Assembly (NCBI GenBank): GCA_009784935.1
Contig: WQXI01000013.1
Span: forward strand, 1-54,557
Source: Treponema sp.
Lineage (GTDB): Bacteria; Spirochaetota; Spirochaetia; Treponematales; Breznakiellaceae
Length of the DNA stretch: 54,557 bases
Direction: 5' to 3'
The position numbers were made by a program, and so were the translations under genes. This document shows, one piece after another, positions 1 to 54,557 of this stretch. Positions within the stretch are counted from its first letter, which is position 1, and every line of letters starts with the position of its first letter. The notes under the pieces are model-generated. The model was not told where the DNA came from, searched no databases, and saw only the letters and a program-made list of their open reading frames with translations.

Positions 1-1955
1 ATATTCCAAAGTTTATGAATTGAAGTATTGTCTCGCAAGAAACGCCGTACATCAATATATCGAGGTTGAAGCATAAATGCGCTTGGGACAATAAGTCCAA
101 AGTACCCGTCATTCTTTAATAAATGATATCCCTTTTCAATAAATATTTTAAAACTATCTTTATGACTTTTTGTACTATTTGGATAATGCTTTTCTAAATA
201 TTTAGTATAATCATCTATATCCGCACCCCAAGGCGGATTCCCAATAACCACATCAAACAAACCCTCTTCCCCTCCGCGTTCTCCGCGTCTCTGCGTCTCT
301 GCGAGAGCTTCTTCTCTTAAGCCTCCAAACTCCTTCTCCCAATCAAAGCAATTAACCCTAATCCGATCATCCTCATTAAAATCAAGAGCCCCTTGAGTAT
401 AAAAATCATTCCCAATAAGACTATTGCCGCATTTGATATTATTCTCTAAAGAAGGAAGCAGAGTAGAGGAATATTTAAAAAGCCAGTCCTTATGCTGCTT
501 GCCTTCGTTTTCCAAAAATTTAAGGTACAGGGATAACTTGGTAACTTCTACCGCCTGACTATCTATATCAACGCCAAAAATAGTGGCGGTTAGTATACGC
601 TGTTTTTCCTCAATCGTAAGTTTGTAAGAATCAATACCAGCTTTGTATATTTTATTTTTCTTTAAAGAAGTTTCCAGATTTTTATCCTGAGTATAATAAT
701 CAAGATGATAATTCAATAAATACTGGTAGGCGCCAACAAGAAACGAACCAGAACCGCATGCAGGATCGCAAATTTTAATCTGGGCGATTTCGTTCGGCGA
801 TTTATTTTTAATCTTTTCGCCGACTGTGTTTTGCACGATATAATCGACAATATACTGAGGAGTGTAATAAACACCACCAGCTTTTTTTACTTCGGGCTTT
901 TCTTCGATAATGGCAGTGCGTGTGTTACCTTTAACACCACGGAAATTAATCGTCTTGCCAAGAAATCTTTCGTAGATACTGCCAAGAATCTCTATCGGCA
1001 AAACAGAAAATTCATAAGGACATTTTGGATAATATAAATTGACAATGATGTTTTTTAGTATTTTATCTTCGACATTAATTTTATCGATCCATTCTATTTG
1101 AGAAAAAAGACCTGCATTATATTTGATGTTTGCATTAGTAAAAAGATGAATAAGTTTTTCGTAAATGTTTTCTGTTTTGGTTACATCTAAAAGTAAATCT
1201 TCGCTTTCTATACCTTTATCTTCTGCAATACGCAGGAATATAATACGGTCGATTATTTTTTGTACTACAGTATTAAGATTGTAGATATTAAGAAATTCAT
1301 TATTTTTAGCAATATTTTTTGCAAGTTCAACACGCCATTCTTCGATTAGGGCTAAAAGATCTTCATCAACTTCCGATGTACCCTTTTTACCTTTATTTGT
1401 TTCAATGTATTTGTCAAAACTACCCTTAAAAATTGCATCTTGCGAAAAAGTATCACGGAAAAAATCAAAGTTTTCTTCATACTGGTCAAAAGTAAAGTAT
1501 GCAATGCGAGCTGTGCCTGCTTTATCGTTCATATCTGGTTTGATACGAGTATTGTAAACGGCAAATTCTGCAAAGTTGGTTAATATCGAAATTGACAACC
1601 CTGCCGAGTAGCCGTAGCGCCGTACCTGATAAGCCGCATCAGCAGTATCTTTTATATTGACCGAAGGCTTTTTTGCCTCCACAAAAAACTTACGCACACC
1701 GCCAATGCGGAAACTGTAATCGGGCGCTTTTTGAGACCCATCAATTTTTACTTTATCTTCTCGTACAACATCACGGTAGGTTTCAGAACCGCCTTTTTTG
1801 TTGGTAACATCCCAATCCAATAAAGTGAAAAACTCATCGATAAAATCGGCACGGGTATTGGCTTCGTCGTATTTATTGTTTTTATACTGGTCGATATTTG
1901 CAGAAAAGCGGGAAACGAGGGTGCGAAGCTGGTCGAGTTGGGTGTCTTTGGGCAT
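1..1955 (-). CDS. Type IIG restriction-modification enzyme (Eco57I-like), 3' end beyond the window
   Basis: A combined restriction endonuclease and adenine-N6 DNA methyltransferase, read from the ATG at 1953-1955 and open through the left edge, so about 651 N-terminal residues are visible and the C-terminal specificity part is missing. An N-terminal PD-(D/E)xK-like nuclease site is visible (PD near residue 79, then VEAKK near 93-97). The methyltransferase has motif I DPACGSGSF near residue 397 and the catalytic NPPW motif near 573. The order nuclease then methylase fits the Eco57I/type IIG family, where one polypeptide cuts and modifies. A run reading LREEALAETQRRGERGGEE just before NPPW is encoded by a dispersed repeat and looks like an in-frame insertion. 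The start has no Shine-Dalgarno, but TATAAT lies 5 bases upstream. Lengths and motifs make the family clear. The recognition sequence cannot be read. Confidence 0.9.
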   Translation of the reverse strand, partial: MPKDTQLDQLRTLVSRFSANIDQYKNNKYDEANTRADFIDEFFTLLDWDVTNKKGGSETYRDVVREDKVKIDGSQKAPDYSFRIGGVRKFFVEAKKPSVNIKDTADAAYQVRRYGYSAGLSISILTNFAEFAVYNTRIKPDMNDKAGTARIAYFTFDQYEENFDFFRDTFSQDAIFKGSFDKYIETNKGKKGTSEVDEDLLALIEEWRVELAKNIAKNNEFLNIYNLNTVVQKIIDRIIFLRIAEDKGIESEDLLLDVTKTENIYEKLIHLFTNANIKYNAGLFSQIEWIDKINVEDKILKNIIVNLYYPKCPYEFSVLPIEILGSIYERFLGKTINFRGVKGNTRTAIIEEKPEVKKAGGVYYTPQYIVDYIVQNTVGEKIKNKSPNEIAQIKICDPACGSGSFLVGAYQYLLNYHLDYYTQDKNLETSLKKNKIYKAGIDSYKLTIEEKQRILTATIFGVDIDSQAVEVTKLSLYLKFLENEGKQHKDWLFKYSSTLLPSLENNIKCGNSLIGNDFYTQGALDFNEDDRIRVNCFDWEKEFGGLREEALAETQRRGERGGEEGLFDVVIGNPPWGADIDDYTKYLEKHYPNSTKSHKDSFKIFIEKGYHLLKNDGYFGLIVPSAFMLQPRYIDVRRFLRDNTSIHKLWN

Positions 1956-1960
1956 AGGTA

Positions 1961-1989
1961 ATTATAGCATAAAAAGTCTTTTTGGTCAC
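1961..1989 (-). promoter_or_regulatory. Promoter of the RM gene, probably leaderless
   Basis: On the minus strand GTGACC (1984-1989), a 17-bp spacer and TATAAT (1961-1966, preceded by TG as an extended -10) lie just downstream of the orphan HigA-like gene. Transcription would begin about at the ATG at 1955, leaving no leader. The position gives the RM gene its own promoter separate from the regulator gene upstream. Confidence 0.55.
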
Positions 1990-1999
1990 TCATTCAAAA

Positions 2000-2275
2000 T
2001 TATGGTATTTTATCTTCCTGATATTGGCGTTCAAGGTTACTCCAGAAATGCGCAGGATAACCAAGGGTTCGTTCAAACTTTAATGCAGTTTCTGCTGTAA
2101 TAGCAGATTTTGCTTTTACTATTTCGTTTATTGTTTTTTTGGAAAGACCTGTCCGCTCCGCAAGAGAGGCTTGGGAAAGCCCTGCATGTTCAAGGTGGTC
2201 TTCGTGTACTTCGCCTGGTGTAACAATATATTCGGGGGTATATTCATTTACTGTTAATACATTATTCATATACAT
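2000..2275 (-). CDS. HigA/VapI-type XRE family regulator, no toxin partner
   Basis: A 91-residue DNA-binding protein with a helix-turn-helix at about residues 30-65 (LSQASLAERTGLSKKTINEI) in the form typical of HigA antitoxins and of the N-terminal half of XRE-ImmA/IrrE proteins. The stretch ending FWSNLERQYQE also matches the junction at which the longer proteins continue into a metallopeptidase, so this may be a shortened form. No HigB toxin or peptidase ORF is visible on either side. The next gene downstream, 45 bases away, is the type IIG RM enzyme. A 17-bp perfect palindrome lies 10 bp upstream of the ATG, so autoregulation is likely. A role as controller of the RM gene, like a C protein, is an inference from position only. 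Confidence 0.8.
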   Translation of the reverse strand: MYMNNVLTVNEYTPEYIVTPGEVHEDHLEHAGLSQASLAERTGLSKKTINEIVKAKSAITAETALKFERTLGYPAHFWSNLERQYQEDKIP

Positions 2276-2284
2276 CTGTGAGTG

Positions 2285-2301
2285 TTAACCCAAAGGGTTA
2301 A
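2285..2301. promoter_or_regulatory. Palindromic operator upstream of the XRE gene
   Basis: TTAACCC AAA GGGTTAA is a perfect 7-bp inverted repeat with a 3-bp centre, just upstream of the regulator start codon (2275). Size and position fit a dimeric XRE/HigA operator. Binding is inferred. Confidence 0.6.
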
Positions 2302-2465
2302 TGTTATCAATAGAGTCGAGTTGTTTTTTCCGAGAAAATATGCGTCTTCTGCCTTTGCTCTTCCTCTGAATCCTCCGTGCCCCTGTGTCTCCGTGTGAGG
2401 TCTTCTCCTATATCTCTGCGGAATTCCGTGCAAATTCCCACATAACTCCGAAATGGGTATTTTTG
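2302..2465. repeat. Intergenic region with a degenerate CCGTG-type dispersed repeat
   Basis: Between the XRE gene and the hydrolase. The stretch 2369-2430 contains CCTCCGTGCCCCTGTGTCTCC and CTCTGCGGAATTCCGTG, related to the CCACGGAG/CTCCGTG repeat seen at about 262-320, 19332-19372, 20941-21025, 51979-52110 and 54445. No ORF or clear terminator is visible here. Confidence 0.5.
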
Positions 2466-3374
2466 CTAAAGCTCGCCGGCAACCTCTGCCACTTCTTTTA
2501 GCGCTTTTTTACATTCAACGGCAAACGGCAGGTACGGCCATACGTGCTGCATTTTATTGCCGGTATATAACTTTGCTATAATACCTTGGGTTTTTAATAA
2601 TTCAAAAAACGCAAGAGCCTGCGGATACATAAATTCATAAGTGCCCGAAAATATATGCATGTCAGGAAAGCCGGAAAAATTACCTAGCATAGAAGCGCTA
2701 AGGATGTCTTTCTCTTTAATGCCGGCGATTTTTCTAAACGTTTGTAAATAATTAAAATCTACAAGACGATCGCGTGCGGCGATTGCTTGCATTGCTTTTA
2801 AAACATCAGGGTCATCTTCATAGATCATAGCAGGAGAAACAAGAATAAGTTTTTTAGGCATAGAAAGCTTTTGTTGTTTTAGCCAATGACACAGACTTAA
2901 TGTTAGGCTGGCTCCTGCAGAATCCCCGATTATAACGATGTTTTCCTCTTTAAACTCTTTTGTCATAAAAGAAAATGATTCGTTAAGCATAGTGAGCGCG
3001 TCTTTTAGTGTACTATCAGGGATAAGAGGGTAGACAGGGAAATAAACAGGAATACCAAGTGTGCGCACAAGATACGATGCCGCTCTCCAATGGACAAGGT
3101 GGGCTTCGAATATCCAGCCTCCGCCGTGAATAAAGAACACTCCGCTGTTATTATTTTTTGATTCTTTAGGTTCGATACGATAGCAGGGTCTTCCTTGTAT
3201 TATTTTTACTTCAACATTAAACCGCTTATTAATAAATCTAGGCGCCGCTGTAATACGGCTGCCTTTGGTTCTATTTAGATATTTTATTAACTTTTCGACA
3301 GGTAGTTTAAACACCTTCTTGTGACTGAGAAAAATAAGGAAAAATTCAACTAATCTGTATTTTAGACTTCTCAT
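2466..3374 (-). CDS. Alpha/beta hydrolase (HSL-type esterase/lipase)
   Basis: A 302-residue carboxylesterase-like protein. It has the HGGGW oxyanion-hole motif near residue 83, the nucleophile elbow GDSAG near 150, and a late MQHVWPY histidine near residue 278 that completes the triad; a catalytic Asp would be near residue 247. This layout is that of the hormone-sensitive-lipase branch (acetyl-hydrolase type). The N-terminal 25 residues are hydrophobic and basic but are not a clean signal peptide, so cytoplasmic or peripheral membrane location is likely. The ATG at 3374 has GTGAGG very close and AAAGGG further off, so the start is plausible rather than certain. The substrate is not predictable. 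It stands alone, with the FIST gene divergent. Confidence 0.85.
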   Translation of the reverse strand: MRSLKYRLVEFFLIFLSHKKVFKLPVEKLIKYLNRTKGSRITAAPRFINKRFNVEVKIIQGRPCYRIEPKESKNNNSGVFFIHGGGWIFEAHLVHWRAASYLVRTLGIPVYFPVYPLIPDSTLKDALTMLNESFSFMTKEFKEENIVIIGDSAGASLTLSLCHWLKQQKLSMPKKLILVSPAMIYEDDPDVLKAMQAIAARDRLVDFNYLQTFRKIAGIKEKDILSASMLGNFSGFPDMHIFSGTYEFMYPQALAFFELLKTQGIIAKLYTGNKMQHVWPYLPFAVECKKALKEVAEVAGEL

Positions 3375-3466
3375 ACCTCACGCCCTTTAATAATAGTCAA
3401 ACCAGCCGGGAAGCTCTTAATATTCAATATAAAACCTGCATATAACCTCATTAATGGCTGCCCTGT

Positions 3467-3496
3467 TTGACTAGAATAATTATATTATAGTAGAAT
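3467..3496 (+). promoter_or_regulatory. Promoter of the FIST-kinase operon
   Basis: TTGACT (3467-3472), an 18-bp spacer, and TAGAAT (3491-3496), followed by a short leader with GGAGG six bases before the GTG at 3530. This is a good sigma70-like arrangement. Confidence 0.55.
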
Positions 3497-3529
3497 AGAA
3501 TTAGAAATCTACCTAATTGGAGGAAAACT

Positions 3530-4711
3530 GTGATAAAAATGTTTTCTGCTTTTACAGAAGAAATAGATGATGTTGATGCCGCGGCAGCCGAAATTCTTAA
3601 GCAGCTGGACTTGGACAATTCATTAATGAAAAACTCAATAGGTCTCTTGCATTGCTATAATGAATTTATAGACAGCGGAGTGGTCAGCGCTCTGTGCGAA
3701 AAACTGCCATTCGATGTTGTAGGAATAACGGTTCCTTATGTTCGTCTTAGCGGGAAAGCAAGTTCTATGGGGCTTATGCTGAATGTACTCACCGGCGATG
3801 ATGTAAATTTTATTACTGGTATTTCTGATCCTATTAATACAGGCGGAGGAAACCTAGCACAGGTAACAGAAAAACTTTGCAGCGGTGTTTCTGCCAGATT
3901 GAATAATAACGAAAAACCGCCAATGCTTATAACCTTTGGTCCTTTTATGCATGTACTAAAAATTAACGCTGATGAATATATCGATAAAGTGAGCGGTTAT
4001 TTCCCGAATGTGCCGGTTTTTGGCGCATTTTCCTTTTCCGAAGAAATTGACTTTAGCAAATGCTACACGCTCTATAACGGTCAGAGTTATGAGAATGCAG
4101 CTGGTCTTGTCGCGATTACCGGAAATATCGATCCTTCGTTTTTAACAATTTCGGTTCCCGAAAAAAATATTATCGGAGAGCTTGCAACTATTACAAAATC
4201 TGCAGGTAATATTATTCACGCTATAAACGGAGTATCTGTAGAAGATTATGTTATATCAATCGGACTGGTCGATAAAAAAGGCGATTTAGAAAAATTGTAT
4301 TCAACTCCGATGATCGCAAGGCTTGATGACGGCTCGACAGTTGTCCGCGTCTGTATCGGCGGCGACGGACAAGGCGGAGCAATAATGGGCGGACATGTGC
4401 CGGAAGGAGCAAAGATTGGTTTTGCAATGCTGGAAGTTTCGGATAATATATCTACAAGCAAAGAAATTTCACACAATGCTCTTGAAATATTTAACGGCAG
4501 GAATATAATCGTTTATTCCTGTATGGCGCGTCTTGGATTTATGGGAGCTAACCAGAGAGAATTAGAAGCTAAAACAATCTGCGATATTCTGGGCGGTTCT
4601 AATAATTTCTTTCTTGCTTATGTCGGAGGAGAGATATTCCCGCAAAAACTATTGAGCGGAAAATATGTCAATCACTTACAGAACTTTTCTATCATTGTAT
4701 GTTTGTTATGA
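3530..4711 (+). CDS. FIST domain sensory protein
   Basis: A 393-residue soluble protein with FIST_N (about residues 35-220) followed by FIST_C (about 225-380), including the FIST_C-like stretches YNGQSYENAAGLVAI and ARLGFMGANQRELEAKTIC. FIST domains are proposed small-ligand, possibly amino-acid, sensors. They usually occur with signalling output domains. Here the output is carried by the next gene, a hybrid kinase starting 11 bases downstream, so the two probably form one sensor unit. GTG is chosen as start because GGAGG sits six bases before it. An ATG three codons in lacks that spacing. No signal peptide or membrane segment is visible. Confidence 0.85.
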   Translation: MIKMFSAFTEEIDDVDAAAAEILKQLDLDNSLMKNSIGLLHCYNEFIDSGVVSALCEKLPFDVVGITVPYVRLSGKASSMGLMLNVLTGDDVNFITGISDPINTGGGNLAQVTEKLCSGVSARLNNNEKPPMLITFGPFMHVLKINADEYIDKVSGYFPNVPVFGAFSFSEEIDFSKCYTLYNGQSYENAAGLVAITGNIDPSFLTISVPEKNIIGELATITKSAGNIIHAINGVSVEDYVISIGLVDKKGDLEKLYSTPMIARLDDGSTVVRVCIGGDGQGGAIMGGHVPEGAKIGFAMLEVSDNISTSKEISHNALEIFNGRNIIVYSCMARLGFMGANQRELEAKTICDILGGSNNFFLAYVGGEIFPQKLLSGKYVNHLQNFSIIVCLL

Positions 4712-4722
4712 GTTGATAAGAT

Positions 4723-6588
4723 ATGAGTAATGATACTGTAGAAAGTTTACTGCTTCAAATTAAAAAACTCAATCGTCTCTTGTCGCTTCAGGAAAAAAAG
4801 ATTCTTCGCGCAGAAATGGTAATATCTACCCGTGACAGGGTAATGGATATGCTTAATAATGAACGTTTGCTTCAGGAAAAAAATATTATCAGCATTCACG
4901 AAGAAAACGAACGCCAGCTTATTATGTTAAACGCGGTAGTTAAAGCTACTAAAATAGGTTTGTGGGACGTAGGTATAGTTAATAATGATTTATTTAATCC
5001 GCAAAATACTTTTACATGGTCAAATGATTTTAGAAAAATGCTGGGTTACTCCAATGAGAATGATTTTCCCAATGTGTTTAACAGCTGGATGGATATTCTT
5101 CATCCCGACGACAAAGAAAAAGCTATAGGTGATGTCGCAAAGCATGTTGCGGATTCGACCGGAACTACGCCTTATGATGTTGAATACAGGCTGATGAAAA
5201 AAAACGGAGAATATGGATATTTTCGAGCATACGGCGAAGCAATCCGTGATACAGAAGGACATGTTGTGCGTCTTGCAGGCGCGCTTATGGATATATCAAA
5301 AGAAAAAACCACTCTTCTTAATACAGAAAGACTAAGGCAGGAAGCCGAAGTTGCAAGTAAATCAAAAAGTAATTTTCTTGCGAATATGAGCCATGAGATG
5401 AGAACACCGATGAACGCAATTATCGGCATGACGGCAATAGGAAAAAAATCAAAAAATATTGAACAAAAGAACAACGCTCTAAGTAAAATTGGCGAAGCAT
5501 CCTCGCACTTGTTAGGTGTAATTAATGATGTTTTGGACATGGCAAAGATAGAAGCAAACAAGCTGGAACTTGTTCCGATAGAATTTAATTTTGAACGAAT
5601 GCTGCAAAAAGTATTGTCTGTAATAAATTTCCGCATTGACGAAAAACAGCAGAAGCTGATTGTTAATGTAGACAGTAAAATACCCCGCTTTATAATTGGA
5701 GACGATCAGCGTCTTGCGCAGATAATTACAAACTTATTATCAAATGCGGTAAAGTTTACGCCGGAAGGCGGCGAAATTCAGCTTGACGCTTCTTTGATTT
5801 GTGAAGTTGACAAAAAGTGTGAGCTGCGTATCGAAGTAAAAGACGATGGAATTGGAATATCTGTGGGACAAAAAGAAAGACTCTTTCATGCGTTTGAACA
5901 GGCAGAAGCCGGAATAAGCAGGCAATACGGCGGAACAGGGCTTGGACTTACAATTTCTAAACGTATTGTAGAACTTATGGAAGGAAGCATTTGGGTTGAA
6001 TCCGAAATCAACGAGGGCGCAAAGTTTATATTTATTGTAAAAGTTCTGCGCAGTAATAAGAGCGCGGATAGTAAAGAGAATCTAAATAATACTGATGAAA
6101 TTGATAATGAAAATGCATTAACAGCCGGCGAATTCGGCGGTAAAAAATTACTAGTTGCCGAGGATGTAGAAATTAACCGTGAGATTCTTATCGCTCTTTT
6201 AGAAGACACAGGGCTGGAAATAGACTGCGCCGAAAACGGCAAAGAAGCGGCAGAAATGGTTGAGTCGAACCCCGGTAAATACGACATTGTGTTTATGGAT
6301 ATCCAAATGCCTGTAATGAACGGGCACGAAGCAACCCGCCGAATCCGCGCTTTTGAAGCCTGCAATAATAGGAATTTGCATTCGAATGAGAGTGGCACGA
6401 GTTTCGCGTATAGCGAAACTCGCAGCTATAATAGGAATCTGCATAAGCAGATTCCTATTATAGCACTGACCGCGAATGTTTTTAAAAGTGATATAGAAGA
6501 TTGTCTATCTGCAGGTATGGACGATCATCTGGGTAAACCGCTTGATATAGACAGAGTGACAGAGAAACTAAGAAAATATTTAAAGTAA
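4723..6588 (+). CDS. Cytoplasmic hybrid histidine kinase with PAS and receiver domains
   Basis: A 621-residue kinase with an N-terminal coiled coil (about 1-60), a PAS_3-type domain (about 65-190), HisKA with phospho-acceptor His at about 224 in NMSHEMRTP, an HATPase_c domain (N box LLSNAVKFTPEGG, G boxes DDGIGI and GGTGLGL), and a C-terminal receiver with phospho-acceptor Asp at about 526 in FMDIQMP. There is no membrane segment, so it should sense inside the cell, probably with the FIST protein encoded just upstream. The receiver carries an unusual insertion of about 30 residues between RRIRAFEA and the conserved IPIIALTAN strand, encoded by palindromic DNA (6361-6446). Phosphotransfer from the receiver to an Hpt protein is possible. 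No such gene is nearby. Confidence 0.9.
   Translation: MSNDTVESLLLQIKKLNRLLSLQEKKILRAEMVISTRDRVMDMLNNERLLQEKNIISIHEENERQLIMLNAVVKATKIGLWDVGIVNNDLFNPQNTFTWSNDFRKMLGYSNENDFPNVFNSWMDILHPDDKEKAIGDVAKHVADSTGTTPYDVEYRLMKKNGEYGYFRAYGEAIRDTEGHVVRLAGALMDISKEKTTLLNTERLRQEAEVASKSKSNFLANMSHEMRTPMNAIIGMTAIGKKSKNIEQKNNALSKIGEASSHLLGVINDVLDMAKIEANKLELVPIEFNFERMLQKVLSVINFRIDEKQQKLIVNVDSKIPRFIIGDDQRLAQIITNLLSNAVKFTPEGGEIQLDASLICEVDKKCELRIEVKDDGIGISVGQKERLFHAFEQAEAGISRQYGGTGLGLTISKRIVELMEGSIWVESEINEGAKFIFIVKVLRSNKSADSKENLNNTDEIDNENALTAGEFGGKKLLVAEDVEINREILIALLEDTGLEIDCAENGKEAAEMVESNPGKYDIVFMDIQMPVMNGHEATRRIRAFEACNNRNLHSNESGTSFAYSETRSYNRNLHKQIPIIALTANVFKSDIEDCLSAGMDDHLGKPLDIDRVTEKLRKYLK
6361..6464. repeat. Palindromic insertion inside the receiver domain
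   Basis: Two perfect inverted repeats lie in the kinase gene: CGAGTTTCGC (6398-6407) with GCGAAACTCG (6413-6422), and GCTATAATAGGAATCTGC (6425-6442) with its exact complement at 6447-6464 around an ATAA loop. A second, imperfect copy of the left arm (AATAATAGGAATTTGCA) lies at 6364-6380. The right arm of the 18-bp pair is the normal coding sequence for the conserved IPIIA strand, so the upstream copies are inverted duplicates of it. Confidence 0.85.
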
Positions 6589-6603
6589 TTAAAATAATTA
6601 AAC

Positions 6604-7671
6604 TTATTCGTCAATTAATTCAATTTTCTGCCCTGTGAGCCTTCCAACCTGTTCGTTTAGTTTTTCGGCTCTTTTTTCCGTATCGTTGTATTTATTAACC
6701 GCGCTGGAAAGATGTTTTCCTACGAGGGTGTATTCTGTATAAAACTTGGAGAACTTATCCTGAACCTGCGATAGATCTCTTAGTATTGTTTTTGCTTCCT
6801 GTTCGACTTTTAGGCCTTTTAATCCAAAAATGATCGCCATAAGATATGCATAAAAACTGTTAGGCGAGACAGGAATAACCCGTTTGTCCATTGCATAATT
6901 TAATAATTCAAAGTCTTTATTTGTAAAAGAATCATTAATGATGGTTTCGTAATAAACATTTTCTGCAGGAATATACATAATGGCAAAATCAAAAGTTCCT
7001 TCTGCGGGATTAATATATTTTGACGCTATTTCGTCGATTCTTTTTTTAACGCTTGTTATAAACTCTTTCCTAAAAGATTTTTTTTCTTCTTCGTTGTCAG
7101 TGCCGATAAACCTCTGAAAACTTTCAAGCGGAAACTTTGAATCGACAGGTACTATGTTTCCTTCCAGTTTGATTATTGCATCAACCTGTGTCCCGTTTTT
7201 AAAACTATATTTAACTTCATAATTTGCAGAAGGAAAAATCTGCTTAAGAAGTTCTTCTAAAAGATACTCTCCAAGATTGCCGCGCAGCTTTGGAGCCTGC
7301 AAAATATCCTGCAAAGAAGATATGTTTTTTCCTATGTCTTCCATATTTTTTACAGTTTTTCCCAGAGTTCCAAGCTGATTATGAATATCGCCGAACATTT
7401 GATTTGTATTGGATAACTGCTTGGTAATGTTATTTTGAGTAGCGCTGAGGTTCTGGTTCATAACACTCATCATATCATTTAAAAGTTTTTGCTGATTAAT
7501 CATAGAAGCATTCTGGCTTTCTAATTGTTTAGTTTTAAGTTCGTTAATCTGCCTGTTAAGTTCGATTATCTGCGGCGTTATGTCCATACCTTTACCGGAA
7601 TACTGTTTAACTAAAATTAAAATAACAAGTAAAAATAAAACAGCAAAAGCGCCAAGTGTAAAAATATCCAT
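6604..7671 (-). CDS. rmuC: RmuC family DNA recombination protein
   Basis: A 355-residue protein with one N-terminal membrane helix (about 2-22), a long coiled coil (about 30-120) and the RmuC domain (about 125-330), including LRGNLGEYLLEELLKQIFP and VDAIIKLEG.VPVDSKFPLE. RmuC proteins are predicted nucleases that limit recombination at inverted repeats. The start is the ATG at 7671: AGGAGG lies seven bases upstream. A longer reading would begin inside the pyruvate kinase gene. The pyk stop codon (7682) overlaps this ribosome-binding site, so the two genes are probably cotranscribed. The inverted-repeat link is of interest here because the window is rich in palindromes, but it is not specific evidence. 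Confidence 0.9.
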   Translation of the reverse strand: MDIFTLGAFAVLFLLVILILVKQYSGKGMDITPQIIELNRQINELKTKQLESQNASMINQQKLLNDMMSVMNQNLSATQNNITKQLSNTNQMFGDIHNQLGTLGKTVKNMEDIGKNISSLQDILQAPKLRGNLGEYLLEELLKQIFPSANYEVKYSFKNGTQVDAIIKLEGNIVPVDSKFPLESFQRFIGTDNEEEKKSFRKEFITSVKKRIDEIASKYINPAEGTFDFAIMYIPAENVYYETIINDSFTNKDFELLNYAMDKRVIPVSPNSFYAYLMAIIFGLKGLKVEQEAKTILRDLSQVQDKFSKFYTEYTLVGKHLSSAVNKYNDTEKRAEKLNEQVGRLTGQKIELIDE

Positions 7672-7681
7672 AAAATTCCTC

Positions 7682-9142
7682 CTACAACACAATAACCTGA
7701 ATAGTGTTAACCGGGTTTTCACTTTCGATTGGAAGACCTGCAACAAGCACTATTTTATCAGAAGCAGCGGCGGCGCCTGATTCCAAAGCAACTTTAGCGG
7801 CGTTTCGTATCTTATGTTCTGTTTCTTCGGAATTCGGCGTATGGCACGGATAAACTCCCCAGTATAATTGCAGTTCACGCAAGGTGTGTTTATTCGGCGT
7901 TGCGGCAAGAATTGGCTGCCCCGGTCTGAAAGCGCTGAGCAGCCTCGCTGTGTTGCCTCTAAATGTTGGCGTTACAATCGCTTTTGCATTTATAGAAGCT
8001 GCAACATCGACACCGGAACGTGAAATAGTAATGCCTAATCTTTCTTTAAGATTATTTTCTTCTACAAGGCACTCGCTGCGGATAGTCTCTATGCGTTCGC
8101 GGAACTCGTATGATTGCTCGACAGTGCAGGCAATCTTATCCATTGTTTTTACGGATTCAACAGGATACGCTCCTGCAGAAGTTTCTCCCGAAAGCATAAC
8201 CGCATCGGTTCCGTCAAAAATTGCATTTGCAACATCGGTAAGCTCAGCGCGGGTAGGGCGCGGATTTACAATCATAGAATCCAGCATTTGCGTTGCAGTA
8301 ATAACAGGTTTTCCCGCTTTGCGGCATACGCTGATTATTTTTTTCTGAACAAGCGGAATCTGTTCTGTGGGAAGCTGAACGCCTAAATCTCCGCGCGCTA
8401 TCATAACTCCGTCAGAAGCCTGAACAATATCCCGGATATTTGTCACGCCGTAACTGCATTCGATTTTTGCAATAATTTTTATCGATGAATTAAGATCTTC
8501 TAAATAATTTTTAATTTCTGTAACTTCATGCGCAAAACTCACAAAACTTGCGGCGATAAAGTCTACTCCCATTTTTACGCCGAATGCTATATCTTTTTTA
8601 TCCTGTTCACTCATAATAGGAAGCCCTGCGTGAATGCCGATGAGATTAACATTTTTTCTGCTGCCGATTTCTGCAGTATTGTTTGCACGGCAATTAATAA
8701 CGCTTCCCGAAACATCAAGTACTTCAAGTTCGAGAAGCCCGTCAGCTGCAAGAATAAGGTGTCCGCTTTTTAATTTAGCAGGCGCGTCAATCCATGAGAT
8801 AGAAATCTTTGCAGGTGTTTTTTCATGCGCCGCTGTTGTCAAACACCCGTCAACTGTAACCGTGACCAAATCATCTTTATTTATTTTTACAGTTTTGTCA
8901 TTTTCTACCTTGCCGGTTCGTATTTCCGGGCCCTTGGTATCAAGCAGAATAGCAACAGGAATTCCCAACTCATTCGAAATACGCCTAATACGTTCTATAG
9001 AAGCCTTATGCTCTTCATCTGTTCCGTGAGAAAAATTAAGACGCGCGACATTCATCCCCGCAAGAACAAGCTCGCGTACGATTTCATCGCTGCTTGACGC
9101 AGGTCCCAGCGAACAGACAATTTTAGTTTTTCTTTTTTGCAT
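7682..9142 (-). CDS. pyk: Pyruvate kinase
   Basis: Converts phosphoenolpyruvate and ADP to pyruvate and ATP in the last step of glycolysis. The 486-residue protein starts TKIVCSLGPASS and shows LLDTKGPEIRTG, the catalytic Lys in KIIAKIE, the metal-binding stretch VMIARGDLGVQ, the signature TATQMLDSMI, and the MLSGETSAGAYP segment. The C-terminal domain (about 360-486) is complete, so length is normal for a bacterial type. ATG at 9142 with AGGA eight bases before it. It is cotranscribed with rmuC. The palindrome CTAGCATAATGCTAG just upstream may be a regulatory site. Confidence 0.95.
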   Translation of the reverse strand: MQKRKTKIVCSLGPASSSDEIVRELVLAGMNVARLNFSHGTDEEHKASIERIRRISNELGIPVAILLDTKGPEIRTGKVENDKTVKINKDDLVTVTVDGCLTTAAHEKTPAKISISWIDAPAKLKSGHLILAADGLLELEVLDVSGSVINCRANNTAEIGSRKNVNLIGIHAGLPIMSEQDKKDIAFGVKMGVDFIAASFVSFAHEVTEIKNYLEDLNSSIKIIAKIECSYGVTNIRDIVQASDGVMIARGDLGVQLPTEQIPLVQKKIISVCRKAGKPVITATQMLDSMIVNPRPTRAELTDVANAIFDGTDAVMLSGETSAGAYPVESVKTMDKIACTVEQSYEFRERIETIRSECLVEENNLKERLGITISRSGVDVAASINAKAIVTPTFRGNTARLLSAFRPGQPILAATPNKHTLRELQLYWGVYPCHTPNSEETEHKIRNAAKVALESGAAAASDKIVLVAGLPIESENPVNTIQVIVL

Positions 9143-9152
9143 TAATAGAATC

Positions 9153-9167
9153 CTAGCATAATGCTAG
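9153..9167. promoter_or_regulatory. Palindrome in the pyk leader
   Basis: CTAGCAT A ATGCTAG is a perfect 7-bp inverted repeat, 11 bases upstream of the pyk start; GCATAAT is also directly repeated (9157-9163, 9168-9174). It lies between a possible -10 (TATATT on the minus strand, near 9170-9175) and the gene. Operator function is inferred. Confidence 0.4.
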
Positions 9168-9233
9168 CATAATATAAGGAGATTTATAAGATAAGGTCAT
9201 TAAACGATGTAAATACCTTAAAATAACTTGTAA

Positions 9234-9377
9234 AGGCGAAAGCATGCTGCGGCTCGGTCAAAACTCCGGCAAAGAGTCCGCCTCCGAGCCTCTCTGGTCT
9301 TTACTTCGTAAAGCCCTTTCGGTCTCTCTGGCGGTGACAGCCAGAAATGTTTTGCCGATCCGCCCTTGCTTTCGCCT
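9234..9377. repeat. Structured inverted-repeat element (MITE-like or RNA-like)
   Basis: The ends AGGCGAAAGCA and TGCTTTCGCCT are exact complements. Pairing continues imperfectly for about 30 bp (9234-9264 against 9349-9377). Inside are a short hairpin (CTTTACTTCGTAAAG, 9299-9313) and the near-duplicated CTCTCTGG (9292-9299, 9334-9341). The whole could fold into one long branched hairpin. It may be a miniature mobile element or a structured transcript. No coding potential is visible. Confidence 0.6.
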
Positions 9378-9463
9378 AATAAAAGGTAATAAATAAGGTA
9401 TTTTTGCTTTGTAATGGGTTTATTGTTTAAATATACTATCGGTTGACGCTTTTTAGTACAATT

Positions 9464-9527
9464 TACTCAGTATGCTGAGTATTTTACTCAATATGTTTTA
9501 CAAATTACTCAATATACTGAGTAATTT
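9464..9527. repeat. Cluster of TACTCA palindromes after the XRE gene
   Basis: Two perfect palindromes, TACTCAG-TATG-CTGAGTA (9464-9481) and AAATTACTCA-ATATAC-TGAGTAATTT (9502-9527), with a third half-copy TTTACTCAATATG between them. They end two bases past the XRE stop codon. There is no T-tract, so a terminator is less likely than a protein-binding or recombination site. Confidence 0.6.
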
Positions 9528-9528
9528 G

Positions 9529-9882
9529 CTAATTATTCAAAGATTTTTCCAGAGAAAAAAACTGGTTTAATCTTTTATCTATGTCGTCTTTTATTGAATT
9601 TCCTAGTTTTGTAAGCCTTTTATATAGAAAAGAAGTTGATTCGTCTGTGTTATCTTCGTTTATTGGAACAAAAAGCTGAAAAATATCGACGTTTAGAACT
9701 TTTGCAAGCTTTTCCAGTGTTTTATCGCTGACCCATGTACGGCAACCTTCGATATCGCTTATGGTTTGGGTCGAAAGTTCGGTTATTTCTGCTAATTTTT
9801 CTTGCGAAAAACCTAAATCTTTCCTTAAAACCTTGATATTTTGCGCTAAAAGCTTTTTAGCCTGTTCGATTTTCTCAGTCAA
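9529..9882 (-). CDS. XRE family transcriptional regulator
   Basis: A 117-residue DNA-binding protein. The N-terminal helix-turn-helix covers about residues 14-68 (LGFSQEKLAEITELSTQTISDIE). The C-terminal 45 residues are helical and polar and may mediate dimerisation. The start is a TTG with GGGGAT seven bases upstream, and no better ATG exists in frame. It is divergent from the cyclase operon. The 134-bp gap between them contains two palindromes (CCACT..AGTGG and ACTAT..ATAGT), so it may regulate both itself and the cyclase. The ligand is unknown. Confidence 0.85.
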   Translation of the reverse strand: MTEKIEQAKKLLAQNIKVLRKDLGFSQEKLAEITELSTQTISDIEGCRTWVSDKTLEKLAKVLNVDIFQLFVPINEDNTDESTSFLYKRLTKLGNSIKDDIDKRLNQFFSLEKSLNN

Positions 9883-9924
9883 ATACTATCCCCTATATAA
9901 GAATAAGATATTAGTTATAGATTA

Positions 9925-9965
9925 CCACTTGACAATAGTGGAATATTACATAACTATTGGTTATA
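9925..9965. promoter_or_regulatory. Divergent control region between XRE gene and cyclase
   Basis: CCACT-TGACAAT-AGTGG (9925-9941) overlaps a minus-strand TTGTCA (9930-9935) that is followed after 16 bp by TAATAT, a reasonable promoter for the XRE gene, and a plus-strand TTGACA (9929-9934). ACTAT-TGGTT-ATAGT lies at 9953-9967. The paired palindromes suggest repressor binding that controls both directions. Confidence 0.45.
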
Positions 9966-10016
9966 GTAAGAAATTCTGATGTTTTTGCTTTTTTTTTGAG
10001 GAAAAGGGGATTATTA

Positions 10017-11855
10017 ATGACTGTTCGTTTTCCTATTGGCGCAAAGTTAATAATATTGATTTCAGTTATTGTAATCGTGTCTCTTGGGTCTATTACTGCT
10101 CTTGTGTCGTGGCTTGTTCACGGGGATTTACGGGTATCGGCGGAGGAAAACAACTTTGAAACAAACCGGCGTTCGGCGATAGAAGCGGAATTGACCCTTG
10201 CCAATGTGCTTTCCCATTCACGGATTCTGATTAATACTATAACCGCCGATGGAGCGAATAACAATACCGCCCGGGAAGCTATAAATTTCTTTTTTACCGA
10301 AAACCCGCAGATTATGTCTGTTTTCTTTATCGCTCCGGGAAGCTTGGAGCAAATATTGATAAACAGGCAGTTCTTTGCCTCGCAGGAAATTGAAACGGAA
10401 CTTGCAGAAACATATTTTAGAAGCCAAAGAAACGCTATCGAACGGGCGGTGCGGGGAGATACCCTACTGTTGAATGCCGCCCCCCACTTTGCAAAACCGG
10501 TACTTGCTTTGTTTTTTCCATGGCGTAATGGAGCGACAGGTGGAGTTTTATTTTCTTCCGAAAGTCTGAACCAGAATTTTGGTGTTGGAACCAACCAGTC
10601 TTATATGGTAAATAATGACGGCGATATACTTTCCAATGCCGATTTTTCTCTTGTGCAATCTGCTGCCAATGTTTTGCAAGAGGATTTTTTCCTTTCGATT
10701 TTGGAAAGTGAACAAACCAGCAAACAACAATTGGTTGAATCGGATGTTCGTATGTTTATGGCTTTTACCAAACTGAAAATAGCGGATACGATAATTATTA
10801 CCAGTATAGAATACGATAAGGTGTTTGAGGGGATAAACGCCACCACGCGGCGCAATTTGATCCTAACCTTTGCAGTATTGTGCATTTCTATTGCTTTTAT
10901 CTGGCTGTTCTCAAAAACAATTTCTATTCCGCTTAAGGCGCTTGCCGTTGTTGCGCATAATATCGAAGGCGGTGATTTTAAAATGGAACTTAAATCAAAA
11001 AGCCGTGATGAGATTGGCGTTTTAACAAATAGTTTTTTAAAAATGTGTTCGGCTTTGAATGTTTTTGGCAGATTTACTAATAAAGAAATTGCGGTAAAAG
11101 CGATGAGGGGCGAAATAAAACCCGGAGGTCTTCCCAAGCATGCTACGATTTTCTTTTCTGATATTCGTGAGTTTACCGCAAAGTCAGAAAATTTTACAAA
11201 GGTTTTTGGTGAGGGTGCTTCTGATCGTATAGTTCACTGGTTAAACCAATATTTTACACAAATGGTAGATTGTGTAGAAAAAACAAACGGTGTTGTTGAC
11301 AAGTTTATAGGTGACGCTGTAATGGCTCATTGGGGTACTGCTTATTCTGCAGGAAGCCCCGAGAAAGACGCATTTAACTGTGTAAAAGCTGCTTTAATGA
11401 TGCGTAATGCATTGTATGCAATGAATAAAAATCGTAAAGAAAACGATCCAGCAGATCCGCTTATTAAAATAGGATGCGGTATTAATACGGGAATTGTTAC
11501 GGCGGGGCAGTTAGGAAGCGATATGCGAATGGAATATACCGTAATCGGCGATCCCGTAAATCTAGCTTCCCGCATAGAAGCTCTGACTAAACCACTTGGC
11601 GCTGATATTTTAATTTCCGAAGACACATGGGATCTAGTCGGAGATAAATTTATAACAGAAGAAATGCCTTCTGTAACGGTAAAAGGAAAAGAAAACCCCG
11701 TACGTATTTTTGCGGTTATTAATATTGCGGGAAACAACAAAGGTCCGCAGACAATTGCTGACGTACGCAGGCTTCTCGGCGTAGAAGCACCAGAAATTTC
11801 AAAGGTAGATGTAAATGCAAGCGAGCAAAAGTTTAAAATCGGTTCAACTCAATAA
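10017..11855 (+). CDS. Membrane-bound class III adenylate/guanylate cyclase
   Basis: Makes a cyclic nucleotide, most likely cAMP. The 612-residue protein has a membrane helix at about 10-32, an extracytoplasmic sensor region (about 33-275), a second helix (about 278-298), HAMP (about 300-350) and a catalytic domain (about 380-570). Metal-binding Asp residues lie in FFSDIREFT and KFIGDAVMAHWG, and the transition-state Asn and Arg in DPVNLASRIE. The ATG at 10017 is chosen because AAGGGGA sits six bases upstream. It overlaps the FecR gene by 41 bases. A close paralogue with the same neighbours lies at 37332-39185. GTP use cannot be excluded from sequence. Confidence 0.92.
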   Translation: MTVRFPIGAKLIILISVIVIVSLGSITALVSWLVHGDLRVSAEENNFETNRRSAIEAELTLANVLSHSRILINTITADGANNNTAREAINFFFTENPQIMSVFFIAPGSLEQILINRQFFASQEIETELAETYFRSQRNAIERAVRGDTLLLNAAPHFAKPVLALFFPWRNGATGGVLFSSESLNQNFGVGTNQSYMVNNDGDILSNADFSLVQSAANVLQEDFFLSILESEQTSKQQLVESDVRMFMAFTKLKIADTIIITSIEYDKVFEGINATTRRNLILTFAVLCISIAFIWLFSKTISIPLKALAVVAHNIEGGDFKMELKSKSRDEIGVLTNSFLKMCSALNVFGRFTNKEIAVKAMRGEIKPGGLPKHATIFFSDIREFTAKSENFTKVFGEGASDRIVHWLNQYFTQMVDCVEKTNGVVDKFIGDAVMAHWGTAYSAGSPEKDAFNCVKAALMMRNALYAMNKNRKENDPADPLIKIGCGINTGIVTAGQLGSDMRMEYTVIGDPVNLASRIEALTKPLGADILISEDTWDLVGDKFITEEMPSVTVKGKENPVRIFAVINIAGNNKGPQTIADVRRLLGVEAPEISKVDVNASEQKFKIGSTQ

Positions 11856-12936
11856 AATCGATTTTATTGTTATTTTTTTACTTCTCGTAATTGCGGCATT
11901 TTGTATAAATTTGTTTAGGATCGATTTACTGCAAACATTAAGTTTAAGAAATGTAGAACCCGTAGGGACTGTTGTTATAAGGCAGAATGTGGTTCAAAGA
12001 AGGCTTGCGAGCAGGGTTTTATGGGACAGATTGGCGACAGAGTCGCCTGTATATATCGGAGATTTGATACGTGTTGCGGAATTGTCATCCGCCACTCTTA
12101 ATATAAAAGATAACGCAATTGATTTATACGAAAACACTCTTATTCGCATAACGCTTGCGCCTGACGGTAAAACTTTGCAGATTATATTAAGCGGAGGAAA
12201 TATTTCAATCGCTTCTATGCCAAACAGCGAAAAACTGCCTCTTATTATTGACGAGCGTTTAATACAACCGGTTTTGCAAGCTGTATTTAGTGTTGTATCC
12301 ACAGAAAACGGCGTAAGACTGCGGGTGGATGAAGGAAGCGTATATGTAACAGAAGATGAGCAGATACGAGAAATACATGCGGGAAATGTTTTTGAGTTTG
12401 AAACGCAAACGGATTTTGTTCCCCGCTTTGAGCAGATGGTTTTTGAGCCGGAACCTGAAACGGTTAGTTTAGCACAGTGGTATTTAACTATTGTACCGTA
12501 TGAGTTTTTACCATCGATTGCAGCAAGTAGTGCTCCCGAGCCCGTTGTACAAGATTCTCTTTTACCCGCACCACGAGGACTGGTGCCTGCAAGAGGACAT
12601 CGTTTTACAATGAATGATTTGTATACACAAAGAAATCTTAGTTTTAGCTGGCAAGCAGTACAAGGCGCTAATGCTTATATATTAACAATTTATCAACAGA
12701 TAGAAGGCAGAAGACGACAAGTTTACCAAACTCAGGCATTAACAAGAACAAACTATGTATTTGAGGATTTGCATTTGTTAGATAGAGGAACTTTTATTTG
12801 GCAGGTAGAACCAATAAACAGAGAGCAGAGCGGATTAATTAATCAACGAGGCAATAGAGCAGATAGTTCATTTATAATGGATATTCTTTTGCCGGGAGCT
12901 ATTCAAGCTGAAGGAACGGGAGTTTTAGATGAGTAA
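11815..12936 (+). CDS. FecR domain protein, membrane anchored
   Basis: A 373-residue protein with an N-terminal membrane helix (about 16-36), a FecR-like region (about 50-190, including GDLIRVAELSSATLNIKDNAIDLYENTLIRI) and a C-terminal fibronectin-III-like segment (about 265-350). FecR domains sit in the periplasm and usually relay signals. Here no sigma factor is adjacent. It begins inside the cyclase gene, 41 bases before the cyclase stop. The paralogous pair at 37 kb has an in-frame ATG at the equivalent place, which supports this start. The protein probably links an envelope component to the cyclase, but that role is inferred from conserved order. Confidence 0.85.
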   Translation: MQASKSLKSVQLNKIDFIVIFLLLVIAAFCINLFRIDLLQTLSLRNVEPVGTVVIRQNVVQRRLASRVLWDRLATESPVYIGDLIRVAELSSATLNIKDNAIDLYENTLIRITLAPDGKTLQIILSGGNISIASMPNSEKLPLIIDERLIQPVLQAVFSVVSTENGVRLRVDEGSVYVTEDEQIREIHAGNVFEFETQTDFVPRFEQMVFEPEPETVSLAQWYLTIVPYEFLPSIAASSAPEPVVQDSLLPAPRGLVPARGHRFTMNDLYTQRNLSFSWQAVQGANAYILTIYQQIEGRRRQVYQTQALTRTNYVFEDLHLLDRGTFIWQVEPINREQSGLINQRGNRADSSFIMDILLPGAIQAEGTGVLDE

Positions 12937-13780
12937 TAAGAGTTTGCTTATTATTTTATTCATTTTTTTACTGACTCCACATCTCTATTCGCAATCAGAT
13001 ACTCTGAACGAGCAGCGTTATGCAAGGCGAATTGTTTGGAGAGGAGGAGAAAATGCACTTCGTTACTTAGTAGAAATTGAAAAGTTAGAAAATAGGAATT
13101 ATCAAAGACATCTGCGTGAATATACTACAATGCTTTATATTGATGTTTCCTTAACGATTGGAGAATATCGTTTTCGAATTATCCCTTATGATATTCTTGG
13201 CCGCCCAAGCGAAGGTACGCAATGGATGAATTTTGAAGTTAGATTAACCGTGAGGCAGCAGCTAAACGAAGTGCTTATAATAGACGCTGCCGATTATAGC
13301 TCGTCAGGCGAACAGAAATCCGAGAGTGAATCTGCTGCCGCAGAAAGAAACCATCGGTTTAATACCGCAGGTATATCCATAGGTTCTTCTTTTATTGATC
13401 CGTTAGCTATAATTATCCTAAATGGAACATATGCGCCGTTACAAATACAAAATATATTTTTTGAGATTGGCTGTGATTTTGGTTTTCTTAGTATTTACGA
13501 TGATGTAGAATTATTATTTTGCGTATATCCTTATATAAATATAGGTTATTTTTTGCCTTTTAATAATAAAGGCGGTATTTTTGCAGGTGTTGGAGCCGGT
13601 TATATGATAGGAGTGTATCACTTTGAAGACGGCAAAGCTGATATAAGTGTTTATGGAATTAACTTTTTTCTTGGAATTAATCTTTTTGATATGATTAATA
13701 TTTCGTATACATTCAGAACAAACTTTGACAATTCTAGCAATAAGTTATCGATTGGATATGTATACAGGTTTATGGAATAA
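12929..13780 (+). CDS. Outer-membrane beta-barrel-like protein of the cyclase operon
   Basis: A 283-residue exported protein: signal peptide to about residue 21 (LLTPHLYSQ), a fibronectin-III-like segment (about 28-110), a polar Ser/Glu linker, then about 130 residues of alternating hydrophobic strands ending in GYVYRFME, as in outer-membrane barrels. It overlaps the FecR gene by eight bases. A much larger relative with two such barrels occupies the same place in the second module (33475-35880). No named family is recognised. Outer-membrane location is inferred. Confidence 0.75.
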   Translation: MSNKSLLIILFIFLLTPHLYSQSDTLNEQRYARRIVWRGGENALRYLVEIEKLENRNYQRHLREYTTMLYIDVSLTIGEYRFRIIPYDILGRPSEGTQWMNFEVRLTVRQQLNEVLIIDAADYSSSGEQKSESESAAAERNHRFNTAGISIGSSFIDPLAIIILNGTYAPLQIQNIFFEIGCDFGFLSIYDDVELLFCVYPYINIGYFLPFNNKGGIFAGVGAGYMIGVYHFEDGKADISVYGINFFLGINLFDMINISYTFRTNFDNSSNKLSIGYVYRFME

Positions 13781-13800
13781 GGAAAAATAAGGAGCAAAAA

Positions 13801-14946
13801 ATGTTAAAAAATAAATTAATAGCCAAATACAAGTTACTTTTATTAATAATTATACCTTTGATATTAGCTAGTTGTATGTTATGGGGCGATTTGGAAGAAT
13901 TGCGAAGCCTTGCAAGTGGCGATGGCGGTGACAACGGCAATAATTACACTCCTGGTTTGTCTTTCACCTTAATAAATAATGGAACAGCATATTCGGTATC
14001 CAGAGGTACAGCGACTGATTCCGCAGTTATAATACCTGCAATTTTTAATGGATTGCCAGTAACGATGATAGAAAATAATGGATTTTTAGATAATACAGGT
14101 ATAACGAGTATAGTGATACTTAATGGTGTGACAAGTATTGGTCAATTTGCATTCAGTGGTTGTACAAGTTTAACGAATATAACAATACCTAATAGCGTGA
14201 CGTTTATTGGTTACGGTGCATTCGGTGGTTGTACAAGTTTAACGAGTGTAACTATACCTGATAGCGTGACGCGAATTGCTGATAGTATGTTCGTAGGTTG
14301 TACAAGTTTAACGAGTGTAACTATACCTGACAGTGTTACGAGTATTGGTTATGGTGCGTTCCAGAATTGCACAAGTTTAACAAGTATAATTATACCTGAC
14401 GGTGTGACAAGTATTGGTGTCGGTGCGTTTCGGGAATGTATAAGTTTAACGAGTGTAACTATACCTGGTAGTGTGACAGATATTGGCAGTCTTACGTTCG
14501 CTGACTGCACTAACCTCACGAGTATAACAATACCAAGCAGTGTAACGAGTATCGGTTCTGAAGCATTCTCTTTTTGCACAAGTTTAACAAGTATAAGTAT
14601 ACCTGACAGTGTCACGAGTATTGGTTGGGCTGCATTCTCTTTTTGCACAAGTTTAACAAGTGTAACAATACCCAATAGTGTAACGAGTATTGGTGATTCT
14701 GCATTCTTTGGTTGCACAAGTTTAATCAGTGTTACTATACCCAGTAGCGTGACAAATATTGGTAATGGTGCATTCAATGGTTGTACAAGCTTAACAAGTA
14801 TTACTCTGGTTACTATTACAGAGGCAAATTTTGGTACTGCTCCCTTCCCAGGAAACTTACGTACAGTTTATTTTGCTGGTGGTGGTGGTGCTGGGACTTA
14901 TGTAACGAGTAATCCGGGGAATGCTGCGGTTTGGGTGAAGGAGTAG
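13801..14946 (+). CDS. BspA-like leucine-rich-repeat lipoprotein (TpLRR)
   Basis: A 381-residue surface lipoprotein. A signal peptide with lipobox LASC ends near residue 25. About ten 23-residue LRR_5 repeats follow (about 95-340), each of the form TSxTIPxSVTSIGxxAFxxC. The C-terminal tail FPGNLRTVYFAGGGGAGTY...WVKE also occurs in the two LRR remnants at 16.9 and 17.8 kb. In treponemes and Bacteroides such proteins bind host matrix or other bacteria. AAGGAG lies six bases before the ATG. The gene sits 20 bases after the OMP gene and could be cotranscribed with the cyclase operon. The 69-bp DNA repeats make it prone to repeat-number change. Confidence 0.9.
   Translation: MLKNKLIAKYKLLLLIIIPLILASCMLWGDLEELRSLASGDGGDNGNNYTPGLSFTLINNGTAYSVSRGTATDSAVIIPAIFNGLPVTMIENNGFLDNTGITSIVILNGVTSIGQFAFSGCTSLTNITIPNSVTFIGYGAFGGCTSLTSVTIPDSVTRIADSMFVGCTSLTSVTIPDSVTSIGYGAFQNCTSLTSIIIPDGVTSIGVGAFRECISLTSVTIPGSVTDIGSLTFADCTNLTSITIPSSVTSIGSEAFSFCTSLTSISIPDSVTSIGWAAFSFCTSLTSVTIPNSVTSIGDSAFFGCTSLISVTIPSSVTNIGNGAFNGCTSLTSITLVTITEANFGTAPFPGNLRTVYFAGGGGAGTYVTSNPGNAAVWVKE
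14090..14810 (+). repeat. 69-bp tandem coding repeats of the LRR gene
   Basis: About ten units, each coding one 23-residue leucine-rich repeat, with the recurring core TGTACAAGTTTAACGAGTGT. Neighbouring units differ mostly at third positions. Confidence 0.85.
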
Positions 14947-14962
14947 GGGTTTTGGGGCTGCT
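14931..14962 (+). repeat. LRR 3'-end boundary repeat, copy A
   Basis: This 32-bp stretch covers the last LRR codons (WVKE, stop) and the following GGGGTTTTGGGGCTGCT. It is identical to 18040-18071 behind the LRR remnant at 17.75-18.06 kb. Cargo genes begin 72 bases downstream. Confidence 0.9.
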
Positions 14963-15034
14963 CGGGGGAGAGGCGGGTGGCTCTTTTAGGAGCGGTTTTT
15001 AGATGAGTAGCTATGTTTTTAAAGGAGATTTTTT

Positions 15035-15556
15035 ATGTTTCTGGATATTAAAACTATTTTATCTGTTTTAGAAAGCATTTTTGTAATAATTGGAGTATGT
15101 TTTCTGGCAATACAAATTAGACAGCAAACAAAAATAGCTGAGGCAGACCATGATAGAATAAAGAAGCAGTCCACAATTGAATTCTACAATCTTATTTCTA
15201 CAGAAAGTCAAATTTTTATTGATTATATAGGCAATAAAATTGTGGATTTGGAGATGATAAAATCTGATATAAAATTAGAAAGAAGCGTTACGAAATATCT
15301 TTCTCGTTTAGAGCGACTTGCTGTTGGTATTGCTTCTGATATTTATCATTTTGAAATTCTTTGCCATGTGGTTGGCAGTCACTTTTCTAAAATATATAAC
15401 CAGCTAGGAATATATATAAGGGAAATGAGAGAAGTAAATAAAACTCCAAGGCGCTATTATGAATTTGAACTTTTAGTAGAGAGAATTGAAAAGTATAGAG
15501 GAGAAAATCCAACAAAAAACGTACGCGGTAATGTTACGGTTAGTTCATTTGATTAA
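15035..15556 (+). CDS. DUF4760-like single-pass membrane protein
   Basis: A 173-residue protein with one N-terminal membrane helix (about 8-28) followed by a cytoplasmic helical domain. The pattern RQQTKIAEADHDRIKKQSTI EFYN, then LSRLERLAVGIASDIY and YYEFELLVERIEKY fits DUF4760 as I recall it; a profile search would confirm. Function unknown. Proteins of this shape are common in accessory islands. AAGGAG lies seven bases before the ATG. It is the first cargo gene after the intact LRR gene and is 37 bases upstream of the next ORF. Confidence 0.65.
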   Translation: MFLDIKTILSVLESIFVIIGVCFLAIQIRQQTKIAEADHDRIKKQSTIEFYNLISTESQIFIDYIGNKIVDLEMIKSDIKLERSVTKYLSRLERLAVGIASDIYHFEILCHVVGSHFSKIYNQLGIYIREMREVNKTPRRYYEFELLVERIEKYRGENPTKNVRGNVTVSSFD

Positions 15557-15593
15557 TATTTAAATGTTTTATTAATAATATAAGGAGATATAG

Positions 15594-16736
15594 ATGATAG
15601 TACTTACAGAAAATAATTCCTTTCAAAATGTAGATAAAGTCATACGTAGACAATGTGAGGATATTGATCAGATAAATGATTTTTTGCAATATTGTATGCA
15701 ATTAATATTCTATGAAAATACATCCATTATAGGAACTGTTAATCGTAGTGTTCTTGATGATTCAATGAATTTAGCAAATAATTTAAATAACGTCTATTCA
15801 ATTAATAATATTAATTACGAATTAATTAATGATGACTCTGGAAAAGCAATTAGTATTATTAAAAGTGTTTCAGATGACATATATTTAAGACTTAATAATT
15901 TTAAAGATGAGTATAAAAATAAGAAAGAATCTGATGTAAGGATATATTTGCCTGCGTTTTCAACAAAAATTGAAGAATTAATTACTGAAACTACAGAAGC
16001 AATTAAAGAAAGAAATGATAAAATATTTGATAAATATTTACCTTATTCATCTTTTTCTTATGATTCATGTTTTTTTAAAATTATGAAAGCAAATCCATTA
16101 ATTATTGACGAACTATTTAAAATAGTAGATGAAGTTGGATGGAATAAAGCTATGACGTTAGGTTTATTAGCAGAAATACGCCTTATGACTAATAGAGCAT
16201 TAGCATATGAAAATAGCCAAGCATATTTACCATCAACTAAAAGAAGTAGGTTAATAAATATTAGTAAGCTGATATTTGAAAAAGTTGAATCAGAGTTATC
16301 AGAAAAATCTAAACAATTTAAAGTAGAAATCCCATCAATTGTTGAACATTTGGTTGAAAAAGGAAAAGGTAATCCAAATGATATTATTAAAATAACTTGC
16401 GATTTAAGAGAAAAATTTTTACCTTTTCGTGAATATATTGATAATAACGAAACAATAAATAATAGGGAGCTGGATAATATCATAAGAGATATTATTGATA
16501 AATATTTTAATGGATATAAAAAAGGTAGGTTAAAAATATTTCTGGACAATATATTAACTTTTATAAAAATAGATCCTGTACCCATCCCATTGCCAGTACC
16601 TAACATAATAAAAATGGATAAAGAGTTTAAAATTAACAAATGCGTTCAGGTCTTTGCAAAAGTAGTTGATGATATGGAGAATAAAGGGAGTATTGGGTAT
16701 AAGGAATTATTAATAAAAAATTGCATGAAAGATTAG
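15594..16736 (+). CDS. Uncharacterised AT-rich, helical cytoplasmic protein
   Basis: I do not recognise this 380-residue protein. It has no signal peptide or membrane helix, is rich in Asn, Ile, Lys and Asp, and is predicted mainly helical, with a proline-rich patch near 335-345 (DPVPIPLPVPN). AAGGAG precedes the ATG. Base composition is clearly more AT-rich than the flanking core genes, in line with recent acquisition. Its closeness to the DUF4760 gene suggests a two-gene unit. No catalytic motif is visible, so no function is assigned. Confidence 0.6.
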   Translation: MIVLTENNSFQNVDKVIRRQCEDIDQINDFLQYCMQLIFYENTSIIGTVNRSVLDDSMNLANNLNNVYSINNINYELINDDSGKAISIIKSVSDDIYLRLNNFKDEYKNKKESDVRIYLPAFSTKIEELITETTEAIKERNDKIFDKYLPYSSFSYDSCFFKIMKANPLIIDELFKIVDEVGWNKAMTLGLLAEIRLMTNRALAYENSQAYLPSTKRSRLINISKLIFEKVESELSEKSKQFKVEIPSIVEHLVEKGKGNPNDIIKITCDLREKFLPFREYIDNNETINNRELDNIIRDIIDKYFNGYKKGRLKIFLDNILTFIKIDPVPIPLPVPNIIKMDKEFKINKCVQVFAKVVDDMENKGSIGYKELLIKNCMKD

Positions 16737-17077
16737 TTATTAATATGTATTACTTTATCTTTATGCTTGAAAAAGGTTGTAAGTGTAGCAGTTTGCTATA
16801 TTAGGTTTGTAAAAAGAGGATATCAGAAAATATTAAATTTGTCTAAAAGGAATAGAGTTTGTCATTTGAACGATAAAACGTTTAGCGGGAGAATTTTGTA
16901 AGAAATGTATTTTTTTTATTACTAGTTGAGGTGCAGGAACTTATACAAGAGCGGTGGGATCTAATAAATTGTTGAAGGAATAGAAGTGGGGTGATCTGAA
17001 GATCGGGCGGCGGTGTGCGGTCTTTTGGGGTGGTTTTTTTGGTTGGGTAGATTTTTTGAAAGGGGGGGGAGATAATT
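16737..17077. other. Intergenic region, 341 bp, between cargo genes
   Basis: AT-rich to about 16920 with nothing recognisable, then the LRR tail remnant (16930-16983), then a G-rich stretch (16985-17075) that resembles the sequence after the third LRR end and carries the start region of the next gene. No complete gene is seen. Confidence 0.6.
16930..16983 (+). pseudogene. Remnant of an LRR gene 3' end, copy B
   Basis: The 18 codons read GAGTYTRAVGSNKLLKE and stop. They match the C-terminal tail GAGTYTRATGLSAWVKE of the remnant ending at 18055 and the tail of the intact LRR gene. Nothing upstream still codes LRR repeats, so only the end of a former gene survives, or only this end was copied here. 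Confidence 0.7.
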
Positions 17078-17084
17078 GTGAGTG
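17045..17084 (+). repeat. Shared cargo leader, copy B
   Basis: The stretch from GGGTAGAT through GAGATAATTGTGAGTGA, containing the ribosome-binding site and GTG start of the 17078 gene, is nearly identical to 18121-18160 in front of the unrelated gene at 18153. Confidence 0.8.
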
Positions 17085-17707
17085 AACAGTTAGAAAATAG
17101 CAAGTTATCGAAAGATAAATTAGCAAGTTTATTTTTTAATGAATATCAATATAGACACTCGTTATTGTGGTCTACTATCAAATTCTATATTATAATAATT
17201 GCATCTCTTTATGCGTATCCAATGTTTTCAATTAATGCTGATGATATACAAAAATTTAACTTCAGATTAATTATATTTCCCATTTCCGGTTTTTTAATAA
17301 CATTTATTGGATGGTGGCACATTAGAAGTGAAGCAGATAGGTTTGATGTTGTTTATAAAAAATATAATGAAATACGCGGACAAGGAAACAGACCAACATG
17401 GTTGTATACAGGAAAAAGAAGTTTTATACAACAATTAATCTCAGAGAGTATGAATAAGCTAATTTTATCTTTATATTTCATATTGTCGTTGATTTTTTTC
17501 CTTTTTGGTACACTCATGATTGTTGATTATTGTTTTTTTGAAAATCAAATTCATCCGATTATGTATTTGTCAATTCTACCCATACCTATTCTCTTTATTA
17601 TTAAGTTTTTAGTAACAATTTTATTTAATATGATGGTACATAATAAGAAAACAGTAATAAAAGATTGCGGTAATTGTATAAAAAGCACAGAAAATGAGGG
17701 TGCGTAA
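17078..17707 (+). CDS. Four-helix integral membrane protein, function unknown
   Basis: A 209-residue protein with probable membrane helices at about 27-46, 58-80, 126-149 and 155-181, and a polar loop between helices 2 and 3 (EADRFDVVYKKYNEIRGQG). GTG is the start: the G-rich GGGGGGAG lies eight bases before it and the same leader precedes the gene at 18153. The layout resembles small multi-helix membrane proteins found with bacterial defence or conflict genes (SLATT- or RipA-like shapes), but I cannot assign a family. It follows a degenerate LRR gene end. The composition is strongly AT-rich. Confidence 0.6.
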   Translation: MSEQLENSKLSKDKLASLFFNEYQYRHSLLWSTIKFYIIIIASLYAYPMFSINADDIQKFNFRLIIFPISGFLITFIGWWHIRSEADRFDVVYKKYNEIRGQGNRPTWLYTGKRSFIQQLISESMNKLILSLYFILSLIFFLFGTLMIVDYCFFENQIHPIMYLSILPIPILFIIKFLVTILFNMMVHNKKTVIKDCGNCIKSTENEGA

Positions 17708-17752
17708 GAAATAGCTTTTTGTTATAAATATAAATAATGAATATCGTAATTA

Positions 17753-18055
17753 TTATTTTGGAAAAAAAGATTACATTTAATACAAGCGCCTGCAGGTATC
17801 AGTGGAAATATTACAATACTCAACAGTGTTACGTGTATCGCTGATGGTGCGTTCTCAGGTTGTACCAATTTGACGAGTATTGATGATTGGGCGTTCCAAG
17901 GAGTTTTATCGAGAGTTACCATTGGAACTATTTCGGAAACAAATTTTCATACTGAGGCATTCCTCGGTAATTTACCTGATGTGTATTTTGCTGCTGGAGG
18001 GGGTGCGGGGACTTATACCAGAGCGACAGGGTTGAGTGCTTGGGTGAAGGAGTAG
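17753..18055 (+). pseudogene. Truncated BspA-like LRR gene, copy C
   Basis: The frame is open from about 17753 but has no ATG. It reads about two LRR units (SVTCIADGAFSGCTNLTSIDDWAF in pieces) and then the full C-terminal tail FLGNLPDVYFAAGGGAGTYTRATGLSAWVKE. It lacks the signal peptide and most repeats, so it is a 5'-truncated copy of a gene like 13801-14946. A TTG at 17870 could start a 61-residue product, but this is unlikely. Its end and the following 17 bases are identical to those of the intact gene. Confidence 0.8.
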
Positions 18056-18071
18056 GGGTTTTGGGGCTGCT
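18040..18071 (+). repeat. LRR 3'-end boundary repeat, copy C
   Basis: Identical over 32 bp to 14931-14962. It covers the last codons and stop of the LRR remnant and the following G-rich stretch. Confidence 0.9.
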
Positions 18072-18120
18072 GGAGATCGTGCGGTGGGTGTGCGGTCTTT
18101 GGGTTTTGGTTCTTAAGATT

Positions 18121-18160
18121 GAGTAGATTCTTTTTGAAAGGGAGAGATAATTGTGAGTGA
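18121..18160 (+). repeat. Shared cargo leader, copy C
   Basis: Nearly identical to 17045-17084, including AAAGGGAGAGATAATT and the GTG start codon with the first codons (GTGAGTGA). The proteins encoded after these two leaders are otherwise different. Confidence 0.8.
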
Positions 18161-19190
18161 TGAGCGTGTAAAAGTTTATAGCAAAAAAGTAGTTAATACG
18201 GTAAGAACTGGAGGGTCATTAATTATTTTTATTATTTCGTTATCTTCTTCTATTATTTTTCCTTTTATTACTTATAAGCTGCAGGAATTAAAATATTTTA
18301 ACATAGAGCCTGATAAATTATTTATTATTAATTTTACATGCGCTGCTGCAGTTTTGATAGTATCAATTATATTATTCTTTATTGGTACAATGAAGAAATT
18401 TCATGATTTTATTTTAAGGAATCATTTAACAGAACTTAATAATCTATCAGCTAAACTTAATAGTAATATTTCTGTAAGTAAGGAAATGATAAAAAATATA
18501 GAAAATAGTAAATATTATATGGATAATCCAAAAATTATTAATGACGATGAGATGTTTTTTAAGTATTTGAATAGAGCGCAAAATAATATTGATAGTGGTA
18601 GTATAAGATTAACAAATTTTTCAAAAATGCTCATTAATGATGAAGAGTGTGGCCGGGATGGTATTAATAATATTAATGATTATTTTAATAAAATATTAAA
18701 AACATACAAAGAGAAAACAAATAAAATAGCTGTTTATAATATTGTTTCAATTCATACATTGGAGAAATTAAACGAATGTAAACGCCTGGTTGAAAAAGCC
18801 AATGCAATGAAGCTTGCTAATTTTCACTTAGCATATTTATACATAGAGGAAGACTTTGAAAATAATCTTCCTAACGTAATTGGTGTACAAATTATTGGGG
18901 ATGAAGTTTTACTTATGCATCCGCAATTTGCACGTCTTTCTAATAATGCTGATAATGAAAAAGCTATTCATATAAAAAGTAAAGTAATTGCAGATATGTA
19001 TAAAAATTATTATAAATTATTATGGAATGAGATAAAAGTTAATAAAAAACGTGGTTTTTTGCTTTATGATGGAGAAAAAAGGAATACGTCAATAAATAAA
19101 TATTGGACAGAGATCGAAAATGATGTAAATATATATAATGGAAAACAAAAATCTTGTGAAAAAGAATATCAAAAAGGAAAAAAAATATAA
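18153..19190 (+). CDS. Two-helix membrane protein with a large cytoplasmic domain
   Basis: A 345-residue protein with membrane helices at about 18-38 and 58-80, then a helical linker (about 85-190) and a C-terminal globular region (about 195-320) with alternating strands (VIGVQIIGDEVLLMHPQF). I do not recognise the domain. The layout of two helices plus a cytoplasmic sensor or effector domain is common among membrane-linked defence proteins, but no catalytic motif is visible. The GTG start is set by the ribosome-binding site AAAGGGAGAG and by the leader it shares with the gene at 17078. AT-rich, third cargo region after an LRR end. Confidence 0.6.
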   Translation: MSDERVKVYSKKVVNTVRTGGSLIIFIISLSSSIIFPFITYKLQELKYFNIEPDKLFIINFTCAAAVLIVSIILFFIGTMKKFHDFILRNHLTELNNLSAKLNSNISVSKEMIKNIENSKYYMDNPKIINDDEMFFKYLNRAQNNIDSGSIRLTNFSKMLINDEECGRDGINNINDYFNKILKTYKEKTNKIAVYNIVSIHTLEKLNECKRLVEKANAMKLANFHLAYLYIEEDFENNLPNVIGVQIIGDEVLLMHPQFARLSNNADNEKAIHIKSKVIADMYKNYYKLLWNEIKVNKKRGFLLYDGEKRNTSINKYWTEIENDVNIYNGKQKSCEKEYQKGKKI

Positions 19191-19377
19191 AAGGTCTTTT
19201 TAAAAAAATATTTCCATATTTTTTTGATAATAATAAAAAGGAGATAACGCAATAATGTATATCTAACAAGTAACAGCAAAAATACCTGCTACCATTTTTC
19301 CATAGTGGTTCTAAGCGCAACTACAAGCTGCCACACATACTCCGTGAAACTCTGTGGTTAAATTTCTTCCTCTGTAA
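19191..19377. repeat. Intergenic region with an isolated CTCCGTG repeat
   Basis: After the membrane-protein gene the sequence is AT-rich without a gene. The stretch 19332-19372 (CTCCGTGAAACTCTGTGGTT and a following AAATTTCTTCCTCTG) is one half of the dispersed repeat, in the same orientation as the right halves at 20990-21025 and 52056-52110. The repeat ends directly before the ORF6N remnant. Confidence 0.55.
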
Positions 19378-19617
19378 ATGATTTATGATTTACGTGGAAA
19401 GAAAGTTATGTTAGATAGCGACCTTGCGGCTTTGTATGAAGTAGAACTAAAGGTTATGAATCAAGCTGTAAAGCGTAATATAAAACGGTTTCCATCAGAT
19501 TTTATGTTCCAATTAACTGAAGAAGAATGGAGAAATCAAAGGTCACAATTTGTGACCTTTAGCAAGGATACCAGATTAATCGGGGCAGACTTCCTTTTTC
19601 CCCCTAGGAATATATAG
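19378..19617 (+). pseudogene. Truncated ORF6N-domain protein
   Basis: Residues 1-55 match the ORF6N (phage-type KilA-N-related DNA-binding) domain: [22 protein letters not shown] followed by [22 protein letters not shown]. Family members usually continue into the segment that reads roughly YLPYVFTEQGVAML and run to 160-300 residues. Here the similarity ends after SQFVTF and 20 unrelated residues lead to a stop, giving only 79. This looks like a gene cut off by deletion or recombination. A short product may still be made, but no ribosome-binding site is visible. Confidence 0.7.
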
Positions 19618-19667
19618 CAATTTTTCTCTAATAATTATGAAAAAATCTCCATTTTTTGCTGTTTTGC

Positions 19668-19696
19668 TTGACATTTTGAAGTACTGCTACTATACT
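19668..19696 (+). promoter_or_regulatory. Strong sigma70-like promoter of the toxin-antitoxin pair
   Basis: TTGACA (19668-19673), a 17-bp spacer, and TATACT (19691-19696). The transcript would have a leader of about 100 bases with a small hairpin (TTTGTG...CACAAAA, 19748-19769) before the GTG at 19803. Confidence 0.75.
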
Positions 19697-19802
19697 ATAG
19701 ACAAGCATTTTAATATAACAGTTAGCGTCAAATTACTGACATTAACCTTTTGTGTTTTTTGGCACAAAATAAGCCTTTTTTGGTGTCTCCTTGGAGAAAA
19801 CC

Positions 19803-20468
19803 GTGAAACAATTGGAAAAAGAATCACACAATAAAGAATTTCGTCTTAATAGATATTGTTATTTAAATATCGAAAAAATAATACAGATTTTTTACTATAT
19901 ACAAAAATACTCAAAAAGCAGTTCCAAACTTGAACTAATTAAATATTTGTTTTTTGCAGACAGGATAAATATTAGAGAGTATTTCTCACTTATTTCTCTT
20001 GATACATATATTGCGTTAGAACATGGTCCTGTAGCTTCTATTGCGTTAGATATTATTAATAAGAGTACAGAATACCTTAATAATTACGAAGAAAATGAAT
20101 TAAAATATTTAAACTATATTAAGATTAATGGTAAATCAAACAGGAAAATTAATCAGATAGGTTTTGATCTTTTAAGTAAAAATGAAATGAAATCTCTGGA
20201 TAAATCAATAGAATTATTTTCTGGTAAAAAGCTTGTGGATATTTCGCATGATTATCCTGAATGGAAGCGTTTTAAGCTTCTTTTTGAAAAAAAATATATT
20301 TCATCACGGCCTATTCACATGGAAGATTTTTTTAAAAATCCTGATATAAAAGATTCTCCTGCTATAAATAAATATTTTAATAATGAGGATCCTTTATACA
20401 AAGATGAGAATTATTTAAAAGAAGCAAAGCAGTTTTACATGGAGAGCTTGGGACAATATGCAGTATGA
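19803..20468 (+). CDS. Panacea-domain (DUF4065-type) antitoxin
   Basis: A 221-residue protein with a Panacea/SocA-like domain at about residues 15-150: INIEKIIQIFYYIQK-like opening, KLELIKYLFFADRINIREY, then YIALEHGPVAS and the late DISHDYPEWKR. Panacea domains neutralise a wide range of toxins and are usually the antitoxin of a two-gene operon. GTG at 19803 is the start, since GGAG lies six bases before it. The TTG twelve bases earlier overlaps that ribosome-binding site. The end overlaps the next gene by 11 bases, so translation is probably coupled. Its AT content matches the surrounding island. Confidence 0.8.
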   Translation: MKQLEKESHNKEFRLNRYCYLNIEKIIQIFYYIQKYSKSSSKLELIKYLFFADRINIREYFSLISLDTYIALEHGPVASIALDIINKSTEYLNNYEENELKYLNYIKINGKSNRKINQIGFDLLSKNEMKSLDKSIELFSGKKLVDISHDYPEWKRFKLLFEKKYISSRPIHMEDFFKNPDIKDSPAINKYFNNEDPLYKDENYLKEAKQFYMESLGQYAV

Positions 20469-20871
20469 AATTTCCTGTGGTTTTGCCTTTTATGGATTCA
20501 TACCAGATGGTTCGAATGAGCAGCATTTAGGTGTTGTATTAGGGGTAAATGACCTAATACTAAAATATTGTTATTGCACATCAAAAAACAAATATAAGTA
20601 TTTACATTTTAATGAAATTGATTTTATAAGAGTGCCAGTGTCACTAATGGAAAAATATTTCTATAATCCGCAGGAAACTTATATTTTTTTGTCTCAGAGG
20701 CATATTATTGATATGTATTTAGTTACATTCAACGGCCGTATTTCCAGTTCCGAATACGATGTAAAAGGACAAATAGATAATGATATAATTATCGCAATTT
20801 TTAATAAAATCAAGAATTCAGAAAACTTATCAGAACGATTTAAAAATGATTTTTTCTCTTTTGTTGAATGA
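20458..20871 (+). CDS. Probable toxin of a Panacea toxin-antitoxin pair
   Basis: A 137-residue soluble protein starting 11 bases before the antitoxin stop. The first half reads FAFYGFIPDGSNEQHLGVVLG then ILKYCYCTS, which resembles the strand pattern of PemK/MazF-fold toxins (a conserved HxxVVL followed by a CTS/FTS segment), but the match is weak and no sure active site can be named. The toxin role is inferred from the paired layout with a Panacea antitoxin. If true, the target could be RNA. Panacea partners include many other folds, so this could be one not yet grouped. Confidence 0.6.
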   Translation: MQYEISCGFAFYGFIPDGSNEQHLGVVLGVNDLILKYCYCTSKNKYKYLHFNEIDFIRVPVSLMEKYFYNPQETYIFLSQRHIIDMYLVTFNGRISSSEYDVKGQIDNDIIIAIFNKIKNSENLSERFKNDFFSFVE

Positions 20872-21040
20872 TTGAAAGAAAAAAAGAACTAATCTTCATG
20901 CGCCTTCTTTACTTTCATAGTAAAAAAAATATTTTATTCCACTGCTCCTCTGCGAGAAAAAATCAAATCCTTTATATCTCCTTAAACTCCGTGCAACTCC
21001 GTGCCCTCTGTGGTTAAATATCCTTACTGCAAAACATCAA
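20872..21040. repeat. Intergenic region with CTCCGTG dispersed repeat
   Basis: The stretch 20941-21025 contains CTCCTCTGCGAG, then ATCTCC, then two CTCCGTGC copies and CTCTGTGGTTAAATAT. The last part is the same as at 52090-52106 and 19342-19361. There is no ORF. It separates convergent genes and may act as a terminator-like hairpin. Confidence 0.6.
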
Positions 21041-22339
21041 TCAAGATTTTAATGAATTTATTGGAACTACGTATATGCCGTCTTTGCGTTTTCTGCCCAA
21101 ACCGCCGCCTGTGATTACGGCAAGGCAGGATGGTTCTCTTGCACCGTTTGATACCATTTTATTCTTTAATCTAATCAATGTTTGGGCGGCTGCTTCTATT
21201 TGGTTTTCGCCCAATTTTATTTCGAATGCGCCCCATGAGCCGTCTTTCATTTCGGCAATTGCATCGACTTCCAGGTTGCTGTTATCACGGTAATGATAGA
21301 GAGAGCCGCCGTGGAATTCTGAATATACGGCTAAGTCTCTAAGGCATAAGTTTTCGAACATAAAACCAAAAGTATTTAAATCTTCAAATAAACGCTGTTT
21401 TCCAATTCCAAGCGCTGCAATAGCCAAAGAAGGATCTGCAAATATAATCTTGGATGACATACGTATTCTTGTTTTTGATCTAATCCCCGGATCCCAGCCC
21501 GGTATATCTTCTATTACAAAAATTCGCTTAAGATCGGCTATATATTCAGAAACACTGTTGCGAGAAACGGCAGTATCTTCGTTACTTTGATTTTTTCTTT
21601 TTTCTCCGTCAATATCTTTGGTTAATGTGATTTCGTTAACTGTGGTGGCGTTGTTTCTGGCAAGAGAACGCAAAAGAACATGCAGCTTTGCAGGATTTCG
21701 TTTACTAAAAACGCCGTTAAATAAATCATTTTTTAAAAGCGCTTTTACATATTCGATAGAAACGCTGCCGGCTTTTTCGATAGGCAGATTAAGCGCTTGA
21801 GGCCATCCTCCGCGAATTGTTATATCAATAAGACGGGCAAGATCAATATCAGCAGTAAAAGGCTTAATTCTCTTATTAGAAAATAATGAAGCAAAAGACA
21901 CTATTCCATCAGAATCGCCGGATTCGTAGAGGGTCATAGGACGCATTCTAAGAATAGCAATCCTGCCTGCTCCGCTGTGCATATAGGATTCTTGCGGCGG
22001 AGTTACAGAACCTGTTAGAATATATTTTCCAAAACCGGGAGCTTTATCAATGTTGAATCTTACAGCGTCCCAAATTCCGGGAACTTCCTGCCATTCATCT
22101 ATGACACGAGGTATTTTTCCTTCTAATATTAAGGAAGGGTTAAGTTCGGCTCTTTTTCTATTACTGTAATTACCTGCCGGATCCATGATATAAGATACGC
22201 TGTTTGCCTGATAAAGCGATGTCCATGTTTTACCGCACCATTTTGGTCCTTCTACAGAAACAGCGCCAAATAGGCTTAGGTATTCTGTAAGCTTTTTATC
22301 GACGAGCCTTTTTTTGTATCCATCTTGTTTAAGTGCCAT
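21041..22339 (-). CDS. ATP-binding protein of the DUF4143 family
   Basis: A 432-residue AAA-type ATPase with a Walker A-like GPKWCGKT near residue 32, a Walker B-like RVIDEWQEVP near 82, sensor stretch KYILTGSV near 108, and a C-terminal DUF4143 region with a nuclease-like fold (SNLEVDAIAEMKDGSWGAFEIKLGE, about 345-370: D...E.K). Function is unknown; the family often sits in variable regions. ATG at 22339 is preferred to a TTG 15 bases upstream. No Shine-Dalgarno is seen, and a TATACT box lies six bases upstream, so the mRNA may be leaderless. The promoter lies in a 23-bp tandem repeat. Confidence 0.85.
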   Translation of the reverse strand: MALKQDGYKKRLVDKKLTEYLSLFGAVSVEGPKWCGKTWTSLYQANSVSYIMDPAGNYSNRKRAELNPSLILEGKIPRVIDEWQEVPGIWDAVRFNIDKAPGFGKYILTGSVTPPQESYMHSGAGRIAILRMRPMTLYESGDSDGIVSFASLFSNKRIKPFTADIDLARLIDITIRGGWPQALNLPIEKAGSVSIEYVKALLKNDLFNGVFSKRNPAKLHVLLRSLARNNATTVNEITLTKDIDGEKRKNQSNEDTAVSRNSVSEYIADLKRIFVIEDIPGWDPGIRSKTRIRMSSKIIFADPSLAIAALGIGKQRLFEDLNTFGFMFENLCLRDLAVYSEFHGGSLYHYRDNSNLEVDAIAEMKDGSWGAFEIKLGENQIEAAAQTLIRLKNKMVSNGAREPSCLAVITGGGLGRKRKDGIYVVPINSLKS

Positions 22340-22345
22340 ATTAAA

Positions 22346-22374
22346 AGTATACAAAAAAAGTGTGCAAAAAGCAA
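22346..22374 (-). promoter_or_regulatory. Promoter of the DUF4143 gene inside a tandem repeat
   Basis: On the minus strand TTGCTT (22369-22374), a 17-bp spacer and TATACT (22346-22351), six bases before the ATG. The -35 and spacer are made of the first 23-bp repeat unit. The -35 is weak. Confidence 0.45.
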
Positions 22375-22446
22375 GTCAAAAAGTGTGCAAAATGCAAGTC
22401 AAAAACCATGCAAAAAGCAAGTCAAAAAGTGTGCAAAAAGCAAGTC
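22355..22446. repeat. 23-bp direct repeat, four units
   Basis: Four head-to-tail units of exactly 23 bp (22355-22377, 22378-22400, 22401-22423, 22424-22446), each built of AAAAAGTGTGC and AAAAAGCAAGTC. Unit 2 has ATGC for AAGC and unit 3 has CCATGC for GTGTGC. They fill the gap between the murA stop and the DUF4143 start. This iteron-like spacing suggests a cooperative protein-binding site, but slippage-derived repeat is an alternative. Confidence 0.9.
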
Positions 22447-22456
22447 CGCCGAACCC

Positions 22457-23734
22457 TTATTCCACCCGTTGAATAAGCGCGCCCAGAGAGGAGAGTCTTT
22501 CCGGCAGGTGCTCGTAACCGCGTTCGATCTGGTAGACATTACGGATTATGCTCTTTCCTTCGGCGCACATGGTGGCGATAAGCATTGCCATCCCGGCGCG
22601 CACGTCAGGGCTTATCAGTTCTGAGCCATGAAGTTTAGCGGGACCGGAAATAACTGCGCGGTGCGGATCGCATAATACAATGCGCGCGCCCATGCCGATT
22701 AATTTATCGACAAAGAACATACGCGATTCGTACATTTTTTCGTGTATCAGTACGGTTCCTTTTATCTGTGTAGCGACTACAATTACAATGCTTAAAAGAT
22801 CGGGCGGAAACCCGGGCCATGGAGCGTCGTCTATTTTTGGAATCATTCCGCCGAGGTCGTGGTTAACTTCCATACTTTGATTTTTTGGTACATGGATAAT
22901 GTTTCCTTCGTGCGCCCAGACAATGCCGAGTTTTCCAAAGGCGATTTTTGCAGGGCGCATATCAGCAGGACGCGCTCCTTCGATATGAAGGTCTCCGCCT
23001 GTAACGGCTGCAAGACCGATAAAAGAACCTACTTCCATAAAATCAGGGCCGATTTCGAAATCACAGCCGGAAAGTTTTTCTACTCCGGTAATTGTAAGTA
23101 TGTTAGAGCCGATTCCTTCTATCTGCGCGCCCATCTGTACAAGCATATTGCATAGATCCTGAACGTGAGGTTCTGACGCGGCATTTGTTAAAATTGTTTT
23201 TCCTTTTGCAAGGACAGCTGCCATAACGGCGTTTTCTGTAGCGGTAACCGACGCTTCGTCAAGAAAAATATCCGCTCCAATTAGAGTCTTTGCTGTAAAT
23301 GTAAAATTATCGCTTACCTTCACCTTAGAGCCTAATTCTGTAAGCGCCAAAAAGTGCGTGTCCAGCCTTCTTCTTCCGATAACATCGCCTCCGGGCGGAG
23401 GGAGAATGACTTTTCCTGTCCGAGCTAAAAGAGGTCCTGCAAAAAGAATCGAAGCTCTTATTTTTTTTGCTTCTTCTCCTGGAATCTCAGAAGATTTTAT
23501 ATCTGTTAATGAAAGTTTTCTGACATTGGACCCCAGAGTTTCTACTTTGCCTCCGAGAGCTGTAAATACATCAAGCATAACCCGAACGTCTTCGATATCG
23601 GGAATATTCCGCAGAATAACAGGCTCATCTGTTAAAAGAGCCGCAGCAATGCAGGGCAGAGCGGCATTTTTATTTCCGCTTACCTTGATTGATCCGTTTA
23701 ATGGAACGCCGCCGTTTATCAAGTATTCACTCAT
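22457..23734 (-). CDS. murA: UDP-N-acetylglucosamine 1-carboxyvinyltransferase
   Basis: First committed enzyme of peptidoglycan synthesis, adding enolpyruvate to UDP-GlcNAc. The 425-residue protein has the usual start [24 protein letters not shown] and the double-domain EPSP-synthase fold. The catalytic loop reads [18 protein letters not shown]: Asp stands where Escherichia coli MurA has Cys115. This change is known from mycobacteria, chlamydiae and Borrelia and removes fosfomycin sensitivity. ATG at 23734 is chosen by homology; 12 further in-frame codons upstream are not part of the family. No strong ribosome-binding site is visible. Confidence 0.95.
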
Positions 23735-23821
23735 ATATAAAATGTAGCTCAAAAACAGCGGCACTGTCAATTACAGGAGTGAGATCTTGAATTTTCTTAC
23801 CATATATGCTATAAACACAAG

Positions 23822-24847
23822 ATGAAGAAAATTAGTTTAATTTTATGTATTGGAGTTTTAATAATTTTGAGTACTACAGAAACATTGGATGCCCAAAATC
23901 TGGGCGATGGGATCTTTGCGCGGATTACAACAAATCGCGGTGAAATTATTGTGCGTCTGGAATACCAGCGCGCGCCGCTTACAGTTTGTAACTTTATTGC
24001 TCTTGCAGAAGGCAGAATGGATAATCTCAGGGGTAGACGGTTTTATGACGGGCTTTCCTTTCACAGGGTTATTTCCAGAGCAAACGGAGATAATCATGAT
24101 TTTATGATTCAGGGCGGCTGTCCGCAGGGGAATGGCAGGGGCGGACCCGGTTATAGTTTTCCCGATGAAATCGACTCCGCTTTAAAACATGACAGACCCG
24201 GCGTTTTAAGCATGGCAAATGCGGGTCCCGGAACCAACGGCAGTCAGTTTTTTATTACTGTCGCTCCAACTCCGCATTTAGACGGAAGACATACGGTTTT
24301 TGGTTTTGTTGTTCAGGGTCAAAATATTGTAAATACGACAAGACAGGGCGATCAGATTAGGCAGATTACTATAATACGAAACGGAACAGAAGCAAACGCG
24401 TTTAGGGCGGATCAGGAAAACTTTGACAGATTGCTTGCGCAAAGAGAAGGCGCGGGCGCAAACAGCCGTCAGGCGGATCTTGCAAGGATTAATTCTGAAT
24501 ATCCAAACACAGAGCGGACAACTTCTGGGATTAGATATATTATTCAACAGCAGGGAAGCGGAAATAAACCAACACGCGGCAGAACTGTAAGCGTTCATTA
24601 TACAGGCAGGCTGCTTAACGGCACTGTTTTTGATGATTCTAGATTAAGAGGCAGTCCGATTGAATTTCAGGCTGGAACAGGAAGAGTAATTGCGGGATGG
24701 GACGAAATGGTTATGGATATGAGAGTAGGCGAAAAGCGGCTTGTTATTATTCCGCCGGAGCTCGCATACGGTAATCAGGCAGTAGGCGAAGTAATTCCTG
24801 CCAATAGTTTTTTAATTTTTGAGATGGAACTTGTCAGTGTAAGGTAA
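23822..24847 (+). CDS. Exported dual peptidyl-prolyl isomerase, cyclophilin-FKBP fusion
   Basis: A 341-residue protein with a signal peptide (to about residue 24), a cyclophilin domain (about 28-180, with FHRVI, DFMIQGGCPQGNGRGGPGY and GSQFFITVAPTPHLDG) and a C-terminal FKBP domain (about 235-341, with VSVHYTGRLLNGTVFDDS and VIAGWDEMVMDM, IPPELAYG). Both active-site regions look intact. The cyclophilin-first order is the CFBP type described in spirochaetes. It should speed proline isomerisation of envelope proteins outside the cytoplasm. It is directly followed by the PilZ-like gene seven bases on, probably in one transcript. Confidence 0.92.
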   Translation: MKKISLILCIGVLIILSTTETLDAQNLGDGIFARITTNRGEIIVRLEYQRAPLTVCNFIALAEGRMDNLRGRRFYDGLSFHRVISRANGDNHDFMIQGGCPQGNGRGGPGYSFPDEIDSALKHDRPGVLSMANAGPGTNGSQFFITVAPTPHLDGRHTVFGFVVQGQNIVNTTRQGDQIRQITIIRNGTEANAFRADQENFDRLLAQREGAGANSRQADLARINSEYPNTERTTSGIRYIIQQQGSGNKPTRGRTVSVHYTGRLLNGTVFDDSRLRGSPIEFQAGTGRVIAGWDEMVMDMRVGEKRLVIIPPELAYGNQAVGEVIPANSFLIFEMELVSVR

Positions 24848-24853
24848 TTGAAA

Positions 24854-25651
24854 ATGAGTGACGAAGAAATCACAGACGTAACCGCAGAAGTAAAAGGAAT
24901 GGAAGAAATTACCGGTAAAAAGGTATTTTTTCTTTATCCTACGGCGTCTGTGCAGAATCAAGTTATAACAGAATTAACGCAGCACGAGATAGAAGTGTAT
25001 ATCGCAAAAGATCATATGCGGCTTTTGCGTGTGTTAAAAAAGTATAACAGTTCCATTGTTTTTATTAATATTGATGAGAGCATTCAGGAAGCGGAATGGG
25101 AAAAGTATATTTTAACTATTCGTAATACTGCGCCGAATGTTAATGTTGGAATTTTTTCTTCCAGCTCCGATGAAGAATTAAAAGCAAAATATATCGAAAA
25201 ACTAAAAATCACATGCGGATTTATGACATTAAAGCTTGATATGAGCCGGGCTGGAAAAAAAATCATGGATATTCTAGGTGTTATGAATGTAAAAGGACGG
25301 CGTAAATATCTCAGAGCTTCTCTTGAGCGGGAATCAACAGCGACAATGAACATGCCGTTTAACGGAGACTTTATTAATTCTGCTATAAAAGATATAAGCG
25401 TTGTAGGTATTTCTGTTGTCTTTGAACATGATCCCGGGCTTAAAAAAAATGCGCTTTATAAAGATATGCAGATAAGGCTGCAATCTATGCTTATTAAAGT
25501 AGAAGCTGTCGTGTTTGGCTCGCGTGAAAATTTAGGCGAAAAGATTTATGTTTTGCTGTTTACCCAGCGAATCGACCCGGATGTCCGGGTCAAAATCCGC
25601 AAGTATATTCAAAGTAATCTTCAGAGCAAAATGGACAGCGAGATTAATTAA
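24854..25651 (+). CDS. PilZ-like domain protein
   Basis: A 265-residue cytoplasmic protein. The N-terminal half (about 20-130) resembles a receiver-like fold without clear phospho-acceptor. The C-terminal half (about 145-245) begins GRRKYLRASLE and continues IKDISVVGISVVFE, the RxxxR and (D/N)xSxxG pattern of c-di-GMP-binding PilZ domains. It probably links c-di-GMP level to a cell process such as motility. ATG at 24854 is preferred to TTG at 24848; AAGG lies nine bases upstream. The end overlaps the convergent PII-like gene by eight bases. Confidence 0.75.
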   Translation: MSDEEITDVTAEVKGMEEITGKKVFFLYPTASVQNQVITELTQHEIEVYIAKDHMRLLRVLKKYNSSIVFINIDESIQEAEWEKYILTIRNTAPNVNVGIFSSSSDEELKAKYIEKLKITCGFMTLKLDMSRAGKKIMDILGVMNVKGRRKYLRASLERESTATMNMPFNGDFINSAIKDISVVGISVVFEHDPGLKKNALYKDMQIRLQSMLIKVEAVVFGSRENLGEKIYVLLFTQRIDPDVRVKIRKYIQSNLQSKMDSEIN

Positions 25652-25919
25652 TCCCGAATAATTTTATACCTTCTCCGGGGAACTTTTTCTTTACTTCTGT
25701 AATTGCCTTTTGAATGCCTTTAGCTTCATCTTTTTCGCACCAAATAATTAAAGAAAAATTTTCTTCCGGCCAGACAGCGTCTCCCATGCGCGGACCGCAG
25801 GCTCCGACTCCCAATATATTGGGAATTTTTGTATAATATTTGCCAACTTCTTCTTTTGCAAGAGCTTCCAGTATGTTTTCTTCTACAGAACGGTTTGCGA
25901 TTATTTCTACACGAATCAT
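25644..25919 (-). CDS. PII-like small regulatory protein of the efflux operon
   Basis: A 91-residue protein with the beta-alpha-beta layout and size of PII/DUF3240-like proteins (strand VEIIANRS, then NILGVGACGPRMGDAVWPEENFSL at about 34-57, strand LIIWCEK). Its start codon overlaps the stop of the RND pump gene by four bases (ATGA), so the two are coupled. PII-like proteins are known next to metal and carboxylate transporters. A role in tuning the pump is inferred from position. No T-loop uridylylation site can be named. It overlaps the convergent PilZ-like gene by eight bases. Confidence 0.65.
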   Translation of the reverse strand: MIRVEIIANRSVEENILEALAKEEVGKYYTKIPNILGVGACGPRMGDAVWPEENFSLIIWCEKDEAKGIQKAITEVKKKFPGEGIKLFGIN

Positions 25920-28900
25920 GATAACCCCTCTCTTGTTTTTGCGCGGCCTTCGCCGGCGGCAATTCTATCGCGCTTTTCCTGAGCTTTTGCGGCTCGCTTG
26001 TCAGAATGTTTATTAAAGATAGCATAAACTGTCGGCATTAGGAATAATGTCATCAGCGTACCGAATGAAAGTCCGCCAAGAACAGTTTTGCCGATTGGAG
26101 CTACAAGTTCTGTACCTTCGCCAGGGAAGAATGCCATTGGCACAAGTCCGAGAACAGTTGTTACTGTTGTCATTAAGATTGGGCGAAGACGACTGCGTGC
26201 GGCTTCTATAATTGCGTCATTTAACGCATATCCTCGTTTGCGAAGAAGATTTGTATAATCGACAAGAATGATACCGTTGTTGGTTATAATACCGATTAGT
26301 ACAAGAAGTCCTACCGCGGTAAGAACATTAAAGATAGTATTAGTAATAAGATATATCGCAACAATTCCTACTATAGAAAGCGGAATTGTAAAGATAATGA
26401 TAAACGGAGATTTAAATGATTCAAATAGACTTGCCATTATTCCGAATACAAGGAAAATTGCAACAACACAGATGAGTACGAATCTTCCGAATATTTTAAC
26501 CATTTGAGTATTTGCGCCGCCGTATTCGATTGTTACATCATCTTCTATGGGGATTTCTGATCGTATTAGATCTTCAACCATAGTTTGCAGATGGTTTGTT
26601 CGCACACCGGGTCTTGCTCTTGCTGTTACGTGAATAACACGGCTTTGGTTTTCCCTGTTAATTGTCATAGGTCCGACGCCTTCCTGATACTGGACAAAGC
26701 TGGAAAGCGGAACCCTTCCTGCTATCGCGCTGCTGATAAAAATATGATCAAGTGCAGGAAGTGTGTTTCGATCAGCTTCTGCAAGGATCAGAATAACATC
26801 ATAATCCTTGCCGCCTGATTTATATCGTGTTGCTGTGACACCGTCAACTGCGGCTCTGATTTCGTTTCCTACTGTAAAAGTATTAAGTCCAAGCGCATAC
26901 ATTTTTTCTCTGTCCAGTACAATTTCGTACTGAGGCAGGCCGTCTTTTAAGTCAACCTGGGGCTCTGTAACATAATCATCAAGTCTTTCTTTAAGGAGAG
27001 CAGCTATTCTTTCACCTATTGCTTTTCCTTTTACAAGATCATCTGTTCTTAAAATGATATCGACATTGCTTCCGCCCATCATTCCGCCCATCATTCCGCC
27101 GCCGAAAGAGAACATTACACCAGGAAACTGATCAAGGAAGGGTTCTAGAATACTTTGAATTTCATTTGCGCTTTCTTTTCTTTTTGAAAATTCCGGAAGG
27201 CTTATTCTTAGAGAGCCGGAGTTACTTGTACTTGCACCAAGAGACATTAACCCGCCGCCTCCGGCGCGTAAAACAATTCTTTCATAGCCGATTATTTCTC
27301 TTTCGACTATAAGCTGGAGTTGTTTTAAGACAGCTTCGGTTTCCTGAAGAGGAGTTCCCAAAGGAAGGGTTGCAGTTATATTTACATTGTCATTTTCTTG
27401 CTGCGGCATAAATTCCCAGCCGATAAACCAAATAGACACAATACTTACTACAAACATCCCTGCGAGAACAAGAATGACTTTAAGTTTATGATTTAAAATC
27501 TTTTTTACTGTTTCTTTGTATTTTTCGTCCAGCCAGATAAAAAACTTTTCAATTTTTGAATCATATTCTGCAATTTTACCGGTTAGAGGAACTTGTTTTC
27601 GCGTAACAATCGGAAGATAATGGCTGCAAAGAACAGGAACAAGGAAGATCGCTGTAAAAAGCGATATACCAAGCGAAATTACAACTGTAAAGGCGAGACC
27701 TGAGAACATTTCTCCAGCCATTTCCAAGAGACCCTGAAACATAACCATTGGAGCAAATACACAGATTGTAGTAAGAGTAGAAGCTGTTATTGCAATTATC
27801 ATTTCTGATGTTCCAAGAATAGAAGCTGTTTTTAATTTTGCGCCTTTTTCGCGGTAATGGTAAATGTTTTCTAAAATTACGATTGAATTATCAATTAACA
27901 TTCCTATTCCGAGAATAAGTCCTGCCATTGTCATAAGATTAAGCGTTAACCCTGCAAAATACATAAACAGCATTGTTATAATTACCGAAACAGGAATGCT
28001 TATACCGATAATAAGCGTTGGTTTTAACGCGCGTAAAAATACAAACAGCGTTAAGATAGCAAGGAACGCGCCCATAAATGCAGTTGATGTAACCTGATTA
28101 AGAGAGTTTTCTACAATATCAGTGCTGTTAAAAAGTTCTGATATTACTATATCCGGCGGAAGCCCTCCTCTGATACGATCCAGCCTTGCTCTAAGTTCTT
28201 TTGCTGTCTGCACTGAGTTTTTTCCGCTCTGTTTTTGAACAGATAATGTGACCGCAGGCTGTCCGTTTACATAAACAACGCTTGATTCATCACGGTAGCC
28301 TTCGTATACGCTTGCAAGGTCTCTGAGAAAAATTTGACGAGGCATTTGCATTTGGTTTCCGACGACACCGCCGCCTCTATGAGCTACGACTGTATTCTCG
28401 ATATCTTCCAGTGATGAAAACTCGCCCATTGTTGTCAAAATATAAGACATACCGCCTTCTGTTATTGTTCCTGCGGCAGTTTGAATATTCTGCGCGGCAA
28501 TCATCTGCTGTATCTGCGTTATCGTAAGATTATATGCTTCAAGGCGGCTTTGAGGGATTTCTACGCGGATTATCTTTTCTCTGCCGCCGTTGACAGAAGC
28601 GGTAGAAATACCCGGCGTTTGTTCTATTCGCGGAACAATTGTGTCTTCCGCTATTTCGCGCAGTTCTTCTGATGTGCGTCTGTCAGAAGTTACCATTAAT
28701 GTCATGATTGGAATCATAGAAGGATCAGCTTTAAAGATAATAGGCGTTTGCGCGTTTGCAGGCATGTAGTTTCTGACACGTTCAAGCGAATCACGAATAG
28801 AGTTTGAAGCTTCGGAAATATCCGTGCCGTAGGTAAACTCCATAATAATTAAACTTAATCCTTTACTGGACATAGAAGTAACATTTTCCATGCCCGAAAC

Positions 28901-29119
28901 GCTTGATAAAACAGCCTCCAGCATTCTTGTTACAGAGCGCTCGACTTCTTCTGGACCTGCTCCTGTGTATGAGGTAACTACTGCTAAAATGGGAAAATTA
29001 ATTTCCGGATATAAGTCGATAGGCAAATTTAACATTGCAAATAAACCAAGACCAATTAGCAGGAGGAATATAATTAATATTGTTGTCGGGCGGGAAACAA
29101 CCCCTTTTACTAAATTCAT
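25916..29119 (-). CDS. RND efflux pump, HAE1/AcrB-like permease
   Basis: A 1067-residue inner-membrane transporter with 12 membrane helices in two halves and two large periplasmic domains. Helix 4 reads LGIGMLIDNSIVILENIYHY, which carries only one Asp where AcrB has the pair D407-D408. Helix 10 has IITNNGIILVDYTN, with Asn where AcrB has Lys940. This variant is common among spirochaete and Bacteroidetes pumps. It expels drugs, lipids or other substrates using the proton gradient. It overlaps the adaptor gene by four bases upstream and the PII-like gene by four downstream. The substrate is unknown. Confidence 0.93.
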   Translation of the reverse strand: MNLVKGVVSRPTTILIIFLLLIGLGLFAMLNLPIDLYPEINFPILAVVTSYTGAGPEEVERSVTRMLEAVLSSVSGMENVTSMSSKGLSLIIMEFTYGTDISEASNSIRDSLERVRNYMPANAQTPIIFKADPSMIPIMTLMVTSDRRTSEELREIAEDTIVPRIEQTPGISTASVNGGREKIIRVEIPQSRLEAYNLTITQIQQMIAAQNIQTAAGTITEGGMSYILTTMGEFSSLEDIENTVVAHRGGGVVGNQMQMPRQIFLRDLASVYEGYRDESSVVYVNGQPAVTLSVQKQSGKNSVQTAKELRARLDRIRGGLPPDIVISELFNSTDIVENSLNQVTSTAFMGAFLAILTLFVFLRALKPTLIIGISIPVSVIITMLFMYFAGLTLNLMTMAGLILGIGMLIDNSIVILENIYHYREKGAKLKTASILGTSEMIIAITASTLTTICVFAPMVMFQGLLEMAGEMFSGLAFTVVISLGISLFTAIFLVPVLCSHYLPIVTRKQVPLTGKIAEYDSKIEKFFIWLDEKYKETVKKILNHKLKVILVLAGMFVVSIVSIWFIGWEFMPQQENDNVNITATLPLGTPLQETEAVLKQLQLIVEREIIGYERIVLRAGGGGLMSLGASTSNSGSLRISLPEFSKRKESANEIQSILEPFLDQFPGVMFSFGGGMMGGMMGGSNVDIILRTDDLVKGKAIGERIAALLKERLDDYVTEPQVDLKDGLPQYEIVLDREKMYALGLNTFTVGNEIRAAVDGVTATRYKSGGKDYDVILILAEADRNTLPALDHIFISSAIAGRVPLSSFVQYQEGVGPMTINRENQSRVIHVTARARPGVRTNHLQTMVEDLIRSEIPIEDDVTIEYGGANTQMVKIFGRFVLICVVAIFLVFGIMASLFESFKSPFIIIFTIPLSIVGIVAIYLITNTIFNVLTAVGLLVLIGIITNNGIILVDYTNLLRKRGYALNDAIIEAARSRLRPILMTTVTTVLGLVPMAFFPGEGTELVAPIGKTVLGGLSFGTLMTLFLMPTVYAIFNKHSDKRAAKAQEKRDRIAAGEGRAKTREGLS

Positions 29120-30081
29120 AATTGTTCCCTTAACGGAGAAATACGCTCAATAATATTTACTCTTGAGCCGTCATCCAATAAAGTGTGCCCCCTCACTACG
29201 ATTTCTTCATTAGGTGCAAGTCCGTTTAATATTTCCATCACGCCGTCAATTAGAATGCCCGGCGTAACAATTCTTTTTACTGCTATTGTGTGCTCCTGGT
29301 TTTCCGGATCTTTTTCGATAACATAAACATACTGTTCCCCAAATCTGTTTGTTACAGCGCTTGCAGGGATTTTTACTATGTTATCTTTTCGTTCTGTAAC
29401 AACGCGCACCTTTGCAAACATTCCAGGTTTTAATCTGGAATCTGGATCGCTAACATTAACTCTTACTTCCATTGTTCTGGATGCGAGATCTACAGTCGGA
29501 GCTACTTCGCTTACTGTTCCGTAAAAAACTTCTCCGGGATATGCGTCAGTAGTAATTTCGCATGAAAGATTCAACGCCATCCTTGATATAAAACGTTCTG
29601 CTACATTAAGACGTATCTCAAGTCCGCCGCCGCCTGCTATTCTTGCAAGGGGAACAGCCTGAGAAACCATCATCCCAACCTGCGCCGGAATCATTGTGAT
29701 AGTTCCGCTGATCGGAGCAGTAGCTATGCTGTGTCTGAATGTCATACCGGGGCGTGACGGGTCAATAGCAGCTATTCTGTCTCCTCTATTAACCCTGCGT
29801 CCGACAGTTACATAAATTTCCGCTATTCTTCCCGCGGCTTCGGGCAGGACATCTACAGTAGAACCTGCGATAATGTCGCCTGAGAATGTAATATAGTCTT
29901 GAATCTGTCCTTGAACTACCAGAGTTGTATTGACAGCAAATACAGGTCCTTCATGTTCCGGTTTATTCCTGCTTTTATTGATGTTAGTAACTGTCACTAT
30001 TACAATTACGGCGGCAATAAGCACGCAAACAGAAATAAATATTAATTTTGCTTTTTTATTTTTTAAGATTTTGCTTATCAT
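29116..30081 (-). CDS. Periplasmic adaptor (MFP), short BesA-like form
   Basis: The 321-residue adaptor connects the RND pump to TolC. An N-terminal membrane helix (about 10-30) anchors it. The lipoyl halves (GRIAEIYVTVGRRVNRGDRIAAID and ATAPISGTITMI) are separated by only about a dozen residues, so the long alpha-helical hairpin of AcrA-type adaptors is absent. Beta-barrel and membrane-proximal regions follow (about 145-320). Borrelia burgdorferi BesA has the same reduced form. It overlaps both neighbouring genes by four bases. Confidence 0.88.
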   Translation of the reverse strand: MISKILKNKKAKLIFISVCVLIAAVIVIVTVTNINKSRNKPEHEGPVFAVNTTLVVQGQIQDYITFSGDIIAGSTVDVLPEAAGRIAEIYVTVGRRVNRGDRIAAIDPSRPGMTFRHSIATAPISGTITMIPAQVGMMVSQAVPLARIAGGGGLEIRLNVAERFISRMALNLSCEITTDAYPGEVFYGTVSEVAPTVDLASRTMEVRVNVSDPDSRLKPGMFAKVRVVTERKDNIVKIPASAVTNRFGEQYVYVIEKDPENQEHTIAVKRIVTPGILIDGVMEILNGLAPNEEIVVRGHTLLDDGSRVNIIERISPLREQL

Positions 30082-31499
30082 TCTACACTCCTTGTTGCTG
30101 CGGAATTTCCGCTTAAAGTTCCAAACGGAACGCCGATGGAATATTCAAGGTCAATTAGACCATTAAGATAATTAAACTGCTGTTCGAGAAGCTGAACCCT
30201 CGCCTGATGGAGAGATTGTTCAGCGTTCTGAACCTGAAAGTAATCCTGCAAGCCGGCTCTGTAAGCCTGTTCTGTAAGACGGTATGCCTGTTCGGCAAGG
30301 CTTACAGTCTGCGCCTGCGCTTGAGCGTTAAGCCGTGTTCTTTCCAGTGAAAGAACCGTATTGTAAACTTCTATCTGTGTGCCGTTAATCAATTGAGCAA
30401 GACCCATATTTGCTGTTGCTAATTGATCATTTAAGTTTTTTAAAGCTGTGTTCTCTGATGTAAAAGGGATAAGTCCGTTTAAACGAAAACCTAATGTGAT
30501 TCTGAACATTCCCTGACCTTCGCGCCATCTGCTAAAATCAAACCAAGGATCAGCCCATGGATCGCCGCTAAAAGAAGGTGCAGTGTTCCATGAGAGAGAG
30601 AGAGTAGGAGTATACAGCCGGAATGTCGTAGATGTCTTTATGCTGTTTAGCATTAAAATATCCTGTCTTAATTCCCGGATTTCCGGTCTGTTAGCTGAAG
30701 CCATCGATATGATCTCTGATAGATCCAGCGCAGCATAATTACTAGCGCTTTGCACTGGAGTTAGTTCAAATTGTGTGTCAAACGGCAATCCCAAAAACAT
30801 TGCAAACTGCGCCATAGAAACTTTTAATCCGTTTTCTACCTGATCAATAACGGGACGCATATTTTCTCTTGCTACCCGCGCTTGCAGTAATATTAATTCC
30901 GGCGCAAGACCTGCATTATAATTTGCCTGCGCCATTTGTACTTGACGTTCTACGTTTGCAAACGTTCCGCGTAATAGCGCGATATTTTCCTGAAGCAGCA
31001 GCATATTGTGGTATGCTTTGCGGACATCGCGTTCCAGCTGAATTTTTGCTTTTTCAAAGCTGATTAAGCCTTTTTCGTAATCGAGCCTTAGCCTGTTCAT
31101 TTCTTCGATCATTGCAATATTAAAATTAAGCGATACCGAAAGTGAAGCGGACAAATACCATAATTGACTGCTTCCCATTGTCATTGTCTGTCCCATAAAA
31201 GTAAATGACTGCATTTGTGACTCGTTAAACCTAAGCAGAGCGCCGCCGACATCGACAGTCGGAATAAACTGGTTCCATGACAGATCCGAGGCTCGTCTTC
31301 TTACTGCCAAATTAATGCGCGAAGATTCGAGACTAAGATTGTTTCTTATAGCAAGTTCTACAGCCTCATCCTGAGTTAATTTTACTGCAGGTGCAGCCGC
31401 GGTTTCCTGAGCGTAAATGTTTGCGCATAATACAAGGATTACTGCAAAGAACAACAAAGATCGAATGTACATTAGCTCAATATAGCGTTTCTTTTTCAT
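30078..31499 (-). CDS. TolC-like outer-membrane efflux protein
   Basis: A 473-residue protein with a signal peptide (cut after about residue 30, ANIYAQ) and two repeats of the outer-membrane efflux domain (about 38-240 and 245-455). The motif LTQDEAVELAIRNN opens the first, and long heptad-rich helices follow. It forms the outer-membrane channel of the tripartite pump. The order TolC-adaptor-RND is read from one promoter, with four-base overlaps at each junction. Confidence 0.92.
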   Translation of the reverse strand: MKKKRYIELMYIRSLLFFAVILVLCANIYAQETAAAPAVKLTQDEAVELAIRNNLSLESSRINLAVRRRASDLSWNQFIPTVDVGGALLRFNESQMQSFTFMGQTMTMGSSQLWYLSASLSVSLNFNIAMIEEMNRLRLDYEKGLISFEKAKIQLERDVRKAYHNMLLLQENIALLRGTFANVERQVQMAQANYNAGLAPELILLQARVARENMRPVIDQVENGLKVSMAQFAMFLGLPFDTQFELTPVQSASNYAALDLSEIISMASANRPEIRELRQDILMLNSIKTSTTFRLYTPTLSLSWNTAPSFSGDPWADPWFDFSRWREGQGMFRITLGFRLNGLIPFTSENTALKNLNDQLATANMGLAQLINGTQIEVYNTVLSLERTRLNAQAQAQTVSLAEQAYRLTEQAYRAGLQDYFQVQNAEQSLHQARVQLLEQQFNYLNGLIDLEYSIGVPFGTLSGNSAATRSVE

Positions 31500-32680
31500 C
31501 GTGTAAAGCCTCCAAGACCTCTAATTACAAATTTATATAACATTCTGATTAAACTATTTTGTTCAACTTGAGCAGTTTTATCCGGATTGCATAACACATT
31601 TATAAGTAAAAATAATATCCAGTGAGATGTGCGCTGTTTTTCTTCGTCTGCTGCGTTATGTAATGATTCAATATTAACGTCTTCGAACAGCCTGAAAATT
31701 TCTTCTTGCTTTTCCGGTTTTCCGATGTCGAGCTTTCGCGTGCGTATCCAGTTCATTGCAACAAGAATTTCATGCCTAGAACGAAGATAAACAGAGATCG
31801 AATAAATACCAAGATATAGCTGCTGCGAAGCGTCTTTGGATAAACTAATACCCTGTCTTGCAAATTCTATTATACGTTTAAATTCTGTAAGGAACAAACG
31901 GCGGAGCATATCTTTTTTGTTTTTAAAGCGTCCGTAAAGGCTGCTTTTGGACAGCCCCAGTTTTTTTGCGACCATATCCATAGAAACATCCCACGGACCG
32001 GCTTCGGCAACTGCTTCTGCGACAGCTTTAAAAAAAGGTTCGGCTTCGGCATTAAGTGGAATTTCATTCACCTGCTCTTCTAAATTTTCAAAATTAATAT
32101 CTGTTTTTTGGGGAGAAAATCCAAGTCCGTATTTAACTGTTTCATTTATTATCGATGTGATCTCCTGTATCTGCTTGTCAGCCGGGATATTTTCCATGGA
32201 TTTATTTTTTTTATGAAAATGCGACATAAAAAATGTAAGAGTAGCAAAAATAATTCGCGTTAGTTCCGGCTCGTATGTATATTTTTTATTTATTATAAGC
32301 TGAAGAATCCCAATATCCGCTCCTCGGGATTTTAAAGCCTCCTTTAAGTTATCACGGTTTTGAATGTTAATAAGGCAAAAAATCAAAGAATAAACATTCC
32401 TTGCAAAATAGAAGGAAATACTCTCTACTATTGCTATTATTCCTTCGTCAGGATCATTTAAAGTAAGAGCCTTTCTAAAATCTTCTATATTGGAAGCTGC
32501 AAAGTCATCAAGGAAATGTTCGGTCATTGCGCTGGTCAATGCCTGCTTGCTGGCAAAGTGGCGGTAGAGAGCAGGTTTGCTTACACCCAGTTCGTCAGCT
32601 AGTTTGGAGAGGGATGTTTTTCTGTAAAAATTGCGCCCCCATACTTTAAAGGCGGCGTCTACTATTTCTGTCTTTGTCAT
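31496..32680 (-). CDS. Tandem TetR-family regulator of the efflux operon
   Basis: A 394-residue protein with two TetR DNA-binding domains in one chain: about residues 4-55 (TSLSKLADELGVSKPALYRHFASKQ) and about 215-265 (VSMDMVAKKLGLSKSSLYGRFKNKK), each followed by a helical ligand-type domain. Normal TetR proteins are 190-220 residues and act as dimers, so this looks like a fused duplication that could bind one operator as a monomer. It is the first gene of the efflux operon and overlaps tolC by four bases. An inverted repeat abuts its start codon, so it should repress its own operon. Confidence 0.9.
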   Translation of the reverse strand: MTKTEIVDAAFKVWGRNFYRKTSLSKLADELGVSKPALYRHFASKQALTSAMTEHFLDDFAASNIEDFRKALTLNDPDEGIIAIVESISFYFARNVYSLIFCLINIQNRDNLKEALKSRGADIGILQLIINKKYTYEPELTRIIFATLTFFMSHFHKKNKSMENIPADKQIQEITSIINETVKYGLGFSPQKTDINFENLEEQVNEIPLNAEAEPFFKAVAEAVAEAGPWDVSMDMVAKKLGLSKSSLYGRFKNKKDMLRRLFLTEFKRIIEFARQGISLSKDASQQLYLGIYSISVYLRSRHEILVAMNWIRTRKLDIGKPEKQEEIFRLFEDVNIESLHNAADEEKQRTSHWILFLLINVLCNPDKTAQVEQNSLIRMLYKFVIRGLGGFTR

Positions 32681-32700
32681 GTTAACGACCGTTCGGTAAC
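32681..32700. promoter_or_regulatory. TetR operator at the efflux operon start codon
   Basis: GTTAACGA-CCGT-TCGGTAAC is an 8-bp inverted repeat with one mismatch and a 4-bp centre, with ACCGTTCGGT nested in it. It directly abuts the regulator ATG and covers the expected transcription start. Confidence 0.65.
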
Positions 32701-32704
32701 TAGT

Positions 32705-32733
32705 AATATAACAATTTAGAAAAAAAAAGGCAA
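32705..32733 (-). promoter_or_regulatory. Promoter of the efflux operon
   Basis: On the minus strand TTGCCT (32728-32733), 17-bp spacer and TATATT (32705-32710). Transcription would begin near 32698, within the operator palindrome. The leader of about 18 bases has no clear Shine-Dalgarno. Confidence 0.6.
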
Positions 32734-32805
32734 CAGGAACATAGCTAAATTTGATGTATTAGGTTAAAATAAAAGAATTATTTTATTAATATAAAGGAGA
32801 AAAAT

Positions 32806-33456
32806 ATGAGTATTCAGGTCATTTTTCTTATAATACTTGGTGTTGTTTCGGTCGTTTATCTGGTAACTTTGGCTTTTAAACCCGGTTTGTTTCAATTTAT
32901 TCTAAAGGGCTGCCTTATGCCCCTTGTTTTTGGGGTGTATTTCTTTGGCACAGGGACAGTTTTTTGGCCAATAGTGCTGGCTTTGCTTTTTGCGTGGATT
33001 GGAGATGTACTGCTGGTAAGAATTACTAATATTCTCTGGTTCAAACTAGGGCTTGGGAGTTTCCTTATCGGACATATCTTCTATATATTAGCAATGAAAG
33101 GATATATCCTGCCTTTAAACATTCCTGTTCTTATCTCGTCGGTTATTGGAGCAGTGATTTTTGGGATAGTCGCATACAGGGTTGTAAGACCCAGCAAGCA
33201 AATGAAAATTCCTGTAATAGCATACGAAACCATCATTATGATTATGGCAATTTTTGCCTTGCAGGTTTTCTTTGCGCAGTATATTACGCACAAGGCTCTC
33301 TTTGGCGCGCTTATTTTTGCAGGGAGCGTTTGTTTTGTGGTTTCTGATACACTACTCGCGCTTAGAACTTTCCGAAGAGTACGCATTTATTTTGCTGTAA
33401 TGGTCACTTATATCGCAGCCCAGCTTCTCATAGCATTAGGATTTAGCATGATATGA
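32806..33456 (+). CDS. YhhN family membrane protein (lysoplasmalogenase-like)
   Basis: A 216-residue integral membrane protein with seven to eight hydrophobic segments. The family pattern is visible in LLFAWIGDVLLV, then LGLGSFLIGHIFYILAM and the late GSVCFVVSDTLLALRTF. YhhN proteins include TMEM86-type lysoplasmalogenases, which cleave vinyl-ether lysophospholipids. This would fit an anaerobe with plasmalogens, but the activity is inferred. AAAGGAG lies seven bases before the ATG. It is divergent from the efflux operon and faces the OMP gene tail to tail. Confidence 0.8.
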   Translation: MSIQVIFLIILGVVSVVYLVTLAFKPGLFQFILKGCLMPLVFGVYFFGTGTVFWPIVLALLFAWIGDVLLVRITNILWFKLGLGSFLIGHIFYILAMKGYILPLNIPVLISSVIGAVIFGIVAYRVVRPSKQMKIPVIAYETIIMIMAIFALQVFFAQYITHKALFGALIFAGSVCFVVSDTLLALRTFRRVRIYFAVMVTYIAAQLLIALGFSMI

Positions 33457-33474
33457 ATGTAGACGCTAAAATAC

Positions 33475-35880
33475 CTACTCAATCTTTGTAAGAACGAACT
33501 CTGTAAAATTAAGCGTTACAGGTCCTATGTTTCTGTCGCGGCTTGCAGTAGTAAAAATCATTGCGTTTGATACCGGACGGGAGGTTTCTGCCCTTGTGTA
33601 TATTCTAATTATTATTTCTGCAGTTACTTCTTCGCCTGCTTTAGAAGCCGGAAGCACAGCGCCGCCGTTGCTGTTATTTGGTATTGATATTCCAACCTGT
33701 CTCCACGACAGAGCTGTCCAAGGGTTATAGCCTGCAAAACCGACGCCTATTTCATTTTCTAAATCCCGGCTTGCGGTATATGTAACTTTGAGTTTATAAA
33801 CATCGCCTCTGCTGAGTCTGTGTCCGTTTAATAATCTTGGGTTTTGTATATCGCTTTGATAGTTTGGAGCATTCACAAAATTATCAATTAGTTCAAGTTG
33901 AAATTCTCCAAGCGAGACTTCTGGCAAATTTAATATAACAGGCTGAGGTGAAGTTTGTTCAGTTGGTCCAATGTGTTCTGTGTGCTCCGGTTCCTCAGCG
34001 GGTTTTGGCGGAAACAGCGAAGTAGGAAGACCATGACCTCGAAGCCTCAAACCTGTTTCGTTATTTCTGTTAAACTGCCAGCCGATTGTAAGGCTTGGGC
34101 GCATAGAAACTCTTGGTTCAAAGTAATGCAAGAATACAAAATCAATTCCCGCTTCTGCGTACATATCTTTCCATATAAAGTACTGAACCGAAGCGCCGGC
34201 ATTTGTAGCAAAAACAGGCTCATACACTCCCGTGTTATAATTATAGGGATTAGAAATACCTAGTCCTGCATGAAAATTTAATTGCCATTTTTCTGATAAT
34301 ACACGCTGGTATATCGCTCCTACCATAAATTGACTTAAAAGATCCAAGACTTCATAACCCGGTGAGGATGTTTCAACACGATTAATACGTTCAAGAATGC
34401 CAAACTCAAACCTGATTCCAAGTTTGTTCTGTCCCCAGCGATGCGGGAGATACGCATAACGCAAACTTACCCCGCCAGCGTTAAAGTTACGTAATGCTTG
34501 GATGTAAACACCGCCGTCGGTTTTGATCAATTCAAACCCCGATAATGGAATCATAGGATGCCAGCTTAAAGAAACAAGATGTTCACCTTTTGGAGGCTGT
34601 GTTACAGGTACAGAAAAATCTTCGCCGCGGCGTGCAGCTTCTATTACTTCTGCCTGTTCTGCCCATCTTCCAAACTGCCAGCCAATTCCAATATGCGGCC
34701 TAAACATTAAATGACTAAACTCAAAAGTGTATTGTATATCAAGTCCCGCTTCTAAATATAAATTTTTCCAGACAAAAAATTGCGCAGAATAACCAAAGTT
34801 TAGAGCAATGTCTTGAATTTCGTTAAAATTAGGTTCTCCTGTGTAATGGTAACTTTCAAACATTATTCCAAAGCCGAGCCTAAAATTATGCTGCCAGCGT
34901 TCTGTAAAGGGGACTTGATAGAGTACATTAAAAATTATACTGTCTGTTGCGTCAAAGAAAAAAGTTAAATCATTATGTCTAGTATAATTTCTATAATTAT
35001 TATTATCCAATAAATTAAAATGCAGCTCTAAGCCAAAATTACCTATTTTAGTCTTAAGCGGTATCCAGCCGAGGCGAAAGTAAAAACCAAGCGGATTTAA
35101 ATGTTCAAGCTGTCTTTCTAAAACTTGAGCTTCTACAAACAATGCGTTTTCTATGTCAAAGGCAGCAATCATCGGTGAGTAACCAAACGAGAAGGTAAAA
35201 TCTGTATTGTTTCTATATCCTACCCGAACCTGTCCAAAAGTAGACCATAATCCTCCGGGATTGCGGATAAATATCTGATATGTGCCGCGTCTAAGAGAGC
35301 CGCTTTCAAAACTTAAGCTGGCATGATTTCCTTCTACTTCTACGCGTTTTGGAAAAATAACATCATTGCGGCCTTCTAATGATACTCCCGACCAGTCATA
35401 ATTTGCCCTGTGTCTGACAAGCGCAAACTCAGAAACATCAAAAAAATCTCTTCCGTAAATTATTAGTACGTTGTTGGGATCCGGCAGTTCAAAAAACATG
35501 CCGTAATGCGGCTGATAACTTATAGGTACAGGTTCGAGCCCTTCGATTATTCTAAACTCCTGCCATTCGGAAATTCCTTCTAATAAATTCATTCTGTTAA
35601 TTGCAGTAATTCTGTAGCGGTAATACCCCGCTTTTAATGAGACTTCGATCGAATTAGTATTGGTTATTATTGTTTCCAGCGGAATTATCTGCGAACCATC
35701 TATTTGTTCTAAGTCTACTTCGTACCTTAGTGTATTGGGAACTTCCGGAAATGTAATAGTCTGAAAAAGCACAAACCCGTCACTTGTTCTTTCTACGCGG
35801 TTGGCTTCTTCATTTGCAAATACAGGGATAACTATTGTTAAAACAAAAAACAAAAATAAAAATTTCTTAACGGTTGCCAT
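33475..35880 (-). CDS. Large outer-membrane protein of the second cyclase module
   Basis: An 801-residue exported protein. After a signal peptide (to about residue 23, VIPVFA) come a fibronectin-III-like segment (about 35-110), a second beta-domain (about 130-220), and two copies of a beta-barrel-like region (about 220-415 and 430-620). Compare FVWKNLYLEAGLDIQY, PHIGIGWQFGR with FIWKDMYAEAGIDFVF, PSLTIGWQFNR. A C-terminal beta-sandwich-like part (about 660-800) follows. ATG at 35880 is chosen because GGGAGA sits six bases upstream; the start overlaps the FecR stop by 14 bases. No named family is recognised. It corresponds to the 283-residue protein at 12929. Confidence 0.72.
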   Translation of the reverse strand: MATVKKFLFLFFVLTIVIPVFANEEANRVERTSDGFVLFQTITFPEVPNTLRYEVDLEQIDGSQIIPLETIITNTNSIEVSLKAGYYRYRITAINRMNLLEGISEWQEFRIIEGLEPVPISYQPHYGMFFELPDPNNVLIIYGRDFFDVSEFALVRHRANYDWSGVSLEGRNDVIFPKRVEVEGNHASLSFESGSLRRGTYQIFIRNPGGLWSTFGQVRVGYRNNTDFTFSFGYSPMIAAFDIENALFVEAQVLERQLEHLNPLGFYFRLGWIPLKTKIGNFGLELHFNLLDNNNYRNYTRHNDLTFFFDATDSIIFNVLYQVPFTERWQHNFRLGFGIMFESYHYTGEPNFNEIQDIALNFGYSAQFFVWKNLYLEAGLDIQYTFEFSHLMFRPHIGIGWQFGRWAEQAEVIEAARRGEDFSVPVTQPPKGEHLVSLSWHPMIPLSGFELIKTDGGVYIQALRNFNAGGVSLRYAYLPHRWGQNKLGIRFEFGILERINRVETSSPGYEVLDLLSQFMVGAIYQRVLSEKWQLNFHAGLGISNPYNYNTGVYEPVFATNAGASVQYFIWKDMYAEAGIDFVFLHYFEPRVSMRPSLTIGWQFNRNNETGLRLRGHGLPTSLFPPKPAEEPEHTEHIGPTEQTSPQPVILNLPEVSLGEFQLELIDNFVNAPNYQSDIQNPRLLNGHRLSRGDVYKLKVTYTASRDLENEIGVGFAGYNPWTALSWRQVGISIPNNSNGGAVLPASKAGEEVTAEIIIRIYTRAETSRPVSNAMIFTTASRDRNIGPVTLNFTEFVLTKIE

Positions 35881-37369
35881 ATAGTTCTCCCGGATCATTT
35901 GTCGGCAATGCCCTTGTCGGGATATCTCCCGGAACTACGGTAAACCGTAAAGCGGCAGAAGGAAGTTCCTGCCAGTTATTGTTTCTGCCTTTTTCATAAA
36001 CCTGCCACACATATTCGCCGTTTGGCAGAGAAGATGGATTTTGCATTTCGTACATTTTACCCGTAACCGGCGCAGGCTGAATAACGGCTTGTCCGTCAGC
36101 GCGGTAAAGCGCAAAGAGATATTCTCTGCCGTCTCCGTCCCATGAAAAATAAATAGACTGCGTGGTTCTTAATTGTTCAGAAGTTACTATATAACTGTTT
36201 GTCGGGAAAGGATCAGCAATCGTACTTGATTCTGAAACCTGCAATAAACGCGTCAGCGGATCTTGCGGCGATAGAGGCGGCGCCGGCGGCAATGCAGGCG
36301 GAGGTGTTACGGCAACAGGCGGTGTTACAGGCTGTGGTTGAGGCGCTGGGGTAACTGCCGGAGGCGGTGTTGGTGTTGGTCTAGGCTGCGGAGTAGCTCC
36401 TATTGGAGGCGGTGCAACCGGCTGAGGCTGAGGCGCAGGAATTGGTTCCGGAGCCGGCTCAGGTCTTGACGGCTGCCTCGGAGCCGCAGTTTCGATTACT
36501 TGAATTGAACCGGAAGGATATACAGGGTTTGCTATACTGCCGTCAGGCGTTACTACATAGGCGCGCCACCAGTAAGAACCAAAATCCAAATTTACTGTAG
36601 CCGATGATCCTGTTGATTCGGCAGACGAAACTATCTGCGAAAAATTACCATCCAAAGCGGCTTCTACTACAATTTTTGACTGCGGATCAATATTTGATTT
36701 ATTCCATGAAAAATTAACAGGAACAATTTCTCCCGGTGTGCCGGAAACGCGCGCAGAAGGACCAAAAGATGTTATAGCTATCATTGGTTTTTCTTCGCGC
36801 TGTCCTTCGTTATTTACTGCCAAGACTGAGCCGGATGAAACAGTTTCTCCGTTTAAACGGGCTCTGCCTCTTACAACAGACATATTTAAACCGTCATTGT
36901 TCCTGTCAAGACTTGCCTGTCCGCCAACAATTACTTCTGATGTGCCGGTTTGAATAACTACATCCCGAGATCCGGAAGTTACTTCCAGCCGTCCTCCGCT
37001 TAAACCAATTCTTAAGCCTTGTTCATCACTATAAAAAATTTGTATAAGGGTGTTTTCGTCAAGTGCAATAGTCGTTTCTTCGTCTCTAAAAATTATTACT
37101 GCTTCTGAGAACTCTATTGTACGGATTGTATCGCCGTTATATAAAGGCGTATTCTGTCTAAGCCTGTCCCATACAACGCGATCTATAAATTTTCTCTGCG
37201 CGGTTCTCTTTTTAAAATATATCCTGCCGATTTCTTCTTCGTTTAATTTGGACAGAGTGCGGTTATACTCACCCCAAAATGCCGCTCCCGAGAAAATGGA
37301 TCCGGCTACACAGAGAAGGATGACAACAATGTCAGCCTTTTTCAATTTTATACTTTTTTTCTTCTGCAT
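35867..37369 (-). CDS. FecR domain protein with proline-rich linker
   Basis: A 500-residue membrane-anchored protein: a hydrophobic helix at about 14-34, FecR-like beta-region (about 55-190), a fibronectin-type segment (about 205-265), a Pro/Gln/Ala-rich linker (about 270-370) and a second beta-domain (about 385-490). The linker could span the periplasm or peptidoglycan. ATG at 37369 is chosen because the paralogue at 11815 starts at the equivalent codon, after the cyclase sequence KVD(T/V)NA. It overlaps the cyclase gene by 38 bases. Both copies of the module keep this overlap. Confidence 0.85.
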   Translation of the reverse strand: MQKKKSIKLKKADIVVILLCVAGSIFSGAAFWGEYNRTLSKLNEEEIGRIYFKKRTAQRKFIDRVVWDRLRQNTPLYNGDTIRTIEFSEAVIIFRDEETTIALDENTLIQIFYSDEQGLRIGLSGGRLEVTSGSRDVVIQTGTSEVIVGGQASLDRNNDGLNMSVVRGRARLNGETVSSGSVLAVNNEGQREEKPMIAITSFGPSARVSGTPGEIVPVNFSWNKSNIDPQSKIVVEAALDGNFSQIVSSAESTGSSATVNLDFGSYWWRAYVVTPDGSIANPVYPSGSIQVIETAAPRQPSRPEPAPEPIPAPQPQPVAPPPIGATPQPRPTPTPPPAVTPAPQPQPVTPPVAVTPPPALPPAPPLSPQDPLTRLLQVSESSTIADPFPTNSYIVTSEQLRTTQSIYFSWDGDGREYLFALYRADGQAVIQPAPVTGKMYEMQNPSSLPNGEYVWQVYEKGRNNNWQELPSAALRFTVVPGDIPTRALPTNDPGELYGNR

Positions 37370-39185
37370 TTGTATCAACCTTGCTGACATCCGGAGGATC
37401 TATACCAAGAAGTTTTCTTACTTCTGCCAGTGTCTGCGGTCCTGCAGCGTCTTTAAGATTAACAACTGCAAACATTCTTACCGGTTTTTCTTTGCCTTTT
37501 ACTGTAACAGGCGGCATTTCTTCTGTTATGAATTTATCTCCGACAAGATTCCAAGTATCTTCTGTTATTAGAATATCTGTTCCAAGCGGTTTGTTAAGCG
37601 ACTCTGTGCGGCTTGCAAGATTTACAGGATCTCCGATAACTGTGTATTCCATGCGCTGTACAGAACCAAGCTGTCCCGCAGTTACAATACCCGTATTAAG
37701 ACCGCAGCCCATGTTGATTTCGGGGTTTCCGGGATCATCCTTTTTTCTGCGCTGATTTAATTCATGCAAAGCGTTGCGCATCATAAGCGCTGCTTTAACG
37801 CCGTTAAATGCGTCTTTCTCGGGGCTTCCTGCAGAAGATGCAGTACCCCAGTGCGCCATAACCGCGTCTCCGATAAATTTATCAACAACGCCGCCTGTTT
37901 TTTCGACGCAGTCTACCATATATGTAAAGTATTCGTTTAACCATAAGACGATTCGATCAGAAGCATCGTCTTTAAATTTCTTTGTAAAGTTTTCTGATTT
38001 TTCTGTAAAGCCTCTGATATCAGAGAAGAAAATCGTAGCATGCTTGGGAAGTCCGCCGGGTTTTATTTGCCCTCTCATTGCCTTAAGCGCGATTTCTTTA
38101 TTAACAAAACGTCCAAAGATATTTAAGGCGCGTGTCATCTTGCCGAAGCTTTCGGTTAAAAGCCCGATTTCGTCATTACTTTGCGGTTTGAGCTTTTGTT
38201 CAAAATTACCGTTTTCTATTTCGAGAGCGGCGCTGGCTAAAATCCTGACAGGACCGCTTATAGTTTTTGAGAAGAACCAAATGAATAAAATTGCCATACA
38301 TAAAACCATAAGCGCAAGCAGTCTGTTTTGCCGTGTTACGCTTCTGACCGCTTCAAAAACAACATCGTGAGGAATGGTTGTAATTACAATCGTGTCTGTC
38401 CCGCCGATAGGAATATATGCGCCAAAATAACGCTTGCCTTCATTGTCTTCGAATGCGATTTGTCTGCCTTGAGAGCTGCTGTCCTGCAGCGCTTCTTTTA
38501 CAATTTGCATATCAGAAAAATCTGCGCCTTCTAGAACATAATCATTAGAAGGGTGAAGCAATACTGCGCCGGAATTATTTACAAGAAAACTTGTGTTAGT
38601 TCCTATGCCGAAAGTTTCTGACAGGTTGTCCGGCATAAAAAGTACTTTTACAGTCTGCGCGCCGGTGTCAGCGCGGTTTAATACCGCGCAAAGCATGGAA
38701 AGTTCAAAAAACTGAGCTGCGTTAAAAATCGCCATGCCTTCTGTAACAGATGCGGAAGCTGCCGAAACCCGGTCAAAATATCTTCTTATTGTGTCACCAG
38801 TTAATTTATTAGAGAGCAGGAATTTATCGTTATAAATATAAGAAGCTCTTCCGCCTTGTGTAATGCTTATAGCCGCAATGCTCTGGTTAAAATCAAAGAA
38901 TTCGAGCTGAGTCTCTGTTGTATCTCCAGAAAGACGATCTGCCATTCTTAGGTACATAATTACTGCCGCATGAACAGACTGAAAAGCGCTTTGAACCTGC
39001 TCGCCTGCCTGCTGGTTTATCGTAAGATTGCTGGCTTCTGCCGTTAATTTTACGTTTTCTGTGCTGATATATGAAACCAAAGAAATTACAATCCCCAAAG
39101 ATATAAGTAGCAGTACTGATATAATAACAACCAGTTTTATGCCTATTGGAAACTTAACCCGTGTTTTTGCCTGTTTTTGAGACAT
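37332..39185 (-). CDS. Membrane-bound class III adenylate/guanylate cyclase, second copy
   Basis: A 617-residue paralogue of the cyclase at 10017. Membrane helices lie at about 17-37 and 290-310, with an extracytoplasmic sensor region between, HAMP (about 312-360) and the catalytic domain (about 395-590). Catalytic features include FFSDIRGFT, KFIGDAVMAHWG and DPVNLASRTE. The catalytic halves of the two copies are nearly identical in sequence, while the sensor regions differ much more, suggesting different inputs to the same second messenger. GAGGTGAG lies just before the ATG. A promoter TTGACT-17-GATACT (39255-39260 and 39231-39236, minus strand) fits. Confidence 0.92.
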   Translation of the reverse strand: MSQKQAKTRVKFPIGIKLVVIISVLLLISLGIVISLVSYISTENVKLTAEASNLTINQQAGEQVQSAFQSVHAAVIMYLRMADRLSGDTTETQLEFFDFNQSIAAISITQGGRASYIYNDKFLLSNKLTGDTIRRYFDRVSAASASVTEGMAIFNAAQFFELSMLCAVLNRADTGAQTVKVLFMPDNLSETFGIGTNTSFLVNNSGAVLLHPSNDYVLEGADFSDMQIVKEALQDSSSQGRQIAFEDNEGKRYFGAYIPIGGTDTIVITTIPHDVVFEAVRSVTRQNRLLALMVLCMAILFIWFFSKTISGPVRILASAALEIENGNFEQKLKPQSNDEIGLLTESFGKMTRALNIFGRFVNKEIALKAMRGQIKPGGLPKHATIFFSDIRGFTEKSENFTKKFKDDASDRIVLWLNEYFTYMVDCVEKTGGVVDKFIGDAVMAHWGTASSAGSPEKDAFNGVKAALMMRNALHELNQRRKKDDPGNPEINMGCGLNTGIVTAGQLGSVQRMEYTVIGDPVNLASRTESLNKPLGTDILITEDTWNLVGDKFITEEMPPVTVKGKEKPVRMFAVVNLKDAAGPQTLAEVRKLLGIDPPDVSKVDTNAEEKKYKIEKG

Positions 39186-39200
39186 TTCTCACCTCAGTAA

Positions 39201-39301
39201 TGTACAATAAAGTACAATTTGCTTTGTATGAGTATCTTATATTTAAAAAAAAAAGTCAATGTAAAAAACGAATATTGACATTAAGATATTACATTTATAA
39301 A
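39201..39301. promoter_or_regulatory. Divergent promoter region for cyclase 2 and permease
   Basis: Minus strand: TTGACT (39255-39260), 17-bp spacer, GATACT (39231-39236). Plus strand: TTGACA (39275-39280), 15-bp spacer, TATAAA (39296-39301). The inverted repeat TGTAC-AATAAA-GTACA (39201-39216) lies in the cyclase leader and may be an operator. Confidence 0.5.
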
Positions 39302-39312
39302 TTGAATAATAT

Positions 39313-39978
39313 ATGGAAGTTTTGCAGAAAATATACTCTTGGATGCCTCAGCTTTTAAACGGAGCATGGATAACCGTATCATTAACTTCGTTATCTGCAA
39401 GCGCCGCTCTTTTTATTGGTTTTTTTCTGGCTTTGGGGAAAATGTCAAAAAACGCTGTTTTAAGAAAACTTTGCGGCGCTTATACCTTTTTCTTTAGAGG
39501 CACTCCGCTTTTAATGCAGTTATTCTTTATTTATTACGCTCTGCCGTCAATAATACCTGCATTTACTATTAAGAGCCGTTTTTTGGCTGCTTTTATCGCG
39601 TTTTCACTGAACTGCGCCGCTTATTGCGCAGAAATTGTAAGGGCTGCGATTCAGAGTATCGATAAGAGCCAGTACGAAGCAGGGCGGGTTCTCGGGCTGA
39701 CTTATATGCAGACAGTGCGTCATATAATTCTCCCGCAGATAATAAAACGGCTTATACCGCCAATCGGCAATGAATTTATAATGATGTTAAAAGATGTTTC
39801 TATTGTTTCAATGATTGCGTTAGTTGACATCACAAGGGCAATGAGAAGCATAGAAAGTTCGACAGGTTCTGCGCTTGTATATATCCCGGCGATGTTTTTA
39901 TATCTTGTTATTACCGCTGTTTTTACTGCGGTCTTTAAAAGACTGGAAAAGAAATATTCTATAGAAGCGGGGCAGTAA
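39313..39978 (+). CDS. Amino-acid ABC transporter permease, orphan
   Basis: A 221-residue inner-membrane permease of the polar amino-acid (GlnP/HisM) family with about five helices. The cytoplasmic EAA loop reads EAGRVLGLTYMQTVRHIILPQ, and the opening LLNGAWITVSLTSLSASAALFIGF is typical. No binding protein or ATPase gene lies nearby, so partners must be elsewhere. The ATG has no Shine-Dalgarno. A TTGACA/TATAAA promoter lies 11 bases upstream, giving a very short leader. The last 20 bases overlap the 3' end of the convergent helicase gene. Confidence 0.88.
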   Translation: MEVLQKIYSWMPQLLNGAWITVSLTSLSASAALFIGFFLALGKMSKNAVLRKLCGAYTFFFRGTPLLMQLFFIYYALPSIIPAFTIKSRFLAAFIAFSLNCAAYCAEIVRAAIQSIDKSQYEAGRVLGLTYMQTVRHIILPQIIKRLIPPIGNEFIMMLKDVSIVSMIALVDITRAMRSIESSTGSALVYIPAMFLYLVITAVFTAVFKRLEKKYSIEAGQ

Positions 39979-41179
39979 CCTGTCCGTAATGCAGTTCTTT
40001 TGGAAATATTTTAATTCTTAACTTTTTTTCCATTGCGGCAAGAAGGCGCATTTGCGTTTCATCGCCGATTGTTACCATAACGCCGCGTCTGCCTGCCCGC
40101 GCAGTGCGGCCGCACCGGTGAATATACACTTCGCTGTCCTGCGGCACATCAAGAGAGATTACATGCGTTACGCCTGTTATATCAAGGCCGCGGGCAGCAA
40201 GGTCTGTGGAGACGAGTACATTTTTTTCTCCGCTGCGAAAATCGTCAAGCGCCGCTTTACGGTCATTTGCAGACAGCGCTCTTTTGCCGGCTTTGCCAAA
40301 AAGACCCACAGCATTTATATGGTGATACTGAAGGCGCGAAAGAACAAAAGCGGCTTCGTCGCCTCTGCTTGTAAAAATAAGAACTTTTACAGCGACCTTC
40401 TTTTTTTTTGGAGTGTTTTGTACTGCGGATAAAAACGAGCGCAGTGTCTGGTCTTTTTTTCGTTTTTCGCTGAATATTGCCCAGTGTTCTATTTTATCTC
40501 GGAGTATTTCGTTGTCTTCGGATTCTATAAATGATAACTTGGAAAGAGCGGCGTTGTTTAAGTTTAACGCAGATAAAAGCTTATCTTTGTTTTTTATATT
40601 TATTGTCGCAGAACACGCGCCGATAACAAAATCTTTATTGTTTTTTGAATAGCGCATTATGAGGTTTAAAAGTTCTGTTGTGTCGTCTATCATTTCGTCA
40701 CTGACAAGCCTGTCTGCTTCGTCTAATACAAGGGACTTTAAATTGTTTAATCTTATTATTTTTTTTCTTGCAAGGATTAACAGCCTGTTGGGACTGCCTA
40801 TAATAATGTCCGGCTTTGTATTTTTTAGATTTTCTATCTGGCGTTCGATATTAACGCTGCCGATTAATAATACAGATTTTAATTCTGTGCCTTCTAATAA
40901 ATATTCAAGCTCGCTGTTAATCTGCGTGCATAATTCCAAAGTTGGCGCTAAAACTAAAAGCTTGATTCCTTGAGAGTCTTCTTGGATTAAGCTTAACAAC
41001 GGTAAAAGATACGCAAATGTTTTTCCCGTTCCTGTAGCAGAAGTAAAAAAAACACTGTCTCCGTTTAATAAAAGAGGAATGATCTTGTTTTGAATATCCG
41101 TCGGGTCTTTTATTAGGCGTTCTTCCAGCCGTTTTACAAAACAGGGTGTTATGCCCAATTGCTCAAAGTTATTTGACAT
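39959..41179 (-). CDS. DEAD-box RNA helicase
   Basis: A 406-residue ATP-dependent RNA helicase. The Q motif (FEQLGITP...DPTDIQNKIIP), motif I SATGTGKTFAY, motif II LDEADRL, motif III CSATI, and motifs V and VI (STDLAARGLDI, HRCGRTARAGRRG) are all seen. The C-terminus stops soon after motif VI, so the extra RNA-binding tail of DbpA or CsdA is missing. It may act in ribosome assembly or mRNA turnover. It lies nine bases downstream of the glycosyltransferase gene and may be cotranscribed. Confidence 0.92.
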   Translation of the reverse strand: MSNNFEQLGITPCFVKRLEERLIKDPTDIQNKIIPLLLNGDSVFFTSATGTGKTFAYLLPLLSLIQEDSQGIKLLVLAPTLELCTQINSELEYLLEGTELKSVLLIGSVNIERQIENLKNTKPDIIIGSPNRLLILARKKIIRLNNLKSLVLDEADRLVSDEMIDDTTELLNLIMRYSKNNKDFVIGACSATINIKNKDKLLSALNLNNAALSKLSFIESEDNEILRDKIEHWAIFSEKRKKDQTLRSFLSAVQNTPKKKKVAVKVLIFTSRGDEAAFVLSRLQYHHINAVGLFGKAGKRALSANDRKAALDDFRSGEKNVLVSTDLAARGLDITGVTHVISLDVPQDSEVYIHRCGRTARAGRRGVMVTIGDETQMRLLAAMEKKLRIKIFPKELHYGQVTAPLL

Positions 41180-41187
41180 TAAATATT

Positions 41188-42345
41188 TTACCGTTTTCGG
41201 TGTTCTTCGTAAACTTTAAGCATATTATTAATAAAATTTTCTACAGAGTATTTTCTGGAGATTTCTTCGGAACGCTGTCCCATTTTATTTTTTTCGTCTT
41301 TATTGCTTAGAATTTCCAGAGCTTTTTCCCAAAGTTTTTTATCGTCTTCCAGCGCCCAGCCGTTATCTCCGTCAACGACCATTCCGGCAATACTTATATC
41401 TGCCGCCGCTACAATAGGAAGACCGGATGCCATTGCTTCTATAAATGTAATAGGATGAACTTCGCTGTGTGATGCGCTCATAAAAAGATCAGCCGCTGTA
41501 TAAACAAGGCGTATTTCGTCAGGCCACCGCAGATAACCCGTAAAAATAACAGAATCTCCAAGGCCAAGTCCGTAACAATGCTCCTGCAGGGATTTTTTGT
41601 CAGGTCCGTCTCCTACAAGCATTAATTTTACTGTACTGCGTCTGGATTGGATTTCTTTAAAATTTTCCAATAGGGTTCCTATATTTTTTTCGCCGCCGAA
41701 TCTTCCGACAAAAACAATTAATTCATCGCTGTCGCTAATGCCGAACCTTTTGCGTAATTCCTGCGCGTCTTTGTTTATGCTTTCTGAATGTTCGTAAAAT
41801 ATAGAAAGGTCTATCCCGTTTGGAACAACCTGAACCGGAAGTCCGATTTTTATTTCTTCTAAAAAATTCTTTATTTTTATCGAAGGAGCTACAATGCACT
41901 TTTGACTGCGCAAAATCCTGCGCAGGTAAGAGCCTAGATTTTTTCTTAAATAAAAATTCATCGGGAACGGAGCGTACTTTAAATAATCTTTATAAAAAGT
42001 ATGCAAAGTATGAACAGAAGGAATTTTTAGTTTTCTGCTTACAATCCGCGAAGCAAGATACAAACTAAACTCTGTATGAGCATGGATAATATCGATATTA
42101 AGGGAGCGCATTTTTTTTATCATTTGTTCTGCGATAAAAACGCCCACGCGGTGCTGAGGTTCGTTAGGAAACTGAAAAGAGCTTGTTCTTATTACATTTT
42201 CTTCGTCAACTGCATTTGGATGCTGAACAGTAAAAACATAGACAGTATGCCCCCGTTTTTCCAGTTCTGTTTTGAGCGCTCTAACCACCGTAACTACCCC
42301 GTTTATCTGGGGAGTATAACAATCGCTAAAAATTGCAATATTCAT
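41188..42345 (-). CDS. GT4 glycosyltransferase, diacylglycerol glucosyltransferase-like
   Basis: A 385-residue retaining glycosyltransferase. The N-terminal [21 protein letters not shown] is typical of 1,2-diacylglycerol glucosyltransferases, with HAHTEFSL and [10 protein letters not shown] in the acceptor domain. The C-terminal nucleotide-sugar domain shows [10 protein letters not shown], and the EX7E motif lies in [17 protein letters not shown]. It probably makes membrane glycolipid, which spirochaetes use heavily, but another lipid or sugar acceptor is possible. It is upstream of the helicase gene, both read on the minus strand. Confidence 0.85.
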
Positions 42346-42384
42346 ATTATGTAATTTTACTCTATATGTCTTGTATGGGCAAGG

Positions 42385-43656
42385 TTATTCTTGGTCTATT
42401 TTAGCAATCAAAAGCTTGTTTATCCGGTTTCCGTCTTTATCTGTAACTTTAAATCTATAACCCTGATAATCAAAACTGTCGCCGACCCGGGGCAGTTCGC
42501 CTGCAAGATGGAGTATAAAACCTGCAAGCGTATGAAAATCGCCGTTTTCTCCAAGGCTGCCAAGGGACAGAGCCTGAGCGGCGTCGTCAATGTTTAAAGT
42601 GCCGTCGGCAAGATAGGTGCCGTCTCCCTGCCGAAGCAGAGGTTCTTCGTTTGCTTCTGGCGCAGAAAGTTCTCCTACAATTTCTTCTACTAACGCTGTG
42701 ATAGAAATAATGCCTGCAAGCCCTCCGTATTCATCCATAACAAAAAGCCAGTCGGACTGTCCGTTTTTAAATGATTCAAAAGCTTTTATCGCAGGCATTG
42801 TTTCGGGAACAAACAGCGCTTTTTTCATTATAACGCGCAGCCCCTGAGGGACTGACTGCGAGTAATCGAGAATAATATCTTCGAAAAAAACCATCCCTGC
42901 GATTTCGTCAGGGCTTGCGTTTCCTACAGGAAAACATTTTTGTTCCCTGTGTTTTATTACCTGTTCGCGTATTTCTTCGTATGGAGCGTTAATATCCAGC
43001 CATTGAATTTCTGAGCGGTGCGTCATAAACGCGCCAACAGGACGGTCGCCGAGATAGAAAACGCCTTCTACCATGTCGCGTTCTTTGCTTTCTACAACGC
43101 CGGATTTTTCGCCTTCTATTAATGTGTTGCGGAGTTCATCCTGAAGTTCTTCTTCTGTAATGCTGTTATCGGTGATTTCCGGTTTTATTGCTTTGTCAAA
43201 AAAAGACGCAAACTTTATTGCAGGCAGTGTAAAAGGTATCATCGGTATTGAGAGAATCTTCATAACCGGCAAAAGAAAAGCGGCTATTTTTTCCGGCTTT
43301 GTGCGCGCGGCAAGGCGCGGCAGAGCGTCTCCGAATAATGTAATGATCACTCCCAGAATAATTAAAACAACCGAAATTATTATATTAGAAATAAATGAAT
43401 TAAAAAAAGAAGCGAATAATAAAAATACAACAAGAAAAACCGAAAAAACCTTAAATATATTTTTCCATAAACGGCATGCAAATAAAATACTGTTAGGGTT
43501 TTCTGTTACTTTAAGAACAGCTTTGTAATGTTTGCCTTGTTCTTTTTCTAAGCGTGATTTTCTGCATAAGCCAAGCGCGGATTCAAAAAGCGAAAAAACT
43601 CCGCAGAATAAAATTAAAGTAAACGTGAAAATTATAATAAATGATAAAAAGTCCAT
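42385..43656 (-). CDS. CorC/HlyC-like membrane protein with CBS domains
   Basis: A 423-residue protein: DUF21/CNNM transmembrane domain (about 1-165, with three to four helices), a CBS pair (about 190-310, including DRPVGAFMTHRSEIQWLD and the late LFVMDEYGGLAGIISITALVEEIVGE), and a C-terminal CorC_HlyC domain (about 325-420). Members are linked to magnesium or cobalt efflux. ATG at 43656 begins one base after the stop of the HD-GYP gene, so translation is probably coupled. A TTG four codons upstream would overlap the GGAG site and is less likely. Confidence 0.87.
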   Translation of the reverse strand: MDFLSFIIIFTFTLILFCGVFSLFESALGLCRKSRLEKEQGKHYKAVLKVTENPNSILFACRLWKNIFKVFSVFLVVFLLFASFFNSFISNIIISVVLIILGVIITLFGDALPRLAARTKPEKIAAFLLPVMKILSIPMIPFTLPAIKFASFFDKAIKPEITDNSITEEELQDELRNTLIEGEKSGVVESKERDMVEGVFYLGDRPVGAFMTHRSEIQWLDINAPYEEIREQVIKHREQKCFPVGNASPDEIAGMVFFEDIILDYSQSVPQGLRVIMKKALFVPETMPAIKAFESFKNGQSDWLFVMDEYGGLAGIISITALVEEIVGELSAPEANEEPLLRQGDGTYLADGTLNIDDAAQALSLGSLGENGDFHTLAGFILHLAGELPRVGDSFDYQGYRFKVTDKDGNRINKLLIAKIDQE

Positions 43657-43657
43657 G

Positions 43658-44803
43658 TTAAGTGTCAATCTCCGTACGGTTTAAAGGCCGTACAATAGAA
43701 AGAACATTAGGCGCAGTCTGAACCATTTTAATTTTTCCGTCAGCTGTAAACTCGCCGAATATCTGCACGATAGGGAAGCGCGGGTTTTCGGGGTTAACGT
43801 CAACAACCTGGCCTTTTTTGTCGTTGGATAAAAGAACATAAAGACCAATAGGATATATAGAAAGCGAAAGAACCAGCGCTTTAACGACAGTGTCATCGTA
43901 TTGCTTTCCTTCGTTTTTTAAAAGTTCCAGCATGCCTGTGTAGCCGTCTTTTGCTTCCTTGTGAGGTCTCTTTGAACTGAGCGCTTCGTAAGAACAGGCA
44001 ACGGCTATTATCTTGGAATAAAGGCTGATTTTATCTCCCATTAGTCTTCTTGGATATCCGGTGCCGTTTTCGCGTTCGTGGTGTTCCAAAGCTCCAAGGC
44101 AGACAGGGAGAGGAGCATTAAAGTTTTTTAACATACTGTAACCAAGAACCGGATGGGTCATAATCGCTTTTTGTTCCTGCGCATTAAGCGGTCTTTGGCT
44201 GAGATAAACCTGCGAAGGCAGTTTGAGCATGCCGACTTCGTGGAGGAGAGCAGCGACACCGAGTTCGATTAATCTGTAAGGAGGAAGCTTTAAATAAGAG
44301 CCGATTATAATAGAAAGAATTGCCGAACGCAGTGAATGGGTAGCAAGATAGTTTTTTCCTTCGGCTGGTTCTACTTTCTTTAATATCCTCATAAGAAAAC
44401 GGCGGTCTTCTTTTACATATTCTACAATATCTTTTATTTTTTCTGTTACAGCTTTAATTTCAAGCTCATTGGAAACAGCGGCTTTAACAAACATATTTTC
44501 TACATAGAATAGGAAGGTATTATAAAATTCTTCGGCTTTATCCAGCTTATCGCCGTCTGTCTGCTGACCGGGACCAACAGCGCCGTCAGAAGCCACATAA
44601 GCGGCGGCTTCACTGGTTGCGGCATATTCACTGCTTGTTTCGCCTTCTGAACATACCGATTTAAATCTCCATTTTTCGAGGGAGCTGAGAAGTTCATCTG
44701 TAAAGGGCATTTCCGGAGCTGTTAGGACAAACGCCTGATCAAGATAGGTGTTTTTGGTGAAAAAGCTGTTAGGTTTTATTTCCGTTAACAAATAGTTTTT
44801 CAT
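43658..44803 (-). CDS. HD-GYP domain protein with altered HD motif
   Basis: A 381-residue protein of the c-di-GMP phosphodiesterase class. An N-terminal helical region (to about 130) precedes the HD-GYP domain (about 145-320). The first His lies in THSLRSAIL, but the HD motif reads LLHEVGM where active enzymes have LLHDIGK, so the metal-ligand Asp is Glu. The later motif EHHERENGTGYPRRL is kept. It may be weakly active, use another metal, or act as a sensor. GGGGAT lies before the ATG. The gene is followed immediately by the CorC-like gene and is divergent, by 36 bases, from the SDRR protein gene. Confidence 0.87.
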   Translation of the reverse strand: MKNYLLTEIKPNSFFTKNTYLDQAFVLTAPEMPFTDELLSSLEKWRFKSVCSEGETSSEYAATSEAAAYVASDGAVGPGQQTDGDKLDKAEEFYNTFLFYVENMFVKAAVSNELEIKAVTEKIKDIVEYVKEDRRFLMRILKKVEPAEGKNYLATHSLRSAILSIIIGSYLKLPPYRLIELGVAALLHEVGMLKLPSQVYLSQRPLNAQEQKAIMTHPVLGYSMLKNFNAPLPVCLGALEHHERENGTGYPRRLMGDKISLYSKIIAVACSYEALSSKRPHKEAKDGYTGMLELLKNEGKQYDDTVVKALVLSLSIYPIGLYVLLSNDKKGQVVDVNPENPRFPIVQIFGEFTADGKIKMVQTAPNVLSIVRPLNRTEIDT

Positions 44804-44839
44804 TTTATCCCCACGTTGACGTAAAAGGAGCTTTCTTCT

Positions 44840-45838
44840 ATGATTCCCTGTAGAGCCATATTAGGAGAGTTCCGTTTGAAATTTAAATATCTGATCATCG
44901 CTTTCAGCATTATAATCCTTATAGTAATATTAGTCATCGCCTTGCTGCCGCTTGTGCTCTCTCGTTCGGCAGACAGCAGCGAATTTGCGGTAAATTTCCA
45001 GTTTCTTTCATTACCGCTTTTAATCTTCATGGTTCTGCTCCTCGTCTGCATGAGCATATTTTTCTTCCTTAATTATCGGCTTCTTTCGCTCTTAGAAAGA
45101 GAAGATTGGCCTGCATTAGCGTATTATTTAGAACAAAAAGTCTTTGTAAAAAACAGGTATAATTCTCGCAATGTCAGGCTTTTGGCGAGCTCATATCTTG
45201 TTATTTCTGACTATCTTTCGGTCTTAAAGCTGGAAAGCAAGGCAAACCTTAAAAAACCGTCGGTGATTAATAAAAGCGTTCTTATATTCGGGTCAGCGCG
45301 GATTTTAAGCGGTAATTACGGCGAAGCGGCGGCTTTCTTTAAGGCTCAGCTTTCTAAATGCAAGAGTAAAGACAAAGAATGGGTGCGGTGGTTTCATGGT
45401 TTTTCCTATCTTTTAGCAGGAGCATTTAATGCGGTAGAGTCGGAATTTTCGTCTCTTGCAGGTTCGTCAAAAGATGCGTTTATTACCGGGCTTTCGGCAT
45501 ATTTTCTGTATAGCTCTATATTGAAGTATTCGATGAACCCCGAACAATGCAAAAATACTGCAGAAAACGGCAAACAGAGGGTAAAAAAAGTATTCTCTAA
45601 TATAGAAGATTGGACAAGAGAAGCAGATAGAGTAGGAACCGATATGCATATTGCCATTGTCAGAAAATACATTGACGAAGCAGGCAAATGGATTTGGGAC
45701 TTACTGCCTCCTCCCCCTCCGCCCGAACCAAAGGATAGGCGTTCATCCGACAGGCGCGTATCAGACAGACGCAAAGAGGGCAGAAGCACAAGCGACAGGC
45801 GCACAAGCGACAGACGTGCAAGAAAGGTTATTTATTAA
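44840..45838 (+). CDS. Two-helix membrane protein with an SDRR-rich C-terminal tail
   Basis: A 332-residue protein with membrane helices at about 17-37 and 52-74 (short periplasmic loop between) and a helical cytoplasmic domain (about 85-290) of repeat-like form. A proline run (PPPPPP near 291-297) leads to a basic tail with five SDRR-type repeats. I do not recognise the family. AAGGAG precedes the ATG at 44840 by nine bases. An in-frame TTG at 44876, also after AGGAGAG, gives LKFKYLII and is a real alternative. The gene ends one base before the aminotransferase ATG. Confidence 0.7.
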   Translation: MIPCRAILGEFRLKFKYLIIAFSIIILIVILVIALLPLVLSRSADSSEFAVNFQFLSLPLLIFMVLLLVCMSIFFFLNYRLLSLLEREDWPALAYYLEQKVFVKNRYNSRNVRLLASSYLVISDYLSVLKLESKANLKKPSVINKSVLIFGSARILSGNYGEAAAFFKAQLSKCKSKDKEWVRWFHGFSYLLAGAFNAVESEFSSLAGSSKDAFITGLSAYFLYSSILKYSMNPEQCKNTAENGKQRVKKVFSNIEDWTREADRVGTDMHIAIVRKYIDEAGKWIWDLLPPPPPPEPKDRRSSDRRVSDRRKEGRSTSDRRTSDRRARKVIY

Positions 45839-45839
45839 A

Positions 45840-47057
45840 ATGAAAAATATAGAAAAATCTTCGAAACTTAACAATGTTTGTTATGACATCAGAGGACCTG
45901 TTCTTAAAGAAGCAAAACGGCTCGAAGAAGAGGGTTTTAATGTAATCAAACTTAATATTGGAAGCCCTGCAGCTTTTGGTTTAAATGCTCCTGACGAGAT
46001 TATCCGTGACATGGTAATTAATCTTCCCAACGCTCAAGCTTACGGAGATTCGCGCGGACTTTTTTCGGCGCGGAAAGCAATTATGCAGGATTTTCAATCT
46101 AAGGGCGTAATGGACGTAGATATCGATGATGTTTTTATCGGTAACGGCGTAAGCGAACTTATATCTATGTCGTTGCAGGCTTTATTGGATACTGGAGACG
46201 AAGTGCTAATCCCAATGCCGGATTATCCTCTTTGGACAGCTGTTGTTACTCTTTGCGGCGGTAAAGCGGTTCATTATATTTGTGACGAAGGTTCGGGCTG
46301 GAACCCCGACATTAAAGATATTCGTTCTAAGGTTACATCAAAAACAAAAGCGATTGTTGTAATCAATCCAAATAACCCGACTGGCGCTGTTTATGACAGA
46401 GCTATATTAGAAGAGATCGCAAAAGTCGCGAGAGAAAACGAATTGATTGTATATGCTGACGAAATTTACAGCCGGATAATTTATGATGACGCTGTGCACA
46501 TTCCTTTTTCTTCGGTTGCGCCGGATATTTTATCTGTAAGTTTTGACGGCTTAAGCAAAACATGGCGCGCTGCAGGTTTCCGCGCCGGATGGATGACGCT
46601 TTCCGGCAATAAAAAAATTGCAGCTGATTATATCGAAGGGCTGGATATGCTTGCAAATATGCGCTTGTGTCCGAATATGCCCTCGCAGATGGGGATTCAA
46701 ACAGCTCTCGGCGGATATCAGAGTATAAAAGATTTAATTAAACCCGGCGGGCGGCTTTATGAACAGCGCAATACTGCGGCAGAATTTATCAATCAGATTC
46801 CGGGGCTTTCCTGCGTTACGCCCAAAGGCGCGCTTTATTGTTTTCCAAAAGTAGACACAAAACGTTTTAACATTACTAATGACGAAAAATTTATGCTGGA
46901 TCTTCTGCGCGCCCAGCGCCTTCTTCTTGTTCATGGTACAGGTTTTCATTGGGATAAACCTGATCATTTTCGCATTGTGTTCTTGCCGGACAAAGCGACA
47001 TTAACAGATGCAATGAATCGCCTCGGTGATTTTATGAAAACATACAAACAGGAATAG
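45840..47057 (+). CDS. PLP-dependent aminotransferase, alanine aminotransferase-like
   Basis: A 405-residue class I aminotransferase. Near the N-terminus are YDIRGPVLKEAKRLEEEG and IKLNIGSPAAFGL as in AlaA-type pyruvate-glutamate enzymes. The PLP region shows NPNNPTGAVYD and YADEIYSRI, with the Schiff-base Lys in SFDGLSKTWRAAGFRAGW. The ATG at 45840 follows the previous stop by one base, and the longer open frame lies inside that gene. AAAGG is 11 bases upstream. Alanine synthesis from pyruvate is likely, but related substrates cannot be excluded. Confidence 0.88.
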   Translation: MKNIEKSSKLNNVCYDIRGPVLKEAKRLEEEGFNVIKLNIGSPAAFGLNAPDEIIRDMVINLPNAQAYGDSRGLFSARKAIMQDFQSKGVMDVDIDDVFIGNGVSELISMSLQALLDTGDEVLIPMPDYPLWTAVVTLCGGKAVHYICDEGSGWNPDIKDIRSKVTSKTKAIVVINPNNPTGAVYDRAILEEIAKVARENELIVYADEIYSRIIYDDAVHIPFSSVAPDILSVSFDGLSKTWRAAGFRAGWMTLSGNKKIAADYIEGLDMLANMRLCPNMPSQMGIQTALGGYQSIKDLIKPGGRLYEQRNTAAEFINQIPGLSCVTPKGALYCFPKVDTKRFNITNDEKFMLDLLRAQRLLLVHGTGFHWDKPDHFRIVFLPDKATLTDAMNRLGDFMKTYKQE

Positions 47058-47058
47058 T

Positions 47059-48051
47059 ATGAATCGTTTTTTACTTGCGGCACTTCTGTTTACAATCTCT
47101 TTTGCGGCAATTGCGCAAAACACCCCGGCGCAGACAGCTCAGCAATATATTGACATCGGGAACAGGTTTAAAGATAGCGGTGAATACGAAAGAGCTATAG
47201 AAGCATTCTCAGAAGCGATTAGGCTGGATCCCGATAACTGGGAAGTATATGACAAACGAGCATATGCAAAAATGAGAATTTTTTTTACTGATATTATCGA
47301 GATACAACTTGAGTATACATTAGAACAAAGTGAGTTATTAGACAGCGCAATTGCAGATCACACCCATGCAATCAGGCTGAACCCAAATGATTCACATTCA
47401 TTTGCTAATCGCGCAGTCGTATATTCATATAAGAACGAAAACGATCTTGCATTTGCCGATTACGATCGTGCACTAGAACTGGAACCTGATATGCTTCATG
47501 TATATCATAATCGCGGTAAGCAATATTTTAACCAAGGCGATTTTGAAAAAGCTATAGAGGATTTTTACAGAGCTGTTCAGATTAATCCCAATCATCCAGA
47601 GGCATATTTTTTACTTGGTTATGTTTATACAGAAATGGATGAATACAGGAATGCAATTATTGAGTTTAATCAAGTTATACAATTGGGGCATAAATCTTAT
47701 AATGTATATTACGGCCGCGGCAGAGCATATGCTTTTCTTGAAGAATACGAACAAGCAATAGCAGATTTTACTCAAGCTATTATGTTAAACGCTGCTTTTA
47801 TATATAGTTATATCAGTATGGGAACAGTTTATAGTGAAATGGGAAATTATGAAAGAGCTATAGAAGCGCTTAATCATGCAATAGGGCTCGAACCTGACAA
47901 TGAAATTGCGTATTATAACCGCGCTGTTGTTTATGACAGAATGGAAGATTCCCCCAAAGCGATTGCAGATTTGTTAAAAGTACTGGAGATAGACTCTTCT
48001 TTTACTGAAGCGCGTGAGTTTCTGGATAGACTGCTTGCTCACCTTGACTAA
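47059..48051 (+). CDS. Exported TPR-repeat protein
   Basis: A 330-residue protein with signal peptide (to about residue 20, FAAIAQ) and about seven TPR units (about 27-325). Typical units are EYERAIEAFSEAIRLDPDNWEVY and NYERAIEALNHAIGLEPDNEIAYYN in pieces. TPRs bind other proteins, so it may be a periplasmic scaffold. It starts two bases after the aminotransferase stop and is probably in one transcript with it. Partners are unknown. Confidence 0.82.
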   Translation: MNRFLLAALLFTISFAAIAQNTPAQTAQQYIDIGNRFKDSGEYERAIEAFSEAIRLDPDNWEVYDKRAYAKMRIFFTDIIEIQLEYTLEQSELLDSAIADHTHAIRLNPNDSHSFANRAVVYSYKNENDLAFADYDRALELEPDMLHVYHNRGKQYFNQGDFEKAIEDFYRAVQINPNHPEAYFLLGYVYTEMDEYRNAIIEFNQVIQLGHKSYNVYYGRGRAYAFLEEYEQAIADFTQAIMLNAAFIYSYISMGTVYSEMGNYERAIEALNHAIGLEPDNEIAYYNRAVVYDRMEDSPKAIADLLKVLEIDSSFTEAREFLDRLLAHLD

Positions 48052-49464
<1,413 letters not shown>

Positions 49465-49469
49465 GAGAA

Positions 49470-49545
49470 TTTTACCACTAACCACACGAACTTGCGCTAA
49501 GATATCTTACTGCGGGTTCGTGAGGTTCGTGGTTATAAATTTTTA
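49470..49545. repeat. Hairpin repeat between eno and lon
   Basis: AACCACACGAAC (49478-49489) pairs with GTTCGTGAGGTTCGTGGTT (49514-49534), giving a stem of about ten pairs with one side bulge, and a loop of 30 bases. ATTTTACCACTAACCACAC and the reverse GTGGTTATAAAT form the outer ends. Related in form to the CCACGGAG repeats but with GAACC units. It may act as a terminator for eno. Confidence 0.55.
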
Positions 49546-49560
49546 TATCAAGTATTGTCG

Positions 49561-51975
49561 ATGAGTGATCAAATAATACCTATAGACCAGCTTCTTCCCA
49601 ATAAACTGCATTTGGTTGCTCTAATGGGGCGTCCGATATTCCCTGGGATTTTTACGCCCATTATGATCGGCAACCTTACCGATGTTAAAGTAGTCGAGGA
49701 CGCCAATGCAGGCGATGGACTTATAGGGCTTATCATGATGCAGCATGAAACCGACACGCCCGCGATTACTGATTTATACACAGTCGGTACTGTAGCCAAA
49801 ATCGTAAAAAAAATAAATCTGCCTGACGGCGGAGTTAACATATTTATTTCTACATTAAAACGCTTTAAAGTAAAAAAAACTCTTAATGCTTCTAACCCGA
49901 TTGTCGCGGCGGTTGAGTACCTTGAAGAAGAAGAAGACAATACAAGCGAAGTTAAGGCGTTAACACGAGCGTTAATTTCTGAGATGAAACAAATAAGCGA
50001 AAACAATCCGTTGTTCTCAGAAGAAATGCGCCTTAATATGATTAATATCGATCATCCCGGAAAAATAGCCGATTTTATCGCAAGTATTTTAAATATTGAT
50101 AAAGCCGAACAGCAAAAAATACTGGAAATATTAAATGTAAGAAAGCGCATGGAACAAGTGCTTGTTTTTATCAAAAAAGAACAGGAGCTCTTGCGCATAC
50201 AAAAAAAGATTCAAAAAGAAATAAACGAAAAAATAGAAAAATCTCAGCGTGATTATTTTTTAAAAGAAGAACTAAAGGCAATAAAGCAGGAACTTGGACA
50301 GACAGTCGATGCAAAAAGTTCTGATTTTCAGCGCTTAAAAGAAAAATTTGACAGTTTTAAATTTGAAGGCGAAATAAAAGAAACTATCGAACAGGAAATG
50401 GAAAAATTCAGCATGATGGAGCCGAACTCTGCAGAGTTTACCGTTACCCGCAATTATTTAGACGTAATTGCGTCTCTTCCATGGCTGGATCCCGCTCCAG
50501 AAACATTCGAACTAAAAAAAGCGCAGGAAATACTGGAAGCGGATCATTATGGGTTAAAAGATGTAAAGCTGCGGATAGTTGAGTTTTTGGCTGTTAGAAA
50601 ACTGCGCAAGGATACAAAAGGTTCGATCGTCTGTCTTGTCGGACCTCCCGGAGTTGGAAAAACTTCTATCGGTAAATCAATTGCGCGCGCGCTGGGAAAA
50701 CAATTTTTTAGGTTTTCTGTCGGAGGAATGAGGGACGAAGCAGAAATAAAAGGACACAGACGCACATATATAGGCGCGCTGCCGGGAAAAATTATTCAAG
50801 GATTAAAAATAGTTAAAACAAAAGACCCGGTATTTATGATAGACGAGATCGATAAAATGGGGCAGAGCTACCACGGTGATCCTGCAAGCGCATTATTGGA
50901 AGTGCTTGATCCGGAGCAGAATATTTCTTTTAGGGATCATTATCTTGATCTGCCGTTTGATATATCCCATGTCTTTTTTATTGTTACTGCCAATACATTA
51001 GATACAATACCTGTGCCGCTTTTGGATCGAATGGAAATTATTCAGCTTCCCGGTTATATCGATACGGAAAAACTAGAAATTGCAAAACGCTATCTATTGC
51101 CTAAAAGCCTCGAAAAAAACGGACTCAAAAAAAATCAAGTTAAGTATACAAAGGACAGTCTTTTACATATCGCAAACTGTTATGCGCGGGAAGCGGGTGT
51201 TAGGAACTTTGAAAAAAACCTTGATAAGATTCACCGCAAAATCGCAAAGCAGATAGTGGATATCATGGAAAAACCGAGTGCAGGTGTAATAGAAAAAGAT
51301 GTAGTTAAAGAAAACGCACCGGAATATACAACAGCCGCTGTGCCAATGCGTTTTGATATTGATAAAAAACTGGTAGAAAAACAGCTTGGTAAACCGCTGT
51401 TTAGAGAAGATGATATTAAAACTGCGGACAAGCCAGGGATGTCTGTCGGATTAGCATGGACAAGTATGGGCGGCGATACGCTTGTTATAGAAGCTGTTTC
51501 GCTTCCCGGCAAAGAGGGCATTACGTTAACCGGTAAAATGGGCGATACAATGAAAGAAAGCGCTGAAATTGCAAAGACTCTAGCGCGTAAAATGGCAGTT
51601 GAAAAATATAATGTTAAAAAAGAATGGTTTGATAACAACCATATACATCTGCATATTCCAGAAGGCGCAACGCCGAAAGACGGTCCTTCTGCAGGAATTA
51701 CAATGGCGACTGCATTGCTCTCGCTTATGCGCAATAAAATTGTCACGCCAAAACTTGTAATGACAGGAGAGCTTTCTTTGACAGGGCAGGTGCTTCCAAT
51801 CGGCGGATTAAAAGAAAAAACAATCGCGGCGCGCCGAAACAAAGCAAAGTATATTATTTTTCCAAAACAGAATGAACGTGATTTGGATGAGATACCGGAT
51901 CATGTTAAAAAGGGAATAGAGTTTCATGCAGTCGAACGCTTCGAAGAAGTATTAGCTTTAGCTTTACCAGATTAA
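49561..51975 (+). CDS. lon: ATP-dependent protease Lon
   Basis: The 804-residue protein degrades misfolded and regulatory proteins. It has the LON substrate-binding domain (about 15-210), an AAA+ domain (Walker A GPPGVGKTSIG near 363, Walker B FMIDEIDKMG near 426), and the protease domain (about 620-800) with catalytic Ser in PKDGPSAGIT and Lys in GGLKEKTIAARR. ATG at 49561 is used; TTG two codons upstream is less likely. The Shine-Dalgarno is poor. It stands alone after the eno hairpin. Confidence 0.95.
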   Translation: MSDQIIPIDQLLPNKLHLVALMGRPIFPGIFTPIMIGNLTDVKVVEDANAGDGLIGLIMMQHETDTPAITDLYTVGTVAKIVKKINLPDGGVNIFISTLKRFKVKKTLNASNPIVAAVEYLEEEEDNTSEVKALTRALISEMKQISENNPLFSEEMRLNMINIDHPGKIADFIASILNIDKAEQQKILEILNVRKRMEQVLVFIKKEQELLRIQKKIQKEINEKIEKSQRDYFLKEELKAIKQELGQTVDAKSSDFQRLKEKFDSFKFEGEIKETIEQEMEKFSMMEPNSAEFTVTRNYLDVIASLPWLDPAPETFELKKAQEILEADHYGLKDVKLRIVEFLAVRKLRKDTKGSIVCLVGPPGVGKTSIGKSIARALGKQFFRFSVGGMRDEAEIKGHRRTYIGALPGKIIQGLKIVKTKDPVFMIDEIDKMGQSYHGDPASALLEVLDPEQNISFRDHYLDLPFDISHVFFIVTANTLDTIPVPLLDRMEIIQLPGYIDTEKLEIAKRYLLPKSLEKNGLKKNQVKYTKDSLLHIANCYAREAGVRNFEKNLDKIHRKIAKQIVDIMEKPSAGVIEKDVVKENAPEYTTAAVPMRFDIDKKLVEKQLGKPLFREDDIKTADKPGMSVGLAWTSMGGDTLVIEAVSLPGKEGITLTGKMGDTMKESAEIAKTLARKMAVEKYNVKKEWFDNNHIHLHIPEGATPKDGPSAGITMATALLSLMRNKIVTPKLVMTGELSLTGQVLPIGGLKEKTIAARRNKAKYIIFPKQNERDLDEIPDHVKKGIEFHAVERFEEVLALALPD

Positions 51976-52097
51976 GAAATAACCACGGAGGTCACGGAGT
52001 CGCACGGAGTTATTAGTGCTGGAAGCTTCGCTGCAAGTACGAAAGCTAATTCCTTCTCCGTGAAACTCCAAGCAACTTTAGTTGCAGTACTCTGTGG
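51976..52097. repeat. Inverted pair of CCACGGAG repeats after lon
   Basis: Left part 51982-52007 reads CCACGGAGGTCACGGAGTCG and a further CACGGAG. The right part 52053-52099 reads CTCCGTGAAACTCC, a small GCAACTTTAGTTGC hairpin and CTCTGTGGTTAAATAT. The two halves are inverted copies of the same dispersed unit and could fold into a long hairpin between the convergent lon and 52098 genes. This is the most complete copy in the window. Confidence 0.7.
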
Positions 52098-52403
52098 TTA
52101 AATATTCTTCTTTTCTTGTTCGGTCTGAACGATTTCTAAAATATCCGGTCTTAAAAACAATACAAAACCGCAGTAGTAATCGATCCATTCCTGCTTTACC
52201 TGTTTTTCTTCGATAGCGCGTAACATACCGGATATGATCATATCCATTTCGAGCTTGGCAAGAGGAGCTTCGTTATTGTCAGTTTCTGGCTCTGCCGGTA
52301 TAACCGCCGGAATCGGTATATCAGGATTAATAGGAAAACCTTTTTCTGATGTAAATTCTTTTTTAAAAATTTCCGGAACAGGTAAAAAAACTAGGCGGTT
52401 CAT
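52098..52403 (-). CDS. Small uncharacterised protein paired with PilZ gene
   Basis: A 101-residue cytoplasmic protein, proline-rich in the first half (INPDIPIPAVIPAEPE) and helical in the second (MDMIISGMLRAIEEKQVKQEWIDYYCGFVLFL). I do not recognise the family. It starts two bases after the PilZ gene stop, so it is probably translated with it and may act with it. Its 3' end enters the right half of the dispersed repeat, which supplies the last few codons (QEKKNI). Confidence 0.7.
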   Translation of the reverse strand: MNRLVFLPVPEIFKKEFTSEKGFPINPDIPIPAVIPAEPETDNNEAPLAKLEMDMIISGMLRAIEEKQVKQEWIDYYCGFVLFLRPDILEIVQTEQEKKNI

Positions 52404-52405
52404 GT

Positions 52406-53254
52406 TTAGGATGCGCCGTTTTGATTTTCTTCGTCAGAAGGATTTGTGCGGTAATCAGCGCGTGTAGAAGTAAGCATATCGTTAAGGCGTATTTTATAAC
52501 CCATTGGGACGGCAGCTTCGTCAAAAGTAAGACCCAAGGCAACCATTTCTTTTTTTCCTTCGACATTTTCGGCGCGGATAAATTTTCCTTTTATCAAAAA
52601 TGATTCTCTTGGGTCGTTAAAATCAATGCGCACTACAGCTTCTTTATCCATAACAAATTTTGCGACACCCATCATTATTATTTTTGTACCGGAGAAAGAA
52701 AGGTCTCTTAAAATACAGCGTCTTGGAACACCCTGTATGTTTACAGAGCTTTCTGTAGAAATTATACTAAGTTTTCGCATATTATCCGGATTTAACGGAA
52801 TGCGGACATCTTTTCTTTTGGAAGAATTTACATTTGCATCAAGTACCCTGCCAATGATTTCGATAAAGTCGTCGGGAGGACGATTAGAAAATTGAAGAGT
52901 AAACATATTTACATCTTGTGAATTTCCGTAGGGAGCAGTTGCCATGACGCGGGCTGCGACAAAGAATGTTACTGTATTTGACTCTCCGGGCGGCCTAAAA
53001 CAAAAGCGAAGGTTTACAAAGTTATTTGTTGCCTGCAGTTTTCCAAGCAGCCCTGTTTTTACATTGGCGACAACTTTAGCGCCGGAAAATGACGCTGTAT
53101 AGACGACGCATGGCCAAAAATCATTGCCGGTTTTTAGATGTACCTGTTGTGTCAAAAGACCTGTAACTTGTATCATGTCCTTTGTAAAAGTTACATCTAT
53201 TTCCTTAAAGCGCTCATAATAAACTGTTATTTTTTGACTTGTTAGTACTCCCAT
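52406..53254 (-). CDS. PilZ domain protein
   Basis: A 282-residue cytoplasmic c-di-GMP-binding protein. An N-terminal beta-domain (about 1-135) is of the YcgR-like kind. The PilZ domain (about 145-260) shows the SKRKDVRIPL motif (RxxxR-like) near 145 and RDLSFSGTKIIM near 182, in the expected (D/N)xSxxG form. It is likely to relay c-di-GMP to motility or envelope targets. ATG at 53254 is preferred; TTG 18 bases upstream falls within the -10 box. TATAAT at 53262-53267 lies seven bases from the ATG, so the mRNA is probably leaderless. Confidence 0.85.
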   Translation of the reverse strand: MGVLTSQKITVYYERFKEIDVTFTKDMIQVTGLLTQQVHLKTGNDFWPCVVYTASFSGAKVVANVKTGLLGKLQATNNFVNLRFCFRPPGESNTVTFFVAARVMATAPYGNSQDVNMFTLQFSNRPPDDFIEIIGRVLDANVNSSKRKDVRIPLNPDNMRKLSIISTESSVNIQGVPRRCILRDLSFSGTKIIMMGVAKFVMDKEAVVRIDFNDPRESFLIKGKFIRAENVEGKKEMVALGLTFDEAAVPMGYKIRLNDMLTSTRADYRTNPSDEENQNGAS

Positions 53255-53261
53255 ACTCCAT

Positions 53262-53291
53262 ATTATAGACAAAAAATATTAATTTTGTCTA
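53262..53291 (-). promoter_or_regulatory. Leaderless-type promoter of the PilZ operon
   Basis: On the minus strand TAGACA (53286-53291), an 18-bp spacer, and TATAAT (53262-53267). The ATG at 53254 lies at the expected transcription start. Confidence 0.6.
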
Positions 53292-53294
53292 TCC

Positions 53295-54413
53295 CTATAA
53301 TAATTCGCCCCTACCTGCGGCTTTTATATTATCGGTAATATCTCGAACTTTTTGAGTTTGTCCTTTTCTGGTAATCAGAGCAGATGCAGGAGAGCCGTCT
53401 TTTCCGGAACGAATCACTACAATTAGGTCGTCAACCCCGGCAAGAGCCACAGGAATGTCAGAGTCGACAAAACAGGTGTTAGAATCCGCTCTAAATACTT
53501 CGGAAGCTGTATTATCGTATATTTTAATATATTCTTCCCAGTTGCCTATATCGATCCAGTCAAAACTTGTGCGTACCATCGATGTTTCTGTGCATTTTTC
53601 GGCAATTGCATAGTCAAACGAAATGCTCTTTGTTTTATTATATGCAGAAGCAAGCCCCTTCCATCCTGTTAGGACTTTTATGCCCTTAGAGGTTGAATAG
53701 TCAGCTTTTTTTGGTTCTTTTAATTTGTCAAAAGGTTCATAAACATCCGGCGCATGTTTGTTAAATTGTTCTTTTATAAACTCGGCGCCAAAAGCGAACA
53801 TTCCGGAGTTCCAGAAAAACTTTGAGCTGGCTCCGTATTTTTTTGCGGTCTCAAGATCGGGTTTTTCATGAAACGCAGCGACTTTAAATACAGGTCCCTT
53901 GCCGTCGGATGTTTCTATATAACCGTATCCTGTTTCCGGGCGCGCAGGCGGTATTCCAAAAACAACAAGCTGTCCGTCTAATGCCGCTTTTTTGGCGAGC
54001 AGGGCGTCAGATTTAAATACATTTAATGGTTTAATAATATGATCGCTTGTAAGAACAAGCATGGTTTTTTCTTTTTTTGTACTGCTTTTTGAACCGCCAA
54101 AAAGAGAAAAAGCTGCCGCGCAGGCTGCCGCAGGAGCCGTGTTTTTTGCCGAAGGTTCTCCGATTACTATTATTCTTTTTTTATCAGCGGGAGAAAATGC
54201 CGAAGCGTCTCTAACTACATGAGGTACATGAGATTTACCGGAAATAACGATAACGCGTTCTCCAATCAAAAGCGCTCTTTCTAAAGCCATAGAAAAAAAA
54301 CTTTTTTTGGCAGAAGCTGACGCGGATAGAAACTGTTTGGGAAGGCGTGAACTGCTTGCCGGCCATAGCCGTGTGCCCGAACCGCCCGCCATTATAAGGC
54401 AATCATTAAACAT
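53295..54413 (-). CDS. manC: Mannose-1-phosphate guanylyltransferase
   Basis: Makes GDP-mannose from mannose-1-phosphate and GTP for glycan synthesis. The 372-residue protein starts with the nucleotidyltransferase motif IMAGGSGTRLWPASSSRLPKQF and later has VLTSDHIIK, ETGYGYIE, FHEKPD and FFWNSGMFAF, in the order expected of the family. The length matches the single-domain form without the isomerase part. It is read before the PilZ gene on the same strand with 40 bases between. A TATAAT box lies five bases before the ATG and no Shine-Dalgarno is seen. Confidence 0.9.
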   Translation of the reverse strand: MFNDCLIMAGGSGTRLWPASSSRLPKQFLSASASAKKSFFSMALERALLIGERVIVISGKSHVPHVVRDASAFSPADKKRIIVIGEPSAKNTAPAAACAAAFSLFGGSKSSTKKEKTMLVLTSDHIIKPLNVFKSDALLAKKAALDGQLVVFGIPPARPETGYGYIETSDGKGPVFKVAAFHEKPDLETAKKYGASSKFFWNSGMFAFGAEFIKEQFNKHAPDVYEPFDKLKEPKKADYSTSKGIKVLTGWKGLASAYNKTKSISFDYAIAEKCTETSMVRTSFDWIDIGNWEEYIKIYDNTASEVFRADSNTCFVDSDIPVALAGVDDLIVVIRSGKDGSPASALITRKGQTQKVRDITDNIKAAGRGELL

Positions 54414-54557
54414 GGCTTATTATATAATGAATCCATAAGAAATTAAACCACGGAGTTTCTATGATTTAAGTTATCTGGAAAAGTGGTACTCTGGTCTGAC
54501 GGGATCAGGGAGCCGGCGGAAGGTTTGATTCGTGAAGTGAGGAAATCAAAAAACTGA
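54414..54557. other. Right-edge region with repeat fragment
   Basis: Contains the manC -10 box, then AAACCACGGAGTTTC (54446-54460), one arm of the dispersed repeat, then 100 bases with short open frames in two readings. One reads YLEKWYSGLTGSGSRRKV and stops at 54528. The other reads VVLWSDGIREPAEGLIREV and stops at the last base. Either could be a gene remnant. Neither can be assigned. Confidence 0.35.

Follow-up and report, generated by a model that had tools for sequence, protein, structure and literature searches.

In a Treponema genome, the 3.1 kb behind an intact BspA-type LRR_5 gene contain two remnants of LRR gene 3' ends, and unrelated, AT-rich genes stand behind each of the three ends. 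This arrangement raises the question of whether LRR gene ends act as landing sites behind which new genes are loaded, as a sequence-only reading of the locus had proposed, or whether the locus is what is left of an old tandem LRR array. We addressed it in the window (the whole stretch of 54,557 nucleotides analysed here) and in genomes of the same genus and family. BspA-type LRR proteins are abundant in gut bacteria and spirochaetes, and to our knowledge their partners have been little studied.

Three LRR gene ends and the genes behind them

All features of the locus lie on the + strand. The intact gene (13801..14946) matches the LRR_5 profile PF13306 (E 4.8e-102, 337.2 bits, curated cut-off 27.7), contains 69-nt repeats, and scores 62.6 bits against TIGR02167, the PARCEL repeat model of NCBIfam, which has a cut-off of 30. 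Its protein has an N-terminus that was judged lipoprotein-like by eye and ends in a tail of the form GAGTY...WVKE (tail A). The gene is attached to an upstream group of genes (9957..13780) identified by eye as cyclase-like, FecR-like, and porin-like, the FecR match being below the cut-off; the same upstream gene order, with an LRR gene, recurs in genome G020.

The three ends named in the sequence-only reading were all recovered with a profile of the tail. Tail A (46.0% GC) matches at 14797-14943 (E 1.4e-26), and tail B, a 54-bp remnant at 16930..16983, matches at 16930-16980 (E 1.5e-4). Tail C (17810..18055) comprises a complete tail, matching at 17912-18052 (E 1.2e-28), and one LRR repeat (17810-17881), without an LRR gene start. 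Since the repeat starts at 17810 and the tail runs to 18055, this remnant measures about 246 nt and not the 300 bp first given.

Each end is separated by a leader (leader A, 14947..15034; B, 16984..17077; C, 18056..18152) from a block of AT-rich cargo. Block 1 contains a DUF4760 gene (15035..15556; 173 aa, one TM helix, 30.1% GC) and a 380-aa gene of no assigned family (15594..16736; 24.9% GC), block 2 the gene for a 209-aa four-helix membrane protein (17078..17707; 26.8% GC), and block 3 a 345-aa gene of no family with two N-terminal TM helices (18153..19190; 24.6% GC). The helix counts of the last two proteins agree with those read from the letters and were obtained with a simple hydropathy script. 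The AT-richness that had been described behind each end was likewise borne out (24.6-30.1% GC, the window as a whole having 38.9%); outside the region, GC averages 40.3 over 1-kb windows (sd 2.8, minimum 32.6), and the remnants and leaders themselves have 45-50%. The cargo frames are uninterrupted and preceded by ribosome-binding-like sites, and base shuffles of the 209-, 345-, and 380-aa ORFs left the frame free of stops in 0 of 2000 cases each. Past the array, at 19378..20871, lie an ORF6N fragment, a SocA/Panacea-like gene, and a 137-aa gene, accessory neighbours with 26-36% GC and without LRR ends.

The assignment to DUF4760, at first made from the letters, was confirmed by PF15956 (E 7.3e-13, 49.3 bits, curated cut-off 25), and the same protein matches the phage family phrog_2284 (E 4.1e-10). 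The 209-aa protein scores 21.5 bits against 8xMP (PF24838), under the Pfam cut-off of 30, and its low-confidence structure model (mean pLDDT 62.5) had no Foldseek match at E up to 0.001; the model of the 345-aa protein has a mean pLDDT of 43.2. Sequence searches of the PDB gave no credible match. For the 209- and 345-aa genes, no relative turned up in any of 194 other family genomes or in any of 38 genus genomes. The 380-aa gene has a full-length relative in G164 (36%); of its two relatives, one is cut by the end of its contig, and the other, an N-terminal fragment, is without a nearby LRR gene. Plasmid sequences (tblastn, three cargo proteins) and viral contigs (two cargo proteins) yielded no relatives. 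Defence genes had been suggested as possible cargo, but none of the four cargo proteins matched a PADLOC profile at E up to 0.1.

Homology and mosaicism at the junctions

Tails A, B, and C are mutually alignable together with about 90 nt of 3' flank. Leader A, the G-rich 3' flank of the intact gene, aligns with leaders B and C, a relationship that had been overlooked, and the cargo start lies 88-97 nt past the LRR stop at all three junctions. Leaders B and C had been reported to share the same 40 bp into the start codon; they are indeed similar there (21 nt at 95%, and 80% over about 90 nt) but not the same. The 32-bp identity between ends A and C (14931..14962 and 18040..18071) is exact and has the stop codon inside it. 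Within the A/C alignment (256 columns, 162 matching), an identical run of this length was equalled or exceeded in 0 of 20,000 permutations. The region around the stop is a recombination-like mosaic, in which 13 consecutive informative sites have A equal to C and not to B, flanked by sites at which B equals C. Tails and leaders have diverged by 27-42% from one another, indicating that the underlying events are old; ancient duplication would fit this divergence also.

Terminator-like hairpins occur in leader A (14980-14993) and at leader C (18070-18102), and the region has three terminator-like sites where shuffles predict 1.6. The predicted RNA fold of leader C has a z of -2.4 (5 of 200 shuffles were equally good); those of leaders A (z -1.3) and B (z -0.1) are unremarkable against shuffles, and Rfam gave no match in the window at gathering scores.

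LRR genes and their neighbours in relatives

The LRR tail is present in 51 of 195 family genomes, and the idea that such ends serve generally as landing sites fared poorly among them. A DNA search for the leader in 39 genus genomes returned this locus only, plus matches of 22-29 nt in three other genomes. The 110 nt behind 65 tail ends, read by eye, contain no common motif or leader, and a conserved landing motif was rejected on these grounds. The downstream genes inspected in relatives are mostly ordinary and lie on either strand. AT-rich genes are no commoner behind tails (10 of 57) than in front of them (11 of 40), in a count without loci L236-L238 and without tails that have more than four residues after them, and in which one tail lacked a downstream ORF. 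Ten other LRR genes of the window's genome can be followed on their downstream side, and in no case does an AT-rich membrane gene of the same orientation come next. A search of genome contigs with the LRR end found mostly LRR genes from other phyla. Short orphan LRR ends of 46-113 codons occur as plain debris at seven loci in relatives (L184, L204, L207, L216, L219, L256, and L257), and G161 has tandem LRR gene arrays. What stands of the original proposal at this locus is that tail-leader units recur before unrelated AT-rich genes, with a recombination-like mosaic.

A further point in favour of the proposal is that, in other species, two membrane-protein families are repeatedly found immediately downstream of LRR genes. 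DUF4760 genes are present in six of the 195 family genomes; four (the window, G021, G014, and G030) lie directly behind a same-strand LRR_5 gene, and two are without LRR linkage. A family of 2TM, S-2TM-beta-like proteins, absent from the window's genome, occurs in three genomes (G006, G015, and G060), each time immediately downstream of an LRR gene. Without the four cases to which the window or the LRR tail had led, the linkage is 3/5, falling to 3/7 with two weak DUF4760 matches from outside the family, in counts that are small and come from species that are not independent. The window's genome has about a dozen LRR_5 loci; with its gene number assumed to be 2,100, chance would give a linkage of about 0.6%. 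The DUF4760 gene is a recurrent LRR partner and no random cargo, and the recurrence of membrane genes behind LRR genes hints that the two travel or act jointly.

The seven LRR-partner loci differ in their surroundings. No common flanking gene was found by BLASTP within the 6-16 kb compared per locus (some ending at contig ends), except HTH-like genes in three, and homology between the second genes of G021 and G060 was rejected. Of the seven, the window alone has a further LRR 3' end besides that of the LRR gene itself; the tail profile misses the tail types of G014 and G030, so that diverged remnants there could go undetected. The LRR proteins vary as well, including lipoprotein-like forms of 381 and 1060 aa and a 965-aa kinase-TM-LRR fusion; the five of seven scanned with Pfam have no toxin domain and, the kinase fusion excepted, no enzyme domain over the cut-off. 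Two of the three 2TM proteins (G060 and G015) weakly match PADLOC 2TM effector profiles, with most of each profile covered (E 1.7e-4 and 1.3e-3); the third has no PADLOC match at E up to 0.1, and none of the three matches Pfam. The DUF4760 protein of G030 has a weak, partial match to PD-T4-7 in PADLOC (E 0.013).

These weak matches hint at a likeness of the LRR-linked G060 and G015 proteins to the S-2TM-beta effectors Cap15 and OptE (PMC12657218). Unlike those effectors, they sit behind an LRR gene, and no second-messenger (nucleotide) synthase gene was noticed by eye among the ORFs of L264-L266. The LRR gene itself resembles PARCEL genes in exceeding the TIGR02167 cut-off. PARCEL repeats have been treated as spread horizontally and mobilised inside genomes, in passages of PMC2996958 that, unlike our locus, feature neither downstream partner genes nor displaced 3' ends.

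How the array may have formed

Judged by titles and abstract openings, we found no description of an LRR-end cassette design in the literature. The earlier statement that no such system had been described is too strong, however, because orphan arrays of CDI share the design in outline. In the passages of PMC3150448 on orphan cdiA-CT/cdiI modules, and on Rhs, an intact surface gene is followed by 3' fragments without translation start signals, which have a shared junction sequence, varying lengths of parent sequence, and a small downstream gene each. Here, too, an intact surface gene precedes 3' fragments with a common junction sequence, each in front of its own unrelated small gene. In CDI and Rhs, the shared part lies inside the gene, upstream of a variable toxin tip (PMC3150448, same passages), whereas at our locus it is the extreme 3' end with its untranslated flank, so the protein end is constant and the downstream gene varies. 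The parent is an LRR_5 protein with no CdiA or Rhs domain among its domain matches and no toxin.

We tentatively propose, at somewhat less than an even chance, that LRR-end and membrane-partner units were stacked here by homologous recombination, with old LRR genes decaying while their partners were kept. Each unit would originally have consisted of a BspA-type LRR gene, a 3' flank (stop codon, G-rich stretch, and ribosome-binding site), and an AT-rich gene for a membrane protein as partner. Further units would have entered by homologous recombination between the repetitive LRR 3' end and related incoming DNA, so that a new end with its partner came to lie after the intact gene and the older pair was displaced downstream. 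Decay would then have shortened the displaced LRR pieces to 54 and about 246 bp but spared the partner genes, suggesting that selection retained the partner and not the old LRR copy, and at a later stage gene conversion involving ends A and C may have produced the 32-bp block. What the sequences show is that ends and flanks are homologous, that there is a mosaic and a contrast in GC, that the partner frames are intact, and that two partner families recur immediately downstream of LRR genes elsewhere; the mechanism of homologous recombination, the order in which things happened, and any functional link between LRR protein and partner are inferred. A partner could guard against the LRR protein or act with it at the membrane.

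About as likely as such stacking is the ordinary decay of an old tandem LRR array, which would have lost two copies by deletion in a plastic region without any loading principle; accessory genes would have been inserted independently between the remnants, and gene conversion would have made the 32-bp block. The orphan ends at seven loci, the tandem arrays of G161, the lack of AT-rich enrichment behind tails in general, and the end-free accessory genes at 19.4-20.9 kb all agree with decay, yet decay alone leaves unexplained why the cargo start is uniform at three of three junctions and why DUF4760 and 2TM genes recur after LRR genes. That recurrence, in four and three species with differing contexts, could instead reflect a fixed functional pair that moves whole, either a sensor with its effector or a secreted effector with its immunity protein, several pairs having been inserted side by side before the LRR genes were lost. 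The weak matches of two 2TM proteins to effector profiles fit such a pair, but we regard it as unlikely given the differing architectures of the LRR partners, the two unlinked DUF4760 genes, and the lack of toxin or, outside the kinase fusion, enzyme domains in the LRR proteins scanned.

Loading by a site-specific system, whether integron-like, a DGR, or another dedicated recombinase, seems very improbable. Integron gene cassettes are tandem units of unrelated cargo with a repeated junction, as is the array here with homology on either side of its junctions, and attC-like motif pairs lie just past the array at 19261-19363 and 20727-20869. The attC core pairs (RYYYAAC...GTTRRRY) are, however, absent from all three LRR-cargo leaders, where the junction is a gene end. 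The two pairs past the array are at chance level (2 in the window versus 2.33 per shuffle), and their reading as attC sites was rejected. DGR variation is restricted to adenines of the template, whereas 34 of the 79 A/C mismatches involve no A. The confinement of the leader to this locus among 39 genus genomes, short matches in three genomes aside, also argues against such a system.

The stacking proposal has a wider form, which we consider rather doubtful, in which BspA-type LRR genes across the genus carry interchangeable AT-rich partners (DUF4760, S-2TM-beta-like, four-helix, and others) that are swapped at the LRR 3' end and flank, as in CDI and Rhs but with a constant C-terminus. Displaced ends would then mark former partners. 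If the recurrent link of LRR genes to DUF4760 and 2TM effector-like proteins is true, it would provide a testable function for DUF4760, and the displaced-module design would extend beyond toxins to LRR surface proteins.

Layout of the LRR locus

The window corresponds to contig C13 of a draft genome of 2.37 Mb (68 contigs, completeness 94.6%). Its intact LRR_5 gene (13801-14946), attached upstream to genes that by eye are cyclase-like, FecR-like and porin-like, supplies copy A of the LRR 3' end and is followed by two remnants, B (54 bp, ending at 16983) and C (about 246 bp, ending at 18055), the latter retaining a single LRR repeat along with the entire tail. The sequence-only reading had given the length of B correctly but had put C at 300 bp. 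The cargo blocks behind these ends (a DUF4760 gene and a 380-aa gene behind A, a 209-aa gene behind B and a 345-aa gene behind C) all have intact frames and start 88-97 nt past the respective LRR stops. GC content alternates sharply, with 24.6-30.1% in cargo versus 45-50% in leaders (the 3' flanks up to the cargo) and remnants and ~40% elsewhere (1-kb windows). The order of the upstream genes is the same in the relative G020, where an LRR gene comes after them; G011, G020 and G061 differ from one another in what lies past the porin-like gene. The cyclase-like and FecR-like pair is present a second time at 35867-39185 (minus strand); the cyclases of relatives are ~50-52% identical to this copy versus 69-74% to the first.

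No relatives of the 209-aa and 345-aa genes were found, and none of the four cargo proteins has a PADLOC match. The 380-aa gene has two relatives, neither showing an LRR gene, one being cut by the contig end and the other a fragment; convergent to the relative in G164 is a gene resembling DUF4062 by eye (L253:3277-4215). Beyond the array are a 79-aa ORF6N fragment (19378-19617) matching PADLOC candidate PDC-S05 profiles, and a SocA/Panacea-like gene with an overlapping 137-aa gene (19791-20871, 26-28.5% GC) of toxin-antitoxin-like appearance. A longer ORF of the same genome (L269:2111-2659) has an N-terminus similar to the ORF6N fragment. Two attC-like pairs (RYYYAAC...GTTRRRY; 19261-19363 and 20727-20869; 6/7 and 7/7 complementary) are at chance level (2 in the window versus 2.33 in shuffles), yet both flank this ORF6N-SocA-137-aa block.

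Membrane-protein partners of LRR genes

DUF4760 is rare, occurring in 6 of the 195 family genomes. In the window, G021, G014 and G030 it is the next gene, on the same strand, behind an LRR_5 gene with a GTY-type tail; the tail profile scores the window and G021 tails alone, and those of G014 and G030 were judged by eye. The DUF4760 genes of G008 and G175 lack LRR linkage, and no LRR gene was seen within ~3 kb of two further weak matches in the order (G296, G282). The window DUF4760 protein also matches phrog_2284, a phage family of unknown function (E 4.1e-10). The LRR gene in G030 (L250:1586-4480) encodes a protein kinase-TM-LRR_5 fusion of 965 aa that ends in a GTY tail, with a PP2C-like gene (by eye) before it and DUF4760 after it.

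A second partner family, 2TM (S-2TM-beta-like), was first met behind tails in G006 and G015 and is present in three of the 195 genomes; the third member (G060) likewise lies immediately downstream of an LRR gene whose tail is of the GTY type. Proteins of this family carry a G-x-W-x-G-x-Y motif and hydrophobic helices at the N-terminus, and two of the three weakly match PADLOC 2TM effectors. According to PMC12657218, S-2TM-beta proteins consist of a two-pass membrane element joined to a nucleotide-binding beta-barrel. In G060 (L264:2275-2808) and G021 (L147:7550-8095) a second AT-rich membrane gene, with one helix, lies behind the LRR partner; the two genes are not homologous by BLASTP.

At all seven LRR-partner loci the partner gene has 23-32% GC and the LRR gene 37-48%. 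By BLASTP (6-16 kb per locus) these loci share no flanking gene except HTH-like genes in three of them, and a second LRR 3' end was seen in the window alone. HTH-like genes (by eye) lie, divergent, just upstream of the LRR gene at four loci (L249:8370-8711, L264:7675-8088, L265:3764-4093, L266:2669-2989); that of the window (9529-9882, by eye) is upstream of the whole operon. Of the nine partner genomes, four form a biased set, having been found via the LRR tail or the window. Among the remaining genomes linkage holds in 3/5 (3/7 with the two weak DUF4760 matches), which are small counts, compared with a chance expectation of ~0.6% (about a dozen LRR loci, assuming 2,100 genes).

A proposed landing site at LRR 3' ends

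The proposal that LRR ends serve as landing sites for cargo was examined by collecting tail genes and classifying their downstream flanks and first genes. As a protein end the tail is widespread, occurring in at least 51 of 195 family genomes (E up to 0.01). Sixty regions chosen among the tail matches listed, plus ten other loci and the window, gave 77 tail matches, 65 of them terminal (including the window's three). The first downstream ORF is on the same strand in 43, opposite in 21 and absent in one, and is mostly ordinary-looking. The next gene is AT-rich no more often downstream (10/57, three being the window's own) than upstream (11/40, two the window's own); AT-rich genes that also carry a TM helix number 7/57 (three the window's own) versus 2/40 (one the window's own). 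Twelve further LRR regions of the window's genome included one without an LRR gene by profile and one with an LRR gene running off the contig. Behind none of the other 10 LRR genes is the next gene a co-directional, AT-rich membrane gene; in two cases there is an AT-rich gene with one helix (23.1 and 27.4% GC), but on the opposite strand. Since, in addition, no common motif is apparent to the eye in the 65 flanks and the leader turned up elsewhere in the genus as short partial matches at most, these comparisons do not support a general landing site.

The sampled loci also include tandem LRR gene arrays in G161 (L236, L237) whose tails are variants of AGTYRSSDGGxTWxRQ. PDDEXK_2-type (Rpn-like) nuclease genes lie near LRR tails or a porin-like gene (L216:2821-3804, L139:10489-11385 and the second downstream gene of L235), an assignment confirmed by Pfam in L216 and made by resemblance in L139 and L235.

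Origin of the repeated junctions

The tails and 3' flanks of A, B and C can be aligned across ~200 columns, with pairwise identities of 58-67% in tails and 59-73% in flanks, values indicating that the duplications are old. The reported 32-bp identity between A and C, spanning the stop codon, is present, and none of 20,000 column permutations of the alignment gave a run as long. Thirteen consecutive informative sites join A with C at this block, with B=C sites on both sides, a mosaic that we read as gene conversion. The block could alternatively be a conserved short element, as G021 has 21/22 bp of the same stretch. Integron-like cassettes are unlikely, since no attC core pair occurs at any of the three junctions between LRR ends and cargo, and so is DGR-type variation, the A/C differences not being adenine-restricted; the window has no Rfam family.

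Two accounts of the locus are equally likely. One is the decay of an LRR array, accompanied by gene conversion and by insertions that were independent of it. For the other, the layout matches that of CDI orphan modules (PMC3150448), in which the parent gene is intact, its displaced 3' ends have decayed and the genes behind them are intact. Because of this match we prefer a reading in which LRR 3' ends would have been serially displaced by homologous recombination, with selection acting for the partner gene.
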